From positions 2,634,448 through 2,698,447 of the forward strand of contig NZ_CP054475.1 of the NCBI RefSeq assembly GCF_025345565.1: DNA of 64,000 bases, given 5' to 3'. Position 1 is the first letter of the stretch; every line of letters starts with the position of its first letter. Below, in pieces: positions 1 through 64,000 of the stretch. The notes under the pieces were generated by a model. It saw only the letters and a program-made list of their open reading frames with translations, was not told the DNA's origin and did no database searches. Both the position numbers and the translations under genes were made by a program. This stretch comes from Thalassolituus hydrocarboniclasticus. GTDB lineage: Bacteria; Pseudomonadota; Gammaproteobacteria; Pseudomonadales; Oceanobacteraceae.

Positions 1-76
1 CCTGTGCCAGATAATGCTCGGCCAGAACTTTCCCCAAACGCCGGCCGGCTCCGGTAATCAGAATACGTTTGCTCAT
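1..76 (-). CDS. SDR-family reductase, N-terminal fragment only (runs off window)
   Basis: Only the first 25 residues are inside the window. The reverse-strand ATG is at 74-76 and the frame stays open to base 1. The fragment shows an N-terminal Rossmann nucleotide-binding start (ILITGAGRRLG), typical of short-chain dehydrogenases. This wording resembles the start of FolM-type dihydromonapterin reductases, but 25 residues cannot separate FolM from other SDRs. The gene downstream on the same strand lies outside the window. The upstream acylase gene is separated from it by an intrinsic terminator, so the SDR is probably a separate transcription unit. Confidence 0.7.
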   Translation of the reverse strand, partial: MSKRILITGAGRRLGKVLAEHYLAQ

Positions 77-100
77 GATTTTTCCACGCACAAAAACAAC

Positions 101-124
101 AAAGCCGGTACGTTAACCGGCTTT
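101..124 (-). terminator. Intrinsic terminator of the penicillin acylase gene
   Basis: A 9-bp perfect stem (AAAGCCGGT / ACCGGCTTT) with a 6-nt loop lies just past the stop of the acylase gene. On the reverse strand it is followed by a T-rich stretch (TTGTTTTTG). Confidence 0.75.
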
Positions 125-150
125 ATTGCAGCTGTCACGAATGTGTGAAA

Positions 151-2772
151 TTACTCTGCGTGCAGTACACGTTCATAACTGAAGTGCGCTCTGACTTTTT
201 CCGCATCGTTAAAAGGTAAATTGCGGTTTTTACGCGACAGCCACAGCTGAATACCGTCGTCGTAATGCGGCGATGCCGGATTACCGGACTGCCCGCCGGC
301 GACAATCAGATTCAGCGGTTCCGGCTGGCTGAAATCGACGATCATACGCATCGCCGGAATATTCCAGACGGCATAATCCGAGCCTAAATCGTAGCCTGCC
401 ACATTCAGCGTATTACGGTTACCACCAGCCGGATACGGTCCGCGGTCGGTATATTCCGCCAGACTTTCCACCGCCGCGGCTTTCAGACCGGAGAGAAACG
501 GCAGCATATGCGTGGTTTCAGTTTGCCAGTGATAAAACGCCAGATCTCCCCAGCGCCACTGGCTGTCATCACTACCCAATTGCTGTTGCAGATAAGGCCA
601 GGTCGCCGCCAGTGCGCGGGCAATAATCTGCCCCGGTAATTCGTTATCAGCGGTATTGATATCATCCCAGAACGGTGCCCAGTTGCTGCCTTGTGTGCGC
701 CCAAGTAAATGATCCTGATAACCGGAATAAGCACGGCCATTCATCGCCAGAAAGGCCTGCCACAGCTGGCCGTCTTCCGGCCCCAATTCGTCCATAAAAA
801 TCGCACGGATCAGATTGTGTTCGAAGCCACCCCACACCGCCGCGCTGCGTGAGCCTTGCGCCATATCGCCGTCAAATGCACGGATAATCTGCAGCACGTT
901 CTCAGCATCAGCCTGCTGTGCCTGTGGTAAAGCTGCAATGCCATCGCGGATCATATTTTGCCACGCTTCAGACCCCCAGAGCTGCTGCACCTTGGCCACC
1001 AGAATATCGCGCCGGTCGGCCTGCATGGCTTCCATGCTGGCATAGTCGTGGCCACCGCCGTGCTGCGTCAGCATTTGCATAATGCGCTCGGAGCGTTCCG
1101 GGTAATACCAGGAACTGGTCAGGCGCGGGCTGTAATCAGCTGCCACCGTGCGGTTATTACCCGTGCCTGAATAACCGCTTTGCGGATTACGTGAACGCGG
1201 TGTATCGGCACCGCCCCAGTAACCCTGCCAGTCGTACTCGCCGGTCCAGCCAGGGCTTGGAAAATGGCCGCTTCCGGCTTTGCGTTTGGGATAATTCCCC
1301 GTCACCTGCCAGGCCACATTGTCTTTGTCACCATAAATCACGTTCAGATGAATAAAACCGACACCATTTAATGCCTGCTCAGCCTCATCCATGGTTTTGG
1401 CTTTACCCAGATTAAAAAAGGAATCGATGGTGTTATCCGGAAATTGCGCCGTCCAGCTTAATGCCAGACCGAATTCCGAGCTGGCCGGAATGGCGATCAT
1501 TTCGTGTTTAGGTTTGCCTTTAATTGCGGCATTCAGCAATGGTCCATGGCGTGTGGACTGCACTTCAATAGTGACCGGTTCTGCACCTTTAACCTGAATG
1601 GTTTCGCTGCGACTGCTGACCGGATACCACTGTTCCTGATACAGATATTCGGTTTTGCCATCGCGCTCGCGCAATTTCTCCAGAAACACATCCTGGGTAT
1701 CCGCCATCACCATGGTTTCACCCCAGCCAATATGGCCGTTGTAGCCGGCAACCAGTGCCGGAATGCCCGGCAAGGTAATGCCCACACCGCTGTATTCCGG
1801 GCTTTTTACCCCCATCAGCATCCAGGTCGACGGATGCGATAACAACAGGTGGGTATCGTTGGCGATCAGGGTCGCACCGGCGGCGGTTTTATCTTTATGC
1901 ACGCCCCAGTTATTGGAGGCGGCAATACCCTGACCGTTAATCCGCTTCAGCTTCTGCTCAACCGCGGCCAGATATTCCAGTTGCTCTTTAACAGCAACCA
2001 CCGGGCTTTCAGCGCCGGCCAAATCCACAGCGGCAAGCTTGTTGGCTTCTGCCAGGTCGATGGGTTCATCCGGATAAATCGGCGCCAGATACGCGGCTTT
2101 TTCGACACCCAGTTTTTCTGCCAGCTGCAGAAAGCCCAGCTCTTCATGCAGGTTAAAACCCACCCCCAGATTGAGCATCACAAACAAGCCCAGCGTGTTG
2201 GCGGGCTGCCAGGCTTCCGGCTGATAATCGTTAATCATCAGCTCCAGCGGCAGACGATCGCGGTGGCTGTTAATGTAAGCGTTCACCCCGGCGGCAAAGC
2301 CCGTCAGGTGTTGCTTCAGCTCCGGGCTTAATGCGGCATAGCGCTCTTCGATAATCTGCGGAATACCCAGGGTACGCATGTAGATATCCATATCCAGCGC
2401 GATATCGCCGGTCATCTCCGCCAGACGGCCACGCGCCAGCAGATTCATCGATACCATCTGCGCCAGACGGTCTTCTGCCATGGCATAGCCGATGCCGAAG
2501 GTCAGATCCTGCAGGCTTTGCGCCTCAATAAAAGGCACGCCGTAGTCATCGCGACGGATACTGACGTCTTCCTGCAGACCGCGAACCTGAACCACACCCA
2601 CAGCAGGATCAAGATTGCGCTCGCTGATCCAGTCAAACACCTGACCGCAGCCGGTTAAGGTTAATAAGGTGGTGGTTGCCAGAAACGGCAGAAACAAGGC
2701 CTGACGCAGACCTGAAAGCTTTTTATATTTTTTATTATTCACAGAGATACCCGTGCCGCAGTTGCGACTCAT
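151..2772 (-). CDS. Penicillin acylase family lipoprotein (Ntn hydrolase)
   Basis: The 873-aa product is an N-terminal-nucleophile amidohydrolase precursor of the penicillin G acylase/cephalosporin acylase/AHL acylase family. Such enzymes cleave an amide bond after autocatalytic removal of a linker between the alpha and beta chains. A hydrophobic stretch at about residues 21-41 ends in a lipobox (LTGC, Cys42), so membrane anchoring as a lipoprotein is predicted. The alpha chain would span about 55-270 and the beta chain would begin at Ser286 in the GIAASNNWGVH motif, the usual nucleophile context. The substrate is unknown: acyl-homoserine lactone, beta-lactam side chains and N-acyl amino acids are all possible. 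No clear Shine-Dalgarno precedes the ATG. An in-frame GTG at about 2742 would give a shorter, Lys-rich signal-peptide n-region and is a realistic alternative start. Confidence 0.88.
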   Translation of the reverse strand: MSRNCGTGISVNNKKYKKLSGLRQALFLPFLATTTLLTLTGCGQVFDWISERNLDPAVGVVQVRGLQEDVSIRRDDYGVPFIEAQSLQDLTFGIGYAMAEDRLAQMVSMNLLARGRLAEMTGDIALDMDIYMRTLGIPQIIEERYAALSPELKQHLTGFAAGVNAYINSHRDRLPLELMINDYQPEAWQPANTLGLFVMLNLGVGFNLHEELGFLQLAEKLGVEKAAYLAPIYPDEPIDLAEANKLAAVDLAGAESPVVAVKEQLEYLAAVEQKLKRINGQGIAASNNWGVHKDKTAAGATLIANDTHLLLSHPSTWMLMGVKSPEYSGVGITLPGIPALVAGYNGHIGWGETMVMADTQDVFLEKLRERDGKTEYLYQEQWYPVSSRSETIQVKGAEPVTIEVQSTRHGPLLNAAIKGKPKHEMIAIPASSEFGLALSWTAQFPDNTIDSFFNLGKAKTMDEAEQALNGVGFIHLNVIYGDKDNVAWQVTGNYPKRKAGSGHFPSPGWTGEYDWQGYWGGADTPRSRNPQSGYSGTGNNRTVAADYSPRLTSSWYYPERSERIMQMLTQHGGGHDYASMEAMQADRRDILVAKVQQLWGSEAWQNMIRDGIAALPQAQQADAENVLQIIRAFDGDMAQGSRSAAVWGGFEHNLIRAIFMDELGPEDGQLWQAFLAMNGRAYSGYQDHLLGRTQGSNWAPFWDDINTADNELPGQIIARALAATWPYLQQQLGSDDSQWRWGDLAFYHWQTETTHMLPFLSGLKAAAVESLAEYTDRGPYPAGGNRNTLNVAGYDLGSDYAVWNIPAMRMIVDFSQPEPLNLIVAGGQSGNPASPHYDDGIQLWLSRKNRNLPFNDAEKVRAHFSYERVLHAE

Positions 2773-2871
2773 AAGAAAAGGTGAGAACGCAGCGGATTAT
2801 GGCGGGCAGGCCAGAGAGCGAACAGGGACTTTTGTGCCAAACAGGCACTGAGTGAACTAAAGCCAAAAAAG

Positions 2872-2907
2872 CACAGACAGAAACACAGACAGAAACACAG
2901 ACAGAAA
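2872..2907. repeat. Three tandem copies of a 12-bp unit
   Basis: CACAGACAGAAA is repeated three times without a mismatch in the noncoding gap between the acylase start and the terminator of the next gene. It is upstream of the acylase promoter region. No function is evident; it is a simple-sequence array that could vary by slippage. Confidence 0.9.
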
Positions 2908-2930
2908 CAGATCCGGCAGACAATAAAAAA

Positions 2931-2956
2931 TCCGCCGGCTGTCACCACCCGGCGGA
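2931..2956 (-). terminator. Intrinsic terminator, FG-GAP lipoprotein copy 1
   Basis: The stem TCCGCCGG/CCGGCGGA is followed on the reverse strand by a T tract (ATTTTTTATT). The same element, with its flanks, recurs at 8215-8240 behind the second lipoprotein gene. Confidence 0.85.
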
Positions 2957-3021
2957 TTAGGTTTTTACAGGTCAGGCCAGCTCAGGCATTACACCACAAG
3001 CCGGCCTGCCAGCTAACGCGA

Positions 3022-5526
3022 TCAGTACAGATACACCGCGCCAGACCCTACAGCGTTGTTATTAGTTTGATCGCCATTAATACCGGTAGCGCTACTCGCT
3101 TCTTCTGACGCACCCACGGCCAGGGTCTGGCCATCCGCCGATAACGCGACCGAATTGCCAAAAAAGTCAAGTTCACCGGTATTCGAGGCCTTAATATAGG
3201 CCGGCTGCGCCCAGCCAGCCTCTGTGCGCTGAAACAGATACACCGCACCAGATCCAGGAGCAGCATCATCCATTTGCTCACCATTAATACCGGTTGCGCT
3301 GCTGCTTTCGACCGGAGCGCTTACCGCCAGGCTGTCGCCATCCGCCGATAAGGCGACTGCATGGCCAAAGTGATCGTCTCTGCCGGAATTAGAGGCCTTA
3401 ATATAAGCCTGCTGCGCCCAATTCAAATCGGTGCGCTGGAACAGATACACCGCACCTGCCCTATTAGCAATGTTATCAACCTGATCACCACCAACACCGG
3501 TTGCACTGCTGGCTTCACCCCAAGCGCCTACCGCCAAAGTAGAGCCATCAGCAGACAGTGCGAGGCTGCTGCCAAAATAGTCATCTGCATCGGTATTAGA
3601 AGCCTTAATATAGGCCAGCTGCGTCCAGCTCAAGTCGGTGCGCTGGAACATATACACCGCACCTGCGTATCTCAAACTGTCATCCGTCTCATCACCACCA
3701 ACACCGGTTGCACTGCTGGCTTCACGATAAGCGCCTACCGCCAGAGTGCTGCCATCGGCCGACAATGCGACTGAACTGCCAAACTCGTCTCCTTCCCCGG
3801 CATTCGAGGCCTTGATATAAGCCTGCTGTGCCCAGCTAAGGCCTGCACGCTGGAACATATACACCGCACCTACGCCTCCAGAACTGTTATCTGTCTCATC
3901 ACCACCAACACCGGTTGCGCTGCTGCGTTCACGGGGTGCACCCACCGCCAGGGTAAAACCGTCGGCCGATAACGCTAACGAACGGCCAAACTCATCGCCG
4001 GCATCCGTATTCGAAGCCTTGATATAAGCCTGCTGCGCCCAGCTCTCGCCTGTGCGCTGGAAAACATACACCGCTCCTGCATCGCGTGCAGCGTTATCCT
4101 GCTCAGCGCCAGCAGCATCCACGCCCCCGATGCTGCTGCCTTCATTAAAAGCGCCAACCGCCAGTATCGAGCCATCGTCTGACAATGCCAGACTGATGCC
4201 AAAGATGTCCCCTTCATCGGCATTCGAGGCTTTGATATAAGCCTGCTGTAGCCACTGGCCATGGGTCAGGCGGAACACATACACCGCACCGACGCTATAG
4301 CCACGGATATCTGACTGCTCAGCATCAATACCAGAGTTAAGGTTACTCTCCCCTGGCATACCTATCGCTAGCGTACTGCCATCGGCCGATAACGCTACGG
4401 CAGTGCCAAACCAACCAGCGGCATACCCGTCATCAGGATAATTCCATCCCCAATCAACCCGCGCGGCTTTAACATAGCCCACCGCGTCGGCCAGGCTTCC
4501 CTGGGCTGTTACTTCAGCGGAGGTGCGGCAGTCTTCATAACCATCTGACAGATTACAGGCCTGTAATCTGTAGCGGGCATTCACACGCAGAGGCAGAAAC
4601 ACCGAATGCTGATAGCCGGTTGTATCGGCGGGTAACGTCTGAATCTGGGTGAAATCCTGCTGGCCGTCCAGGCTTTCCAATAAGCGGTATTCGGTTTCTT
4701 CGGCAACATCCTGCCAGCTGAAACTGAAGGTTTTTGTCGCCGTCAACGACAGACTCAGTACCGGGTCCGCGGGAATAAAGCTCGCCTCTACCGTGCAGTC
4801 GGCCGTAATGGCCCCGGTGGTATAGGTGCTGCCCTGCAGCGTACCGTCACAGCCCGACACGCCATCAATGCGGTAACCATTGTCTGCTGTAATCTCAAAA
4901 CTGGTGGTGGTTTCGGTATCCACCACCTGTGCCGTGTCCGGGCTGATGCTGCCGCCTGCGCCAGCATTGACAGCAACGCGGTGAGTCCGCATAAAGCTGG
5001 CTTCTACCGTGCAGTCAGCCGTAATGGCTCCCGTGGTATAGGTGCTGCCCTGCAGCGTACCGTCACAGCCTGACACGCCATCAATGCGGTAGCCATTGTC
5101 TGCTGTAATCTCAAAACTGGTGGTGGTTTCGGTATCCACCACCTGTGCCGTGTCCGGGCTGATGCTGCCGCCTGCGCCAGCATTGACAGCAACGCGGTGA
5201 GTCCGCATAAAGCTGGCTTCTACCGTGCAGTCAGCCGTAATGGCTCCCGTGGTATAGGTGCTGCCCTGCAGCGTACCGTCACAGCCTGACACGCCATCAA
5301 TGCGGTAGCCATTGTCTGCTGTAATCTCAAAACTGGTGGTGGTTTCGGTATCCACCACCTGCGCCGTGTCCGGGCTGATGCTGCCGCCATTACCCGCTGA
5401 CGGAGTAACACTGAAACTCGGGTCGTCACTGCTGCTGCCGCCACCACAGGCCGATAACAACGCACTGACGAGCGTGATCTGAACCGCAGACGCGACAGAG
5501 CGCGCCTTAACATGCCTTTGATTCAT
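3022..5526 (-). CDS. Lipoprotein with InlB-type B-repeats, Fn3-like segment and 7-blade FG-GAP propeller (copy 1)
   Basis: The 834-aa product is a predicted surface or periplasmic lipoprotein: signal peptide, lipobox LLSAC with Cys27, then a Gly/Ser/Asp linker. Residues 39-250 are three 68-72-residue divergent InlB B-repeats (GGSISPDTAQ... GYRIDGVSGCDG ... ADCTVEASF), each with a Cys pair. About 251-345 resembles a fibronectin-III domain. Residues 351-834 contain seven units of about 69 residues with the signature FGxSxALSADGxTLAVGA ... GAVYxFQR, i.e. FG-GAP/integrin-alpha-type blades. Seven units suggest one closed seven-bladed propeller. The start at 5526 is chosen because AAAGGA lies 6 nt upstream and the paralogue starts at the same Met; the upstream ATG at 5562 is ignored. 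Binding or adhesion is plausible; no enzymatic motif is seen. Confidence 0.9.
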   Translation of the reverse strand: MNQRHVKARSVASAVQITLVSALLSACGGGSSSDDPSFSVTPSAGNGGSISPDTAQVVDTETTTSFEITADNGYRIDGVSGCDGTLQGSTYTTGAITADCTVEASFMRTHRVAVNAGAGGSISPDTAQVVDTETTTSFEITADNGYRIDGVSGCDGTLQGSTYTTGAITADCTVEASFMRTHRVAVNAGAGGSISPDTAQVVDTETTTSFEITADNGYRIDGVSGCDGTLQGSTYTTGAITADCTVEASFIPADPVLSLSLTATKTFSFSWQDVAEETEYRLLESLDGQQDFTQIQTLPADTTGYQHSVFLPLRVNARYRLQACNLSDGYEDCRTSAEVTAQGSLADAVGYVKAARVDWGWNYPDDGYAAGWFGTAVALSADGSTLAIGMPGESNLNSGIDAEQSDIRGYSVGAVYVFRLTHGQWLQQAYIKASNADEGDIFGISLALSDDGSILAVGAFNEGSSIGGVDAAGAEQDNAARDAGAVYVFQRTGESWAQQAYIKASNTDAGDEFGRSLALSADGFTLAVGAPRERSSATGVGGDETDNSSGGVGAVYMFQRAGLSWAQQAYIKASNAGEGDEFGSSVALSADGSTLAVGAYREASSATGVGGDETDDSLRYAGAVYMFQRTDLSWTQLAYIKASNTDADDYFGSSLALSADGSTLAVGAWGEASSATGVGGDQVDNIANRAGAVYLFQRTDLNWAQQAYIKASNSGRDDHFGHAVALSADGDSLAVSAPVESSSATGINGEQMDDAAPGSGAVYLFQRTEAGWAQPAYIKASNTGELDFFGNSVALSADGQTLAVGASEEASSATGINGDQTNNNAVGSGAVYLY
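4777..5412 (-). repeat. Three InlB-type B-repeats, 216-bp period
   Basis: Three coding repeats lie head to tail. The first two in reading order share almost all of their DNA sequence (one difference seen before they diverge at the N-terminal edge). The third differs by several synonymous changes. This looks like recent tandem duplication rather than protein-level conservation alone. Confidence 0.9.
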
Positions 5527-5569
5527 TCTATATCCTTTAGTATCCGCAAAAATTAATGGCACAAAAAAA

Positions 5570-5594
5570 CACGCTGTTTGCTATAAACAGCGTG
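5570..5594 (-). promoter_or_regulatory. Leader hairpin with U tract upstream of lipoprotein copy 1 (attenuator-like)
   Basis: A perfect 10-bp stem (CACGCTGTTT / AAACAGCGTG, 5-nt loop) lies 44-68 nt upstream of the start codon. On the reverse strand it is followed immediately by seven T residues, the form of an intrinsic terminator. A pairing-conserved version is in the copy-2 leader (10630-10652). Attenuation is inference; it could also stop antisense or read-through transcripts. Confidence 0.6.
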
Positions 5595-5869
5595 CGATAT
5601 CGGCACAAAAATGTTTTCTAATGATACAGATAACAACTGATATCTGACGGGCAAAAAATGCAATCAATCTTTCATTTTGTCTCAAATTACTCCGATTTCT
5701 CTGGTCATATAAGTGACATAAAGGAAACAAAAATAACCCGGGCAGAATATTCAAATAAAAACAGAAACAAAGCCTAAAAATACGAAAAACTCAAGTGTTC
5801 TTAACGATGAAAAGCGGCCAGATATAGCACCTGCAACCTTTAACTCTCCATCGTCAGTCACTTTAAAAC

Positions 5870-5884
5870 TGATAACCATTATCA
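5870..5884. promoter_or_regulatory. Candidate Fur box
   Basis: TGATAACCATTATCA fits the 7-1-7 Fur consensus (TGATAATnATTATCA) with one mismatch. It differs by one base from the candidate Fur box before feoA at 26970. It lies 226 bp before the regulator start and 344 bp before the divergent lipoprotein start, so which promoter it serves is not clear. Confidence 0.55.
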
Positions 5885-6109
5885 AATAAAGCTAATAAGA
5901 GGGGTGATCCTCTTGAATATTTCACAGTTTTACACAACACCTGACCAGTAAAATTAAAAATATCAACTAAATCTGTTTTTACTTTACAATATCCAATAGA
6001 ATGAAAAAAAAGTTAATTTCCCCAGGAAAATACCGGGGAAGAATAAAACAAGCCCTGAGCGCAAGCCTGATACCCGTCAAAGCAAGCACCCAAATCCTGA
6101 TCTTACGGA

Positions 6110-7063
6110 ATGGTTACCCAATTGTTTTCAGAAAATATTTATTTAAAGCCAAATGCCAGGTTATGTAAGAAAGTGTCAGCGTCACAGATCAACTTACACT
6201 TTCTTCATGGCTTTATTGGTTTTCAGGGCCATGCAGAAGATCTTTCCTTGTCTGACAGTCCATTTAATACAGGCATGTCTGTTGCGCTCATCCGGGTTAA
6301 TAACGGCCATCTGAAGCTTAATGACCAGCATCTTTTAACGGATAGGTTTTATTTATGTAATCTCCATGCTATCCGCCATATAAGCACTAATGAATGCTCT
6401 TTTTTTGGCATGCTGATTCCTGGCCTTCAGGTTGACCTCAATAGTCTCATTAACAGTAAGACCGTGATTCTGATGAATAACGATGACTGGCTGGAGAACA
6501 ACCTCTGCTTTGATCTGCATCAACTTTTTACTGCATTAAACGAGCAGGATTCACTGCGTGCAACAAGCATAAGTCAGATTATCAGCGGCTATCTTTTCGA
6601 GACGATTAACAGTGAACTCGAACAGAATGCCTGCGAAAAGAAACTAACAGATAGTTATTACAGACTACTTTCTTATATTGGCAGAAACCTGAATTCACGC
6701 AAGCTGGGCATCAACATGCTGACAGAGGCAACGTTTATGTCACGCGCGGGTATTTATCGTCTGACCAATCACTTCGGCGGAGCCATCGGGTTAATCAATC
6801 ATATGCGCTCAACACTCGCACTGATTGACATTCTGAATGAAGACCGGGCTGACATATCCTTCAAAGATGCATACCCTAACTATGGTTTCAGCTCTTACGG
6901 TTGCTTTCTTCGTGCTTTCAGAAAAATTCATGGTGTCCCTCCGGGTGACATCAGAAAAAACGGATTGAAGTCATTACATCAAGACAATGAATCCGGTCAA
7001 AGCCATGCCCAAAAACCGCGTTTCTATGCATGGTTCCGGAGCTATTTCATCTGGAATATATGA
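6110..7063 (+). CDS. AraC-family transcriptional regulator (first of coupled pair)
   Basis: The 317-aa product has a C-terminal region at about residues 190-285 that shows the two helix-turn-helix units of the AraC/XylS family. The conserved tail GFSSYGCFLRAFRKIHGVPPGDIR matches the second HTH and the family signature. The N-terminal 170 residues would be a cupin-like sensor or dimerisation domain but are poorly conserved to the eye. The start codon has only a weak upstream ACGGA. Its stop overlaps the next gene as ATGA, so the two regulators are probably co-translated. Codon and base composition are AT-richer than neighbouring genes, which suggests horizontal acquisition or xenogeneic silencing. 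The targets are likely the flanking lipoprotein genes; this is inferred from position only. Confidence 0.82.
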   Translation: MVTQLFSENIYLKPNARLCKKVSASQINLHFLHGFIGFQGHAEDLSLSDSPFNTGMSVALIRVNNGHLKLNDQHLLTDRFYLCNLHAIRHISTNECSFFGMLIPGLQVDLNSLINSKTVILMNNDDWLENNLCFDLHQLFTALNEQDSLRATSISQIISGYLFETINSELEQNACEKKLTDSYYRLLSYIGRNLNSRKLGINMLTEATFMSRAGIYRLTNHFGGAIGLINHMRSTLALIDILNEDRADISFKDAYPNYGFSSYGCFLRAFRKIHGVPPGDIRKNGLKSLHQDNESGQSHAQKPRFYAWFRSYFIWNI

Positions 7064-8037
7064 TGAAAAAGGATCTTTATTTTCAATATGCTATTGGTGG
7101 CAATCACTCTATGAGCAGCACAGAGGGCCAGTGGGATAAGGCTCTGTCTCCTTTTTTTAAAGTCCAGACAAAAATTAACCCGCATCCGCCCCCGGAGAAT
7201 CAGGCAGAAACCTGCACTACCGATGGAATGACCATTCTTTGCCTGGAAATACACCAGGAAGTATTGCTTCAATCTCAAATAAACGCATCGCTGCAAGAAA
7301 ATGCATCCGCTGTCTTAGTGTATACAGAGCAAGGCAGCGCAGAGTTGTTTACCTGCAGCCAGAACATAAAAATTAACTGCGGCGAGACATTTATTATTGA
7401 AAACAGCCAGCCTTTTATTCTTCGGGCTGACACATGTCGCCTGAGATTGGTGATATTTAACCTGCACCTTATATCGGCCATTTATCCACTGATAAAAATG
7501 ACGCGCATCATGCCGTTAAGCCATAACAATAAAGCAGAACTATTGCAGCACTTTATTCGGGATGAGTTTGACCGGTTCCGGAATCTGAACAGTTCTGGTT
7601 ATACAATACGACAGGAAACAGCCAGCCATATTCTGCGGTTAATGGTACAGGATCAATATCTGGCCAGAATCCGCAACAGCCATGAAAAAACCATGGCGGT
7701 GCAAAAATACTTAGCTGCAAATATATTTCAGCCCGACATCACCGCAGCCACCCTGTGTAAAGAACTCGATATATCGACTTACGAACTGCAGAAAATTATG
7801 CAACCTCACGGTGGCCTGAAGCAGTACATCAACAAGGCCAGAATTGAGGAATTTTGCAGAAAACTACACCAAGGTATCGACTACTCTTACAACCTTTATG
7901 CGCTGTCACTTGATCTGGGATTCAGGTCTGAATCAGCCTTCCGGCGGATATTTAAAAGTGTAACCGGCGTCGTGCCGAGTAAGTTCTTAAGTGATATCCA
8001 TAACCGCATTAACCCGTCTCCAGGTCATTCTGAGTAA
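7060..8037 (+). CDS. AraC-family transcriptional regulator (second of coupled pair)
   Basis: Translation probably begins at the ATG at 7060, which overlaps the preceding stop (ATGA); a second ATG follows at 7063. The longer frame starting at 7030 lies within the first regulator and is less likely. The 325-aa protein has an N-terminal sensor-like domain (about 60-170, with a cupin-like run ending in beta-strands) and a C-terminal AraC DNA-binding domain at about 215-315. That domain contains LCKELDISTYELQKIM (HTH 1) and LDLGFRSESAFRRIFK (HTH 2), then GVVPSKF. It is a paralogue of, not identical to, its partner. Possible hetero-oligomer formation with the partner is speculation. No terminator was recognised before the convergent lipoprotein copy 2. 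Confidence 0.85.
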   Translation: MMKKDLYFQYAIGGNHSMSSTEGQWDKALSPFFKVQTKINPHPPPENQAETCTTDGMTILCLEIHQEVLLQSQINASLQENASAVLVYTEQGSAELFTCSQNIKINCGETFIIENSQPFILRADTCRLRLVIFNLHLISAIYPLIKMTRIMPLSHNNKAELLQHFIRDEFDRFRNLNSSGYTIRQETASHILRLMVQDQYLARIRNSHEKTMAVQKYLAANIFQPDITAATLCKELDISTYELQKIMQPHGGLKQYINKARIEEFCRKLHQGIDYSYNLYALSLDLGFRSESAFRRIFKSVTGVVPSKFLSDIHNRINPSPGHSE

Positions 8038-8214
8038 GACAGAATCCGCAATCATCGTTATTAATACAATCAAGCCTGCAGCATCCATGGTTTATATTTT
8101 CAGCAATATATCCAGCGGAGCTGAACGCGCAAGCCTGAGAAAAATGGCACATATACCAGCAAACGAATAAAGGCTTTTTTGCCAGACAAAGCATTAACGG
8201 CGGAGAATAAAAAA

Positions 8215-8240
8215 TCCGCCGGCTGTCACCACCCGGCGGA
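8215..8240 (-). terminator. Intrinsic terminator, FG-GAP lipoprotein copy 2
   Basis: The stem TCCGCCGG/CCGGCGGA is preceded on the forward strand by an A tract, giving a T tract on the reverse strand. It is a near-exact duplicate of 2931-2956. It could also stop forward transcripts from the AraC pair (GTTTTTAC follows). Confidence 0.85.
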
Positions 8241-8305
8241 TTAGGTTTTTACAGGTCAGGCCAACTCAGGCATTACACCACAAGCCGGCCTGCCAGCTAA
8301 CGCGA

Positions 8306-10585
8306 TCAGTACAGATACACCGCGCCAGACCCTACAGCGTTGTTATTAGTTTGATCGCCATTAACACCGGTAGCGCTACTCGCTTCTAGTGGCGCCCCCA
8401 CAGCCAGAGTCTGGCCATCCGCGGATAAGGCAACCGATCGGCCAAACGTGTCACCGTAACCGGTATTGGAGGCTTTGATATAGGCCGGCTGCGCCCAGCC
8501 AGCCTCTGTGCGCTGAAACAGATACACCGCACCAGATTCATAAGCGGCATCATCCATTTGCTCACCATTAATACCGGCTGCACTGCTCCTTTCGCCCGGA
8601 GCGCTTACCGCCAGGCTGTCGCCATCCGCCGATAAGGCGACGGCATAGCCAAAGTTATCTCTCGTGCCGGTATTAGAGGCCTTAAGATAGGCCTGCTGCG
8701 CCCAGTGCAAGCCGGTACGCTGGAACACATACACCGCACCTGCTTTAGAAGCACTGTTGTCCTCCTGCCCTGCACCAACACCGGCTGCGCTGCTGCCTTC
8801 ATTCTGAGCGCCAACCGCCAGAGTGCTGCCATCAGCCGATAATGCGACACTCGAGCCAAAATAGTCATTTGCACCGGTATTAGAAGCCTTAATATAAGCC
8901 TGCTGAGCCCAGGCTTGGTCTGCACGCAGAAACACATACACCGCACCTGCGTATGTCAAACTGTCATCCGTCTCATCACCACCAACACCGGTTGCACTGC
9001 TGGCTTCAGCCAAAGCGCTGACCGCCAGAGTGCTGCCATCGGCCGACAGCGCCAGGCTGATGCCAAACTGATCTTTTACCCCGGTATTCGAGGCTTTGAT
9101 GTAAGCCTGTTGTGTCCAGCTAAGGCCTGCACGCTGGAACATATATATCGCACCCGCTAAATAGGCACTGTTATCCGCCTGATCACCGTCAACACCGGTT
9201 GCACTGCTGCTTTCAAAAAAAGCGCCTACCGCCAGGGTGCTGCCATCGGCCGATAACGCTAACGAACGGCCAAACCGATCACCCGCCCCAGTATTCGAGG
9301 CTTTTATATAGGCCTGCTGCGCCCAACCAGCGCCTGAGTACTGAAACACATACACCGCACCTGCGTAAGGAGTACTGTTATCTGCCTGAACACCGTTAAC
9401 ACCGGTCGCGCTGCTGCCTTCATTAAAAGCGCCAACCGCCAGTGTCGAGCCATCGCCTGACAATGCCAGACTGCTGCCAAAGCTGTCCAATTCATCGGCA
9501 TTCGAGGCTTTGATATAAGCCTGCTGCAGCCACTGCCCATGGATAAGGCGGAACACATACACAGCACCGACACTATTGCCACGGATATCTGACTGCTCCG
9601 CATCAATGCCAGAGTTAAGGTTGGTCTCCTCTGGCATACCTACCGCCAGCGTACTGCCATCGGCCGATAGCGCTACAGCCAATCCAAACTGACCTTCGGC
9701 AGACCTATAGGCAGGATCATTCAAGCCCCAATCAATCCGCGCTGCTTTAACATAACCCACCGCGTCGGTCAGGCTTCCCTGGGCTGTTACTTCAGCAGAG
9801 GTGCGGCAGTCTTCATAGCCATCTGACAGATTACAGGCCTGTAATCTGTAGCGGGCATTCACACGCTGGGGCAGAAACACCGAATACTGATAACTGGTTG
9901 TATCGGCGGGTAACGTCTGAATCTGGGTGAAATCCTGCTGGCCGTCCAGGCTTTCCAGCAAACGGTATTCGGTTTCTTCGGCAACATCCTGCCAGCTGAA
10001 ACTGAAGGTTTTAGTCGCCGCCAACGACAGACTCAGTACCGGGTCCGCGGGAATAAAGCTCGCCTCTATCGTGCAGTCGGCCGTAATGGCCCCGGTGGTA
10101 TAGGTGCTGCCCTGCAGCGCACCGTCACAGCCCGACACGCCATCAATGCGGTAACCATTGTCTGCTGTAATCTCAAAACTGGTGGTGGTTTCGGTATCCA
10201 CCACCTGTGCCGTGTCCGGGCTGATGCTGCCGCCTGCGCCAGCATTGACAGCAACGCGGTGAGTCCGCATAAAGCTGGCTTCTACCGTACAGTCAGCCGT
10301 AATGGCCCCGGTGGTATAGGTGCTGCCCTGCAGCGTACCGTCACAGCCTGACACGTCATCAATGCGGTAGCCACTCTCGGCCATAATGTCGAAACGGGTG
10401 GTCTCACCTTTATTCAACACCTGCGCCGTGTCCGGGCTGATGCTGCCGCCATTACCCGCTGACGGAGTAACACTGAAGCGCGGGTCGTCACTGCTGCTGC
10501 CGCCACAGGCCGATAACAACGCACTGACGAGCGTGACCTGAACCGCAGACGCGACAGAGCGCGCCTTAACATGCCTTTGATTCAT
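8306..10585 (-). CDS. Lipoprotein with InlB-type B-repeats, Fn3-like segment and 7-blade FG-GAP propeller (copy 2)
   Basis: The 759-aa paralogue of the 3022-5526 product has the same architecture: signal peptide with lipobox LLSAC (Cys27), two rather than three B-repeats (about 38-177), an Fn3-like segment, and seven FG-GAP units (about 278-759). The last blade, stop codon, trailer and terminator are almost identical in DNA to copy 1. The first B-repeat (SPDTAQVLNKGETTRFDIM) and the tips of individual blades differ. Variation concentrates between the GA...E and the GAVY strands, the loop segment of each blade, as expected for a ligand-binding face. The ATG has the same AAAGGA ribosome binding site. 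No function beyond adhesion or binding can be assigned. Confidence 0.9.
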   Translation of the reverse strand: MNQRHVKARSVASAVQVTLVSALLSACGGSSSDDPRFSVTPSAGNGGSISPDTAQVLNKGETTRFDIMAESGYRIDDVSGCDGTLQGSTYTTGAITADCTVEASFMRTHRVAVNAGAGGSISPDTAQVVDTETTTSFEITADNGYRIDGVSGCDGALQGSTYTTGAITADCTIEASFIPADPVLSLSLAATKTFSFSWQDVAEETEYRLLESLDGQQDFTQIQTLPADTTSYQYSVFLPQRVNARYRLQACNLSDGYEDCRTSAEVTAQGSLTDAVGYVKAARIDWGLNDPAYRSAEGQFGLAVALSADGSTLAVGMPEETNLNSGIDAEQSDIRGNSVGAVYVFRLIHGQWLQQAYIKASNADELDSFGSSLALSGDGSTLAVGAFNEGSSATGVNGVQADNSTPYAGAVYVFQYSGAGWAQQAYIKASNTGAGDRFGRSLALSADGSTLAVGAFFESSSATGVDGDQADNSAYLAGAIYMFQRAGLSWTQQAYIKASNTGVKDQFGISLALSADGSTLAVSALAEASSATGVGGDETDDSLTYAGAVYVFLRADQAWAQQAYIKASNTGANDYFGSSVALSADGSTLAVGAQNEGSSAAGVGAGQEDNSASKAGAVYVFQRTGLHWAQQAYLKASNTGTRDNFGYAVALSADGDSLAVSAPGERSSAAGINGEQMDDAAYESGAVYLFQRTEAGWAQPAYIKASNTGYGDTFGRSVALSADGQTLAVGAPLEASSATGVNGDQTNNNAVGSGAVYLY
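10055..10474 (-). repeat. Two InlB-type B-repeats (216-bp period)
   Basis: The C-terminal repeat is nearly identical to the third repeat of the paralogue. The N-terminal one has diverged, with one repeat fewer than copy 1. The copy-number difference indicates unequal exchange within the array. Confidence 0.85.
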
Positions 10586-10951
10586 TCTATATCCTTTAGT
10601 ATCCGCAAAAATCGATGGCGCACAAAAGCACGCCGTTTGCGATTAACAGCGCTCAAGATCCACCAAAAGTTGGGTAATGATACAGAGAACAACAGGAGCC
10701 TGACGGGCAAAAACCGCGATATGGCTTTCAATTTGTCTCAACCTGCCGGCAGGGTTGTTACCGGTCTGAAGTTTCGCAACAGACTGATGGCAGCAGGCAC
10801 ATCTGCCCTGCGGCGCTGCGGCAATAAGGGCAGGCTGAATAAAGTGTTCGCGGATACGTAAAACGAAAACAATCATGGCAGCATCATCCGTCGCGGACAT
10901 GGCTAACGCTGTGACATAAAAGATGAGGAATTCGCGCGACATTCAGGCAAT
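10586..10951. other. Leader and promoter region of lipoprotein copy 2; no gene seen
   Basis: The first 155 bases or so match the copy-1 leader in blocks (TAATGATACAGA, CTGACGGGCAAAAA, TTTGTCTCAA) separated by diverged sequence. This pattern is expected if the blocks are promoter or operator elements. The remainder up to the tRNA terminator shows no supported gene. Confidence 0.6.
10630..10652 (-). promoter_or_regulatory. Leader hairpin upstream of lipoprotein copy 2
   Basis: The DNA arms are imperfect, but the RNA read from the reverse strand (GCGCUGUU / AACGGCGU) pairs over 8 bp using G-U wobbles and is followed by a short U run. It sits at the same place as the perfect hairpin of copy 1, so the structure, not the sequence, seems conserved. 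Confidence 0.5.
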
Positions 10952-10952
10952 A

Positions 10953-10984
10953 AAAAAGCCCGAATGCGAACATTCGGGCTTTTT
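10953..10984 (-). terminator. Intrinsic terminator of the tRNA-fMet operon
   Basis: A 14-bp perfect stem of A/T flank plus GCCCGAATG/CATTCGGGC with a CGAA tetraloop lies 10 nt beyond the 3' end of the second tRNA. A run of T follows on the reverse strand. Confidence 0.9.
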
Positions 10985-10993
10985 CATCAATTT

Positions 10994-11070
<77 letters not shown>

Positions 11071-11115
11071 ACAATTGCTTCACTACTTTCTGACGTTACA
11101 ACCAACAGAAGCGGT

Positions 11116-11192
<77 letters not shown>

Positions 11193-11205
11193 TCAGAGGC
11201 TGCGA

Positions 11206-11234
11206 ATAATACGGATGCCCCCTTGTGCTGTCAA
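11206..11234 (-). promoter_or_regulatory. Sigma-70 promoter of the tRNA-fMet operon
   Basis: On the reverse strand TTGACA (11229-11234) and TATTAT (11206-11211) are separated by exactly 17 bp. The discriminator is GC-rich (TCGCAGCC), typical of stable-RNA promoters under stringent control. The tRNA begins 13 nt after the -10 element. Confidence 0.85.
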
Positions 11235-11371
11235 GCCTAACATTTTGTTTTTTAGGTATTTTTCCCGCAATGACCGGGAATTTACAGAAAAGTTGCATCA
11301 TCGTCTGGCGTGTATGGAATACAGGTGGTACGTTATCTGAACAAAAAATAACAACAATAAAAATCGAGCAT

Positions 11372-12424
11372 ATGAGTTCGCATCCGACCAATACTTTGAC
11401 AACGGCGGCTTTGCAGCCCTTGTTGCGTTTGTTGGAAAGCAAAGGCTTCTCCGGCATGGACCTGCTGTCACCGGGCCATGAGGCCAGAACCGAGCATCTT
11501 TCCAGCCAGCGCATGTCCATCAGCCAGTTTGACCGGCTGCTGGAACAGGCCAGTAAACTGCTTAACGAACCTGCCATCGGCCTTGCCGCCGGACAGCATC
11601 TCGACCTGCCCAGCTTTTATCTGCTGGGGTTCCTGTTGAGCGGTTGCCAGACTGGCCGGGAAGCCCTGACCATTCTGCGTCGTTACTACTCGCTGATCAG
11701 TGATACCCGTTCGCCTGACCTGTTTGTCGGTAATGAAAGCATTAAAGTGCTTTACTATGTTGCCGAAGGCAGTGCCTTTGGCAGTCATGCCCGCAGCGAG
11801 TTTATCGCCACCAGCATTCATACCGCCGGCAAGGCCTTTGGCGGCAGTTACTATCAGGTACAGGGGGTTGGCTTCCGCTTTCCGCCACCGTCCTACCGTG
11901 ACCGGCTGGAGCAGTTCTTCGGTATTCCGGTTCAGTACAATCAGCCACATAACTGGATATCGTTTTCCGGCAAGTTACTGGATAAGCCATTGGCGCAGGC
12001 AAACCCGGAGTTATTCAACTCTCTGCGTCGTCAGGCTGAAGTAGCAACAACCCGTTTCGGCCAGTTGCAGGCGTTCAGCCGTAAGGTGATGCATATTCTG
12101 TATCAGTGGCCGGACTCCATCCCGATCACCAAAGAAGCCGTTGCCGACCTGCTGAGCACCAGCAGCCGTACCCTGACCCGGCGCCTGCAGGAAGAAAACT
12201 GCCAGTTCTCTTCCCTGTTGCGTGACGTACGCCTGGAGAAGGCCAAACAGGCACTGGAGCGCGGTCATACCGATGTACAGCAGCTGGCCATTGAGCTGGG
12301 CTTTTCTGACCGTCGGGGGTTTGAGCGGGCGTTCAAGCAATGGACCGGTGAAACTCCGGCAGCCTATCGGCGCAATTGTCGCTCCCGCAGTGAAGTGGTT
12401 ACCGAAATGGCCGAGGCCGATTAA
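11372..12424 (+). CDS. AraC-family regulator, OruR/ArgR-like (AraC arabinose-binding-type N domain)
   Basis: The 350-aa product has an N-terminal domain (about 20-210) that matches the sensor type found in OruR-like regulators: ...LPSFYLLGFLLSGCQTGREAL... and the FGIPVQYNQPHN region. The C-terminal AraC HTH spans about 235-335 (SSRTLTRRLQEE, then LAIELGFSDRRGFERAFKQW and TGETPAAYR). The ATG at 11372 is preferred because it opens directly into the conserved domain. The upstream ATG at 11225 would overlap the tRNA promoter and adds no family sequence. The Shine-Dalgarno is weak. It is unlike the AraC pair at 6110-8037. The effector and regulon cannot be read from the sequence. Confidence 0.88.
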   Translation: MSSHPTNTLTTAALQPLLRLLESKGFSGMDLLSPGHEARTEHLSSQRMSISQFDRLLEQASKLLNEPAIGLAAGQHLDLPSFYLLGFLLSGCQTGREALTILRRYYSLISDTRSPDLFVGNESIKVLYYVAEGSAFGSHARSEFIATSIHTAGKAFGGSYYQVQGVGFRFPPPSYRDRLEQFFGIPVQYNQPHNWISFSGKLLDKPLAQANPELFNSLRRQAEVATTRFGQLQAFSRKVMHILYQWPDSIPITKEAVADLLSTSSRTLTRRLQEENCQFSSLLRDVRLEKAKQALERGHTDVQQLAIELGFSDRRGFERAFKQWTGETPAAYRRNCRSRSEVVTEMAEAD

Positions 12425-12442
12425 CGGCTGATCAACAGCTCA

Positions 12443-12473
12443 AAAAAAAAGCGGCCATTGGCCGCTTTTTTTT
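12443..12473. terminator. Bidirectional terminator between convergent genes
   Basis: A GCGGCC-ATT-GGCCGC hairpin is flanked by eight A residues on one side and eight T on the other. It serves the AraC gene on the forward strand and the reverse-strand gene at 12496. Confidence 0.92.
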
Positions 12474-12495
12474 ATGAACTGCTATTTCCGTCTGA

Positions 12496-12951
12496 CTACC
12501 AGTCACTGGCGGACAGTGCCGCCCTGACGGTACGCATCTTTTCGGACTCCTCCAATGCGATCAGGTTTTCAAACAGCTGCCGCGAATCGTCCGTTGTCGC
12601 TTCGCTGAGCATCTGCCGGTACAACCCGATCAGGTAGTCATCAATTTTCAGTGCTACCCGGGCTAACTCATCCACCGAAATATCCGGATGCAGCTCACGA
12701 CAGCCTTTCAGGGCTTCGCTGATGGAACCTGGTTCAAACTGATGCCACTCAGAGAGTACCTTCTGGCTGATATGCTCCTGCATACTGACCATTGATTTCG
12801 CCAGCGTATCTTCATGGGCTGCCAGCAACTGCAGCATCATATCGACCCGCTCGCGCTGCGTCTGATCGCGTAATTGCTGATACAGATTGCGCGCGTGCTC
12901 ATGTAAGCGGCGGCTGTATTCGAGTACGTCTTTGACCGTGGAGTAACTCAT
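12496..12951 (-). CDS. Small all-helical protein, ferritin-like/rubrerythrin-like fold (hypothetical)
   Basis: The 151-aa product is Glu/His/Gln-rich and predicted fully helical, without a signal peptide or membrane segment. Helices such as VDMMLQLLAAHEDTLAKSM and ENLIALEESEKMRTVRAAL resemble the Glu-x-x-His pattern of ferritin-like bundles, but a complete di-iron site was not confirmed. A good ribosome binding site (AGGAAG, 7 nt before the ATG) supports the start. It shares a terminator with the convergent AraC gene and no operon partner is apparent. The function is not recognised; an oxidative-stress or regulatory role would be a guess. Confidence 0.75.
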   Translation of the reverse strand: MSYSTVKDVLEYSRRLHEHARNLYQQLRDQTQRERVDMMLQLLAAHEDTLAKSMVSMQEHISQKVLSEWHQFEPGSISEALKGCRELHPDISVDELARVALKIDDYLIGLYRQMLSEATTDDSRQLFENLIALEESEKMRTVRAALSASDW

Positions 12952-13119
12952 ATCTCTGCTTCCTGTTCAAAGGCTCTGGCTCAACGTTCCGGCTTCAAAG
13001 ACCCCTGCTGTCCTCAGACGCTATGGCCTGAGGGCATATACACAGTGGATAACTACAGCATAGCGTTAGCCGCTGTATACGCCATTGCGCAGGATCAAGC
13101 AGAGCAGCCTGCGCAGGCT

Positions 13120-13674
13120 TTATTCGTCATCACCGGATTCAGCAAACTGGTCCGCCAGCTGCTGACGGAATGGACGTACGGCGGATTTATCCTGTTCGCT
13201 GACGTTTTCCACCGCACGCATCATCATCAGTGAGGCGCTCATCATTTGTTCCATCATCATTTTTTGCTCAGCAGGCATGCCTTCTGCCTGACGGATCTGT
13301 TCGAGCTGAGCTTCAAGCTGTGACAGACTGACCTGTTCGTTTTCCATTTCCAGCGCCATATAGCCCATGGTCACCCGGCGGGAAACTTCAGCCCAGTGTT
13401 CAATGTTTTTATAACCGCCCGCTTTTACCTGCTTGCTGAAATCATCATATAAGCCGGCCGCCTTCAGTTGCTCAATGCCTTTATTAAACATGGCATCAAT
13501 ACTGGTTTCGCTGCCGCTGAAATCTTCTTCCGGCAACTGATCTTCATGCTGATCCAGCCAGTTTTCGAGCGCTGGCATGGCTTCCATCCAGTGTTTTACA
13601 TCTTTTTCTGTCAGATCAGCGGCCATTGCCAGTGGTGCCAATAAGCTGAACAACAACGTCATAACGATGCGCAT
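13120..13674 (-). CDS. Secreted/periplasmic helical protein, hypothetical
   Basis: The 184-aa product has a clear signal peptide (MRIVMTLLFSLLAPLAMA, cleavage likely at AMA-AD). The mature part is acidic and mostly helical, with an unusually Met-rich stretch at about 134-155 (EQKMMMEQMMSASLMMM). That stretch might bind metal such as copper or simply pack as a hydrophobic helix. GGAG precedes the ATG by 7 nt. It ends in a very acidic tail. The family is not recognised. The closest upstream gene on the same strand is the methyltransferase at 13724, 49 bp away, so co-transcription is possible. Confidence 0.72.
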   Translation of the reverse strand: MRIVMTLLFSLLAPLAMAADLTEKDVKHWMEAMPALENWLDQHEDQLPEEDFSGSETSIDAMFNKGIEQLKAAGLYDDFSKQVKAGGYKNIEHWAEVSRRVTMGYMALEMENEQVSLSQLEAQLEQIRQAEGMPAEQKMMMEQMMSASLMMMRAVENVSEQDKSAVRPFRQQLADQFAESGDDE

Positions 13675-13723
13675 GAGTATCTCCCTGAGAGTGTTTATTA
13701 AAGCGTTATTATTGATAAGGCGG

Positions 13724-14389
13724 TTACGTTAGTCGAGATTGACCGGCGCGGCAATAAATCTCAACCTCCACCGCCTCATCAAAATCACCAATGGCGGGAA
13801 GTGTCGAACTGACCATGGAGTGCAGGCAATCCAGCGCAACAAAATCCGGTGCAACAAAGCGGCTTTCGGCCAGAATCCAGTCGGGAATACTCAGCATCAG
13901 CTGCTTAAGATCGGCACTGGAGCTGATGTCGTAGAGCACATCACTGGCCAGCAGCAGGTCGACCTGTGGCCACTCACCTTTTACCGGTAAAACCTCCACC
14001 CCGTTCAGGGCTGCATTTTCGGCTGCAGCCTGCAGAGCATTTGCGTCCAGATCGGCAACCCAGACTTCCGCTGCTCCGGCCTTAGCTGCGGCGATGCCAA
14101 CCAACCCTGAGCCACAGCCAAAATCCAGCACCTTCTTGCCGGCAACCGCCTGAGGGTTAGCCACAATCCATTGCGCCAGAGCACGCCCGCCCGCCCAGGC
14201 AAAGGCCCAGTACGGCAGACGCTGCCAGAAAGCACCGATGGCCTGAGTATCCAGAGCCAATTCACTGTCTGGCAGACTGAGCAACCACAGGGTTAACTGC
14301 TCTTGCATGAGCTTTTCCATAACAAGCTGAGCATCAGGCAGTATCAATGCCTGTTGCAACTGTGTTGGCGCTGAAGTATCGGTTGGCAT
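13724..14389 (-). CDS. Class I SAM-dependent methyltransferase, ETFB-lysine-methyltransferase/Nnt1-like
   Basis: The 221-aa product carries SAM-binding motif I VLDFGCGSGLVGIAAA (about residue 90), the acidic loop VADLDANAL, and motif IV LLASDVLYD. The W-rich entry PYWAFAWAGGRALAQWI before motif I is typical of the METTL20/ETFBKMT/METTL18 group, which methylates protein Lys or His. It is a clear paralogue of the gene at 21344-22024. The bacterial substrate would be a protein such as ETF-beta by family analogy, unproven. Start: the ATG at 14389 is used; an in-frame TTG at 14398 lies nearer an AGG and is possible. It lies next to mltC on the same strand with a 54-bp gap. Confidence 0.82.
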   Translation of the reverse strand: MPTDTSAPTQLQQALILPDAQLVMEKLMQEQLTLWLLSLPDSELALDTQAIGAFWQRLPYWAFAWAGGRALAQWIVANPQAVAGKKVLDFGCGSGLVGIAAAKAGAAEVWVADLDANALQAAAENAALNGVEVLPVKGEWPQVDLLLASDVLYDISSSADLKQLMLSIPDWILAESRFVAPDFVALDCLHSMVSSTLPAIGDFDEAVEVEIYCRAGQSRLT

Positions 14390-14443
14390 AACGTACAAAA
14401 AACCTGTTTTTTGAAATATTGCTGTGTAAAAAGCAGATGACGC

Positions 14444-15529
14444 TTAAAACCAGTGTTTTTTAAACGCCGTTACTTTTTCCAGATAGCGCCGGGATTCTGC
14501 TTTCGGATGCTTGTGTACTATCGTGCGGTAAACTTCCTCTGCCGACATAGCATTAATACGCTGTACAGCTTTTTTACGGTCGGAGTGAAAGGCTTTAAAC
14601 AGATTTCCGGCGCCGCCGTTATAAGCGGCAATAATGCAGTATTCACGTTTTTGCCAACCCTGAATATCACGCAGATACACATCCCGCAGAATCGATAGAT
14701 AGGCACTGCCAGCGTCAATATTATTAGCCGGATTCAACAGGTAGCTGCGTGTCGGACGGTCATCACGGCCATAAATACGCTGATAGACATCACGCCCGGC
14801 GGTATTCTGCATAACCTGCATCAGGCCATAGGCACCAGCGTGGGAAACGGCAAAAGGATTAAAACTGCTTTCTGTTTCAATCACCGCCAGAATTAATGAT
14901 GGCGATAATTTATAACGTGTTGCTGCACGCTCAACCAGAGGCCGGTAGCCGGCGGCACTGCGCTGTTTATGACTGCGCACCATAGCAACATCGACCCAAT
15001 AGCGCGCGCCTTTATGGCGGACTTTGTGATCAATCAGATACTGGGCAAAGCGCTCAGCCCGCCAGGGGTATTCAATGCTTTTACCATCCTGATCAAGCAC
15101 CTGCCCGGCCAGAAAAGGTTTGCCGGTAATGCCCATATCGGCTGCCGTGTACAGATCGACGGCCGAAGGATCGGCCGGCGTCAGCAGTGTAGCCACCAAT
15201 GCCTGCTTTATTGCCGTTAACGGCGTTTTACTGCGCTCACTTTCGACCCGGATACGCCCGGCAGCAAAGTCGATATGAACCCGGGTGTGGTAATCATCGA
15301 GATATTTAACCATCGCATGAGCTGAGGCCTCTTCGAAGTCCTGACCCCAGACCTGATTGGCTTTTTCAGAAAAGAAGGCGTATTCGAGAATCACCGCCTG
15401 TACATCATCCGACAGCTCGGCAAAGTTATCCGGCAGGCGTCCGTCGTCTGCCAGCGCCGGCAAACAGAGCAGCCACAGCCCAACAAGACGGAAGTAAGAA
15501 AAGAACGACGGAGAAAAATTAAGGTTCAC
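14444..15529 (-). CDS. mltC: Membrane-bound lytic murein transglycosylase C-like
   Basis: The N-terminal half (about 30-190) matches the MltC-specific domain (KYLDDYHTRVHIDFAAGRIRV; DPSAVDLYTAADM; GKPFLAGQVLD). The C-terminal SLT domain has the catalytic Glu in IETESSFNPFAVS, then GLMQVMQNTAGRDV and AAYNGG. The enzyme cleaves the MurNAc-GlcNAc bond of peptidoglycan. Start: the long frame opens at 15709 inside the preceding gene, but those 60 residues are an out-of-frame reading of it. The only plausible start near the signal peptide (VNLNFSPSFFSYFRLVG ... PALA) is a GTG at 15529, directly behind a terminator T run and without a Shine-Dalgarno. Unlike E. coli MltC, no lipobox Cys follows the hydrophobic segment, so a soluble periplasmic form is likely. 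Confidence 0.85.
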   Translation of the reverse strand: MNLNFSPSFFSYFRLVGLWLLCLPALADDGRLPDNFAELSDDVQAVILEYAFFSEKANQVWGQDFEEASAHAMVKYLDDYHTRVHIDFAAGRIRVESERSKTPLTAIKQALVATLLTPADPSAVDLYTAADMGITGKPFLAGQVLDQDGKSIEYPWRAERFAQYLIDHKVRHKGARYWVDVAMVRSHKQRSAAGYRPLVERAATRYKLSPSLILAVIETESSFNPFAVSHAGAYGLMQVMQNTAGRDVYQRIYGRDDRPTRSYLLNPANNIDAGSAYLSILRDVYLRDIQGWQKREYCIIAAYNGGAGNLFKAFHSDRKKAVQRINAMSAEEVYRTIVHKHPKAESRRYLEKVTAFKKHWF

Positions 15530-15538
15530 AAAAAACAC

Positions 15539-15559
15539 GGGCAGCAAAGATTGCTGCCC
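15539..15559 (-). terminator. Intrinsic terminator between the DUF1329 gene and mltC
   Basis: GGGCAGCAA-AGA-TTGCTGCCC is a 9-bp stem followed on the reverse strand by GTGTTTTTTG. The mltC start lies directly after it, so mltC may depend on read-through or on a promoter within the upstream gene. Confidence 0.8.
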
Positions 15560-15584
15560 AGTGTAATCGCCATACCGCTGAATG

Positions 15585-16928
15585 TCAGCGCACGGCCTCA
15601 CGGCGGATGGCATTCGGCGAAAAGTCGTCGGCATCCAGCTCCTGGCTGAAATCGATAGTGCCGCCACGTTCGTTATCCAGCCCCTCGGCGTAGTAACGAC
15701 CACTCTCAAGATCGTAGGTTACTTCCAGCGTTGGATAGACCAGCTGAACATCATAGTAGTTAATGGTGTGAGCTTCGGTAACCTGCCACAGCTTACCTTC
15801 TTCATCGTATTCTTCAGCGTAAATGATCGACCAGGAGTCTTCATCCACGTAGTAGCGGCGGGTTGAATAACGATGGCTGTAACCAAGACGCAACTTAGCT
15901 TCAACGACCCAGACACGGTGTGCCTCATAACGCAACAGTGACGGGTTTATGTGATGATCCTGCAGGATATCATCAATTTTCAGCGTGCCCTGATGAACCT
16001 TGTAGGCATTGTACGGAATATAGATTTCACGCTTACCTTTCAGCTCCCAGTCATAGTAATCCGGCGCGCCGTTAAACATATCCACCTGGTCAACGGTACG
16101 GATAGAGTTGGTGTTGATATCCGCCGTGTCATACGCAAGATCGGGGGTACGGCGCAGACGACGCTGGCCCGGCATATAAATCCAGGATTTACGTGGTGAA
16201 CGTACCTGATCGAGGGTTTCATGAACCAGTGTGATACCACCTGCCAGCTGTGCCGGAGCAAGGGTTTTACGCTTCAGATAGAAGATTTTATTATCGAGAT
16301 CTGCAGGTTCAGCACCTGGCATACTGTATTGCAGGAAGTATTCATATTCACGCAAGGCATCGATGCGCTGACCCCCCTGAGTGACGGATGAAGCAACGGA
16401 GGTATAAGACATCGAGTGACCGCGGAAACGCAGGGTATGGTTCCACAACACTTCCAGGCCGTTCTCCGGCACAGGGAAAGGCGACGTCATGGTGGCACCG
16501 GTAACACCGGCACCGTATTTCATCAGACCGGCACGTTTCGCATTGACCTTAATTGCGTCATATACGTAGTCCGGGTAAGACGCTGAACGACGGGTTGGAT
16601 AAACTTCGAAATACAGGTCGGGAAAACGCTGCAGCAAGGCAACCTGACCATCGGTCAGACGTGAACGGTGCTCTGCAACATTAGCGGCCGAAATCCGGAA
16701 TCGTGGTTGATCGGCGGCGAAAGGGTCGGCATGAAACGCGCCTGGTTTGTGTTTTTTATCGAGAGGCAGACCACCTCGCCAGGCCGGAATATCATTACCA
16801 TTGCCCAGTTTCTCTGCGCCTACCGGAGTCAGGTCTTTGCCCAGTCTGGCAATGTCTTCCGGAGCGACGGCAGCCATGGCCGGCAAAACAAAGCACACTA
16901 ACGTAGCAAACAAAAGCCGTCGTTTCAT
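15585..16928 (-). CDS. DUF1329 family periplasmic/outer-membrane protein
   Basis: The 447-aa product has a signal peptide (KRRLLFATLVCFVLPAMA-AV). The mature protein shows DUF1329 features: LGKDLTPVGAEKLGNGNDIPAW near the N-terminus, the YPTRRSASYP segment, RRLRRTPDLAYDT with YDWELKGKREIYIPYN, and HRVWVVEAKLR...HRYSTRRYYVDED. The fold is related to LolA/outer-membrane lipoprotein-sorting proteins. In other gammaproteobacteria such genes often stand beside DUF1302 genes and RND or fatty-ester export genes; neither is next to it here. The ATG at 16928 has GGTGA upstream; one GTG lies directly before it. The function is unassigned beyond envelope or lipid handling. Confidence 0.88.
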   Translation of the reverse strand: MKRRLLFATLVCFVLPAMAAVAPEDIARLGKDLTPVGAEKLGNGNDIPAWRGGLPLDKKHKPGAFHADPFAADQPRFRISAANVAEHRSRLTDGQVALLQRFPDLYFEVYPTRRSASYPDYVYDAIKVNAKRAGLMKYGAGVTGATMTSPFPVPENGLEVLWNHTLRFRGHSMSYTSVASSVTQGGQRIDALREYEYFLQYSMPGAEPADLDNKIFYLKRKTLAPAQLAGGITLVHETLDQVRSPRKSWIYMPGQRRLRRTPDLAYDTADINTNSIRTVDQVDMFNGAPDYYDWELKGKREIYIPYNAYKVHQGTLKIDDILQDHHINPSLLRYEAHRVWVVEAKLRLGYSHRYSTRRYYVDEDSWSIIYAEEYDEEGKLWQVTEAHTINYYDVQLVYPTLEVTYDLESGRYYAEGLDNERGGTIDFSQELDADDFSPNAIRREAVR

Positions 16929-17029
16929 CACATCACCATAGAGCCATATTCAGGGGGCGTGCAGGCTACTGACTGGTGATTCTATGATCAACTATGTGTT
17001 ACAAAATCACTACAAAACTCCAGAGAACC

Positions 17030-17057
17030 ACGGAGAGGCGTAATACGTCCTCTCCGT
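17030..17057. terminator. Weak terminator-like hairpin downstream of the Yip1 gene
   Basis: A 9-bp stem ACGGAGAGG/CCTCTCCGT with a 10-nt loop. No real U tract follows on either strand, so it may be a Rho-dependent end or an RNA 3' stabiliser. Confidence 0.4.
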
Positions 17058-17082
17058 AATGGTAAGCACTGGTACTGCTATA

Positions 17083-17685
17083 TCAGACGAAGGCTGGCGC
17101 TACCCCCATGCCCCAAAGGATAACGGTCACCGCCATACAGCCAACCAAAGCACATAATCCGACCGTTAACATGGAGCTGGCAAAGATAAACCCGCGCTCT
17201 TCCGGTATATCCATAAAAATGGGAACGCCGGAATACAACAGGTAAACGCTGTAGCAGACAGCCGACAGCACGACCAGAACATCCAGCCACAAAATCGGCA
17301 ACAGACCAATAAAGCCGGATAAAAACATGGGCGTGGAAGTAAAAACGGTAAAAATCAGACATCGTTCATAGCTGGCACTGACACCAAAGGTCCGCTCCAT
17401 CCAGAACATGGCATAAGCCACCATTGCGACACCGAATAGCAAAGCAAAGTAAAAGGCAACCGCCATCGGCAACGCACTTTCAGCACTGAGCTTCACCACA
17501 TCGCCTCCGGCAATACTCCAGCCGTATTGCGTGGTCCCGATATACAAGGATACGGGGGGAATCAGAGCCAGAAATACCAGGTTGCGCAGAAAGACTTCAA
17601 GAATAGAGCCTGCCCGTTCACGACGGATTTCATCCCATTCACGGCGGGGATGGTACAGCAGCCCAAACATATGATTTGCAAACAT
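17083..17685 (-). CDS. Yip1-domain inner-membrane protein
   Basis: The 200-aa protein has a cytoplasmic N-terminus FGLLYHPRREWDEIRRER, the bacterial YIP1-domain opening in which a conserved W-x-x-I follows P-x-x-x-W. About five transmembrane helices follow. AGAGGTG lies 8 nt before the ATG at 17685; the GTG nine bases further upstream overlaps that ribosome binding site and is unlikely. It stands as a single gene between the DUF1329 and TatD genes on the same strand. Bacterial members have no established role; membrane trafficking is the eukaryotic function and should not be transferred. Confidence 0.85.
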   Translation of the reverse strand: MFANHMFGLLYHPRREWDEIRRERAGSILEVFLRNLVFLALIPPVSLYIGTTQYGWSIAGGDVVKLSAESALPMAVAFYFALLFGVAMVAYAMFWMERTFGVSASYERCLIFTVFTSTPMFLSGFIGLLPILWLDVLVVLSAVCYSVYLLYSGVPIFMDIPEERGFIFASSMLTVGLCALVGCMAVTVILWGMGVAPAFV

Positions 17686-17826
17686 AGTGCTCACCTCTTT
17701 GTGTGACTACGTTACAAGAATTATGCGCTATTGGCGGACAAAGCAAGCCGCCGGGGTTTAATGCAATAAGCTTGTCTAAAAAACCGTTCCTTCAGCATTG
17801 GTGGCAATAAAAGAAGCGATAATGGC

Positions 17827-18657
17827 TCATTCGGCCTTATCCCTTGTCTGCGCCATGCGCGGAAAACTGTGCAGCAGATTCTGTTGCTGCTGCAGCGCCA
17901 ATGCCGGCAGGCTGAGCTTATGCAGACTGGCCAGTAAAGCTGCAAGTACGGGAATACAAGCCGGACTGTTATGCTCCCCCGCCCAAAACGCCGGTTTCAT
18001 ATCCGGACTGTCGGTTTCCAGCAACCAGCAATCCAGCGGCAGAGAAGCGACTGTACGCCGTAACTTATGCGCCCGTGAATGACTCATTGCCCCACCAATC
18101 CCCAGGCGAAAACCCAGTTTGTACCAGGCTCTGCCCTGCTGTTCGCTGCCACTGAAGGCGTGCACCATGCCTCCATGGGTAAACTGCTGCTGACGCAGAT
18201 AAGACGCCGCTTCATCGTGTGCTCCACGGACATGCAGAATCAGCGGTAACTGATATTTTTTTGCCAGCGCCACCTGAGCCCGGAACCAGAACCACTGTTC
18301 TTCGCGCTGTTCAGCATCCGTCGCCAGCATCCAGTCGAGTCCGGTTTCTCCCAAGGCCACCAGCTTTTGAGCAAGAAGCTGATCCTGCAGGGTTTGCTCA
18401 AGCCAGTTCAGATCATCCTGCTGATGCTGAGCGATAAAGTACGGATGCAACCCAAGAGCATAAAAAAATGGCCGCTGATGACAGAACGCCGCCAGCTGTT
18501 CACACTGTGAACGCTGTACGCCGGGAACCAATAAACCACGAACACCCAGACGCTGAGCCAGCGCCCATTGTTTGTCACGTTCGCCATCCAGGCAGGCGAA
18601 ATCAAAATGACAATGACTGTCGAACCAGACCGGCTCAGAATTAAACATGAAGGTCAT
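17827..18657 (-). CDS. TatD-family metal-dependent hydrolase (DNase-like)
   Basis: The protein of about 276 aa is a TIM-barrel amidohydrolase-superfamily member. Visible metal-site motifs are FDSHCHFD at the N-terminus, LGETGLD with the bridging Glu, LILHVRGAHDEA, GGMVHAFSGS and LLETDSPDM. TatD proteins are Mg-dependent 3'-5' exonucleases acting on damaged DNA or RNA. Three closely spaced in-frame starts exist (GTG 18672, ATG 18657, ATG 18648). None has a strong Shine-Dalgarno, so the start is uncertain by a few residues. It diverges from the small gene at 18758. Confidence 0.88.
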   Translation of the reverse strand: MTFMFNSEPVWFDSHCHFDFACLDGERDKQWALAQRLGVRGLLVPGVQRSQCEQLAAFCHQRPFFYALGLHPYFIAQHQQDDLNWLEQTLQDQLLAQKLVALGETGLDWMLATDAEQREEQWFWFRAQVALAKKYQLPLILHVRGAHDEAASYLRQQQFTHGGMVHAFSGSEQQGRAWYKLGFRLGIGGAMSHSRAHKLRRTVASLPLDCWLLETDSPDMKPAFWAGEHNSPACIPVLAALLASLHKLSLPALALQQQQNLLHSFPRMAQTRDKAE

Positions 18658-18757
18658 TTCACGAAATACCACATTAAAGGCAAAAATTTCATTCCACTCA
18701 TGGAGTATCTGCCGCTAGTCTGCTATCAATATCTGAGGTTTAGTTGCGGATCGTCCC

Positions 18758-19159
18758 ATGGAACTGGCTGCACAGGAATTGCGTGAACGCATTGTTCGTC
18801 CCACCCTGCACTATCTTGGCAAGCACTGCCATGCCTCCGAAAATCTTCTGGTTGCTATTGCCCAGTGGCAGCAGCAACATCCTCAGGGCCGTACCGAAGG
18901 TATTTACCCAATCGACGCCGGCCTGCATCAGAAGGTGTGGAACCAGCATCTTGCGTTCAACCCCGAACTGGCCAGTAAAATCCGCGGCCTGGCCTCACAG
19001 CGTGAATTCCTCAATAACCCGCATATTGAGCTGATTACCAATCTGGCCTATGCCACCGCGATTGCCTGGGCCGTTTACCTTGCCTTTCCACAGGTCAAAC
19101 ACAGTCCGTCAGCTGTCAGGCATCCGGAAGCGCAACGCGACTGTTCTCCTTCAGCGTAA
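18758..19159 (+). CDS. Conserved-looking small protein of unknown function
   Basis: The 133-aa product has an N-terminal half (QELRERIVRPTLHYLGKH...SENLLVAIAQWQ) and middle (GIYPIDAGLHQKVWNQHL, then a KIRGLASQREFLNNPHIELITNLAYATAIAW run) that look like a structured, conserved domain. The last 20 residues are low-complexity. The pattern LLxAIAxxES-like followed by IxxxxHxxVWxxxL recalls small phage-type or lysozyme-like hypothetical proteins, but I cannot assign it. No signal peptide. The ATG has only weak upstream purines. Its 3' end overlaps the convergent ParA gene by 9 bases. Confidence 0.6.
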   Translation: MELAAQELRERIVRPTLHYLGKHCHASENLLVAIAQWQQQHPQGRTEGIYPIDAGLHQKVWNQHLAFNPELASKIRGLASQREFLNNPHIELITNLAYATAIAWAVYLAFPQVKHSPSAVRHPEAQRDCSPSA

Positions 19160-19888
19160 ATTAAGCTTAGGCTTCAGCGCCTTCCACAACGCCTGATAAT
19201 TTCGCGCCAGCGGCACCGCTGGCTGCTGTTCAACAATCGGGCTGCGCAACTCCAGCATACGTTCAGCACTGGCGGAAAAGGCCACAAAAGTGCGCAACAC
19301 TTCCGGATAATTCTGCAGCTCGGTATTCACCCAGCGCAAATGAGCCGGTTTACGCCGGTCAATCATGGTAACAAAGGGCAACCACTGGGATTTTTTCGCC
19401 CAGTCAAACCGGGATTTGATCTGGTCGTAGGCACGAATCGATAACACCGAAGGCTCTACCGGAATCAGAATACGGTCCACTGCCCGCAAGACGCCTTCCA
19501 TTTGCGGCGTAATCATCGGCGGGCAGTCGATGATAATCAGGCCATAGTCTTCAGCCAGACGACCGAGCGCTTCCGCCATTCGTTGCCGGGCTTCTTTTTT
19601 ACCGCTCAGACTCTGATGAAATTTGCGCAGCGAACTGTCGGCCGACAGCACATCCAGACGCGGTACCGTGCTGGGCTGAATGTAGCGGCTGATAGGCTCA
19701 TCACTGCTCCATAAGCCACCCTGTTTATGGCCCTTATCGATTCCCAGAATCCAGCTTGCAGCCCCCTGCGGATCGAGATCCCACAACAGGGTCGGAATCT
19801 TGTCCCGCGCAGCCAGCGCCGCCAGATTCACCGCCGTCGTTGTTTTACCAACCCCGCCTTTCAGCTGATAAACAGCCATTGCCCGCAT
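19151..19888 (-). CDS. Orphan ParA/Soj-family ATPase
   Basis: The 245-aa product begins MRAMAVYQLKGGVGKTTT, the deviant Walker A motif with both lysines (K10, K15). The Walker A' DLDPQGAASW and Walker B LIIIDCPP (with MITPQ behind) follow, so it is a ParA-type ATP-dependent dimerising partition ATPase. No N-terminal HTH, and no parB or parS-like array, is nearby. It is therefore an orphan, perhaps positioning a protein complex rather than DNA. The start at 19888 is set by AAGGAG 6 nt upstream; the earlier frame is part of msrA. It follows msrA by 37 bp and is probably co-transcribed with it. Confidence 0.87.
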   Translation of the reverse strand: MRAMAVYQLKGGVGKTTTAVNLAALAARDKIPTLLWDLDPQGAASWILGIDKGHKQGGLWSSDEPISRYIQPSTVPRLDVLSADSSLRKFHQSLSGKKEARQRMAEALGRLAEDYGLIIIDCPPMITPQMEGVLRAVDRILIPVEPSVLSIRAYDQIKSRFDWAKKSQWLPFVTMIDRRKPAHLRWVNTELQNYPEVLRTFVAFSASAERMLELRSPIVEQQPAVPLARNYQALWKALKPKLNLR

Positions 19889-19925
19889 GATTAACTCCTT
19901 GTTAAAAATTCTGCCGCCTGGGCGG

Positions 19926-20558
19926 TCAGTCAAAACTGACGTTACAGCCGCCCAGTCCGCAATAGCCATTGGGATTTTTGGCCAGATACTGCTGGTGATA
20001 ACCTTCGGCCAGATAAAACGGCACATCGATCAGGATTTCGCTGGTGATATCCCCCATTCCAAAAGCATATAAACGCTGTTGATAGTGCTCCCGGCTGGCC
20101 TCAGCCCGTGCCAGATCGGCGGCCTGCGACAGATAAATGCCTGAACGGTACTGAGTGCCGATATCGTTGCCCTGACGCATGCCCTGAGTCGGATCATGAC
20201 TTTCCCAGAACACCGCCAGCAGTTGCTCCAGCGGCAGCTGCTGCTCATCAAACCAGACCCGCACCAGTTCATTGTGGCCGGTCATACCACTGCAGACTTC
20301 TTCGTAAGTCGGGTGCTGCGTATGCCCGGCGCCATATCCCACCGCCGTTGAATAAACACCGGGCAGAGACCAGAATTTACGTTCAGCCCCCCAGAAACAG
20401 CCCATACCGAACAGCACTTCGCTCAGTCCGGCCGGACGTTCACCGGCGATAAGGTTACCGTTTACATGGTGCCGCTGCGGCACCTGATACAGCGGTTCAG
20501 CCCGCCCCGGCAACGCCTGATCGGCGGTGGGGATAGACATCAGTTTTGGACGCCACAT
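19926..20558 (-). CDS. msrA: Peptide methionine-S-sulfoxide reductase
   Basis: The 210-aa enzyme reduces the S epimer of methionine sulfoxide in proteins using thioredoxin. The catalytic [10 protein letters not shown] places the nucleophile at Cys54. The fold motifs [19 protein letters not shown] and [19 protein letters not shown] are intact. Two C-terminal resolving cysteines are at Cys200 and Cys205 (GYCGLGGC), and the length equals that of the long E. coli-type MsrA. The ATG at 20558 is preferred because GAGGTG lies 5 nt before it. The gene diverges from the MBL hydrolase gene with only 36 bp between starts, so their promoters must overlap. Confidence 0.95.
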
Positions 20559-20594
20559 AATGCACCTCATTTCTCTGCGCTGATATGGCCTATT

Positions 20595-21347
20595 ATGACC
20601 CGAAACGCATCTGATTATTCGCTCAAATTTCTGGGTACCGGCAGCGGCGGCCAACCCGACATGGGCTGCTCCGCCGCAGTGCTGGAACTTAACCAGCAAC
20701 CCGTACTGCTGATTGACTGTGGTTACGGCACCTTAAGTGCTTACCAGAAGCACTATAAACGCCTGCCGCAAGCGATCTTTATCACCCACGGCCATCTCGA
20801 TCATATTGCCGATCTGGAGATTCTGACGGTTCAGGCACGCCTGCAACAGCACCCTGCCATTCGCTTATATGTGCCGCTTAATCTGATTACCTTACTGCAT
20901 CAGCGGCTGGCGACCTACCCGGGCGCCATGGCCGAAGGCGGGCACAACTTCTGGCAATCGTTTCAGCTGCTGCCGGTTACCGATACCTTTATTCATCAGG
21001 ATCTGACCTTCCGCCTGCACGCCACGCGCCATCACCAGCCCGGTTCCAGCTATGCCCTGCATTTGCCCGGCGTATTGTTTTACAGTGGTGACACCCGCCC
21101 GATTCCGGAAATTCTCTGCCATGAGCTGAGCGGTCAGGAACGGATCTTCCATGACTGCGGTCTTCAGCCCAATCCTTCTCATACCGGTCTGGACGATCTG
21201 GCGCGCGAATATCCGCCCGCACTGCGCCAGCGCTTCGTGCTTTATCACTATGCCAATGAACAGGCCGCCGCGGCGCTGGAACAGGCCGGCTATCAGGTCG
21301 CCCGCCCCGGCAACAGCATCAGCCTTGGCACGGAGAGCAACGCATGA
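20595..21347 (+). CDS. MBL-fold metallo-hydrolase (RNase Z-like/phosphodiesterase-like)
   Basis: The 250-aa metallo-beta-lactamase-fold protein has the HxHxDH motif as [11 protein letters not shown], the glycine-rich opening [19 protein letters not shown] and a leading-strand [22 protein letters not shown] and [11 protein letters not shown] follow, then FHDCG and a late His (LYHYAN). The arrangement resembles RNase Z/PDE-like members. The Ser/Gly opening and short length differ from true tRNase Z, so the substrate is open. The start at 20595 is used because the longer frame runs back into msrA. Its stop overlaps the next start (ATGA). Confidence 0.85.
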
Positions 21348-22024
21348 ATACCAGCTCACAGCCAGACCACACAAAACTGGATGAGCAGCAGCTGAATCAG
21401 GCCATCAGCACCATGCTCGACGATGCCCGCGTCAGCGCACAGTCGCTGCCACAGTGTCCGCAAATCAGCCTCTGGCTGGTTGAGCCGGAAAGCATGCGCC
21501 GGGCGTTCAGTCAGGAAGAAATCCTGCGTATTCAGACCTACCCCGCCTACTGGGCCTTCTGCTGGGCCAGTGGTCAGGTGCTGGCGCGGGAGATTCTGGC
21601 CAACCCGCACTGGGTAAAGGGCAAAAAGGTGATGGACTTCGGTGCCGGTTCTGGTGTGGTCGCCATCGCCTGTGTACTAGCCGGTGCGCGCGAAGTCATC
21701 GCCTGCGATATCGACCCCGATGCGCTGTTATCCTGCGCCGCCAATGCACGGCTGAATAACGTCGGTTACCGCCTGCATCCGGATTTGTTCGCCTTTGACG
21801 AGGACCTCGACCTGCTGATTGCCGCTGACGTGCTATACGACCGCGCCAACCTGCCGTTACTGGAAGTGTTTCGCCAGAAAGCACAACAAGTCATCGTCGC
21901 CGACTCACGCGTTAAGGATTTTCATTTTCCGCCTTATCAGGCCACCGGGCGCAGTGAGTCGTTTACCGTGCCCGACCTCGACGAACTGGATGAATTCCGC
22001 TGGGTTAATCTGTACCGGGCGTAA
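21344..22024 (+). CDS. Class I SAM-dependent methyltransferase, paralogue of the 13724 gene
   Basis: The 226-aa product shows SAM motif I VMDFGAGSGVVAIACV, acidic loop ACDIDPDAL and motif IV LLIAADVLYD, plus the preceding YWAFCWASGQVLAREI segment. These are the same hallmarks as in the 13724-14389 product, to which it is clearly related. The end GRSESFTVPDLDELDEFRWVNLY resembles the C-terminus of ETFB-lysine/Nnt1-like methyltransferases. Translation is coupled to the MBL hydrolase (ATGA overlap), so the two likely act together or share expression. The substrate is unknown. A perfect terminator follows. Confidence 0.84.
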   Translation: MNTSSQPDHTKLDEQQLNQAISTMLDDARVSAQSLPQCPQISLWLVEPESMRRAFSQEEILRIQTYPAYWAFCWASGQVLAREILANPHWVKGKKVMDFGAGSGVVAIACVLAGAREVIACDIDPDALLSCAANARLNNVGYRLHPDLFAFDEDLDLLIAADVLYDRANLPLLEVFRQKAQQVIVADSRVKDFHFPPYQATGRSESFTVPDLDELDEFRWVNLYRA

Positions 22025-22028
22025 AAGG

Positions 22029-22052
22029 AAAAGGCCGCGATTGCGGCCTTTT
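22029..22052. terminator. Bidirectional intrinsic terminator
   Basis: A 10-bp perfect stem AAAAGGCCGC/GCGGCCTTTT with a 4-nt loop, between the convergent methyltransferase and phoD genes. Confidence 0.9.
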
Positions 22053-22073
22053 ATTTACTCTGGAAACACCGAA

Positions 22074-23873
22074 TCAGGGAGCCAGAGGAACGTCTGTCAG
22101 GGTACGGTTACCGTAACCTGGTTTGACCTCCATCTTTTTCCGTACTGAAGCGTTATAGGTTTCGCTGGTGATGGTATCGACATAAACCCACTCACAGCTG
22201 GATTTCTCCGGAGTAAATTCCACCAGCATATAACCACGCTGGGCGGAGTTGAGATACTTCAGATCATCAACCAATTTTGTTACTGCCAACTCAAAACCCG
22301 CCTGCTGCTCAGCACGGGTAACCGGATCAGGAATAGCACCAAAACCGACATAGGTTTCGAAACCCGGCGAAGTAACCGAAGAGGTTGCAAATTCCACCCC
22401 GACCGATCCGTTACTGCGCACGGTCTCTCCGGTATTGGCATCCGCCGGATACAGATCACTGGCCCAGGCGTTATGGGTATCACCCGCCAGAACCACCAGG
22501 TTCTTATTCAGCATCTGTGCACGCTGCAGAATTTCTTCACGCGCCGGGAAATAGCCATCCCAGGCATCCAGATTGTAAGGGGCGGCTTCCGTCAGACGCG
22601 TACTGGTCGGATCACTGTCTTTCAGATTTGCCAGTTCAACCAGTAATCCGGCCACTGCAGCCTGAGTCACAGAGGCATCCTCACCCGCTTTGATTTTCTC
22701 TTCAATTTCACCAAGCTTTGTTAGCAGCTCAATAGGAATAAAAATACGCCCCATCAGCACCTGCTGGCCCAGCACCTGCCAGGTGGCTGTACTGTTGAAC
22801 ATGGAGCCAATGGCAAAGGTCTGCTGCTCTGCACCGAGCAGGCCACGATTGCGGTTTTCCAGATCAGCGCGGAATGCAGCGGCATCAATATCCGTGGTAC
22901 CCGGAACAAGATAATTTTTATAATCAAGCGGCTTATCGCGGGCATACATACGCGTATCCAGCATGGTCAGGTTGACCAGATTACCGAATTCAAAAGCACG
23001 CCAGATTTTGGCTTTATCGGCACCAGAGCGGATCGGCAGCCACTCGTGATAAGCCTGAATGGCTGCGGCGCGGCGTTCTTCAAACGAACCTTCGTCTTCA
23101 CCGTGGTTTTCAGCACCACCTTTCCAGGTATCGTTGGCCAGCTCGTGGTCATCCCAGACGCAGATAAACGGCTTTTTCTGGTGCGCCAGCTGCAGCGCGG
23201 TATCGGTACGATATTTGGCGTAACGGGCGCGGTAATGGGTCAGGGTCAGGGTTTCAACCAGCGGGTCCGGCTCACGGACCTGAGCGGCAGCAGGCGGATA
23301 CTCGTTAGCACCGTACTCATAGATATAGTCACCCAGATGCAGCACAACATCGGCATCGCTGTTAGCAATTTCGTTGTAGACGTTGAAGTAACCGGCAGGC
23401 AGGTTAGCGCAGGAGCACACCGCCAGTTTCACACTATCAACACTGCCTACAGGCAGAGTGCGGGTCTGACCAACCGGAGTCACAGCACCGTCTTTACCGG
23501 CGAACTGGTAGTAATACACAGTGTCGGCGTTCAGGCCGGTAACATCGACTTTTACGGTAAAATCGCGCTTGCTGTCAGTGTAAACAGAGCCACTGGCCAC
23601 CACGTTGCTCATGGCTTCGTCGGTCGCCACAACCCAGCCTACCTGAGCTTCGGCACCCGTGTCGGATGGGGTTACGCGGGTCCAGATGATCACGGCATCG
23701 GCCAGTGGATCACCAGAAGCCACACCGTGGCCAAACACAAACACGGTCAGGTCGCGTTTATCGTCATCATCACCAAAACAGCCGGTTAAGGCGGCAGGCA
23801 CAGAGACTGCGCCGGCACCGGCGGCAACAGACTTTAAAAAACTACGGCGGCTCAGATCAGCTCGGTTAGACAT
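22074..23873 (-). CDS. phoD: Alkaline phosphatase D family phosphodiesterase/phosphatase
   Basis: The 599-aa product starts with a twin-arginine signal (LSRRSFLKSVAAGAGAVSVPAALTGC), so it is exported folded. A Cys at the end of the signal could also allow lipidation. The PhoD N-domain follows with FGHGVASGDPLADAVIIWTRVTP. The calcium/iron metallophosphatase motifs are LGDYIYEYG, VWDDHELANDTWKGGAENH and VVLAGDTHNAWASDLY. The enzyme releases phosphate from mono- and diesters outside the cytoplasm. AGGTGA sits 5 nt before the ATG. No Pho box was identified in the upstream 270 bp. The PiT phosphate transporter is about 6 kb away, not in the same unit. Confidence 0.93.
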   Translation of the reverse strand: MSNRADLSRRSFLKSVAAGAGAVSVPAALTGCFGDDDDKRDLTVFVFGHGVASGDPLADAVIIWTRVTPSDTGAEAQVGWVVATDEAMSNVVASGSVYTDSKRDFTVKVDVTGLNADTVYYYQFAGKDGAVTPVGQTRTLPVGSVDSVKLAVCSCANLPAGYFNVYNEIANSDADVVLHLGDYIYEYGANEYPPAAAQVREPDPLVETLTLTHYRARYAKYRTDTALQLAHQKKPFICVWDDHELANDTWKGGAENHGEDEGSFEERRAAAIQAYHEWLPIRSGADKAKIWRAFEFGNLVNLTMLDTRMYARDKPLDYKNYLVPGTTDIDAAAFRADLENRNRGLLGAEQQTFAIGSMFNSTATWQVLGQQVLMGRIFIPIELLTKLGEIEEKIKAGEDASVTQAAVAGLLVELANLKDSDPTSTRLTEAAPYNLDAWDGYFPAREEILQRAQMLNKNLVVLAGDTHNAWASDLYPADANTGETVRSNGSVGVEFATSSVTSPGFETYVGFGAIPDPVTRAEQQAGFELAVTKLVDDLKYLNSAQRGYMLVEFTPEKSSCEWVYVDTITSETYNASVRKKMEVKPGYGNRTLTDVPLAP

Positions 23874-24144
23874 TCAGGTCACCTTGTATTGTTCTATTTT
23901 ATTGTGGGTATAGGACTACATTTCTGAGTCAGAAGTATTACAAGGCCAGTTTCTTTTCCAGCGCAAAATACGGTTTGGCTCAATAAAGCACTGCGTTGTC
24001 CGCTTAGGTGAATACATTTGGTACAGATGAACCATTTAAAACAGAACAGATTCACAATCCGATCTTCCCCTGCTCCGCGGTAGCTCTCAACGGCCCGATC
24101 CAGTAAACTCCTGCTCCTTTATTTTCAGCCATGGTCCAGTGCGG

Positions 24145-26073
24145 ATGCTCGATAAAAACGCCCTCTCGCAATTACAGTCGTTGAAGCAGGAAATCCAGTT
24201 GAGCACGCCCCACTATGAGGGCCGGGTACGCTCCACCGGTGGCCGCTTTGGCTTCGTCAATACTGACGATGGCCAACAGTTTTTTCTCGCCCCGGATGAA
24301 ATGGACAAAGTCCTGCCCGGCGATCGTATTGAATTCCGGGTTGAACCCGCGGGCGAAGGCAAAGAGCAGGCTATTATTGAAAAACTGCTCAAGACCGAGC
24401 TGAACGAGTTCTTCGGCAAATACATTGTGCGGGGGAAAGGTCACTTCGTTGAGGCTGATCACCCGACCCTTAATCGCTGGATTTTTGTGCCGCCGGCCAA
24501 GCGCATGGGCGCAGCCGATGGTGATCTGGTAAAGGCTCATATCAGCCAGCACCCATTCCCGAAAGGTAAAGCTCAGGCCGATATCGACGCCATTATCGGT
24601 AAGCCAACCGACGCCCATATTGAGCAGACCTTTATCAAAGCCAAGTGGCAGCTGCCTGTTGATTTTGATGCCAGCGTCAGCGCTCAGGTCGCCGAACTGA
24701 CCGCTACAGGGCTGGACGCTGTCCTGAGTGAACGCACCGATCTTACTCACCTGCCCTTTGTTACCATCGACTCTGCCGGCACCCGCGACATTGACGATGC
24801 TCTCTATGCCGAAGCCCGCAGTCAGGGCTGGACTCTGTGGATTGCCATTGCCGATCCGGCGGCATTAATTCAGCCCGGCACCGCGCTTGATCATGCCGCC
24901 CTGCAGCGTGCCACCTCGGTGTATTTCCCCGATCAGGTTGTTCCTATGCTGCCGCCGGAATTGTCTGAACAGTTGTGCTCGCTGCAGGCTGACCAGCTGC
25001 GTCCGGCCATGGCGGTTGAACTGCGTATCGGTGAAGCCGGCGAGATTGAACAGATTCATATCTATAACGCCAGCATACGCAGCCGCGCCAAACTCAGTTA
25101 CAACCAGGTTGCACAATTAATTGATGGCGAAAGCAGTGATATTCCGGCCGAACTGCATGGTCACCTGGTGCATCTGGATAACTGTGCCCGCGCACTGGCC
25201 GCCTTCCGTAAGAACCACTGCCTGGTAATGGAAGACCGTCCGGATTTCAAACTGGTTACCGATGAACAGGGCAAAGTGAAAGACATCGTCCGTATCGAAC
25301 GTAATCAGGCACACCGTCTGGTAGAAGAATGCATGCTGGCCTGTAACCGTGCGGTTGCCGGTTGGCTGGCAGAAAAAGGCAGTGGCTTCTTTATTGAGCA
25401 CGCCGGTGTCCGTACTGAACGCCAGGGCGAAGTGGCGGCGTTATTAAAAGAACATCTGCCGCTGGAGAAAAAACCCAGCCTGAATAGCCTGGAAGATTAC
25501 GTCAGCCTGATGCAGCAGGCGGATGCCAGCAACAGCGACTTACCATTGCGTATGATTATCAGCCGCCAGCTTGAGCGCAGTAATTTATCGCTGGATGCCA
25601 AGCCGCATATGGGGCTGGGCTTTGCGCACTACACCACTTTTACGTCACCGTTGCGCAAGTACAACGACCTGCTGATTCACCGCATTGTTAAAGCCTTGCT
25701 GACCGAAAGCAGCGTACAACTGCCGGATGAAAGTATTCTGCTGAATATCCAGAGTGCGCAGAGCAATGCTCGCATGGCCGCTAATCAGGCAGAAACCTGG
25801 CTGAAACTTTTGTGGCTTGCGCAACAGGATAAAGAGCAACTGTACGACGCCAGCATTGTGCATATGAACTCAACCGGCTTCACTGTTCGTCTGGATAATA
25901 CCGGCATAGAAGGAACAATCGACCGCCGTAAGGCCGGTAACGGCTGGACCTTTGAAACCAAAACGCTGACCCATCGCAACGAAGAACAACGCTTTGTCCT
26001 TGGTCAGGCCGTACGGGTTAAACTGGCAGACGTGCAACCTCAGGCTCGTATCGCCCGCTTTGTATTGGCATAA
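24145..26073 (+). CDS. rnb: Exoribonuclease II
   Basis: The 642-aa product matches RNase II in length (E. coli Rnb has 644 aa) and layout: N-terminal cold-shock domains (about 20-170), the RNB catalytic domain and a C-terminal S1 domain (about 560-642). The active-site stretch FVTIDSAGTRDIDDALYAEA holds the conserved aspartates. GLGFAHYTTFTSPLRKYNDLLIHR holds the conserved RNB end motif with the arginine. It degrades single-stranded RNA 3' to 5'. The ATG at 24145 fits the family start; a GTG six bases earlier is an alternative. It lacks the long termini of RNase R. Confidence 0.93.
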   Translation: MLDKNALSQLQSLKQEIQLSTPHYEGRVRSTGGRFGFVNTDDGQQFFLAPDEMDKVLPGDRIEFRVEPAGEGKEQAIIEKLLKTELNEFFGKYIVRGKGHFVEADHPTLNRWIFVPPAKRMGAADGDLVKAHISQHPFPKGKAQADIDAIIGKPTDAHIEQTFIKAKWQLPVDFDASVSAQVAELTATGLDAVLSERTDLTHLPFVTIDSAGTRDIDDALYAEARSQGWTLWIAIADPAALIQPGTALDHAALQRATSVYFPDQVVPMLPPELSEQLCSLQADQLRPAMAVELRIGEAGEIEQIHIYNASIRSRAKLSYNQVAQLIDGESSDIPAELHGHLVHLDNCARALAAFRKNHCLVMEDRPDFKLVTDEQGKVKDIVRIERNQAHRLVEECMLACNRAVAGWLAEKGSGFFIEHAGVRTERQGEVAALLKEHLPLEKKPSLNSLEDYVSLMQQADASNSDLPLRMIISRQLERSNLSLDAKPHMGLGFAHYTTFTSPLRKYNDLLIHRIVKALLTESSVQLPDESILLNIQSAQSNARMAANQAETWLKLLWLAQQDKEQLYDASIVHMNSTGFTVRLDNTGIEGTIDRRKAGNGWTFETKTLTHRNEEQRFVLGQAVRVKLADVQPQARIARFVLA

Positions 26074-26080
26074 AAACAGT

Positions 26081-26113
26081 TAAGGCACCTCTGAATAATT
26101 CAGAGGTGCCTTA
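26081..26113. repeat. Perfect 15-bp inverted repeat after rnb
   Basis: Arms TAAGGCACCTCTGAA and TTCAGAGGTGCCTTA have a 3-nt loop and no T tract on the forward strand. The RNA hairpin could protect the rnb 3' end or act with the following terminator. Confidence 0.7.
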
Positions 26114-26131
26114 GTCTCTGTAACAGATAAT

Positions 26132-26158
26132 AAAAAAGGGAGCTGAGCTCCCTTTTTT
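26132..26158. terminator. Bidirectional terminator between rnb and the MvaT-like gene
   Basis: AAAAAAGGGAG-CTGAG-CTCCCTTTTTT: an 11-bp stem with A and T tracts on the two sides. Confidence 0.92.
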
Positions 26159-26182
26159 ATTAATCGCTAATCACTGTATGGA

Positions 26183-26650
26183 TTAATCGATTTTCCAGGT
26201 ACGAACAACGGCAAAACCGTGCAGCTCGATCCATTCGTCCAATTGACGTGGATTACGCTTAATCTTTTCCACTTTTTCCTGAGTGGCCGGATTACGGTAA
26301 GTACCTACCGGCAGCTTTGGTTTTGGCAGAGAAGATTCTTTCTCTGCTTTAGCCGCTTTAGGTCCGCGTGGTGCAGTGCGGGCAAAGTGCTTTTTCAGGT
26401 TGTTATAAATAGAAGAAGGATTGTCCTGCTTAGCCATGCCAAGCAGCCATGCTTCGATCTGTTCTGAGCGGGAAACGTACAGCTCTTCTTCCGTCAGACG
26501 GTTCTGATTGCACAGGCGCTTAATGGTAAGGTCAAACTCTTTCAGACCTTCCAGCTTATGTTCCTGGTCTTTACGCAGCTGCTCCAGTTCCTGAATTTTT
26601 TGCTGGTGCTGTTTAATCTGCTTATCAATATCAATATCAAATACGCTCAC
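26183..26650 (-). CDS. H-NS/MvaT-like nucleoid protein (putative xenogeneic silencer)
   Basis: The 155-aa product has an N-terminal coiled coil of about 60 residues (IKQHQQKIQELEQLRKDQEH...). A basic, Pro/Ala/Lys linker (about 85-112) leads to a C-terminal block GTYRNPATQEKVEKIKRNP followed by LDEWIELHGFAVVRTW. The order coiled coil-linker-(Y-x-NP-x-T ... L-x-EW ... V-x-x-W) is that of MvaT-family silencers of Pseudomonas, which bind AT-rich DNA and oligomerise through the coiled coil. It is longer than MvaT (about 124 aa), and the MvaT RGGN motif is not exact (KRNPRQ here). The assignment therefore rests on architecture. Its own upstream region is AT-rich, fitting autoregulation. Confidence 0.6.
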   Translation of the reverse strand: MSVFDIDIDKQIKQHQQKIQELEQLRKDQEHKLEGLKEFDLTIKRLCNQNRLTEEELYVSRSEQIEAWLLGMAKQDNPSSIYNNLKKHFARTAPRGPKAAKAEKESSLPKPKLPVGTYRNPATQEKVEKIKRNPRQLDEWIELHGFAVVRTWKID

Positions 26651-27018
26651 TACTTAACCTCAGTGCGTTAACGGCATAACCAAAAGATTGATATCTGCAG
26701 GTGAGATATCAATACTAAAAACAGGGAATTATCACGGACTATTACGGCAAGCACCGTACAGTTCAGGGATATTATCTACACGGCGATTATAACGGCGCAG
26801 ATCCATCTTAAACAATAAATAAAATTCAATATATAAATGACAACAGACTGTTTTATAAATATACACCTATCGCAAAGGAACTTATTCAATAAATCGCTAT
26901 AAATAGCCGGATTTTGTCATGGAGCAACGGAAGCGCCGAATAAGCATGTTGAGCCCTTGTACTATCAAATGATAAACATTATCATCTTTTCTGTTTATTT
27001 CCTTCCCGCCGGATCAGC
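26651..27018. other. AT-rich divergent promoter region, MvaT-like gene/feoAB
   Basis: The 368-bp gap holds the Fur box at 26970-26984 near feoA. It otherwise shows AT-rich sequence with no supported gene. Confidence 0.7.
26970..26984. promoter_or_regulatory. Fur box upstream of feoAB
   Basis: TGATAAACATTATCA is one mismatch from the 7-1-7 Fur consensus. It lies 35 bp before the feoA start, where iron-replete Fur would block transcription. It is nearly identical to the box at 5870. Confidence 0.8.
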
Positions 27019-27258
27019 ATGACATCGCAAACTCTTGATCAGCTCAGCGTTGGTACTCAGGCCCGTATAATCGGATTCACTGCAACCGAAGCCAACTTCC
27101 GCCGCAAACTGCTGGCGCTGGGATTAATGCCGGGTGCTCAGATTGAAGTACGGCGCTTCGCTCCATTAGGTGATCCGATGCAGATTCAGCTGCGTGGCGC
27201 CTCTGTCAGCCTGCGCAAGCAGGAAGCCTCCATTATTCAGGTAGAAGTCATCGTATGA
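27019..27258 (+). CDS. feoA: Ferrous iron transport protein A
   Basis: The 79-aa SH3-like protein shows the FeoA core LSVGTQARIIGFTATEANFRRKLLALGLMPGAQIEVRRFAPLGDPMQIQLRGASVSLRKQEASIIQV in one compact domain. It assists FeoB at the cytoplasmic membrane. The stop overlaps feoB (ATGA). The Fur box upstream fits iron control. Confidence 0.93.
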   Translation: MTSQTLDQLSVGTQARIIGFTATEANFRRKLLALGLMPGAQIEVRRFAPLGDPMQIQLRGASVSLRKQEASIIQVEVIV

Positions 27259-29549
27259 ACCGAGCTGTTATTGGTGTCATCGGCAATCCGAACTGCGGAA
27301 AAACCACCCTGTTCAACGCCCTGACCGGTGCCAAACAAAAAGTGGGCAACTGGCCTGGCGTAACCGTTGAGCGTAAAGAAGGTAATCTGGTATTGCGCGG
27401 TGTCAGCCATAAGCTGGTCGACCTGCCCGGCACCTACGCCCTCGACAGTCACGACGATGAACTGTCGACCGATGAAAAAATTGCGCGCGAATTTGCCTTA
27501 AGCGGCGAAGCCCAGCTGATCATTAATATCCTTGATGCCAGCAACCTTGAACGTAACCTGTTCTTAACCTCACAGTTACTGGATATGGGCGTACCGGTTG
27601 TCTGTGCCGTTAATATGCTCGATGTTGCCGAGCGCGAAGGCATCCATGTTGATACTCAGCTGCTGGCGCAACAACTCGGTGTGCCGGTGGTACCTATTGT
27701 CGCCTCTACCGGGCGTGGCATCGAAGAGTTATGCCGCATTCTGGCCCATCATCTGGAACATGCCACTGTTGCCACGCCACTGCTGCGACTGGATACCGAC
27801 TTTGAGCAGGCCGTTAACCAGCTGAAAGAACAGCTGCAGGGAGCCGTCGCCAATCCGTTCTGGAGCGCCACCCGTGTTCTGGAGAACGATATTTACGCCA
27901 GCGAAGTGCTGCCTGAAGAGCGCCGTTCTGCCGTGCTGGCATTAGCCCAGCAACTGCGTCAGTCGCTGGAGCAACAGCATGGTCAGCCGATTGACGTATT
28001 AATGGCCAACAGCCGTTACCGCTCGATTCAGCATATTCTGCAGCAATCTCTGACGATCAATACCAAAGGCCGCACCCTGAGTGAGCGTATCGACGACTGG
28101 GTACTGAACCGCTGGCTGGGTATACCGTTCTTTTTTGGCGTGATGTACCTGATGTTTACCTTCGCCATTAACATTGGTGGTGCCTTTATCGATTTCTTTG
28201 ATATCGCCTTTGCCACCGTATTTGTCGATGGCACCCATTATCTGCTGGATGGCATCGGCGCCCCGCAATGGCTGGCAACCCTGCTGGCCGATGGTCTCGG
28301 GGGTGGTATTCAGCTGGTTGCTACCTTTATTCCGGTGATCGGCGGACTGTATCTGTTTTTATCGGTAATCGAAGATTCCGGCTATATGGCCCGCGCGGCC
28401 TTTGTGATGGATCGCCTGATGCGCGCCGTCGGCCTGCCGGGTAAATCCTTTGTGCCGCTGATTGTCGGTTTCGGCTGTAACGTACCGGCGGTAATGGCCG
28501 CACGCACCATGGATACCCATAAAGACCGCCTGCTCACCATTGCCATGGCACCTTTTATGTCCTGTGGCGCACGCCTGTCGGTGTATGCCCTGTTTGCCGC
28601 CGCGTTCTTTACTGAAAACGGTGCTTTTATGGTGTTCAGCCTTTATGTGCTGGGTATTGTGATGGCCCTGCTGACCGGTATTGCGCTGAAGAACACGCTG
28701 TTCAAACCGGATCTGACGCCCTTTGTTATGGAGCTGCCGGCTTACCATATCCCGACGGTGAAAGGCATTCTGATCAAAACCTGGGAGCGGCTGAAGTCCT
28801 TCTGTCTGCGCGCCGGTAAAACCATTATCACCGTGGTGGTGGTGCTGAGTTTCCTTAACTCACTGGGCAGTGACGGTTCATTCGGCAACCAGAATAAAGA
28901 AAACTCGGTGCTGTCGAAAATTGCTCATGTGATTACCCCGGTCTTTACCCCGCTGGGTGTACAGGAAGATAACTGGGCCGCCACCGTCGGCATTATCACT
29001 GGTATCTTCGCCAAAGAAGCTGTGGTGGGCACACTGGATGCGTTGTACAGCCCGGAAACAACCGCTGACAGTGAATACTCGCTCAGCGCCGGGCTGCTGG
29101 AAGCACTGCAAACCATTCCGGATAATTTTGCCGGCATCGCCGACAATCTGCTTGATCCGCTCGGCCTGAGCCTGATCAGCGCCGACCAGGGTGAAGAACA
29201 AGGAGTACACGTTACGACCTTCTCTACCATGGATGCGCTGTTTGGCAGCCAGCTGGCCGCCTTCTCTTATCTGGTATTCGTTCTGCTGTACACTCCTTGC
29301 GTGGCAACCCTCGGCGCCATGGCCAGAGAGGCCGGTCTGCGCTGGATGCTGTTTGTTGCCGGCTGGAGTACCGGTCTGGCGTATACCACCGCAGTGATCG
29401 TCTATCAGCTGGGCAGCCTGTCTCAGCACCCGCTCAGCTCCTTGCTGTGGGTTGGTGGCAGCCTTGCCTTTATCGTTCTCAGCCTGTGGCAGATGCGCCG
29501 CTACGGCCAGAAGCACAGCGCCCGCCTGATTCCGCTGACTCCCGTCTGA
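27255..29549 (+). CDS. feoB: Ferrous iron transporter FeoB
   Basis: The 764-aa protein has a cytosolic GTPase-like G domain (G1 GNPNCGKT at residues 10-17, DLPGTYAL, and NMLD at G4), a GDI-type helical domain to about 270, then the polytopic permease with two Gate domains. The first Gate contains FIPVIGGLYLFLSVIEDSGYMARAAFVMDRLM, the second VVLSFLNSLG...KEAVVGTL. It imports Fe2+ across the inner membrane. No feoC follows; the next gene is pit after a terminator, so this is a two-gene feoAB operon. The end (HSARLIPLTPV) is complete. Confidence 0.96.
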   Translation: MNRAVIGVIGNPNCGKTTLFNALTGAKQKVGNWPGVTVERKEGNLVLRGVSHKLVDLPGTYALDSHDDELSTDEKIAREFALSGEAQLIINILDASNLERNLFLTSQLLDMGVPVVCAVNMLDVAEREGIHVDTQLLAQQLGVPVVPIVASTGRGIEELCRILAHHLEHATVATPLLRLDTDFEQAVNQLKEQLQGAVANPFWSATRVLENDIYASEVLPEERRSAVLALAQQLRQSLEQQHGQPIDVLMANSRYRSIQHILQQSLTINTKGRTLSERIDDWVLNRWLGIPFFFGVMYLMFTFAINIGGAFIDFFDIAFATVFVDGTHYLLDGIGAPQWLATLLADGLGGGIQLVATFIPVIGGLYLFLSVIEDSGYMARAAFVMDRLMRAVGLPGKSFVPLIVGFGCNVPAVMAARTMDTHKDRLLTIAMAPFMSCGARLSVYALFAAAFFTENGAFMVFSLYVLGIVMALLTGIALKNTLFKPDLTPFVMELPAYHIPTVKGILIKTWERLKSFCLRAGKTIITVVVVLSFLNSLGSDGSFGNQNKENSVLSKIAHVITPVFTPLGVQEDNWAATVGIITGIFAKEAVVGTLDALYSPETTADSEYSLSAGLLEALQTIPDNFAGIADNLLDPLGLSLISADQGEEQGVHVTTFSTMDALFGSQLAAFSYLVFVLLYTPCVATLGAMAREAGLRWMLFVAGWSTGLAYTTAVIVYQLGSLSQHPLSSLLWVGGSLAFIVLSLWQMRRYGQKHSARLIPLTPV

Positions 29550-29564
29550 TTTTCTGTCATTCCC

Positions 29565-29600
29565 CTGTGCTGCCAGCTGGCAGCACAGCCAGACCTTTTT
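29565..29600 (+). terminator. Terminator after feoB
   Basis: A 24-nt perfect palindrome (CTGTGCTGCCAG and its complement) 16 nt after the stop, followed shortly by TTTTTT. Confidence 0.7.
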
Positions 29601-29692
29601 TGACAAAAGTTCCCCGTCAACTAAGAAACAAGTTCTAGGCACTTCGCCATGCCTGCGTTAGAATGCGCGCGCTTTTTTTCGAGGAGTTCACA

Positions 29693-30958
29693 ATGGAACT
29701 TATAGCCGACCAGGGACATTTATTTATCATCCTGGCCTGCATTTTCGGTGTATTTATGGCCTGGGGAATTGGTGCAAATGATGTTGCCAATGCCATGGGA
29801 ACGTCAGTTGGTTCCAAAGCCATCACCATCAAGCAAGCTGTCTTTATTGCCATTGTCTTCGAATTTGCCGGTGCATTTTTTGCCGGAGGCGAAGTCACCG
29901 CAACCATCCGTAAAGGGATCATTGATCCGGCGGTGATGTCAGGGCACCCTGAGCTGCTGGTATTCGGCATGCTGGCTTCCCTGCTCGCGGCAGGAACCTG
30001 GCTGTTAATTGCCTCTTATGCGGGCTGGCCGGTGTCCACCACACATTCTATCGTTGGCGCTATTGTTGGTTTTGCCGCCGTCGGCATTTCCATGGAAGCG
30101 GTTGCCTGGGGCAAGGTTGGCAATATTGCTGCCAGCTGGGTTGTATCTCCCGTGATTGCCGGTTCGATTTCTTACGTTCTCTACAAAAGCGTCAAACATT
30201 TTATTCACGACACCAAAGACCCTTTCGCTCAGTCTAAGCGTCTGGTGCCGTTCTACATCATGCTGGTCGGCTTCGTTATCTCCATGGTAACCCTGCTGAA
30301 AGGTCTTAAGCATCTGGGCCTGAAGCTCGATTTTACCGACGCAATCTGGATCTCCCTGCTGATTGGTGTTGGCGTTATGGCGATTGGCCGTTTCTTTGTC
30401 AGCCGCATCCATGCCGATCCGGAAGTCTCTGAAGAGATCCATCTGGCTAACGTCGAAAAAGTCTTCGCTGTGCTGATGATCTTTACCGCCTGCGCCATGG
30501 CGTTCGCTCACGGCTCCAACGATGTGGCCAATGCCATTGGTCCGGTTGCCGCGGTTTATAGTGTGGTCAGCCACAGTGGTGAAATTGCCGCCAAGGCAGC
30601 GGTTCCGATGTGGATTCTGCTGGTCGGTGCCGTGGGTATTGTGATTGGTCTGGTGACCTTTGGTCATCGTGTGATCGCCACCGTCGGTTCCGGCATTACC
30701 GAACTGACCCCTAGCCGTGGCTTTGCCGCCACTCTGGCTGCCGCCACCACCGTAGTGGTTGCTTCAGGCACCGGCCTGCCAATCTCCACCACTCATGTTC
30801 TGGTTGGCGCCATTCTGGGTGTTGGTCTGGCCATGGGTACCGATGCCCTGAACTACCGCAAAATCGGCTCTATCTTCGTTTCCTGGCTGGTAACCCTGCC
30901 CGCAGGTGCGCTGCTGTCGATTATTTTCTTCTTTATCTTCCGCGCAATCTGGCTGTAA
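29693..30958 (+). CDS. pit: PiT-family inorganic phosphate transporter
   Basis: The 421-aa protein has about ten to twelve transmembrane helices. It shows the duplicated PiT signature, GANDVANAMGTSVGSKA near the N-terminus and GSNDVANAIGPVAAV in the second half. Each repeat also has an STTH(S/V) motif (GWPVSTTHSIVGA; GLPISTTHVLVGA). It is a low-affinity phosphate:proton or phosphate:Na symporter, or may carry sulfate in some members. GAGGAG lies 6 nt before the ATG at 29693, which rules out the ATG at 29663. A cytosolic loop sits at about 170-215. A strong terminator follows. Confidence 0.94.
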   Translation: MELIADQGHLFIILACIFGVFMAWGIGANDVANAMGTSVGSKAITIKQAVFIAIVFEFAGAFFAGGEVTATIRKGIIDPAVMSGHPELLVFGMLASLLAAGTWLLIASYAGWPVSTTHSIVGAIVGFAAVGISMEAVAWGKVGNIAASWVVSPVIAGSISYVLYKSVKHFIHDTKDPFAQSKRLVPFYIMLVGFVISMVTLLKGLKHLGLKLDFTDAIWISLLIGVGVMAIGRFFVSRIHADPEVSEEIHLANVEKVFAVLMIFTACAMAFAHGSNDVANAIGPVAAVYSVVSHSGEIAAKAAVPMWILLVGAVGIVIGLVTFGHRVIATVGSGITELTPSRGFAATLAAATTVVVASGTGLPISTTHVLVGAILGVGLAMGTDALNYRKIGSIFVSWLVTLPAGALLSIIFFFIFRAIWL

Positions 30959-30974
30959 CCGGCCTGCGGTTGAT

Positions 30975-31006
30975 AAAAAAAGCGCCTTTTTAAAGGCGCT
31001 TTTTTT
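30975..31006 (+). terminator. Intrinsic terminator after pit
   Basis: A perfect stem AAAAAAAGCGCCTTT / AAAGGCGCTTTTTTT with a 2-nt spacer, ending in seven T. Confidence 0.92.
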
Positions 31007-31124
31007 ATATCTGCACTCTGCAGTTTCTGTGACTTTCCCTGCTTCGCGAGTCACCTGCGGCCAGTGGCTGGGTTTGCCGGCCAGCCTGTGGCATAACTCC
31101 GTCATGACGCCCCTGAAAAAATAT

Positions 31125-31138
31125 GGTACATATGTACC
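31125..31138. promoter_or_regulatory. 14-bp perfect palindrome, candidate operator
   Basis: GGTACATATGTACC is a perfect dyad 69 bp upstream of the PLP-enzyme gene, in the only gap that can hold its promoter. The length and symmetry suit a TetR/GntR-type dimer site. No regulator gene is adjacent, so the binding protein is unknown. Confidence 0.45.
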
Positions 31139-31206
31139 ACCAACAACAATAAACCGTCAGCGATCAGCACCATGCTTATAACGGAACTGCCTAAGACTCA
31201 AACGCC

Positions 31207-32475
31207 ATGACCAAAATGTATTTTCAGAACCTGACCCGGGATCTGCAGCAGGCAGGTATCTGCACTCCCACGCTGGTCATTGATAAAGAACGCCTGGATC
31301 GCAACATTGATCACCTGATCGATGTGCTGAACCGCGGCTTCGATTACCGCATTGTCGCCAAGTCTCTACCATCGGTTCCCTTGCTGCAATACATCATGCG
31401 CCGTACCGGCACTCAGCGCCTGATGAGCTTTCATCTGCCGTTTCTGATGCATCTGGTTGAGCATATTCCCGCCGCCGATATTCTGATGGGAAAGCCGATG
31501 CCGATTGCTGCGGCGCGCCATTTTTACCAGTGGCACAGCCAGCAAACCAGCAGCATGTGCTTTGCTCCGGAACTGCAGCTGCAGTGGCTGATCGACAGTA
31601 ACGAGCGCCTGCAGCAATACGCCAGCATGGCCCGGGAACTGAACCTGAGCCTGCGTATCAATCTGGAAATTGATGTTGGGCTGCACCGTGGTGGCTTTCT
31701 GCCCGATAAACATTTTATGCAGGCGCTGCAAACCATCGCCGCCTCTCCGCTGCTGACGCTGTCCGGACTGATGGGTTATGAAGCCCATATCAGCAAAATT
31801 CCGGGAGTACTGGGAGGCAGCGATAAAGCCCTGCAGCAGGCCAAAGACAGCTACCGCCAGTTCACCACAATGATTACTGAAACCCTTGGTAAGGAGGCGC
31901 TGGATGGGTTGTGTCTGAATACCGGCGGCAGCTCAACCTATCCGCTGTATGAGCAGGACAGCGTTGGACTGGTGAACGAAATTGCCACGGCCTCAGCACT
32001 GGTTAAACCGACCGATTTTGATGTATTCACACTGGAACATCACCAGCCGGCGGTCTTTATTGCCGCACCGGTACTGAAGATAGTGAAAGACCCGGAAATT
32101 CCGATGGCCAGCGGTCTGTCACGCTTACTGCGCTTATTCGGCCGTCTGCCCCATCAGGCCTGTTTTATTTACGGCGGTAACTGGCTGGCACAACCCTGTT
32201 ACCCGGATCCGTGCCAGCGTGCCAGTATTTTTGGCCACTCCAGTAATCAGGAGCTGTACGAGTTACCGGACGGCCATGATATTAAACCTGACGATTATCT
32301 GTTTTTCCGCCCGACCCAGAGCGAATCGGTCTTTCTGCAATTCGGCAATATTGCTTTGTATGAGCAGGGCCGGATAACCGAATGGTGGCCGGTATTCAGT
32401 TATCCGGACAAGTTCCCGCCCAGCGGCCAGCTGCAGAGCCTGCCGGGAACAGAAGCCCTGAATGCCAATGCCTGA
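31207..32475 (+). CDS. DSD1-family PLP-dependent fold-III enzyme (D-threonine aldolase/D-serine dehydratase-like)
   Basis: The 422-aa protein has an alanine-racemase-type N-terminal barrel opening with CTPTLVIDKERLDRNIDHL. The probable PLP lysine is in YRIVAKSLPSVPLL (about residue 52), and barrel strands such as INLEIDVGLHRGGF and LNTGGSSTYPLY are visible. The C-terminal beta-domain carries the HG/DH-type metal-site sequence (ELPDGHDIKPDDYLFFRPTQSE), as in D-threonine aldolase/DSD1 proteins. Such enzymes act on D-beta-hydroxy amino acids. It is followed by a DUF819 membrane protein (40-bp gap) and an SDR (1-bp gap), suggesting an operon for uptake and breakdown of a D-amino or hydroxy compound. 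Specificity is unresolved. Confidence 0.82.
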   Translation: MTKMYFQNLTRDLQQAGICTPTLVIDKERLDRNIDHLIDVLNRGFDYRIVAKSLPSVPLLQYIMRRTGTQRLMSFHLPFLMHLVEHIPAADILMGKPMPIAAARHFYQWHSQQTSSMCFAPELQLQWLIDSNERLQQYASMARELNLSLRINLEIDVGLHRGGFLPDKHFMQALQTIAASPLLTLSGLMGYEAHISKIPGVLGGSDKALQQAKDSYRQFTTMITETLGKEALDGLCLNTGGSSTYPLYEQDSVGLVNEIATASALVKPTDFDVFTLEHHQPAVFIAAPVLKIVKDPEIPMASGLSRLLRLFGRLPHQACFIYGGNWLAQPCYPDPCQRASIFGHSSNQELYELPDGHDIKPDDYLFFRPTQSESVFLQFGNIALYEQGRITEWWPVFSYPDKFPPSGQLQSLPGTEALNANA

Positions 32476-32515
32476 CCAGCCATTATCCCTACAATAAAAA
32501 TACCGAGGAACCATC

Positions 32516-33706
32516 GTGTCTGCTGTTATTACCCTGATTGCCTACCTGTTAATACCGGCACTGCTGGTTGTTCTCTGCCAGCGTGTCAGCTGGCTGGATA
32601 AGCTTGGCGTGGTTGTGCTGTCATTTGCCAGCGGCATCGCTCTGGCCGCTACCGGAATGCTACCGGATCTGGCAGGTGCCGAAACACTGAAAGCCGTACA
32701 AACCAATCTGTCAGAAATTGCCATCGCACTGGCCTTGCCGCTGCTGGTGTTTTCCATTGATGTAAAAGCCTCATTCGGTATGGCCGGTGACACCATGAAA
32801 AGCATGGGGGTAGCCTTAATTGCCGTCATTATCGCCAGTGCCGCCGGGGCTTTTATTTATGCGGATTCGCTGACCAATGTCTGGCAGATTGCCGGCATGT
32901 CGGTCGGCGCTTACACCGGCGGTGGGCCTAATATGGCCGCCATCAAAACCGCTATCGAAGCCGATGAAAATACCTTCACCACCATGATCACCTACGACAT
33001 TCTGTTGTCGGCACTGTATCTGATGTTTGTGATGACACTGGCCAAGCCGATTTTCAGCCGCTTCCTGCGCCCTTACCGCAGTCAGGGCGAACACGCCTAT
33101 CACACAGAAGAAGAAAAGTTTGGTCATATGGCCGATGAAACCGCCAACGCCTACAAAGTGCTGGCCAATGTCAAAGCGCTGCCAAAGACTGCTCTGGCTT
33201 TGCTGTTGTCCGCCATAAGCGTCGTCATCGCGCTGGGCGTGGCTTCACTGGTGCCTGGCAGTATGAGTTCCGCGGTGACCATCATTACCATCACCACGCT
33301 GGGCGTGCTGGCATCTTTTGTGCCGGCCATCCGTAACCTGCCCAACAGCTTTCAGCTGGGGATGTACCTGATTCTGGTGTTCTGTTTCACCACCGGCACC
33401 ATGACCGATACCAGTATTGTTACCAACCTGAACGTCGACCTGTTTGCCTATATCAGCATTATTCTGATCGGCTCGCTGATTTTGCAGGCCATTATCTGTC
33501 GCCTTCTGGATATTGATACCGACACCTTTTTAATCACCTCATCGGCCGCCATTATGTCGGTGCCTTTTATTCCGGTGATTGCCGGAGCACTGAAAAACCG
33601 CGAGATCATTCTGCCGGGCTTCGCCGCGGCGATCATCGGCTATATCGTCGGTAATTATCTCGGGGTCGGTGTCGCCTTCTTTACCCGCTGGCTGCTTGGC
33701 GCCTGA
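32516..33706 (+). CDS. DUF819 family membrane protein
   Basis: The 396-aa protein has about ten to twelve transmembrane helices in two halves. The conserved segments IAIALALPLLVFSIDVKASF and MSVGAYTGGGPNMAAIKTAIE place it in the DUF819 (YjcL-type) family, related to sodium-coupled or CPA-type transporters. The second half has NLPNSFQLGMYLILVFCFTTGTMTD. GAGGAA precedes the GTG start. Substrate transport is inferred from the fold and the neighbouring PLP enzyme. Confidence 0.88.
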   Translation: MSAVITLIAYLLIPALLVVLCQRVSWLDKLGVVVLSFASGIALAATGMLPDLAGAETLKAVQTNLSEIAIALALPLLVFSIDVKASFGMAGDTMKSMGVALIAVIIASAAGAFIYADSLTNVWQIAGMSVGAYTGGGPNMAAIKTAIEADENTFTTMITYDILLSALYLMFVMTLAKPIFSRFLRPYRSQGEHAYHTEEEKFGHMADETANAYKVLANVKALPKTALALLLSAISVVIALGVASLVPGSMSSAVTIITITTLGVLASFVPAIRNLPNSFQLGMYLILVFCFTTGTMTDTSIVTNLNVDLFAYISIILIGSLILQAIICRLLDIDTDTFLITSSAAIMSVPFIPVIAGALKNREIILPGFAAAIIGYIVGNYLGVGVAFFTRWLLGA

Positions 33707-33707
33707 G

Positions 33708-34505
33708 ATGTTCAGTCGGTGTGCAAACAGCGACCTGCAGCATAAAACCATCCTGATTGCCGGCGCTTCCGCCGGCATGGCCCGCCAGCTGGCACTGTTA
33801 ATTGCACAGAGGCCTAACCGCTTTATTCTGTTTGCCCGCCGCCGGCACGAACTGCAGGAGCTGGCAGATCAGTTACGCGCACTGCAGTGTGAGATACTGA
33901 CCGTCTGCGGTGATGCCTGCCGGGAAGAAGACACTAACAATGCCGTATCTCTGGCAATGGCTCAGTTCGGGCGTATTGATCTGGCATTACTCAATGTCGG
34001 CGCCGGCCCTGAACAGCGCATGGCAGAAACCTCCGTTGCCGATATCCGCCAATGCATGGAACTGAATTATCTGAGTCTGGCGAATTTTCTGCCGCCGCTG
34101 ATCGCTGCGATGCGCAGCCAGCAGGCGGATAAACACGGATTACGTGGCACCATCGCTCATACCAATTCTCTGGCCGGATTCATTGGCTTACCCATGCAGG
34201 GGCCGTACAGCGCAGCCAAAGCCGCCGCCCGCTTGCTGATGGACAGCTGCCGGGTTGAGCTGGAACCTGAAGGGCTGAAATTTATTTCGCTGTATCCGGG
34301 CTTTGTGCAGACCGCGCGGGTTAACCAGTACGATATGCCCGCCCCTTTTGCCATCAGCGAAAGCAAAGGCGCAGAACGGATGCTGCAGGGCCTGCTGAGT
34401 GGCCGTGACGACTATCTGTTTCCCGGCCCGTTAAGCTGGCTGATTCGTCTGGCACGCGTGCTGCCCAAATGCGTCAGTAAGCGGTTATTGCGACGCATGC
34501 TCTGA
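33708..34505 (+). CDS. Short-chain dehydrogenase/reductase
   Basis: The 265-aa classical SDR has the dinucleotide motif ILIAGASAGMARQLAL (Gly-x-x-x-Gly-x-Ala variant), the NVGAG strand, the catalytic Ser in NSLAG and Tyr/Lys in GPYSAAKAAARL. SDRs of this size oxidise or reduce hydroxy/keto groups with NAD(P)H. The TGA of DUF819 ends one base before its ATG at 33708, so the genes are coupled; the longer frame from 33669 is inside DUF819. It probably finishes the pathway begun by the PLP enzyme; inference. Confidence 0.86.
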   Translation: MFSRCANSDLQHKTILIAGASAGMARQLALLIAQRPNRFILFARRRHELQELADQLRALQCEILTVCGDACREEDTNNAVSLAMAQFGRIDLALLNVGAGPEQRMAETSVADIRQCMELNYLSLANFLPPLIAAMRSQQADKHGLRGTIAHTNSLAGFIGLPMQGPYSAAKAAARLLMDSCRVELEPEGLKFISLYPGFVQTARVNQYDMPAPFAISESKGAERMLQGLLSGRDDYLFPGPLSWLIRLARVLPKCVSKRLLRRML

Positions 34506-34559
34506 CGTCTGTTTGCAGCCAGAAGCGTTATACTGGCCGCCTCAGCTATGGAGCCATTT

Positions 34560-35258
34560 ATGACCAGTCCAACCTATCAGCGCCAGAACTTTCCCGACCG
34601 CATCGTTCTGGAACCTTCAACACCAGCCGACAGCTGTATTATCTGGCTGCATGGTCTGGGTGCCAGCGGTGATGATTTTGTCCCGGTGCTGCCGCATTTG
34701 TTACAGGCTCTCAATACCGCTCAGCCACCCGTGCTGCGTGCCATTTATCCGCATGCACCAGAGCAGCCGGTAACCATTAATGGCGGCATGCTGATGCCCA
34801 GCTGGTACGATTTACTGGCCACCAGCCCCAGACGTCAGATTGATGGCCAGCAACTGAGTGACTCCGTACAGCGCATCCACACTCTGATCGATCAGCAAAT
34901 TGCCGCGGGTATCGACAGCCGGCGGATTCTGCTGGCCGGTTTCTCCCAGGGCGGAGCCGTGGCTTATGAAACCGCCTTCAGCTATCCGCAACCACTGGCC
35001 GGATTGATGGCGTTATCAACCTATATTGCCCGCCCGCTGCCAATAAACGCCGCCAATCAGCATCTGCCGGTACTGATTGCTCATGGTGATTATGACGGCG
35101 TGGTCAGCCCGGAGCTGGGCGAAGAAGCCAGCCGGTTGCTGGCACAGTCGGGCATCAATGCAGAAAGCCACCGATATCCGATGGCTCATGAGGTCTGCCT
35201 GCAGGAAATTCAGAACTGCGGCCGTTTTAGCGGCCGCTGCTTAAGCACGGTGCTTTAA
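34560..35258 (+). CDS. Carboxylesterase/lysophospholipase (alpha/beta hydrolase, LYPLA-type)
   Basis: The 232-aa alpha/beta hydrolase has the oxyanion loop CIIWLHGLGASGDDFVP, nucleophile elbow GFSQGG (Ser129), Asp179 in AHGDYDGVVS and His210 in YPMAHEV, the acyl-protein-thioesterase-like carboxylesterase layout. GGAG lies 7 nt before the ATG at 34560; the ATG at 34548 has none. A short GC hairpin (GCGGCCG/CGGCCGC) is inside its last codons. It is convergent with the chemoreceptor gene, with 3 bp between stops, so no room is left for a separate terminator. Confidence 0.92.
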   Translation: MTSPTYQRQNFPDRIVLEPSTPADSCIIWLHGLGASGDDFVPVLPHLLQALNTAQPPVLRAIYPHAPEQPVTINGGMLMPSWYDLLATSPRRQIDGQQLSDSVQRIHTLIDQQIAAGIDSRRILLAGFSQGGAVAYETAFSYPQPLAGLMALSTYIARPLPINAANQHLPVLIAHGDYDGVVSPELGEEASRLLAQSGINAESHRYPMAHEVCLQEIQNCGRFSGRCLSTVL

Positions 35259-35261
35259 AAA

Positions 35262-37256
35262 CTACTTAGGGCTGAGTACAAACTCAGCCGCCAGGCTGGT
35301 CAGTTTGCCGGCCAGCTCCCGCTGCTCTTTCGCGGTTTTACGCATAAAGTTAGACGTCGCGACGGTGTGCTCGGCAATTTTATAAATACTGCGCACACTG
35401 CCTGCGACTTCCTGATTGGTGGCCACCTGTTCTTCGGCCGCCGCCGCTACCTGATCGCTCATATCACGGATGGTTCGCACCGCACTGCGGATATGGCCCA
35501 GCTCCTCGTCCAGCGATGAGGCCAGTTTTACCGTGTGCTGTACCGCTTCCTGTGATGACTCCACCGCCACAAAGGCCTGTTTCGATTCCTGCTGAAAACG
35601 GCCGATAATGCTTTCAATTTCTGAGGTTGAATCCTGCGTACGCTGCGCCAGTGTGCGCACTTCATCGGCGACCACAGCAAAGCCCCGCCCCTGCTCTCCG
35701 GCGCGCGCAGCTTCAATAGCAGCATTCAGTGCCAGCAGGTTGGTTTGCTCGGCAATGGATTTGATCACATTCAGCACACCACCAATGGCACCGCTACTGT
35801 CGTGCAGGCTGCGGATTACCGTCGATACCTGATTCATTTTTTCATCCAGCTGACCGATGTAACTCAGACTGCTCTGCACCGCTTCGCCACTTTTATCGGC
35901 GGTATGGTTAGCCGCATCCGACTGATCAGCGACCCGCTGGATATTGCCGGCAATTTCTTTGGTGGCAACCTCCAGCTGACCAATAGCGGTAACGACCTTT
36001 GCGGTTTCATTCTGCTGCAGATCCATTCCTTTGGTACTGAGTGAAATAGTGACGTGGTTCTGCATGGAAATCAGCGTCAGCTGCTCAGAAATAGCGCTGA
36101 TGTGTTCTACCATCGATGCCATACGTTCCATCATCTGATTACAGGCGCGTGCAGCTTCGCCCAGTTCATCATCCAGCAATACCGGCACCCGCTGGTAAAG
36201 GCACAGGTCATTACCTGCGGCGGTCAGGCCGATATGCAGTTGTCGTATCTGCTGGTACAGCAGATACGACAACCAGAAGGCCAGCAATGCGGTAACACTG
36301 ACGGTGATAACGGCAATCAGTATTCCCAACCAGAGTTCATTCCGCGTGTCCTGCAGAATTCCGCTGGCATTATCCAGCAGCGCTTGCTGTTGCCCGTCTT
36401 CCAGAATTTTTAATGCCTCAATTCTCTCTGTCGCTGCCGCAAACCAGTCGGTGGGAGATACCCCGAAACCGCTGTCGCTCTGCAGCGCTTTTTCGCGCAG
36501 ACGTGAGACATCCTGCACTGCAGCTGACTGCTGAAATTGACGGTACGCTGCCAGAGCCTGAGCATCTGCAATGCGTTCAAAGCTTTGCAGAAATGCATCC
36601 TGCTCCGATACCAGACGAACAAAGCGGGCGAACAGTTGTGGAGTAAAAGCATCTCTGGCAAATACATTACTTAAAACAGCCCGCTCAATACCGGCCCGCT
36701 CTTTGCCCTGCAGAAAACTGTAATACGCCTGTAGCTGGCGCACGGTTTCACCATGGCCGGTATACTCACTGGCCAGTGCCGGAACAATCAGCAGCCGGTC
36801 GATAGTCTGGGTATAAAATGCCAGCACATCCGGCAGGACTGCCGACTGCGCCTGCACTCCCTGACGCAAAGTACTAAGCTTTTTCAGATTACTCTGAACA
36901 TCTTTTATGGCCTGATTGAGAGTCGGATAAACGCTGAAATCCTGCTGGCTGAGAAAGTTATTCCAGCCTCGCAGCCGTTCATCGGCCACGCTCTGCTGCT
37001 GTGGCAGGGCAGTAGTAAAATCTTTGCCTTTGCTGCCAAGAAAACCTGCAGACATGCCCCGTTCTTTTTGTAATTCATGCGCTAAGGCACTGTTCAGAGC
37101 CGAGATCTGCACCAATATCTGCACACCGGATAACTCCTCCATCCGGTTCAGGCCATCAAGCAACCAGCGTCCCTGCAATACCAGCAAAACCAGTAGCGGC
37201 ACGGCAATTAACAGCAGAAGCTTGCCTTTTACACTGAATGATTTCAGCAGTCCCAT
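35262..37256 (-). CDS. Methyl-accepting chemotaxis protein with NIT sensor domain
   Basis: The 664-aa protein has one transmembrane helix near the N-terminus (about 7-30). The periplasmic NIT (nitrate/nitrite-sensing) domain spans to about 300 ([18 protein letters not shown] is its signature). A second helix (about 310-335), HAMP and a cytoplasmic signalling domain follow, with the tip [40 protein letters not shown]. It would sense nitrate, nitrite or a related anion and control CheA. GGAGA precedes the ATG at 37256. It ends without a CheR-tether pentapeptide. Convergent with the esterase gene. Confidence 0.92.
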
Positions 37257-37428
37257 GCTGAGTCTCCCTGTGAAGCCTATGTCTGGCATTCAGCATAGAC
37301 ACATTGATAAAGCTCACAGATAAACACCCTGACAGATACGACAAAACTCTCAGATGGGAACGCCGGATAACGGCTTAAAACTCAGACAAAATACTGCAGC
37401 AGAAGAGCCGCCGATGATACGAATGCGC

Positions 37429-38379
37429 TCAGCCGCTGAGCACAACCTGACGGACACAGTTGCGCCCATCATGCTTGGCGCAATAAAGCTGTTCATCGGC
37501 CGCTGCGATCAGCCCGGAAGCGGTCTGCCCGACCGCTGGAATGACGGTAGCAATACCGGCACTGATAGTGAGCAAAGAGCCACTGGAAGAGAACTCATGG
37601 GGTATGGCCAGTAAACGTACGGACTCCAGCAGACGCTGAGCCATAAAAGCGGCACCGGCTTCATCCGTACCCGGCAGCAAACAGGCAAACTCCTCACCGC
37701 CATAACGCGACAGACTGTCATGGGGTCTCTGTAACACCAGACGCATAGCATTGGCTACGTCGCGCAGCACTTTATCGCCGGCCTGATGGCCATAGTGATC
37801 GTTATATTGTTTAAAGTGATCAATATCGATCAGTATCAGCGACAGGGGGCTTTTATCCCTTTGTGCCTGCCGCCAGTGCTGTTGCATCAGTTCATCAAAA
37901 CGGCGGCGGTTTGTCACACCGGTCAGGCCATCTTTCATTGCAAATGAACGCAGGATATCCTGTTGCAGCTTCAGCACGACGTGTGTGCGGACACGGGCAT
38001 GCACCACCACCGGATTAATCGGTTTGGTAATAAAATCGACAGCCCCCATTTCAAATGCACGGACTTCATCCGATACATCACTGCGACCGGTAACAAAAAT
38101 AACCGGAAATTTTTCCGGAAGGTTATCTGCTTTCAATGCCGTACAGACTTCATAGCCGTCCATATCCGGCATCGTCACATCCAGCAGCATAATATCCGGC
38201 GGGTTGGCAGCACACATGTCCAGCGCCTGACGACCGCTGGTGGCCATACTGACTTCAAACTCATTCTTAAATATTTCATTCAGCATACGGATAATCACCG
38301 TCTGATCATCGACGATCATCAGACGCGGCTTACGTGTCAGCCCGGGAATCAGCTCCGCCAGTGATTGACCTGAATTCAT
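37429..38379 (-). CDS. Response regulator with GGDEF output (PleD-like diguanylate cyclase)
   Basis: The 316-aa product has a receiver domain at about 17-135 with phospho-acceptor Asp67 (IMLLDVTMPDMDGYE) and Lys in FITKPIN. A GGDEF domain follows at about 150-310, with the active-site RYGGEEF and the upstream allosteric I-site RxxD (RPHD) five residues before it. It makes c-di-GMP on phosphorylation and should be product-inhibited. Its ATG overlaps the stop of the giant hybrid kinase (ATGA), so the kinase is the likely phosphodonor. Confidence 0.94.
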   Translation of the reverse strand: MNSGQSLAELIPGLTRKPRLMIVDDQTVIIRMLNEIFKNEFEVSMATSGRQALDMCAANPPDIMLLDVTMPDMDGYEVCTALKADNLPEKFPVIFVTGRSDVSDEVRAFEMGAVDFITKPINPVVVHARVRTHVVLKLQQDILRSFAMKDGLTGVTNRRRFDELMQQHWRQAQRDKSPLSLILIDIDHFKQYNDHYGHQAGDKVLRDVANAMRLVLQRPHDSLSRYGGEEFACLLPGTDEAGAAFMAQRLLESVRLLAIPHEFSSSGSLLTISAGIATVIPAVGQTASGLIAAADEQLYCAKHDGRNCVRQVVLSG

Positions 38380-41300
38380 TCCAGCTCCTGTAAGTTGTTC
38401 AGCCTTTGCTGAGCAGCCAGAAAATCCAGCTGTTCAATGTCCTGCAGCAACTGCTTAAATGCCGGTGCGTCTCCCGGAAAGCACTCACGTGGCCACCGTT
38501 CAATCAGATCCAGCGCTGCCAGGTTATTGGCTTTCAGCAGTTCTTCCAGCTGCGCCAGCTCCGTGCGCCAACGTTGTGGCAGCCAGACTTCATGCGTGTT
38601 CCGCACTTCAGCAGAAGCCGGGCCAGTCAGAGTACTCAATGCTGCACATGCCCCCTGCAGCAAGGTCTGCAGTTCATCCAGCCAGACGATATACTGACTG
38701 CATTGCTCCTGCTCTGCGGGCATATCTTTAAACAGCTGCTCCAGCTCACTGCTGCGCTGCGCCAGCGCCACAGCCCCCATCGTAGCGGAAGTGCCTTTCA
38801 GGGTATGCAGGGTCGCACTGCTGTCACGCCAGAGTTTCTGCTGCCACTGTTGTTCCAGGGTTTGCAGTAATGCACTCATATCCGCCATAAAACGCTCTGT
38901 CATTTCAGCCAGCAAATTGCGGTTGTGACCAAAACGCTGTAACAGCGTGTCCGTATCCTCAAGCTCAGATAGTTGCTCCGTTACCCCGGAGAGAATGCGC
39001 AGATCTGAACCGCTACCTCCGCTCGCACGCCCGGTCAGAGTCTGCAGCACCTGCACCACCTCGTCGAGATCAACCGGCTTACCTACGTGGGCATTCATAC
39101 CGGCATCCAAACAGGCCTGCCGATCAGACTCAGACACGTTGGCGGTCATGGCCAGTATCGGCAGTTCTGTACAGCGACGGTCAGCACGGATTCGTCGCGT
39201 GGCTTCAAGGCCATCAATATCCGGCATCTGCATATCCATTATGATCACATCATAGTCTTCAGGCCGGGCGGTCGCTTTCTCCACACCGCTCAGACCACCT
39301 TCGGCAAGATCGACGCGGGCGCCTTCGCTGCTCAGTAATTCAAAAACAATTTCACGGTTGATGGCGTTATCTTCCACCACCAGAATCGTCATGCCGGCAA
39401 GGCGTGCCCCGCCCGCGGCTTCTGGCTCTGCAGGCTGAGCTTCCTGTGGCTGGCCCAGTGCCCTCGTAATGGCTTCAGCAAGCTGGAGCGGTGTCACCGG
39501 CTTGCTGAGAAAATCGTGGAAGGGCGGATTATCGCTGCACAAGACGTCGTTCAGGGATTCACGCCCATAAGCACTGATCAGCACAATCGCCGGAGCATCA
39601 CTCGCCATGGCCGTATTAATCCTGTGTGCCAGTTCAACACCGTCATCATCCGGTAAGCGCCAGTCCAGTATGGCAACCTGATAGGGGCTGCCCTGATCGC
39701 GGGCATGGAGTAATGCCTTCATGGCAGCTGCTCCCCCGGCGGCAAGATCAACCTGCCAGCCGAGCAGGCGGCCATCACGCTGCAGCAGTTCGGCGGTCAG
39801 CGGGTTGTCTTCCACCAGCAGTACCCGCAGCGGTGATTGCTGCATACTCGCACGGTAATCGGCCTCAGTAACCAATGGTAAGGTCAGTTCAAAGCTGAAC
39901 TCACTGCCCTGCCCCGGCGTACTCTGTAATGTCAGTTCCGAGCCCATCATCGCCAGCAGGCGCTTACAGATCACCAGACCCAGTCCGGTGCCACCGTAAC
40001 GGCGGCTGGTCGATACTTCGGCCTGGGTAAAGCCTTCAAAAATACGCTGCTGATTGTCTGCCGAGATGCCGATACCGGAATCGTTGACGGAGAAAGCAAC
40101 CCTCACACAACCATCATCCTGCCCTGCCAGTTTAGCGCTGACTCTCACAAAACCTTCGGCGGTAAACTTCAGCGCATTACCGGCCAGATTAATTAAAATC
40201 TGTTGCAGGCGGTTGCTGTCGCCCAGCAGTGATTGCGGCAGGGATAAATCCAGATCAAACACGACTTCGACCGGCTTATCGGTAAGCGTACCGGAGATCA
40301 CTACCGCCAGATTACGCATCACCTCATCAATACTGAACGGGTGACGGTCAAGCTGCAGTTTGCCAGCTTCTATCTTGGAATAATCGAGAATGTCATTCAG
40401 CAGGCTGAGCAGCGACGTCGCGGCACTCTGTGACTTACTGACGTAATCCCGTTGCCGTTCGCTGAGATTGGTCTGCGCCACCAGTTTGAGCATACCCAGT
40501 ACCGCATTCATCGGAGTACGGATTTCGTGGCTCATATTGGCCAGAAATGCGGACTTTGCCGCACTGGCGGCATCCGCGGCTTCTTTCGCTTCACGCAGGC
40601 GGGTTTCATACTGCAGCTGCTCGGTAATATCACGGTTAATGCCGGTTACGCGCAGTAAGGTGCCATCTTCCGAGCGTTCAACCTGCGCTCCGGCCTGAAC
40701 ACTGCGTTCCCGACCATCCGGCAGCACAATACGGAAAACCGGATCATAAACACCGCGGCCTTCTATCGCTGCCTGCAGCGATTCTTCTGTGCGGGCCAGA
40801 TCATCCGGGTGAATACGCATCCGCCAGTGTTTATAGTGCAGACCACCGTCACGCAGTTCGGAAGGCTGCTGGTACAACTCAAACATACGGTCGTTCCATT
40901 GCAGCTCATTGCTTTCCGGGGTCCAGGACCAGACACCTAATTCAGCAACCTCGGCCGCCATTGACAACTGGGCAGAGGTTGCCGCCAGAGCCTCATGCTG
41001 CGCCCGCTGCTCACTGATGTCGGTCATGATACCAACGATAATGCGTTCGTCGCCGAGCATCATGGCACCGAGACTGATCTGCACCGGAAACATCGTGCCG
41101 TCTTTACAGCGGGCCTGAATTTCACGGTTAATACCAATCACCCGGTTGCCGGTCATTTCACGGAAACGCTGCATATACAGATCGTGGCGCGAGGCAAAAG
41201 GCTCCGGCATCAGTACGCTGACATTCTGACCAATCACCTCCTCAGCCTGGTAGCCAAAGGTTTGCTCACCGGCCGGGTTAAACGACCGGATAATGCCAAA

Positions 41301-43247
41301 ACTGTCGATGGTAATAATCGGATTAACCGCCGTATCGAGAATGGCCTGAGTCGTGATCAGGCTTTTTTCCAGCGCCGCTTCACTGGCTTTGCGCGCCGTG
41401 ATATCGACCGCAATGCCCAGATAACCAACGATCTCACCTGCAACATCACGCATCACCGTCTCAGACAGGCTGACCTGTAAATGTTCGCCATCTTTACACA
41501 CATAGGTCCATTCGCGGGTTTCACTGCCGAACAGCTCCGGCTTGTGGACAAAGACGCGAAAGCCGCGGATTTCTCCGCCGTATTGACGCTCCAGTTCCAC
41601 TGAACGGGCTTCGATTTCTTCGGCCAGATGTAAAGGAGCCGGAGTCTGCAGCCCGACAAATTCTTCTGCCCTGTACCCCAGCATGCGTTCAGCCCCCTGA
41701 TTAAACAGGGTCACCGTGCCTTCTTTATCGGTGGCAATAATGGAAACTTCAGAAGCGGAATCCAGCACGCCCTGCAGCAGCTGACTGAGACGTTGTGCCT
41801 CACCGGCACGCTCCTCTACCTGACGTTCAAGATTAGTGTTCAGCTCGATGATTTGTGCCTGAGCCGCTTTTTGCGCAGAAATGTCACGAATACTCTCCGA
41901 CAGGCCAACAGGCTTACCGGCCGCATTGCGGATGACCGCATAAGAAACAGAAACCTCGATCTCCCGCCCATCCGCATGAAGGCGCCGGCTTTCCTTGGGT
42001 AACAGCGGTAAGCCATCTGCCGCGGCTACGCAAATCTCATGTTCCTGCTCATGCAGGTCCGCAGGCACAATCAATCCGGCCAGCGACTGCCCCAATGCTT
42101 CATTTTCAGTAAAGCCAAACATGCTTTCAGCGGCCTGATTCCAGCTGCGGATAATGCCGTGGCAATCCTGACTGATAATGCTGTCGGCTGAACTTTCAAC
42201 AATGGCCGCCAGCCTCGCCTGTTGCGCCACAAACTCCTCACGACGCAGACGGCTGTTCAGCCACATGGCAAACAGCGTACTGGCCAGCACACTGATCAGC
42301 GCCCCCAGCACAAACACCAGCAAAGGAGAGGTTATATGCTGTGCTTTTACAAAGGCCGGGTAAGCCTGCACACGGAACTGCCAGTTCCGGCCATAGATCC
42401 GTTGCTCCTGTTGAAAAGGAGCAATTGCCGCCAGCGACTGCCCCGTGGCATTGGTAAAAAAGAGAACCGGCTGGGTTTCGTCAGTGGTATCGGTCAGCTC
42501 CAGCTTCAGGTCGTTGTCGAATAAGTGCAGATCGGCCAGAACTTCTTCCATCAGCAAAGGGGCATAACTCCAGCCAATCCCCCGTGCCAGACGCTCTTCC
42601 CGGCTCGCCGGGGTATGACCACCGCGATACACCGGCAGCAGAATCAGAAAGGATTGTTGTGGGTTGCCCGTAGCCTGCACCAGGGTAATAGGACCGGTTA
42701 AATACACCTCGCCACTGAGCAACGCAGACCAGGCCGCTTCACGACGGTTAGTTTCTGACGCGATATCCAGCCCGACGGCTGCCAGATTGCGCTCTACCGG
42801 CTCAATATACTGAATAACAAAGCGTTCACCGCTGTGCACAGACAGCTGACGGATAGTGAAATCCGGCCAGCCATCAGCTCTTGCGGCCTGCAGAAAAGAC
42901 GCTTCGGCATCAGGTTCGACACGGCGGATAAAACCAAACCCCCGGGCTCCGGGAAATTCTTCATCCACATTGCGGGTGGCATTGTAACGGCTTACCAACT
43001 CCCGGCTCAGATCGTCACCGGCAGTCAGCACAGCGCCACGCATACCCCGCAAGCCGTACTGATACAGCTCGATGCGTTCCTGTATCTGATGCACCAGATT
43101 ATCGGCCTTCTCATTCAACAGTGTCTGCACATGTTCGTTATTGAGGCGTTCAACATGCAACGACAGCAGCAGACTCAGTAGCAGCCCTGAGACTAAGGCG
43201 ATAACGAACCGGACTCTGAGTTGCCGCCGGGCGTATTTTCCGATCAT
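38376..43247 (-). CDS. Large hybrid sensor histidine kinase: CHASE, 4 PAS, HisKA/HATPase, 2 receivers, HPt
   Basis: The 1623-aa protein has one transmembrane helix (about 12-30), a periplasmic CHASE domain (about 70-290), a second helix (about 308-330), then four PAS modules (about 345-460, 490-620, 630-745, 765-880). HisKA has His907 in FLANMSHEIRTPMN; the ATPase runs about 1010-1125 (N and G boxes NALKF, DSGIGI, GGTGLGL). Receivers follow with Asp1195 and Asp1338, and an HPt with His1481 (ATLHTLKGTSATMG). The phosphorelay His907-Asp-His1481 is complete within one chain, ready to charge the coupled diguanylate cyclase. CHASE domains often see cytokinin-like or other small extracellular ligands; the ligand here is unknown. 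Confidence 0.95.
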   Translation of the reverse strand: MIGKYARRQLRVRFVIALVSGLLLSLLLSLHVERLNNEHVQTLLNEKADNLVHQIQERIELYQYGLRGMRGAVLTAGDDLSRELVSRYNATRNVDEEFPGARGFGFIRRVEPDAEASFLQAARADGWPDFTIRQLSVHSGERFVIQYIEPVERNLAAVGLDIASETNRREAAWSALLSGEVYLTGPITLVQATGNPQQSFLILLPVYRGGHTPASREERLARGIGWSYAPLLMEEVLADLHLFDNDLKLELTDTTDETQPVLFFTNATGQSLAAIAPFQQEQRIYGRNWQFRVQAYPAFVKAQHITSPLLVFVLGALISVLASTLFAMWLNSRLRREEFVAQQARLAAIVESSADSIISQDCHGIIRSWNQAAESMFGFTENEALGQSLAGLIVPADLHEQEHEICVAAADGLPLLPKESRRLHADGREIEVSVSYAVIRNAAGKPVGLSESIRDISAQKAAQAQIIELNTNLERQVEERAGEAQRLSQLLQGVLDSASEVSIIATDKEGTVTLFNQGAERMLGYRAEEFVGLQTPAPLHLAEEIEARSVELERQYGGEIRGFRVFVHKPELFGSETREWTYVCKDGEHLQVSLSETVMRDVAGEIVGYLGIAVDITARKASEAALEKSLITTQAILDTAVNPIITIDSFGIIRSFNPAGEQTFGYQAEEVIGQNVSVLMPEPFASRHDLYMQRFREMTGNRVIGINREIQARCKDGTMFPVQISLGAMMLGDERIIVGIMTDISEQRAQHEALAATSAQLSMAAEVAELGVWSWTPESNELQWNDRMFELYQQPSELRDGGLHYKHWRMRIHPDDLARTEESLQAAIEGRGVYDPVFRIVLPDGRERSVQAGAQVERSEDGTLLRVTGINRDITEQLQYETRLREAKEAADAASAAKSAFLANMSHEIRTPMNAVLGMLKLVAQTNLSERQRDYVSKSQSAATSLLSLLNDILDYSKIEAGKLQLDRHPFSIDEVMRNLAVVISGTLTDKPVEVVFDLDLSLPQSLLGDSNRLQQILINLAGNALKFTAEGFVRVSAKLAGQDDGCVRVAFSVNDSGIGISADNQQRIFEGFTQAEVSTSRRYGGTGLGLVICKRLLAMMGSELTLQSTPGQGSEFSFELTLPLVTEADYRASMQQSPLRVLLVEDNPLTAELLQRDGRLLGWQVDLAAGGAAAMKALLHARDQGSPYQVAILDWRLPDDDGVELAHRINTAMASDAPAIVLISAYGRESLNDVLCSDNPPFHDFLSKPVTPLQLAEAITRALGQPQEAQPAEPEAAGGARLAGMTILVVEDNAINREIVFELLSSEGARVDLAEGGLSGVEKATARPEDYDVIIMDMQMPDIDGLEATRRIRADRRCTELPILAMTANVSESDRQACLDAGMNAHVGKPVDLDEVVQVLQTLTGRASGGSGSDLRILSGVTEQLSELEDTDTLLQRFGHNRNLLAEMTERFMADMSALLQTLEQQWQQKLWRDSSATLHTLKGTSATMGAVALAQRSSELEQLFKDMPAEQEQCSQYIVWLDELQTLLQGACAALSTLTGPASAEVRNTHEVWLPQRWRTELAQLEELLKANNLAALDLIERWPRECFPGDAPAFKQLLQDIEQLDFLAAQQRLNNLQELE

Positions 43248-43495
43248 TTATTGATTCCGCTTCAGATAGAACGACAAAACGGCAACACCACCGTCCCGCT
43301 TACACACCATTCTTTAAGACTAGACAGCGGACGGCGGATCACCAGCGGCTGAACCCTTGCCCGCCTTCTGGTATCCTTGCGCCTCTTTTTTGGTACCCGG
43401 TGTATTGATCCGGATTTTCACCCGGCAGCGTCCGCTAACAGCACCGATCCGCACCGGGCAATACAAGATAAACGCAGGTAAAACAGGAGCGCACC

Positions 43496-43840
43496 GTGAT
43501 CACCATGTACGGCATTAAAAACTGCGACACCATCAAGAAAGCCCGTAAGTGGCTGGAAGACGCCGGTGTTGAATACCAGTTTCATGACTACAAAAAAGAC
43601 GGCTTAAGCCCTGAATTACTCGATGGCTGGATCAGCGAACTGGGCTATGAAGCCCTGCTGAACAAGCGCGGTACGACGTGGCGCAAACTGCCGGACGACA
43701 TCAAAGACAATATTGATGAACAAAGCGCCCGTGCGGTGATGCTGGATAACCCGTCCATTATCAAACGTCCGCTGCTGGATACCGGCAGCGCCAAAGTACT
43801 TGGCTTCAGCGTTACCGAATACACCGAACTGAAATTCTGA
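43496..43840 (+). CDS. ArsC/Spx-family reductase-like protein (YffB-type)
   Basis: The 114-aa thioredoxin-fold protein begins ITMYGIKNCDTIKKARKWLE, with a single Cys in the ArsC position. It continues through FHDYKKDGL and NKRGTTWRKLPDD to NPSIIKRPLL, all as in YffB. YffB is an ArsC-like protein without proven arsenate reductase activity. AGGAG lies 7 nt before the GTG at 43496, and the family start (xxTxYGIKNC) agrees with that codon. It precedes dapD by 54 bp and is probably co-transcribed with it, a pairing common in gammaproteobacteria. Confidence 0.92.
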   Translation: MITMYGIKNCDTIKKARKWLEDAGVEYQFHDYKKDGLSPELLDGWISELGYEALLNKRGTTWRKLPDDIKDNIDEQSARAVMLDNPSIIKRPLLDTGSAKVLGFSVTEYTELKF

Positions 43841-43894
43841 ATATTTCATTAATTACGTTAGAACGCGCATTCGCGCCCGATCTGAGGAATGACT

Positions 43895-44926
43895 ATGACA
43901 AACGCATTTGCCCTGGCCATTGGTGTCGGCACCAAAAACAGCAAAGGTGACTGGCTCGAAGTATTTTACCCGCAGCCACTGCTGAACCCGGCCGCCGCCC
44001 TGATTGACGCCGCCAAAAGCGCTCTGGGCTATGAAGAAGGCAACGTTGCCCTGGATGTTGACGGTGGCGAACTGGAAGCCTTTGCTGCAGCACTCGACAG
44101 CGCCGATCCGCTGCAGGCTGCCCTGGCCCGCGCCTGTACCGAAAGCGAAAAGCCGGTTGTGGTGACTATTCTGGCCGCCGATGAACAGGCCTCTTCTACC
44201 CCAGAGGTTTACCTCAAGCTGCACCTGCTGTCTCACCGTCTGGTAAAACCACACGGTCTGAATCTGGCCGGTATCTTCGGCCTGCTGCCCAACGTTGCCT
44301 GGACCAATAAAGGCGCAGTCGATCTGGATGAGCTGCCAGCTGCACAACTGGAAGCCCGCCTGAACGGCGACCTGCTGAGCGTCAACAGCGTGGATAAATT
44401 CCCGCGCATGACCGATTACGTGGTACCGAAAGGCGTGCGTATTGCACACACCGCACGCGTGCGTCTGGGCGCTTACATCGGCGAAGGCACCACCATCATG
44501 CACGAAGGCTTTGTTAACTTTAACGCCGGTACTATGGGCGTTTCTATGGTTGAAGGCCGCATCTCTGCCGGCGTTGTGGTCGGTGACGGTTCTGATCTGG
44601 GCGGTGGCTGCTCCACCATGGGCACCCTGTCTGGCGGCGGTAACATCATTATTTCTGTCGGTGAAAAATGCCTGCTCGGCGCCAACGCCGGTATCGGTAT
44701 CCCGCTGGGTGACCGCTGCACCGTTGAAGCCGGTCTGTACGTCACCGCCGGTACCAAAATTCAGGTACTGGACGATCAGAAAAACGTGGTTGAAGTGGTT
44801 AAAGGCCGTGATCTGGCCGGTAAATCCGACCTGCTGTTCCGTCGTGATTCCATCACCGGTGCCGTTCAGTGCGTGACCAACAAGAGCGCCATTCAGCTCA
44901 ACGAAGAACTGCACGCCAACAACTGA
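43895..44926 (+). CDS. dapD: Tetrahydrodipicolinate N-succinyltransferase (Pseudomonas-type long form)
   Basis: The 343-aa enzyme transfers succinyl from succinyl-CoA to tetrahydrodipicolinate in lysine and meso-DAP synthesis. The C-terminal left-handed beta-helix is clear (RVRLGAYIGEGTTIM, NFNAGTMGVSMVEGRISAGVVVGDGSDLGG, MGTLSGGGN, CLLGANAGIGIPLGDRCTVEAGLYV). The N-terminal 100 residues are the long-form domain of Pseudomonas DapD. GAGGA places the start at the second of two ATGs (43895). It does not resemble the shorter E. coli type. A GC-rich hairpin follows. Confidence 0.94.
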   Translation: MTNAFALAIGVGTKNSKGDWLEVFYPQPLLNPAAALIDAAKSALGYEEGNVALDVDGGELEAFAAALDSADPLQAALARACTESEKPVVVTILAADEQASSTPEVYLKLHLLSHRLVKPHGLNLAGIFGLLPNVAWTNKGAVDLDELPAAQLEARLNGDLLSVNSVDKFPRMTDYVVPKGVRIAHTARVRLGAYIGEGTTIMHEGFVNFNAGTMGVSMVEGRISAGVVVGDGSDLGGGCSTMGTLSGGGNIIISVGEKCLLGANAGIGIPLGDRCTVEAGLYVTAGTKIQVLDDQKNVVEVVKGRDLAGKSDLLFRRDSITGAVQCVTNKSAIQLNEELHANN

Positions 44927-44944
44927 GGCTGCAGTATTTAACGC

Positions 44945-44965
44945 GGCTGAGCGTTCTGCTCAGCC
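44945..44965 (+). terminator. Hairpin after dapD
   Basis: GGCTGAGC-GTTCT-GCTCAGCC, an 8-bp stem 19 nt past the stop, lacks a T tract; termination is uncertain. Confidence 0.4.
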
Positions 44966-45022
44966 CGTTAATGAGCCGCAAACCAGTGCGGTGCAGATGC
45001 TGCTTATTACACCACCCTTTAT

Positions 45023-45910
45023 TCAGAAAACGACCAGACTACGCTGCAGACTTTCTCGCCAGCAGACAGGTTGACGTTGCAGCCGGGCATTTAATGCCGC
45101 CGGATCAAGCGCGCTAAACGCCGGACGTTGAGCGAGAATCGCCGGATTATTTGCAGCATAGGCAACACTGCTGAGCGGAGTAATTCTGACCGCTTGTGTT
45201 AACAGCCCAAGGCTAAGCGCCAGCCGCTGTATTTCACAGGCAAATTCATACCAGCTGGCAACACCGCTGCCCGCCCAATGATAAATACCCTGTAATTGCC
45301 CGTTATACAGCAGCCACGCCGACTGCCAGATAACCTCAGCCAGCTCTGCTGCGGAAGTCGGTGAGCCGTACTGGTCATTAACCACCTGCAGATCACGACC
45401 GGACTGCATTAATTTGAGCATGGTACGTAAAAAATTATGGCCATAATGGCTGTACAGCCAGGCGCTGCGGATAACCAGCAGATCATCGTTTAAAATACTG
45501 TCCGCCTGTTGCTCACCGGCCAATTTAGACTGACCATAAATATTCAGCGGGCCGGTTTCAGCCTCGGGCGTCAGCGCTGTATTGCCGCCTGCGGAAAACA
45601 CATAATCGGTGGAAAGATGCAGTAAACGCGCGCCCTGCTGACGACAAATTTCTGCCAGTACCGCAACAGCCTGAGCATTTATGCGATACGCTTTTTCTGC
45701 CTGAGTTTCTGCCTGATCGACAGCGGTAAACGCGGCGCAGTTAATCACCAGCTGCTGTCCGTCACAAGCCTGGCGTAATGCGTTGTCGTCGCAGATATCC
45801 AGTGCCTGATGATCGCAGGCGCGCAGTCTGACCCAATCCGGGCAGCTTGCCTGCAGACTCCGGCCCAGCTGGCCGCCTGCGCCGGTCAGTAATACGTTAA
45901 CCGGCGTCAT
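45023..45910 (-). CDS. rmlD: dTDP-4-dehydrorhamnose reductase
   Basis: The 295-aa extended SDR has the Rossmann motif VLLTGAGGQLGRSL, NCAAFTAVDQAE, the catalytic Tyr-x-x-x-Lys NIYGQSKLAGE and the STDYVFSAG strand. It reduces dTDP-4-keto-L-rhamnose to dTDP-L-rhamnose. The start ATG overlaps the rmlC stop (ATGA). No rmlA or rmlB is in the window, so the rest of the pathway must be elsewhere. Confidence 0.93.
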   Translation of the reverse strand: MTPVNVLLTGAGGQLGRSLQASCPDWVRLRACDHQALDICDDNALRQACDGQQLVINCAAFTAVDQAETQAEKAYRINAQAVAVLAEICRQQGARLLHLSTDYVFSAGGNTALTPEAETGPLNIYGQSKLAGEQQADSILNDDLLVIRSAWLYSHYGHNFLRTMLKLMQSGRDLQVVNDQYGSPTSAAELAEVIWQSAWLLYNGQLQGIYHWAGSGVASWYEFACEIQRLALSLGLLTQAVRITPLSSVAYAANNPAILAQRPAFSALDPAALNARLQRQPVCWRESLQRSLVVF

Positions 45911-46449
45911 AAGAAATAATCAGACTGTTTAAACGAGGTACCCCGGGCGTCTTTTTCAGACAATTTTGGTTCGCCCTGTAACGGCCAGCGGATAGCAAGA
46001 TCCGGGTCATCCCAGCGCAGAATGCGTTCGCTTTGTGCGTGAAAATAACCGGTACAGCGATACAGGCATTCGGCCCGTTCACTCAGAGTATAAAAGCCAT
46101 GGGCAAAACCCGGCGGCACCCATAACTGATGGCGGTTGTCAGCGGATAATTCGAAGCCCTGCCAGCGGCCAAAGGTTGGTGAGGTGTGGCGCATGTCGAC
46201 AATCACATCAAACACACGGCCTGCCACCACGCGCACTAATTTACCCTGCGGTTGTTCCAGCTGATAGTGCAGTCCGCGTAAAACGCCCTGATGGGAAGCC
46301 GAATGATTATCCTGCACAAACGCCGCGCCCCCGGTCAGATCGTCCAGCCATTCCTGACGGAAGGTTTCCATAAAGAAGCCGCGCTCATCTTCATAGGCTC
46401 TGGGTTCAATAATGTAAACATCGTTAAAGACGGAAGACGGCGTCAGCAT
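45907..46449 (-). CDS. rmlC: dTDP-4-dehydrorhamnose 3,5-epimerase
   Basis: The 180-aa cupin enzyme shows VYIIEPRAYEDERGFFMETFRQEW at the start, NHSASHQGVLRGLHYQLEQPQGKLVRVV with the catalytic His, and WVPPGFAHGFYTLSE near the end, all characteristic of RmlC. The start at 46449 is set by the conserved family N-terminus; upstream frame sequence is unrelated. It is upstream of and coupled to rmlD. Confidence 0.93.
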   Translation of the reverse strand: MLTPSSVFNDVYIIEPRAYEDERGFFMETFRQEWLDDLTGGAAFVQDNHSASHQGVLRGLHYQLEQPQGKLVRVVAGRVFDVIVDMRHTSPTFGRWQGFELSADNRHQLWVPPGFAHGFYTLSERAECLYRCTGYFHAQSERILRWDDPDLAIRWPLQGEPKLSEKDARGTSFKQSDYFL

Positions 46450-46564
46450 GGTGGTATCCACAAAAGAAAGCGGCAGCGGAGTAAATAAATACGAAGCGCG
46501 CGCGTTATAGCACGCGTCCGCGTAAACCAACAGCCTGCCGCGACCGGAAAGCATAAGGGTCAGG

Positions 46565-48982
46565 TTATTCTACCTGCAGTGTACGCCGGTCAAGCTCGCC
46601 CTGGGCATCCATAACCACCACTTCCTGCTCACCGGTCACGCTGAAGCGGTAACTGAGGGTTTCGGCCTCACCACTGCTGCCAACGTGCAGGCCATTCACA
46701 TACCAGTCGCGCGGACCCAGCCCGCCCTGAGCGTGCAGCGAGATTTCCGGTAGCGCAGCGCTGCCGCCGGCACGGGTACGGCTGGAGCGCAGAATCAGGC
46801 CATCCTGAATACCGGTAATCTGCAGCGGTTCGAGTGCCAGCGCCGGTGGCTCACTGCAGCGCGGATCAACGGCGGGTAAACGGTTACGCAGGCGCTGACT
46901 GGCCGGCAGCCAGTGTTCCAGTGGCCGTGGCCAGAGTGCCAGCTGGTGCGCTGTGCGTGCGGGCACATCACAGCTGCCATCAACCAGCAGGCCGCGCTCG
47001 CTGGTCCAGTAGGTTAACGGGTTGCGCCATAAACCATCGCTGCGTTCATCGCGTAAGGTCGGCGGCAGCTGACGCCGTACCAGCCAGGCTTTATGAGTCT
47101 GGAAGCACTGATCGGCTGCGGTTTCGGCGGCGCTCTTGCCCAACGGCCAGCAAATGGTTTCCTGACTGACCTGCTCTGGCTGCGGCAACAGCTCAGGTTT
47201 ATGTTCGATGCGGTCAAATAACTGGAACAGCACCGGCAGCGCACTGAGCGCGCCGTAATGTCCGGGCGATGGCGTGCCGTCCGGGCGGCCAAACCACACA
47301 CCAATGGTATAAGCAGGAGTCACACCCACCGCCCAGGCATCTCGGAAGCCATAACTGGTGCCGGTTTTCCAGGCGATGCTGCGGTCGTTATCCTGCAGGG
47401 CATAACTGCGCGCACGGTCCGGACGCGGACTGCGCAACATATCATTCAGCACCCAGGCGGTTTCTGCCGAAAATAACCAGCGTGAACCTGCGACGGATGG
47501 CAACTCCCCATTCAGATAACGCAGCGGCCAGACCTGACCGCCATTCGCCAGTGCAGAATACAATTGCACCAGCTGCGCCAGCGATAATCCGCCGCCACCC
47601 AGCGCCATACTCAGGTTGGCTTTACCATCACCGGGAATACGGTAACGTGCTCCGGCATTCGCCAGAGCGGCAGCAAAGCGCTCCGGAGTAACGGCCTCCA
47701 GCACCTGCACCACCGGTAAATTAAGTGACTGCCGTAACGCTTCGGTGGCCGACACCGGGCCGGAAAAATGGCGGGTAAAATTTTCCGGCTGATAATCGGT
47801 AAAATAGCGTGGTACATCGCGCAATAAACTGGCGGAGTGAATCAGCCCGTCTTCTATCGCCAGACCATAAATAAAAGGTTTTAAGGTTGACCCCGGCGAG
47901 CGCTGCGCCTGCACCATATCGACATGGCCGAAGCGTGAATCGTCGGAAAAATCCGCTGAACCGGCATAAGCCCGGACTTCGTGGCTGGCATTATCCAGCA
48001 CCAGAATGGCGGCGGAATGACTGGGCGGAAAACGCTGAATTTCCTGTGCCAGATAATCTTCTATCTCGTACTGTAGATCGGCATCCAGCGTGGTTTTAAT
48101 CAGGCTTTTATCGGCATTTTGCCGGCGTAATTCCCGCGCCAGTAACGGTGCCAGCTGCGGTGTATGCGGCTGATAAGCCAGCACAGGTTCCAGCAACGCC
48201 TGCTGATAATCGGCCTGGGTAATCACGCCAAATTCCAGCATCCGCTGCAGCACTTTATTACGTGCGTTTAATGCACGCTGAGGGTGACGATCCGGGCGCA
48301 AACGCGACGGTGCCTGCGGCAATACGGCCAATAATGCCGACTCGGCCAGCGATAAACCGAGCGCCGGTTTATCCAGATACAAGCGGCTGGCCGCCCCCAC
48401 CCCTTCAATCACACCGCCCATGGGCGCGTAATTTAAATACAGGGTGAATATTTCATCTTTGCTGTAATGCCACTCCAGCTGTAATGCCCGCAAGGCCTGT
48501 TCCAGCTTACCGCCGATGGAACGTGAGTGCGGGTGAAAACGTCGCGCCACCTGCATCGAGATGGTCGAACCACCGGATACCACACAACCGCAGCGCCAGT
48601 TTTGCCAGGTAGCCCGCAGCAGCGCAAAAGGATTGATTCCGGGGTGATAATAAAACCAGCGGTCTTCGTAATTCAGTAATGCCTCTTTATAAAAAGGCGA
48701 GACTTCGCTCAGCTCTACCGGATAACGCCAGACGCCATTGCTGTCGGCAAAGGCACGCAACGGCCGTTCATGGCGATCAACCACCAGCTGGGCAAAATCA
48801 TTCTGCGCGCCTTCTGTCTGGCGTTGCGGATCGGGTACGGCCAGTGGCCATAACCAATCGGCACTTTTTAACAGCAGGCAAAAAACTGCCAGCAACAGCA
48901 CAAATCGGGTGGCTCTGTTCTGTGGCAGGCGGAAAAAACGTGCCGCGTTAAACGCGGCACGGTTGGCGGGTATGTTACTCAC
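46565..48982 (-). CDS. pbpC: Penicillin-binding protein 1C
   Basis: The 805-aa bifunctional peptidoglycan synthase-like protein has an N-terminal anchor (about 27-48). The GT51 glycosyltransferase domain has catalytic Glu106 in LNYEDRWFYYHPGI and GGSTISMQVAR. The transpeptidase has active Ser in RSPGSTLKP, SLN in RQSLNLP and KTG in WKTGTSYGFRDAW. The C-terminal BiPBP_C domain (about 690-805) is typical of PBP1C. It starts at a GTG behind AGAAGAG and follows the alpha-2-macroglobulin gene by 40 bp; this yfhM-pbpC order is widespread. A cell-wall repair role coupled to protease trapping has been proposed for the pair. Confidence 0.93.
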   Translation of the reverse strand: MSNIPANRAAFNAARFFRLPQNRATRFVLLLAVFCLLLKSADWLWPLAVPDPQRQTEGAQNDFAQLVVDRHERPLRAFADSNGVWRYPVELSEVSPFYKEALLNYEDRWFYYHPGINPFALLRATWQNWRCGCVVSGGSTISMQVARRFHPHSRSIGGKLEQALRALQLEWHYSKDEIFTLYLNYAPMGGVIEGVGAASRLYLDKPALGLSLAESALLAVLPQAPSRLRPDRHPQRALNARNKVLQRMLEFGVITQADYQQALLEPVLAYQPHTPQLAPLLARELRRQNADKSLIKTTLDADLQYEIEDYLAQEIQRFPPSHSAAILVLDNASHEVRAYAGSADFSDDSRFGHVDMVQAQRSPGSTLKPFIYGLAIEDGLIHSASLLRDVPRYFTDYQPENFTRHFSGPVSATEALRQSLNLPVVQVLEAVTPERFAAALANAGARYRIPGDGKANLSMALGGGGLSLAQLVQLYSALANGGQVWPLRYLNGELPSVAGSRWLFSAETAWVLNDMLRSPRPDRARSYALQDNDRSIAWKTGTSYGFRDAWAVGVTPAYTIGVWFGRPDGTPSPGHYGALSALPVLFQLFDRIEHKPELLPQPEQVSQETICWPLGKSAAETAADQCFQTHKAWLVRRQLPPTLRDERSDGLWRNPLTYWTSERGLLVDGSCDVPARTAHQLALWPRPLEHWLPASQRLRNRLPAVDPRCSEPPALALEPLQITGIQDGLILRSSRTRAGGSAALPEISLHAQGGLGPRDWYVNGLHVGSSGEAETLSYRFSVTGEQEVVVMDAQGELDRRTLQVE

Positions 48983-49022
48983 TCAGAGGACTCTTCTGAC
49001 TGACACATTCAACATCAGAGAA

Positions 49023-52000
49023 TCAGGGCTGAGTAACAAACAGAATATCCGGCGTGGTACCCAGCGCACGGGTTTCCGGGTCGTACATATCTTCAACCAG
49101 CGGCACCGGCACCTGATAATTACCCGGCGTTACCGCCCGCACCAGATAAAATACCCGGGTGGTGCTGTAAGAATTGGCATCAATGGCGGCGACATAACGG
49201 TCGTCACGGTATTCCTGATGAGAAATACGCGAACGGCGCTGCCATTCGGCCACCGGCTGAGTATCGATATTGATTTCATCCAGCTTGATCGATGCGCTTA
49301 AGTTCTGATTTTCCAGCTCCAGACCGGCCGGTAATAAATCCACCAGCAATAAATCCGGACGGCGTTTATCGGCTTTTACTTCCAGCTGCACCAGCATCAG
49401 CTCACCGACTTTCATGCGCAGTGCACCGTCATCCGCAATAATTGCCTGACCATCGGTGGTGAAATAACGGCGCTGAATACTCACACCATTACTTTCTGCC
49501 GGCGGTGCCAGTTTGCTGTGGCCCTGATACATCAGTGTGGCGAATAACGGATCGCTGCTGGTATTGCTCAGGGTTACGCCATCACGCAGACTGCTGCCAC
49601 TTTCCAGCAGGTTAAATTCACCGGCCTGCTGCAGGGTTTTTAATACGCTGCCCATGCTCAGTTCACCACTCCACTCATCACCCGGCACACGATCCAGCTG
49701 CACCGCCGCCATAAAGACGGCATTACGTTCCTGGGTGCTCAGATAGGTACGGCGCTCCAGCATACGTGCCAGCGCTTCAGCACGGCTGAGCGCAAAACTC
49801 TGCTGCTGGCGGTACTGCAGTAACAGGCGCACAACCTGTGCGGTATCACGCACGCGTGAGCCGTAATCACCGAGGTAATAATTTTCTTCACGCTGCACGG
49901 TTTTCAGTTTTTCCATTAACTGATCAGACAGCTGCTGGTCGCCCTGTAATTTCGCCGCCAGTGCCAGATGCAGTAATGGCAGGGCCGGTAAATCCAGACG
50001 CGCCTCACCCGCCAGGCGACGGATATCACTCAGCGATGCTTTTTTATGCCGCGCCAGAACATAGGCGGCATAGCTCTGATAAATCTGACGGTAAAGTTCC
50101 GGACGGTCATTCCAGCGTTCGCTGAAATTACCGCGGCCACGCAGATATTCCTGTAAACGGCTCAGGGTTTTACGCAGTACATCGGCATCAATACGTACAC
50201 CTTCATCCTGGGCGTCGGTGAGGAAATCACCGGCATAAGCGGTTAACCAGTGCTGTTCATAATCGTCGTGGTTTGACCATAAGCCATAGCCGCCATGATT
50301 CATCTGGCGCTTAACAATACGATCCATACCGCTGGCCAGCGCGCTTTCACGCTTACGACCGCTACTGTTTTTAAGACCCAGATCCGACAGCTGGTCAGGT
50401 GTTGCATAAATCCACGGATAAGTGGAACTTAACGATTGCTCCAGACAGCCATACGGATAGCGCAACAGATATTCGAGCTGACTGCGCGGATTTAAATTCA
50501 CGCGGTTATTCACACTGAGCAATGCTTCCAGTGACTGCGGAATCCAGCCGTCCATCTCGCTGCCATCCAGCACCAGACGTTCGCCCGGCTGCAGCACCAT
50601 CTGTTTCTTTTTGGTCAGCGCCGGATGGGCGGCACGGCTGTTCAGTTTCCAGCTCTGGGTCAGTGAGTAATCACCGGCACCGGTTAACTGCAGGCCAATG
50701 TCAATCTGCCCGGCCGGAAACTCTGAACGCAGAGGTAATAACAGGGTGTGTTTTTCACCATCGGCCAGCGTCAGCTGCTGGGTTAATGGTGTGTTATCAC
50801 GCACGACGGCCGGGCCACTGAGGCTGAATTGCAGATTTAATACCTGCTGCTCACCACTTAAATTGGTAACGTCCAGCGCCACGCTGGTCTCATCACCCAC
50901 AGCGACAAAACGCGGCAACGACAGTTGTGTAACCACCGGCGCTGCGACCGTGACTTCCTGCTCCAGACTGCCGAAACGTTCGTCATCAAAGGCCAGCGCC
51001 ATTAAGCGCAGACGACCATTAAAATCGGGTAATTGCAGCGGAATGCGGGCAACGCCATTTTTCACCGCCACCTGACCGGAAAACAGCGATACGATCTGTA
51101 CTTCGGCGCGGGCTTTTTTACCGCCACGGCTTAATTCCGGCGCATCACCACCAAAACGCTGAGTCGCCATGCGGTTGTTATTCAGACCAATTAAATGGCT
51201 GTACATATCGTACATATCCACCAGATAACGGCGCGGGCTGAAGAACCAGGCAAAAGGATCGGGGGTTTTAAAATCGGTAATCGACAGCACACCAACATCC
51301 ACCGCCGCCAGGGTTACCCAGGCGCTGTTAACGGCACCGCCGTTACTGTCGCTGACTGTCACTTCGGTGACGACACGCTGATTCGGCGTCCACTTTTTCG
51401 GGGCATCGAGGGCAATATTCAGACGACGTGGTTCACGATCCAGTTTCAGATGCATCAGCCCCACCGAACGGGTCGGGGTAATGCGCTGTTTATTATCGGC
51501 CGGTTGTAAATGCAGTGCGCTGATATAAATATCGTGACGGTTCCAGGATTCATCGACCGGAATATCCAGCGTGGCTCCTTCCGCTGGCGTCGTCACCCGG
51601 GCACTCCACAACAGCTGATTACTTTCAATCAGCACCAGGGTTTCACCGGCCGCTGGCGGTACAATTTTCAGTTGTGCGACATCACCGGCAGCATACGCAG
51701 CTTTATCCAGCGCCAGTACAACTTTGTCCGGGCGTGCGCCCTGTTCGGCATCCTGAGCATCTTCCCAATACCAGTACCAGTCTTCACCGGCATCAAAGGT
51801 CATGCTGCTGATTAAACCGGTGCTTTTATCGGTAATTTCCAGACGATAGCTGCCAAAGCTGACCGGCACCGATACTTTTTCGGTATTACCGGCCGTGATG
51901 CTGCGTGTCAGTGTCAGTTCACTGAATTCACGTTCGCTGGTTTCCACATACCAGCCGCGGTTGCTGGAATAGCGCCAGTGGTAACGGCGATTCTGATTAA

Positions 52001-54086
52001 TTAACCGTACCTGCAGATTATCGGCCGCCAGTTTTTCACCCTTGGCGTTGGTTTTAACCAGTTCAAATTCGGCCTGTGAATTACGTGCTGCACGGTCACC
52101 AAACAGCGGGCGGATACCAACCAGTGCATTGCCGGGTAATACGCGGGCAACATGACGGCGCACCACCGGGCGACCACCGGATTCAAACAGACTGCCGGTC
52201 ACGGTAACGGCCAGTGGCGATTTGGCACCGTCCCAGCGGGAATCAATTTGCAGGGTGATTTTGCCGTCTTTATCCAGAACCGCACCGTTTTCAATAAACT
52301 GCTGATTCCAGTCGGTTTCACGTACATTGCCAAAATGGAAATCCGGCCACTGTTCAAAAGGATGCGCCAATGGTGATACACGGATGCTGGCATCAAAACG
52401 GTTACCCGCCGCCGGTGCACCGTATAAATATTCGCCCAGTACCGGAATATTCAGACGCTCACGGCTGGTGAAGTAACGGGTGGTATTCTGCCCCGGATTA
52501 AAGGTCAGCTTCAGACGCTCAGGCATAAAGTCTTCGACTTTAAACTGATACACCACGCGGTTTTTACTCACGCCTTCAACTTCTAAACGCCAGTTACCGG
52601 TCTGGGCATCGGCGGCCAGCGGATATTCATACTGGTAATAACCACCGGCTGCCGGCTGCCAGTTGATGTCTTTAACTTTCTGACCATCCGGGCGGATGAT
52701 GCGGCCTTTTAATGGCCGTGAATTAACACTCTTGCCATCATCGTCACGCAACAAAGCGCTGAAGGTGGCAGTCTCGCCGCCACGGTAAATATCGCGCGGT
52801 GCATAAATAAAGAGTTCGGCACTGTTATACGGACGGTCGGCCAGACGGAAATCGGACAGGTCAAGCGCCGGAGTATTTAAATTCACCAGACTGACGGATT
52901 CATCTTTACGCACCACCAGCACCTGGCCGTAATCAATTTTACGGCGTACGCTGACACGTCCTGCAGCACTGCTGCTTGCTTCAAAGGCAACACTGCCGTT
53001 GCTGTTTAACAGCTGAACCTGCGCGCCTTCGACCGGCTCCGGGCTGCCCAGGGTATTCAGATAAACATCAAAGCCGTTGCCGTAATTGCGGATATGCACG
53101 CCGATATCGGTAACCATAAAATAGGTAACGGCAAGCTGGTTATCGTACTGTCCGGGACGGGCCATCACCGCCAGATAAACACCCGGTTCACGCAGCGCCG
53201 GAATGTCCTGCAGCGGTAAATTAATCTGGCGGCGCTTGTTACGCTCGGCAGGCAAGGTAAAGCGGCCTTCGTGCACTAAATCGGAAAACTGTGGCAATTC
53301 ATCCAGACGGTAATAGCTTTCGCTCTGGCCACGGTTTTTCCAGTTAACCAGACGCACCAGTTTATCCGGATTAACCCGGTGAAAAGCCACATTGGCTTCG
53401 CTGACGTTTAAGGCATACAGTGGCAGACCGGTATGCAGATTTAATGGTAAGAAATGGCCATTACTGGCAAAAGCGAGGCTGGCACTCAGCGAGCCGAATT
53501 TCACATCACCACGGCTGGGCTTGTGCAGGGTTTCACCATTGATCGCGCGGATACCGGCATCAACGGTTACCCAATAGCGGCTGTCCGGTTCAACACTTTC
53601 AAAATACGCGGTACGGCCATCATCGGATAACACCCAACCACCATTCACCGGCTCGCGTTTGCTGTTATCCAGTTCGCGCTCAACCAGTAAATAGCCCTGA
53701 AAATTTTTGCTGCCATCCAGCGGCACAGAAAAGGTAATTCCAATGGCACTGCCATCGTCATAAGTCTGTTCGCTGATATCTGCTACCTGTAAAGGTACGC
53801 CAGCATACAATTGCGCTGTCGATAAGGTGGCGGCTGCCGGCTCTGCTTTGCCGTTTGCGCTGCTGCCGTTGCTCTCTGCAACCTGCCCGGTACTGTTATT
53901 GTCCGCCGGGCCATGGTTATCCGTTGCAGCGGCGCTACTTTCGGACCGGTCGGCGGACTGGCTGCCAGGCTCAGTAGCAGTACTGCTGACGGCGGATGGT
54001 TGTGTACCGGTATCGTTATCACTGCATCCTGCAAGCAATAGCGCGGAGGTAAAAATGGCGGCAAGCGCCAGACGCGGGCTGATCAT
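49023..54086 (-). CDS. Bacterial alpha-2-macroglobulin-like lipoprotein (YfhM type)
   Basis: The 1687-aa lipoprotein has a signal peptide with lipobox LLLAGC (Cys21). It then has an acidic, Ser/Thr-rich linker of about 70 residues and the MG-domain series (AELFIYAPRDIYRGGETATFSALLRD marks a macroglobulin domain). The thioester motif CLEQ is in YPYGCLEQSLSS, followed by a helical thioester domain. A reactive thioester allows covalent trapping of attacking proteases in the periplasm. GAGGAC lies 6 nt before the ATG. The length matches E. coli YfhM (about 1650 aa). It is the first gene of the pair with pbpC. Confidence 0.93.
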   Translation of the reverse strand: MISPRLALAAIFTSALLLAGCSDNDTGTQPSAVSSTATEPGSQSADRSESSAAATDNHGPADNNSTGQVAESNGSSANGKAEPAAATLSTAQLYAGVPLQVADISEQTYDDGSAIGITFSVPLDGSKNFQGYLLVERELDNSKREPVNGGWVLSDDGRTAYFESVEPDSRYWVTVDAGIRAINGETLHKPSRGDVKFGSLSASLAFASNGHFLPLNLHTGLPLYALNVSEANVAFHRVNPDKLVRLVNWKNRGQSESYYRLDELPQFSDLVHEGRFTLPAERNKRRQINLPLQDIPALREPGVYLAVMARPGQYDNQLAVTYFMVTDIGVHIRNYGNGFDVYLNTLGSPEPVEGAQVQLLNSNGSVAFEASSSAAGRVSVRRKIDYGQVLVVRKDESVSLVNLNTPALDLSDFRLADRPYNSAELFIYAPRDIYRGGETATFSALLRDDDGKSVNSRPLKGRIIRPDGQKVKDINWQPAAGGYYQYEYPLAADAQTGNWRLEVEGVSKNRVVYQFKVEDFMPERLKLTFNPGQNTTRYFTSRERLNIPVLGEYLYGAPAAGNRFDASIRVSPLAHPFEQWPDFHFGNVRETDWNQQFIENGAVLDKDGKITLQIDSRWDGAKSPLAVTVTGSLFESGGRPVVRRHVARVLPGNALVGIRPLFGDRAARNSQAEFELVKTNAKGEKLAADNLQVRLINQNRRYHWRYSSNRGWYVETSEREFSELTLTRSITAGNTEKVSVPVSFGSYRLEITDKSTGLISSMTFDAGEDWYWYWEDAQDAEQGARPDKVVLALDKAAYAAGDVAQLKIVPPAAGETLVLIESNQLLWSARVTTPAEGATLDIPVDESWNRHDIYISALHLQPADNKQRITPTRSVGLMHLKLDREPRRLNIALDAPKKWTPNQRVVTEVTVSDSNGGAVNSAWVTLAAVDVGVLSITDFKTPDPFAWFFSPRRYLVDMYDMYSHLIGLNNNRMATQRFGGDAPELSRGGKKARAEVQIVSLFSGQVAVKNGVARIPLQLPDFNGRLRLMALAFDDERFGSLEQEVTVAAPVVTQLSLPRFVAVGDETSVALDVTNLSGEQQVLNLQFSLSGPAVVRDNTPLTQQLTLADGEKHTLLLPLRSEFPAGQIDIGLQLTGAGDYSLTQSWKLNSRAAHPALTKKKQMVLQPGERLVLDGSEMDGWIPQSLEALLSVNNRVNLNPRSQLEYLLRYPYGCLEQSLSSTYPWIYATPDQLSDLGLKNSSGRKRESALASGMDRIVKRQMNHGGYGLWSNHDDYEQHWLTAYAGDFLTDAQDEGVRIDADVLRKTLSRLQEYLRGRGNFSERWNDRPELYRQIYQSYAAYVLARHKKASLSDIRRLAGEARLDLPALPLLHLALAAKLQGDQQLSDQLMEKLKTVQREENYYLGDYGSRVRDTAQVVRLLLQYRQQQSFALSRAEALARMLERRTYLSTQERNAVFMAAVQLDRVPGDEWSGELSMGSVLKTLQQAGEFNLLESGSSLRDGVTLSNTSSDPLFATLMYQGHSKLAPPAESNGVSIQRRYFTTDGQAIIADDGALRMKVGELMLVQLEVKADKRRPDLLLVDLLPAGLELENQNLSASIKLDEINIDTQPVAEWQRRSRISHQEYRDDRYVAAIDANSYSTTRVFYLVRAVTPGNYQVPVPLVEDMYDPETRALGTTPDILFVTQP

Positions 54087-54284
54087 GATGTTGTCCTCAG
54101 AAGTCCCTTCAGGGGCTGTAGTCCATGGATATTCAGTCGGATGGCAGAAAACTGCCCGGAAAGCCTTTGTTTAAAAACAGCCTTTACAGGGCACAAAGCG
54201 CTTACTGATAAAGCGCGAAGTATATCTGAGCGACACCTGCCCTTCACCTGATAATTATGCTGAAAAGGCCATGGATAATAACCG

Positions 54285-54689
54285 TTAATGCCGCTTTTCA
54301 GCGACCTGCAACAGGCGCTCTTCTGCAACAATGGCACGGCCGACTGTACCGGCACCGGCTACACCCGCCGCATCTTCAAGGCGGACTTCAAATTCATAAA
54401 AATCTGCCGGTTTGCCAAGGTACTCAGCACTGACGGTTACCAGCGCTCCGGCCGGAACAGGTGCAATATGGGTGACATTCACATGAACTCCGACCGAAAG
54501 CTCACCCGCTTCTAATAATGGCGCCATCAGTCGTGCAGCCGCACGCTCCATTAAAGCAATCATACCTGCCGTTGCCAGCACCGCCGGCTGACGCTCTTCC
54601 GGGCTTCTACAGGCAGCATCGACAATAAAACCGGCAATAACATCAGCGGTAATTTCTGCTTCCAGCTCGTAACGGTCACCAATCTGCAT
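54285..54689 (-). CDS. Thioesterase family protein (hotdog fold, FlK-like)
   Basis: The 134-aa product contains FIVDAACRSPEERQPAVLATAGMIALMERAAARLMAPLLEAGELSVGVHVNVTHIAPVPAGALVTVSAEYL, a single hotdog domain with the Thr/Glu/His triad setting seen in fluoroacetyl-CoA-thioesterase-like proteins. It probably hydrolyses acyl-CoA thioesters. The start at 54689 has GGAG 8 nt upstream; the extension to 54758 has no family sequence. It diverges from the diguanylate cyclase at 54805. Confidence 0.82.
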   Translation of the reverse strand: MQIGDRYELEAEITADVIAGFIVDAACRSPEERQPAVLATAGMIALMERAAARLMAPLLEAGELSVGVHVNVTHIAPVPAGALVTVSAEYLGKPADFYEFEVRLEDAAGVAGAGTVGRAIVAEERLLQVAEKRH

Positions 54690-54804
54690 AGGGGCTGCTC
54701 CGAAGGAAATAGGCGTTTTATCGCAGATTCGTTGCCATTCTCCAACACAATGTTGCAATTGCGGCCAGCGCAGCCGTCTATAGTTAGGGTCTGGCTTACT
54801 ATTA

Positions 54805-56046
54805 ATGACTTTGAGATTAACTTTGCCTTACCTCACTGCCCTCCGGCCCGCCGCCCTGCCCCTGCTTGCCCTGTTGAGCGCCTGGCTGTGCCTGCCCCAT
54901 ATGTCACGCTGGCATAGCGATTACGGCTTATTGTTACAGGCACTGCCGTATGGCTTGGGTGTATTGCTGCTTTTATTAACCCAGCTGTTTAACCAGGGCC
55001 GTATCGGCCAGATGGCCATCCTGACGCTGGTGACCTACGCACTGGTACAGCAACGCTTACAGGTTCAGCTGAGTGATGCTGACACTTACTGGGTATTTTT
55101 CTGGCTGTGCCTGCTGTGGCCAGTCAATGTGGCGCTGATCCGCTATTTACCCGAACGGCGGCCGTTCTCTCTTGGCGGCATGATATTTCCCGCCATTCTC
55201 GGCCTGCAGTTTCTGGTGCTGGCGGCACTGAGCGTCAGCGACTGGTATGCCGCCAGTCTGGACTGGACGGCTGGCTTCCGTGAACAGGCCAGCGCCGGCC
55301 TGTTGCCACTGCCTGCGTGGGTTACCTTTACTCTTGGTGCTGCGCTGATTATCAACCGCCTGCCACAACAGAGCGATACACCACTGGCCCTGCTGGCGCT
55401 TCTGCTTTTACATGGCTGGTTATTTTACCGGCTGGATGCCAGCCAGATTTCTGTACTGGTCAGCAGCCTGTCGCTGCTTTTATTGTTTGCCACCCTGCTG
55501 ATCAACAATCACCACCTGGCCTTTATTGACGAGCTCACCGGTCTGCCCGGTCGCCGGGCCCTGATGAATGACCTGAAACACTGTCATGGCCGCTACCTGC
55601 TGGTGATGGCGGATATCGATCATTTCAAACAATTCAACGATACCCATGGCCATGATGTCGGCGATGACGTACTGCGTCTGGTGGCCGCCCAACTGAATAA
55701 AACCAGCGGTGGCGGACGCGCTTACCGTTACGGCGGCGAAGAATTTACCCTGATATTTCCGTCATCCGAGCTGAGCGAATGCCTGCCTTTTATTGAAGCA
55801 ACCCGCGAGCGCATCGCCAGCTATCCGCTGATTGTACGCAACCGTCAGCAACGCCCGGAGACCCAGCGTCAGGGCAAAAAACAGCGCGGCCAAAGCAATA
55901 ACAGCAAAACCCTGAATGTCACCATGAGCTTTGGCGCCGCGCGGCGTAACAGCGGCGAAAGCATCGAAGAGTTAATGAAACGTGCTGACAAAGCGCTGTA
56001 CAAAGCCAAAGAAAATGGCCGCAACCGGGTGGAAAAGGCGAAATAG
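54805..56046 (+). CDS. Membrane-anchored diguanylate cyclase (GGDEF)
   Basis: The 413-aa protein has six or seven N-terminal transmembrane helices (about 5-235, Leu/Ala/Trp-rich) and a C-terminal GGDEF domain from about 245. It has DELTGLPGRRALM, ADIDHFKQFNDTHGHDVGDDVL and the active-site RYGGEEF, then KRADKALYKAKENGRNRV. No RxxD precedes the GGEEF (SGGGRAYRYGG), so the allosteric inhibitory site seems absent, unlike the PleD-like protein in this window. A basic insert at about 350-370 (RQQRPETQRQGKKQRGQ) lies in the domain. Start codon context is weak. Confidence 0.9.
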   Translation: MTLRLTLPYLTALRPAALPLLALLSAWLCLPHMSRWHSDYGLLLQALPYGLGVLLLLLTQLFNQGRIGQMAILTLVTYALVQQRLQVQLSDADTYWVFFWLCLLWPVNVALIRYLPERRPFSLGGMIFPAILGLQFLVLAALSVSDWYAASLDWTAGFREQASAGLLPLPAWVTFTLGAALIINRLPQQSDTPLALLALLLLHGWLFYRLDASQISVLVSSLSLLLLFATLLINNHHLAFIDELTGLPGRRALMNDLKHCHGRYLLVMADIDHFKQFNDTHGHDVGDDVLRLVAAQLNKTSGGGRAYRYGGEEFTLIFPSSELSECLPFIEATRERIASYPLIVRNRQQRPETQRQGKKQRGQSNNSKTLNVTMSFGAARRNSGESIEELMKRADKALYKAKENGRNRVEKAK

Positions 56047-56096
56047 AGCAGGATCAGCGTTATCATAGGCGCTGATTCTTTTTGCCTGTTATCAGC

Positions 56097-56732
56097 ATGA
56101 ATAAAGAAAAACGCATCGAAATATTTTCCCGCCTGAAGGCCGAAAATCTGCACCCGGAAACGGAACTGGAATACAGCACGCCCTTTGAACTGCTGATTGC
56201 CGTGCTGCTGTCAGCTCAGGCCACCGACGTCAGCGTCAACAAGGCAACACGCAAACTCTACCCGGTAGCCAATACCCCTGAAAGTATCCGCGCGCTGGGG
56301 GAAGAAGGTTTAAAGCAATACATCAAGACCATCGGCCTGTTTAACAGCAAAGCCAAAAACGTCATCAGGTTGTGCGAGATTCTGCTTGAACAACATGGCG
56401 GTGAAGTGCCGCAAACCCGTGAAGCACTGGAAGCCCTGCCCGGTGTCGGACGCAAAACCGCTAATGTGGTGCTGAACACGGCCTTTGGTCAGCCAACCAT
56501 TGCCGTCGACACCCATATTTTCCGCGTCTCTAATCGCACGAAAATTGCGCCGGGTAAAAATGTTGATGAAGTGGAACAGCGCCTTATGCGGGTCGTGCCA
56601 AAAGAGTTTCAGCTTGATGCCCACCACTGGCTGATTCTGCATGGCCGCTATGTCTGCGTGGCGCGCAAACCCAAATGCGGCGCCTGTATCATCGAAGACC
56701 TGTGCGAATTCAAACAAAAGACATCAGACTAG
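56097..56732 (+). CDS. nth: Endonuclease III (DNA glycosylase/AP lyase)
   Basis: The 211-aa base-excision repair enzyme removes oxidised pyrimidines and nicks AP sites. The helix-hairpin-helix LPGVGRKTANVVL holds catalytic Lys120; Asp138 follows in AVDTHIF. The C-terminal [4Fe-4S] site C-x6-C-x2-C-x5-C is intact (Cys187, 194, 197, 203). Numbering and length match E. coli Nth. The ATG at 56097 is preferred over an upstream TTG. It leads gloA by 9 bp, so the two are co-transcribed. The rnf genes that often precede nth are absent here. Confidence 0.96.
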   Translation: MNKEKRIEIFSRLKAENLHPETELEYSTPFELLIAVLLSAQATDVSVNKATRKLYPVANTPESIRALGEEGLKQYIKTIGLFNSKAKNVIRLCEILLEQHGGEVPQTREALEALPGVGRKTANVVLNTAFGQPTIAVDTHIFRVSNRTKIAPGKNVDEVEQRLMRVVPKEFQLDAHHWLILHGRYVCVARKPKCGACIIEDLCEFKQKTSD

Positions 56733-56741
56733 GAGCTTCCC

Positions 56742-57143
56742 ATGCGACTGTTACACACCATGCTGCGCGTCGGCGATATGGACCGCGCCATTGAGTTTTA
56801 CACCAAAGTGCTGGGCATGACCCTGCTGCGCAAGCACGACAACGAAGAATACCAGTACACCCTGGCCTTTATCGGTTATCAGCCGGAGAGCGAAGGCGCA
56901 GTGCTGGAGCTGACCTACAACTGGGGCACCAGCGAATACGACCTGGGCAGCGCTTACGGCCATATCGCCATCGAAGTGGATAACGCCGCCGAAGCCTGTG
57001 AACGCATCCGTAATCATGGTGGCAATGTCGTGCGTGAAGCCGGCCCGGTTAAAGGCGGCACCACGGTGATTGCCTTTGTTGAAGATCCGGACGGCTATAA
57101 GATTGAACTGATCGAGAAACGCGCCGACGCCCATAATTTCTGA
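56742..57143 (+). CDS. gloA: Lactoylglutathione lyase (glyoxalase I)
   Basis: The 133-aa enzyme converts the methylglyoxal-glutathione hemithioacetal to S-lactoylglutathione. Metal ligands His5, Glu56, His74 and Glu122 occupy the same positions as in the E. coli Ni-type enzyme, and the [18 protein letters not shown] opening is diagnostic. AGGAG lies 7 nt before the ATG. The coupling with nth (9-bp gap) is a co-expression link only. Confidence 0.96.
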
Positions 57144-57163
57144 GCGGCGGCACGCTGTATAGC

Positions 57164-58150
57164 TCAGGGCTGGTAGCGGAAATGCAGTACCTTTAAGCCG
57201 CGCCCGGCCTGAGCTTCAATAAAGACCGGCGGGTTGGCCAGCCGCTCCACCAGCACACAGTGCGGAGCATGCTGAGCTACTTCTGCCAGCAGAAAATCTT
57301 CGCCCAGATCCGGGGCATTCAGACACAGCAGGCAATCACCACCGGCGACCATCAGCTCCGGCAGACGCCGCAGCAGTTTGGCGTAATCACGGCGGATATC
57401 GACACTGCCTTTCTGGTACGTCGGCGGATCGCAGATCAGCAAATCGTAAGGACCGTGCTTTTTCAGCCGGCCAAAAGATTTAAAGATATCCACCCCTTCA
57501 AACACCACCCGGCTAAGATCGTGGTCATTCAGACGATGGTTTTCACGGCCATGACTCAAGGCCGCGCGGCTCATATCCACATTCACCACTTTAGTGGCAC
57601 CACCGGCCAGCGCCGCCAGCGAGAAGCCACAGGTATAGGCAAACAGATTGAGTACCCGCCGCCCATCACTGTGCGCCCGCACCCAGCGGCGGCCATTGGC
57701 CATATCCAGAAACAGCCCGGTATTCTGCGAACGGTTAAGGTGCAGCCAGTAGCTCAGACCATCCTCTTTAATTACCAGCTGTTCCGGTAGTTGGCCGCAC
57801 AGCAGGGTAAAAGGCGCGCCGGTACGACAGCGGTGCTGCACCACCACACTGAGCTGACCAGCATGATCAGGGCGGCCACGCTTAAGGCCTGCCAGCAACT
57901 GCTGCTCAAGCTCTGACAGCCAGGATTCGTCCACTTCGGCGTACAGGGTGATCAGCACCAGAGGTGCGTACCAGTCAATATTAAGGTGCTCGAAGCCCGG
58001 CCAGGCATGTCCGCGGCCATGGAAAAGTCGTTGTGCCTGATCGTCAACTGGCCACTGAATATGCTGAAACACCGGGCTTTCCTGTAATTTTGGGCGCGCA
58101 AGTTTAGCAAAAGAAGGCCGTCTGCGCCCGTAACTGCAGGCCGGTTGCAA
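57164..58150 (-). CDS. Class I SAM-dependent methyltransferase, RlmI/RlmK-like (COG1092 type)
   Basis: The roughly 328-aa product has an N-terminal segment (RLFHGRGHAWPGFEHLNIDWYAP) and a Rossmann methyltransferase with motif I VLNLFAYTCGFSLAAL, acidic NVDMSRAAL and the catalytic motif LLICDPPTYQKGS. The DPPxF/Y motif and the SRNxGLFLDM-type entry (NTGLFLDMANGRRWV) put it with 23S rRNA m5C/m2G-type or related methyltransferases. No ATG or GTG is available in frame before the domain, so a TTG at 58150 is taken as the start; the frame is open to 58372. Codon choice of start is the main uncertainty. Confidence 0.82.
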   Translation of the reverse strand: MQPACSYGRRRPSFAKLARPKLQESPVFQHIQWPVDDQAQRLFHGRGHAWPGFEHLNIDWYAPLVLITLYAEVDESWLSELEQQLLAGLKRGRPDHAGQLSVVVQHRCRTGAPFTLLCGQLPEQLVIKEDGLSYWLHLNRSQNTGLFLDMANGRRWVRAHSDGRRVLNLFAYTCGFSLAALAGGATKVVNVDMSRAALSHGRENHRLNDHDLSRVVFEGVDIFKSFGRLKKHGPYDLLICDPPTYQKGSVDIRRDYAKLLRRLPELMVAGGDCLLCLNAPDLGEDFLLAEVAQHAPHCVLVERLANPPVFIEAQAGRGLKVLHFRYQP

Positions 58151-58203
58151 ATAGTTGCCAAACTGCCCTGCTAAGGCTTGGTAAGGGGGAATAAGTAAGA
58201 TAC

Positions 58204-58209
58204 TATAAT
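58204..58209 (+). promoter_or_regulatory. Candidate -10 element of the cold-shock gene
   Basis: A consensus TATAAT lies 181 bp before the start codon, leaving a leader of roughly 170 nt, as in cspA-type thermosensing mRNAs. No good -35 hexamer was found at 16-18 bp spacing, so the call rests on the -10 and the position. Confidence 0.45.
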
Positions 58210-58389
58210 CGCGCCTGTGCAGGTGTGCAGGTGTGTTGGCGAGTGCTCCATATTCGTAAGATATGCAAGATACTGGTCGATAGCGGCATTTATTGATTGT
58301 CTTCCCGGTTCGCCGGCCAGTATCGATGAAAATGCCAGAAGATATAGCAAGGCCGATCGTTGATTGGCGCATTACTCAGGAAATAAAGC

Positions 58390-58599
58390 ATGGCAAATTT
58401 AGTTCAAGGCACCGTCAAGTGGTTCAATGACGAAAAAGGTTTCGGCTTCATCGAGCAGGAATCTGGCAAAGATGTATTCGTACATTTCAGTGCTATCAAC
58501 GGCGGTGGTCGTAAGACTCTGCAAGAAGGCCAGAAAGTAACTATGGAAGTTACTCAAGGTCAGAAAGGCCCACAGGCGGAAAACGTAACTCCTCTGTAA
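58390..58599 (+). CDS. Cold-shock domain protein
   Basis: The 69-aa CspA-family RNA chaperone has [18 protein letters not shown] with RNP1 (KGFGFI) and RNP2 (VFVHF). It is a single OB fold of usual length. AGGAAA precedes the ATG by 8 nt. The gap of more than 180 bases in front of the start suggests a long regulatory leader. Whether it is cold-induced (CspA-like) or growth-phase regulated (CspD/CapB-like) cannot be read from the protein. Confidence 0.95.
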
Positions 58600-58609
58600 G
58601 CCTTTCGCC

Positions 58610-58633
58610 TGATCTGACTTTCGGGTCAGATCA
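58610..58633 (+). terminator. Hairpin after the cold-shock gene
   Basis: TGATCTGAC/GTCAGATCA, a 9-bp stem with a 6-nt loop 10 nt past the stop. Only a weak U run (ATCTTCT) follows. Confidence 0.5.
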
Positions 58634-58794
58634 AGCATCTTCTGGCAGCCCACATGCACTCCGGTGTCTGTGGGCTGTTTCATTTATGCCTCCCCGTTTT
58701 CCTGCCGCTCACGGTACAGAATTGGCCCGCCCAACGCTTTCCTGCGGCGCAGAACCTGTTAATCTTGGGTCATTATCAGCTGATTGTTACTCCG

Positions 58795-59418
58795 ATGATT
58801 GATCAGGGCGAACTCTTTGACATTCCCAGTCCTTGCCGCCGTATCTGCGAACTGAACAACCGCGGTTACTGCAAAGGCTGTTTCCGCAGCCGCGACGAAC
58901 GTCTCTACTGGAATCAGTTCACGACCTTCCAGAAGCAACTGGTGGTGAATCTGTGTGAAAAACGCCGCCTCAAGGTGCTGAGCGCCAAACAACAAAGTGC
59001 CGCCAGCAACGAAGAAGAAACTGCCATACCACAGCTGGATATGTTTACCGTACAGAATGAGCATGTCAGCTCTGCACCGACAGAAACCGAAAACAGCAGC
59101 CAGACGGATAACCGTTCCGGGTCTGAGCACACGGCCAGCCAAGACACACCGGATAGCAGCTCAGCCACAGCAATAATCGGCGAGCCTGCTGCCGATCCGC
59201 TACCGGAACACGGGCATCAACAAAGCGCCAGCCTGTTCGAAGCAGAGAGCGCTGTGACAGAAATACCTGATAACACGCAGAATATGACGACCAGCGAATC
59301 CGGCGACAATAAAGACAAAGACAAAGACAAAGAAGAGAAGACAGAAAAAACAACGCGCGCCCGGTCACAGACCAGAACGCGCAAGGCTGATGATTCTCAG
59401 CTGGATATGTTCAGCTGA
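58795..59418 (+). CDS. DUF1289 zinc/iron-site protein with disordered tail and two QLDMF motifs
   Basis: The 207-aa product has a compact DUF1289 domain at residues 10-58: SPCRRICELNNRGYCKGCFRSRDE holds four cysteines (14, 18, 26, 29) likely to bind a metal or cluster, followed by the conserved YWNQFTTFQKQLVV. The remaining 150 residues are low-complexity, acidic and Ser/Thr-rich, ending in a Lys/Asp run and a basic RTRKADDSQLDMFS. QLDMF occurs at 80-84 and again at 202-206 and matches the bacterial sliding-clamp-binding pentapeptide QL(S/D)LF closely. Most DUF1289 proteins are short, so the tail is unusual. The ATG at 58795 lacks a clear Shine-Dalgarno. Confidence 0.8.
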   Translation: MIDQGELFDIPSPCRRICELNNRGYCKGCFRSRDERLYWNQFTTFQKQLVVNLCEKRRLKVLSAKQQSAASNEEETAIPQLDMFTVQNEHVSSAPTETENSSQTDNRSGSEHTASQDTPDSSSATAIIGEPAADPLPEHGHQQSASLFEAESAVTEIPDNTQNMTTSESGDNKDKDKDKEEKTEKTTRARSQTRTRKADDSQLDMFS

Positions 59419-59437
59419 GAGACACAAACACAGCAGC

Positions 59438-60232
59438 TTATGAACAAAGAGCCACATTCACCGCCAGATCACGCTTCCATTGCATGGTCATAGAGGTTGC
59501 CCGGGTTGGCTTATATTCAGCGCCAACCCAGCCTTTATAACCCGAGGTTTCGATACAGCGGAAAATAGCAGGAAAATCCAGCGTGCCACTGCCCGGCTCA
59601 CCACGTTTGGGTATATCGGCAAACTGAATATGCCCGATTTTCGCGGCATGCAGATTAATAAAATCACAGACGTTATGCCCCATCAGCGCCATATGATAAA
59701 TATCGAACTGCGCTTTAATCGCCGGGTGATTAAGCTCGGCGATAATATCCAGCATCTGCTGACCTGATGAAATCAGAAAGCCCGGCATATCGCGGGTATT
59801 GATTGCTTCAAAGGTGGTGGTGATACCAAAAGGCGCCAGACTTTCAGCAGTTTTCAGCAGGTTCTTTTTAAATGTATCGAGGTAAAAAACCCGTTTGTTT
59901 TCGTCATTACAACGACCCGGCAGCACATTCACACACGATACTTTTAACGCCCGCGCGTAGTACAGGCATTCAACCATAGCGGCAGCGTATTCGGCGGTTT
60001 TTCCCGGTACAGCAGCCAGCCCCTCACCGCCTTCCATTAAATCGCCGGCCGGTACATTAATCAGGACGCAACGCAGATTATTTTCAGCCAGCGCCTGCTG
60101 AATCTGCTCTATTGGTGTGTCGTAAGGGAACTGGATTTCCACCGCCCCGAAGCCATCATGGTGCGCTGCAGCAAAGCGCTGCAAAAATGGCAGCTCAGTG
60201 TACATCAGGGACAGATTTGCGGTGAGTTTCAC
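59438..60232 (-). CDS. hyi: Hydroxypyruvate isomerase
   Basis: The 264-aa TIM-barrel protein (AP-endonuclease-2 superfamily) has AVEIQFPYDTP, CVNVLPGR, TTFEAINTRDMPGFLI, KAQFDIYHM and GHIQFADIPKRGEPGSGTLDF, the metal-site Glu, Asp, His and Glu set of Hyi. It interconverts hydroxypyruvate and tartronate semialdehyde. The GTG start overlaps the stop of the preceding reductase gene. In the classical gcl-hyi-glxR order a glyoxylate carboligase gene is next; none is in the window. Confidence 0.92.
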   Translation of the reverse strand: MKLTANLSLMYTELPFLQRFAAAHHDGFGAVEIQFPYDTPIEQIQQALAENNLRCVLINVPAGDLMEGGEGLAAVPGKTAEYAAAMVECLYYARALKVSCVNVLPGRCNDENKRVFYLDTFKKNLLKTAESLAPFGITTTFEAINTRDMPGFLISSGQQMLDIIAELNHPAIKAQFDIYHMALMGHNVCDFINLHAAKIGHIQFADIPKRGEPGSGTLDFPAIFRCIETSGYKGWVGAEYKPTRATSMTMQWKRDLAVNVALCS

Positions 60233-61113
60233 CCTTGTTTCTCCGTATACATAGTCACCAGAGTGCAGGGATCCTTCTCTGCGTTGCCCTGGCTTGCGTG
60301 CAGACGCATCAGCTCTGCACCCAGTCCGGCCATTGGAATGGCACTTTTCATTATTCTGGCCAGATCATTGGCCATATCCAGATCTTTTAACAGCGTCTTT
60401 ACGTGCCATTTAACGGGATCAAAATCGCGTTCTGCCATACGTGGGCCGGTCAGCTGCAGAGGCACAGAATCGGCAAATCCGCCTTTAAGGGCCGCCGGAA
60501 TCTGTGCCGCATCGACGCCGGATTTTTCCGCCAGCGCCATCACTTCAGCCATCACCAGTACATTGCAGCTTACCAGCATCTGGTTACAGATCTTGGTCAC
60601 CTGCCCCGCTCCCACCGGCCCCATACGGGTCACACGCTGCGACAGCGGTGCCAACAGCGGGCGCAGCGTGTCGATAAGCGCTTCGTCACCACCGGCCATA
60701 ATCGCCAGAGTGCCCTGTTCAGCCCCGGCCACGCCACCGGACACCGGCGCATCAACCCAGCGCATGCCGCAAGCCGTTTCCAGCCGTTCAGCCATCTGCC
60801 GGGTGGCCGCCGGTTCAATACTGGAGAAATCAATCAGCACCTGCCCACTACGACCAGAGGCGGCAATGCCGTCAGCGGCGAAAACAACCGCCTCGACCGC
60901 CGCGGTATCGGTTACACAGAGCATGACCACATCACTGACCGCAACCAGTTCTGCCAGCGAAGCAGCAACCTGTGCACCGGCCTCAGCCAGAGCCACCGTT
61001 TTATCCGGATTACGGTTCCAGACCGTGAGGTGATAGCCCGCCGCCAGTAAGCGCTGACTCATGGGAACGCCCATCAGGCCCATGCCGACAAAGCCAATTC
61101 GTTGTTGCTGCAT
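60229..61113 (-). CDS. 2-hydroxy-3-oxopropionate (tartronate semialdehyde) reductase-type dehydrogenase
   Basis: The 294-aa beta-hydroxyacid dehydrogenase opens with IGFVGMGLMGVPMSQRLLAAGY. It has the substrate-binding VDAPVSGGVAGAEQGTLAIMAGG and the catalytic Lys in the GAGQVTKICNQMLVSCN helix, and ends with a helical C-domain. These are features of GarR/GlxR and 3-hydroxyisobutyrate dehydrogenases. GGAGA precedes the ATG at 61113. Overlap with hyi favours the tartronate semialdehyde substrate. Confidence 0.9.
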   Translation of the reverse strand: MQQQRIGFVGMGLMGVPMSQRLLAAGYHLTVWNRNPDKTVALAEAGAQVAASLAELVAVSDVVMLCVTDTAAVEAVVFAADGIAASGRSGQVLIDFSSIEPAATRQMAERLETACGMRWVDAPVSGGVAGAEQGTLAIMAGGDEALIDTLRPLLAPLSQRVTRMGPVGAGQVTKICNQMLVSCNVLVMAEVMALAEKSGVDAAQIPAALKGGFADSVPLQLTGPRMAERDFDPVKWHVKTLLKDLDMANDLARIMKSAIPMAGLGAELMRLHASQGNAEKDPCTLVTMYTEKQG

Positions 61114-61339
61114 AATCTGATCTCCGAAGTGTGTCAATAATATCAAAGACTTAGCGTTGCTGTATGTGGATTTATTGGCGCTTTGCGATTTTTTATCTGC
61201 CATGATTCCGGGCCAGAGACTCCGGGCTTTTCCCCACAGGACAGATTCAGAAAATTACAATAAAGAACTTTCCTCATATAACCCGTTGCCGATTCCTCGC
61301 CTATGCTTTATTTCAGTGAAAACCAAAGGAAGTATAACT

Positions 61340-62167
61340 ATGAGCATGGCTAACATTTTCGCTGAGTCCCAGGCACTGCCACACATTCCCCGCGTCGTTC
61401 AGGAATTAATCGAAAGCTTCCGCAATGAGGATGCTAACGTCGACGACATCAGCAACAAGGTTGCACTGGATCAGGCACTCACTGCGAAAGTTCTGCGTCT
61501 GGCAAATTCTGCCCATTACGGCGTATCACGTACCGTCTCCAATCCACACGATGCCATTATGCTGCTCGGCTTTAATACCCTGCGTACCATGGTACTCGCC
61601 TCAGGTGTCACCGGCGCCTTCAAGGCACCGGAAGGATTTGATCAGAAAAAATTCTGGCGCGATTCCTTTGCCGTTGGCGCTTTATCCAAGTGGATTGCCG
61701 GCTATATAAAAGATTGCGACCGTGAAACCGCTTTTACCTGCGGTATGTTGCACTCTATTGGCAACCTGCTGATGCATGTCGTCATTCCCGAAGAGCTCAA
61801 AAGCATTGATGACGCCAAAGCACTGGGTGGCAAGCGCCATACACTGGAAACCAGCCTGCTGGGCTATAACTATGCTGATGTCGGTGCTGAACTTGCCAAG
61901 CGCTGGAAATTCCCGGAAGAAATGCAGCAGGCGATTCTGCAACAGCATAACCCGGAGGGTGACCAGCCTTATTCGAAGCTGGCCGGGGTGATTTATATTG
62001 CTAAATATCTGAAAGCAGCGCATGAAAAAAACTGGAGCGATGAGAAAATTATCGAAGAATTTCCTCTGGCGGTTGCTGAGGTGATTGGTATGGACACGAC
62101 CCGGGCCTACGCCGATGTGGCAAATACCACCTCGCTGGAATCCGGCCTGGACAGCCTGCTGGAGTAA
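61340..62167 (+). CDS. HDOD-domain protein
   Basis: The 275-aa protein has a single HDOD domain over most of its length: LPHIPRVVQELIESFRNEDANVDDISNKVALDQALTAKVLRLANSAHYG is the characteristic N-terminus. CGMLHSIGNLLM is a degenerate HD-like motif without the catalytic His-Asp pair. No REC, GGDEF or EAL domain is attached. Such proteins act as signalling adaptors; the partner here is unknown. AAGGAAG lies 7 nt before the ATG at 61340. A strong terminator follows. Confidence 0.9.
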   Translation: MSMANIFAESQALPHIPRVVQELIESFRNEDANVDDISNKVALDQALTAKVLRLANSAHYGVSRTVSNPHDAIMLLGFNTLRTMVLASGVTGAFKAPEGFDQKKFWRDSFAVGALSKWIAGYIKDCDRETAFTCGMLHSIGNLLMHVVIPEELKSIDDAKALGGKRHTLETSLLGYNYADVGAELAKRWKFPEEMQQAILQQHNPEGDQPYSKLAGVIYIAKYLKAAHEKNWSDEKIIEEFPLAVAEVIGMDTTRAYADVANTTSLESGLDSLLE

Positions 62168-62198
62168 ACCGGATTCCGGCTGTTGCAGAATACAAGAT

Positions 62199-62230
62199 AA
62201 AGAAAAAGGCTCATCTGAGCCTTTTTCTTT
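62199..62230 (+). terminator. Bidirectional terminator after the HDOD gene
   Basis: A 15-bp perfect stem AAAGAAAAAGGCTCA/TGAGCCTTTTTCTTT with a 2-nt loop, shared with the convergent ligase gene. Confidence 0.93.
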
Positions 62231-62245
62231 GTCTGTTGTATCAGC

Positions 62246-63223
62246 TTATTGCGCTGCGCCTACCTGCTGCAGAGGATCGACAGCAAACCAGCGACGACTG
62301 AACTCCACCCGTTCTGCCGCCGGGCGCGCCACATCAGCATCGGATAATGCATCAATTTTGCGTAACCGTGGCAGCAGGCCACAACCGTTGGCAACCTGAA
62401 TCGTCAGTCCGGGACGGGCATTTAATTCCAGCAACATCGGACCATAGCGACGGTCGAGTACCATATCGGTTCCCAGATATCCCAGCCCTGTTTCTTCATA
62501 ACAGCGTGCGGCCAATTCCAGTAACTGTCCCCATTGCGGAATCACCAGTTCTGATAATTCCCGTCCGGTATCCGGATGACGCTCAACACTTAAACCATCC
62601 TGCACCGCATTTAACGGCCGGCCGGTGGCGATATCGAGTCCGACGCCAACCGCTCCCTGATGCAGGTTGGCTTTGCCATCTGAGCTGCGGGTAGAAAGAC
62701 GCATCATCGCCATCACCGGGTAACCACGACAAACAATCACACGAATATCCGGTACACCTTCAAAGGAATAGCCGCCGAGTTGCGGATCAAACTCGATCAG
62801 TTCTTCAATAATGGCAATATCGGGGCTGCCGCCCAGACTGTAGAGGCCGGACAGAATATTCGATACATGACGCTGCAGATCGGCCAGCGTAACCACACTA
62901 CCGCTGTTTTTAACATACTGCCCATCCTCATCACGGCTGAGCACCATAATGCCTTTGCCACCACTGCCTTTTGCAGGCTTTATGGCAAAGCCCGGCACGT
63001 CACGCAACAGATCCGCAAGCAAAGAAACATCGTGCTGGCTCTGAATAGTGCCGATTAATGCAGGCGTGGTAATACCCGCCTTTTGCGCCAGCAGTTTGGT
63101 CTTCAGTTTGTTATCGACCAGTGGGTATAAACGCCGTGGATTGTAGCGGCTGATATAGCTGATATTACGCCGGTTCATACCCAGAATACCGCGCCGCTCA
63201 AGGCGCCATGGCAAGGTAAACAC
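62246..63223 (-). CDS. RimK-like ATP-grasp ligase (alpha-L-glutamate ligase-like)
   Basis: The 325-aa protein opens RRGILGMNRRNISYISRYNPRRLYPLVDNKLKTKLLAQ. It carries the ATP-grasp signatures AIKPAKGSGGKGIMVL, EELIEFDPQ and YLGTDMVLDRRYGPMLLELNARPGLTIQVAN with the Mg-binding Glu-x-Asn. It belongs to the RimK-related ligase family found beside 7TM inactive transglutaminases. The GTG at 63223 fits the family start. It follows the 7TM gene stop by 1 base, a coupled pair. The substrate is unknown; amino-acid ligation to a peptide or protein is the family reaction. Confidence 0.9.
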   Translation of the reverse strand: MFTLPWRLERRGILGMNRRNISYISRYNPRRLYPLVDNKLKTKLLAQKAGITTPALIGTIQSQHDVSLLADLLRDVPGFAIKPAKGSGGKGIMVLSRDEDGQYVKNSGSVVTLADLQRHVSNILSGLYSLGGSPDIAIIEELIEFDPQLGGYSFEGVPDIRVIVCRGYPVMAMMRLSTRSSDGKANLHQGAVGVGLDIATGRPLNAVQDGLSVERHPDTGRELSELVIPQWGQLLELAARCYEETGLGYLGTDMVLDRRYGPMLLELNARPGLTIQVANGCGLLPRLRKIDALSDADVARPAAERVEFSRRWFAVDPLQQVGAAQ

Positions 63224-63224
63224 G

Positions 63225-64000
63225 TCAGTTCCCGAACGCTTTGAAGCGTTTCAGCTCAAGCAGACGATAGCCGGTGTAAGAACCAATCAGCAGTACCAGC
63301 GCCAGCACAATAAACTGAATACCAATAAAGTTGAATGTTAAATGCCGTACCCAGGGGTCACTCATCGCCCAGTAAGCCAGTACTGCCGTCAACAGACTGC
63401 CACCGCCCTGTACCATAACCTCGCGACCACCTTCTTCTTCCCACAGAATCGACATCCGCTCGATGGTCCAGGACAGAATAATCATCGGGAAAAAGGTAAT
63501 TTTCAGGCCTTCGGTCAGCCCGAGCTTATACGACAGCACACTGAAAATACTGATGATGGCAATCACAGTAATAATGACCGCAGTAATCCGTGCCACCAAT
63601 AATAAATTCAGACGGGATAAATAGCCGCGAATAAATAATCCGGTAGCAACCACCAGCAAAAAGCCAACCAGACCGGTAACCAGAGAGGTCTGAATAAATG
63701 CCAGTGCAATCAATACCGGCATAAAGGTACCCGATGTTCGGATACCGATAATAATGCGCAGGATACAGACAATCAGCGCACCGATCGGAATCAGCAGAAT
63801 GGTTTTAAACATTGCCTGCTCTTCCACTGGCAGGCTGTGGATAGAGAAATTCAGGAAGTCATGCTGACTGGACAGGTTTTCGGCGATATTCGCATAGGTG
63901 GATTCTTCCCGTTTCAGCATTGAAAAACGGATACTGGAATCGGTACCGCCGGTAACATCAAGAACCGGAGCACCACGCTGCTCCCACAGCAGTAAAGGTG
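63225..64000 (-). CDS. Inactive-transglutaminase/7TM protein, C-terminal part (5' end outside window)
   Basis: The frame is open through base 64000, so only the last 258 residues are present. The visible part starts PLLLWEQRGAPVLDV, then LPVEEQAMFKTILLIPIGALIVCILRIIIGIRTSGTFMPVLIALAF and six or seven membrane helices, ending LLELKRFKAFGN. This matches the 7TM half of proteins that fuse an inactive transglutaminase-like domain to a 7TM module. The pairing with the RimK-like ligase is conserved in many gammaproteobacteria. Function undefined. Confidence 0.87.
   Translation of the reverse strand, partial: PLLLWEQRGAPVLDVTGGTDSSIRFSMLKREESTYANIAENLSSQHDFLNFSIHSLPVEEQAMFKTILLIPIGALIVCILRIIIGIRTSGTFMPVLIALAFIQTSLVTGLVGFLLVVATGLFIRGYLSRLNLLLVARITAVIITVIAIISIFSVLSYKLGLTEGLKITFFPMIILSWTIERMSILWEEEGGREVMVQGGGSLLTAVLAYWAMSDPWVRHLTFNFIGIQFIVLALVLLIGSYTGYRLLELKRFKAFGN

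Follow-up and report, generated by a model that had tools for sequence, protein, structure and literature searches.

Two lipoprotein genes stand around two AraC-type regulator genes in the genome of Thalassolituus hydrocarboniclasticus (one contig, 4.07 Mb, completeness 100). Do these four genes form a working unit, in which the regulators serve the lipoproteins, or do they only lie side by side? A first-pass annotation of the window (the whole stretch of 64,000 nucleotides analysed here) had proposed a self-contained surface-protein module: alternative binding proteins with two dedicated regulators, in an arrangement not described before. The reading that we prefer, and hold to be rather probable, is a lineage-specific insertion of surface-binding lipoprotein genes together with an AraC pair that is probably iron-responsive.

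The locus and its empty sites

The four-gene layout was confirmed: lipoprotein genes A and B, both on the minus strand, flank two AraC-type genes, both on the plus strand. The features are as follows, in window positions.

2859-10941, no strand: inserted segment (blastn edges 2842 and 10946, with empty-site alignment; limits good to ~20 bases)
2914-5690, minus: duplicated segment, copy A, with terminator, gene and leader (repeat search)
2923-2958, minus: intrinsic-terminator-like stem 3′ of lipoprotein A (same stem 3′ of B near 8209-8242)
3022-5526, minus: lipoprotein A, 834 aa (ORF, Pfam, start common with B)
5569-5595, minus: terminator-like hairpin in the leader of A, ahead of the start codon (z -2.7)
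5609-5685, minus: conserved leader block of A, putatively promoter-like (repeat search)
5870-5884, no strand: Fur-box-like palindrome TGATAACCATTATCA, upstream of AraC1
6110-7063, plus: AraC1, 317 aa, AraC/XylS-type (ORF, Pfam)
7060-8037, plus: AraC2, 325 aa, AraC/XylS-type (ORF, Pfam)
8198-10745, minus: duplicated segment, copy B, with terminator, gene and leader (repeat search)
8306-10585, minus: lipoprotein B, 759 aa (ORF, Pfam, AlphaFold model, PDB fold match)
10665-10741, minus: conserved leader block of B, putatively promoter-like (repeat search)

As judged from sequence comparison, the block from ~2859 to ~10941 (~8.1 kb) is a lineage-specific accessory insertion between an acylase gene (151-2772) and the terminator of the tRNA-Met locus. 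Eight genomes of the same genus were compared, one per species, and the insert is absent from all four in which the acylase gene adjoins the tRNA-Met locus. In two of these (G002 and G006) the flanks that end at the blastn edges lie 16-18 bases apart, and the alignment of the junction extends to ~2859 (left side) and ~10941 (right side). In G005 the acylase gene is followed by tRNA-Met without the insert, and an extra tRNA 3′ fragment is present. In G008 the acylase gene adjoins the same terminator without the insert, followed by only the last bases of tRNA-Met; the DNA beyond this remnant has no match to window positions 1-16000. Another element seems to have entered tRNA-Met there, at a junction that looks like that of an integrase-driven island. 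Of the other four genomes, three lack an acylase match (G001, G004, G007), and in G003 the acylase gene is separated by ~60 kb from the regulator gene next to the tRNA. The insertion status of the block is not visible from the window sequence alone; it came from this comparison with sister genomes.

Like tRNA-associated genomic islands, the insert is accessory DNA beside a tRNA gene, tRNA-Met. What sets it apart is that no integrase was found in it and no tRNA 3′ fragment at its far (left) end, and an integrase-driven tRNA-Met island was ruled out for it on these grounds. The Pfam search for integrases and transposases covered the four main ORFs and seven others of at least 90 aa and found none; the seven have no Pfam match at all. 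The propeller part of B is matched in G004 and G007 only among the eight genomes, and its B-repeat part alone in G002, G003 and G008; G001, G005 and G006 have no match to B. Plasmid records were searched with AraC2 and B, giving 9 and 26 matches. Not one of these covers more than 80% of its query, identity is under 60% throughout, and no source for the insert was seen. FG-GAP genes do occur on plasmids.

The four genes are tightly packed and absent together from the sister genomes, and therefore they arrived or arose together. To that extent the proposed self-contained module stands, as one physical unit. This counts against a reading that we think possible though on the unlikely side: that an unrelated AraC pair was carried in, or enclosed by the duplication of the lipoprotein gene, and regulates elsewhere, for example iron-related genes.

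The lipoproteins and their duplication

Lipoprotein A consists of a lipobox signal peptide, three B-repeats, an Fn3-like domain and seven FG-GAP_2 blades; B has the same architecture with two B-repeats. The paralogues lie in the same orientation and are 84% identical in amino acid sequence by protein alignment, and in this, as in the seven blades, the B-repeats and the Fn3-like segment, the first-pass annotation was right. Pfam reports seven FG-GAP_2 (PF14312) stretches in each protein, with E-values of 6.6e-47 and 2.3e-49 and scores of 157.9 and 165.8 bits, both above the cut-off of 23. It also reports three B-repeat (Flg_new_2) stretches in A and none in B; 300-base windows over the two units of B give 96% and 65% identity to the units of A, and the proteins align across the region. 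The start of A is most likely the ATG at 5526, common with B, and not the GTG at 5562. In both proteins a lipobox, LLSAC followed by G, was read by eye, and AlphaFold2 predicts an N-terminal helix in B. The sorting rule for such lipoproteins would direct them to the outer membrane.

B was modelled with AlphaFold2 on a 40-sequence alignment. Mean pLDDT is 84 and mostly exceeds 90 from residue 300 onward; confidence is low for the N-terminal 60 residues and for 105-131. The repeated strands of the model agree with FG-GAP_2 propeller membership. The top Foldseek match in the PDB is integrin alpha 4wk0_A (E 1.2e-10; TM 0.39 by query, 0.62 by target), with further integrins interspersed with WD40-type propellers at lower ranks; fibronectin type III chains also match, with low TM-scores. 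By sequence search of the PDB no convincing solved relative was found (best E 0.6). From the model, the C-terminal half of A and B would be an integrin-alpha-like seven-bladed propeller behind an Fn3/B-repeat stalk. Seven repeats and an integrin alpha fold match are what bacterial FG-GAP_2 propellers of the integrin-alpha-like kind have; A and B differ from the plain form by the lipobox and by the stalk of Fn3-like domain and B-repeats. Such propellers are widespread: of 274 genomes sampled from the class, 57 carry FG-GAP_2 above cut-off. On domains, propeller model and fold match, A and B look like surface binding proteins, as had been suggested. Vibrio cholerae Bap1, with four FG-GAP repeats, is likewise an exported FG-GAP-repeat protein, a matrix protein that binds outer-membrane vesicles (OMVs) through OmpT; it binds other surface molecules, and we liken it to A and B by description only, from the part of the source available (PMC3789753).

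The homologous DNA of the two copies runs from a common terminator (2914 in A, 8198 in B) through the gene to ~160 nt of leader (5685 and 10741), and no further. The matched segments are 91% identical at both ends, and the duplication is far above chance. Every blade of A has its nearest relative in the B blade of the same number, at 79-94% DNA identity; pairs with different numbers are at 63-77%. The blades are thus collinear, and the propeller was therefore already in place when the whole gene was duplicated. This contrasts with other propellers, whose blades, as far as the source was available, were amplified afresh repeatedly (PMC9218822).

Divergence is uneven along the gene. Across 107 codons, made up of the signal peptide with its linker and of the last B-repeat, no synonymous difference occurs, where ~17 are expected; the Poisson chance at the mean rate, ~6e-8, is optimistic, the segments having been picked with the alignment in view. 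Elsewhere Ks is 0.13 (Fn3-like part), 0.20 (the other B-repeat) and 0.2-0.7 (blades). The pattern would be explained most simply by gene conversion across the 5′ part.

The copies could also be recombination partners for antigenic or ligand variation, which we rate highly improbable. It would suit the near-identical 5′ parts beside divergent blades, and the B-repeats within A, which are near-identical to each other. Against it, the collinear blades keep no trace of shuffling between copies, which was ruled out on that ground; Ka/Ks, 0.14-0.55 where defined, is not diversifying; direct repeats would also delete; and the comparison rests on one genome of the species.

The two leader blocks are 77% identical. 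The block has a TATCAT hexamer and, by eye, no good -35 box, and a promoter scan did not report the block of A; leaders of this kind, in which no -35 box can be recognised, would suit a promoter that depends on an activator. The leader hairpin, a candidate for attenuation, is stable in A only (z -0.6 in B). No known RNA was matched in the lipoprotein leaders by Rfam, even at E up to 1.

The AraC pair and a Fur-like site

The two regulator genes had been called opposed. They are opposed to the lipoprotein genes; with respect to each other they lie head to tail on the plus strand. The better start of AraC2 is the ATG at 7060, which overlaps the AraC1 stop (7061-7063) as ATGA. This overlap fits the translational coupling that the first-pass annotation had asserted, and an overlap does not in itself demonstrate coupling.

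AraC1 is identifiable mainly through a weak C-terminal HTH (HTH_18 25.5 bits, below the Pfam cut-off of 33.6) and has no recognised N-terminal domain; AraC2 scores 38.4 bits, above it. A local AraC profile finds both. Among NCBIfam models, AraC2 resembles FeaR across most of its length (50.7 bits against a cut-off of 199) and, in the HTH, the YSIRK-antigen regulator TIGR04094 (33.6 bits against 200), and is a member of neither family. Recent tandem duplication was ruled out as the origin of the pair, whose members have almost nothing in common beyond one 21-residue HTH stretch.

GC content is 42 and 44% in the AraC genes (GC3 45 and 49%), compared with 54-58% in seven other genes of the window (GC3 55-64%) and 56-57% in the lipoprotein genes. 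No orthologue of AraC1 or AraC2 was found in 93 genomes beyond the genome itself, none of AraC1 when 369 genomes from the class were searched at E 1e-12, and none of AraC2 in a contig collection, by a search that finds close relatives only. The N-terminal part of AraC2 is without a match in 390 genomes of the order, bar one marginal 65-residue match in G402. Outside their own genome these searches returned at most general AraC-family matches. In composition the two genes look foreign, and within these searches they are orphans.

A and AraC1 are separated by 583 bp, and this gap holds a palindrome, TGATAACCATTATCA, ~225 bp from AraC1. It is one mismatch from the 7-1-7 Fur consensus, from which we name it Fur-like. 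In the window there are 8 matches at up to three mismatches, against 1.8 expected. Within one mismatch the pattern occurs at 7 places in the genome and its reversed control at 0; these counts followed the spotting of the site by eye, and the pattern used for the genome had been loosened by one letter so as to include it. Among 3000 dinucleotide shuffles of the 583-bp gap, 2 reach one mismatch.

Three of the other six places closely precede feoAB or TonB-receptor genes: one ~35 bp upstream of a feoA-like ORF (by eye) that feoB follows, and two, at 40 and 29 bp, upstream of TonB-receptor ORFs. Of the rest, one adjoins an ORF without a Pfam match, one is inside an RND-pump ORF, and one is at the start of an ORF without a Pfam match, beside a ceramidase gene. 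The site is farther from AraC1 than the 29-40 bp seen at the iron genes. The conserved leaders of A and B contain no Fur-like site, and the one found is near neither lipoprotein gene, which suits the idea of a pair that regulates elsewhere.

The preferred reading, of an insertion with a probably iron-responsive pair, would work as follows. The ~8.1-kb accessory insertion carries a duplicated outer-membrane-type lipoprotein gene and a low-GC operon of two AraC-type regulators. AraC1 and AraC2 would share a single coupled transcript that Fur probably represses under iron-replete conditions, and the conserved leaders of A and B may be their targets. The two lipoproteins would be exported and bind a surface or glycan ligand.

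Regulators and propellers in other genomes

Whether the regulators are dedicated bears on a stronger reading, in which the two regulators coevolved with the lipoproteins and switch between A and B, putative alternative adhesins. We regard it as doubtful. Speaking for it are the physical unit absent from relatives, the ATGA overlap, the sub-cut-off HTH match of AraC2 to the regulator family of YSIRK surface antigens, and leaders conserved to ~160 nt only, which would keep common operator sites. The AraC genes differ in GC from the lipoprotein genes and have no orthologues in the genomes searched, which tells against it.

Dedicated regulators were expected to recur beside FG-GAP genes in other genomes. 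The sample was 99 other FG-GAP stretches (1454 kb): 19 picked from places of B homologues, one of them in the same genome, with L092 left out as it was fetched for its AraC pair, and 80 that were the best 80 of 564 from the contig collection. The stretches are partly dependent (six are from G090, and two, L128 and L168, overlap each other), and flanks are complete to 3 kb on both sides in 64 of them. AraC-type genes were detected with the local profile.

Six AraC-type genes were found in the 1454 kb. Three of the 99 stretches have one within 3 kb of an FG-GAP gene, against ~5 expected from the density in the Thalassolituus genome (39 in 4.07 Mb, Pfam HTH_18); one of the three (L115) looks by eye like a DNA-repair protein with an AraC-type domain. 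An AraC pair beside the FG-GAP gene was found in none of the 99. At least two FG-GAP ORFs on the same strand occur in 11 stretches, and in none of these does an AraC-type gene stand between them. The Thalassolituus genome itself has a third FG-GAP paralogue, which has a different leader and no AraC-type neighbour. Duplicated FG-GAP neighbours are thus ordinary, and AraC neighbours are at background level. Lack of co-occurrence in related genomes was the outcome that the first-pass annotation had named as refuting its module, and it is what these counts gave. They do not support the claim of two dedicated regulators, and they favour chance neighbours. For this particular pair the test has little power, since AraC1 and AraC2 have no orthologue in the genomes searched.

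The literature searches gave no description of an FG-GAP lipoprotein pair around an AraC pair. One comparable couple was found, PA5032-PA5033 of Pseudomonas aeruginosa, and the claim that no system is known must be narrowed accordingly. In the parts of these sources available, PA5033 contains 6 or 7 repeats that resemble FG-GAP propellers, is 15.5-fold up in the biofilm secretome, and lies in a predicted operon with the AraC-like PA5032, a couple that the authors report in no other sequenced Pseudomonas species (PMC4334185). PA5033 has been tied to biofilm-specific antibiotic resistance (PMC3634840), and a different homology model makes it a lectin (PMC8516228). A further paper, likewise seen in part, describes the operon with a putative biofilm role for PA5032, and does not demonstrate direct control of PA5033 (PMC13086498).

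The likeness is of an AraC-like regulator gene adjacent to one that encodes an exported FG-GAP-like repeat protein, confined to one species of its genus (PMC4334185), and of a protein more abundant in biofilm, where the authors suspect iron limitation (PMC4334185, PMC3634840, PMC13086498, PMC8516228). PA5032-PA5033 differs in having one propeller gene and one regulator without duplication, and is likened by description only, from partial sources. With PA5033 up in biofilm, this precedent somewhat favours the dedicated-regulator view (PMC4334185, PMC3634840).

Carried furthest, these observations would give an orphan-type AraC pair, Fur-repressed and triggered by iron starvation, that acts on A and B through a common operator block: a self-contained surface-binding system with two ligand specificities, gained in one insertion and, with PA5032-PA5033, an example of recurrent lineage-confined couples of AraC regulator and propeller. 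We consider this quite improbable as a whole. The more modest reading preferred here starts from what is observed, namely the architecture, the unevenly diverged duplication, the empty sites, and the composition and orphan status of the AraC pair. The parts of the locus are all of known kinds, and its anatomy is real and lineage-specific. A regulatory role of the pair for A and B is possible, and the genome comparison does not support it.

Of the new leads on the locus, the most useful are the Fur-like site and the precedent of PA5032-PA5033. Without the iron link, the locus is one more ordinary example of how accessory surface genes duplicate and diverge. If the link is true, it would tie integrin-like bacterial propellers to nutrient limitation, and the locus would be a small, deletable one in which to test what such propellers bind.

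FG-GAP genes and an AraC-type pair outside the insert

The genome that carries A and B, the paralogous FG-GAP_2 lipoprotein genes of the ~8.1-kb insert, also has a third lipoprotein-like gene of this type:

L073:8936-10999, third FG-GAP_2 lipoprotein-like gene

It shares 45-47% identity with A and B, and its leader differs from theirs. Pfam found no B-repeat in it, and an AraC-type gene is absent from the 19-kb L073 stretch around it. Elsewhere, an Acidovorax facilis contig has four consecutive FG-GAP ORFs on the same strand (L154:7827-16247). In a relative (G043), AraC-type genes are neighbours on the same strand (L092:1290-4077), and no FG-GAP match was found on that 7.2-kb contig.

Left flank of the insert and the feo genes

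Window 151-2772, penicillin-amidase family acylase
Window 2872-2909, tandem repeat at the insert's left end (12 bp, CACAGACAGAAA; 3.2 perfect copies)
Window 26970-26984, Fur-box-like site, ~35 bp upstream of a feoA-like ORF, which is followed by feoB

The acylase, which lies beside the insert, matches PvdQ below the cut-off; G001, G004 and G007, three genomes of the same genus, gave no match to it.

tRNA-Met locus in sister genomes

The corresponding tRNA-Met locus of G008 (L051:1351-1420, L062:2730-2806) seems to have been entered by other DNA, which has no match to window 1-16000; the contigs extend ~36 kb (L051) and ~20 kb (L062) past their respective junctions. In G005, an additional 3′ fragment of tRNA-Met, accompanied by a repeated terminator, lies next to the intact tRNAs (L053:4281-4298), possibly as a scar left by an earlier integration.
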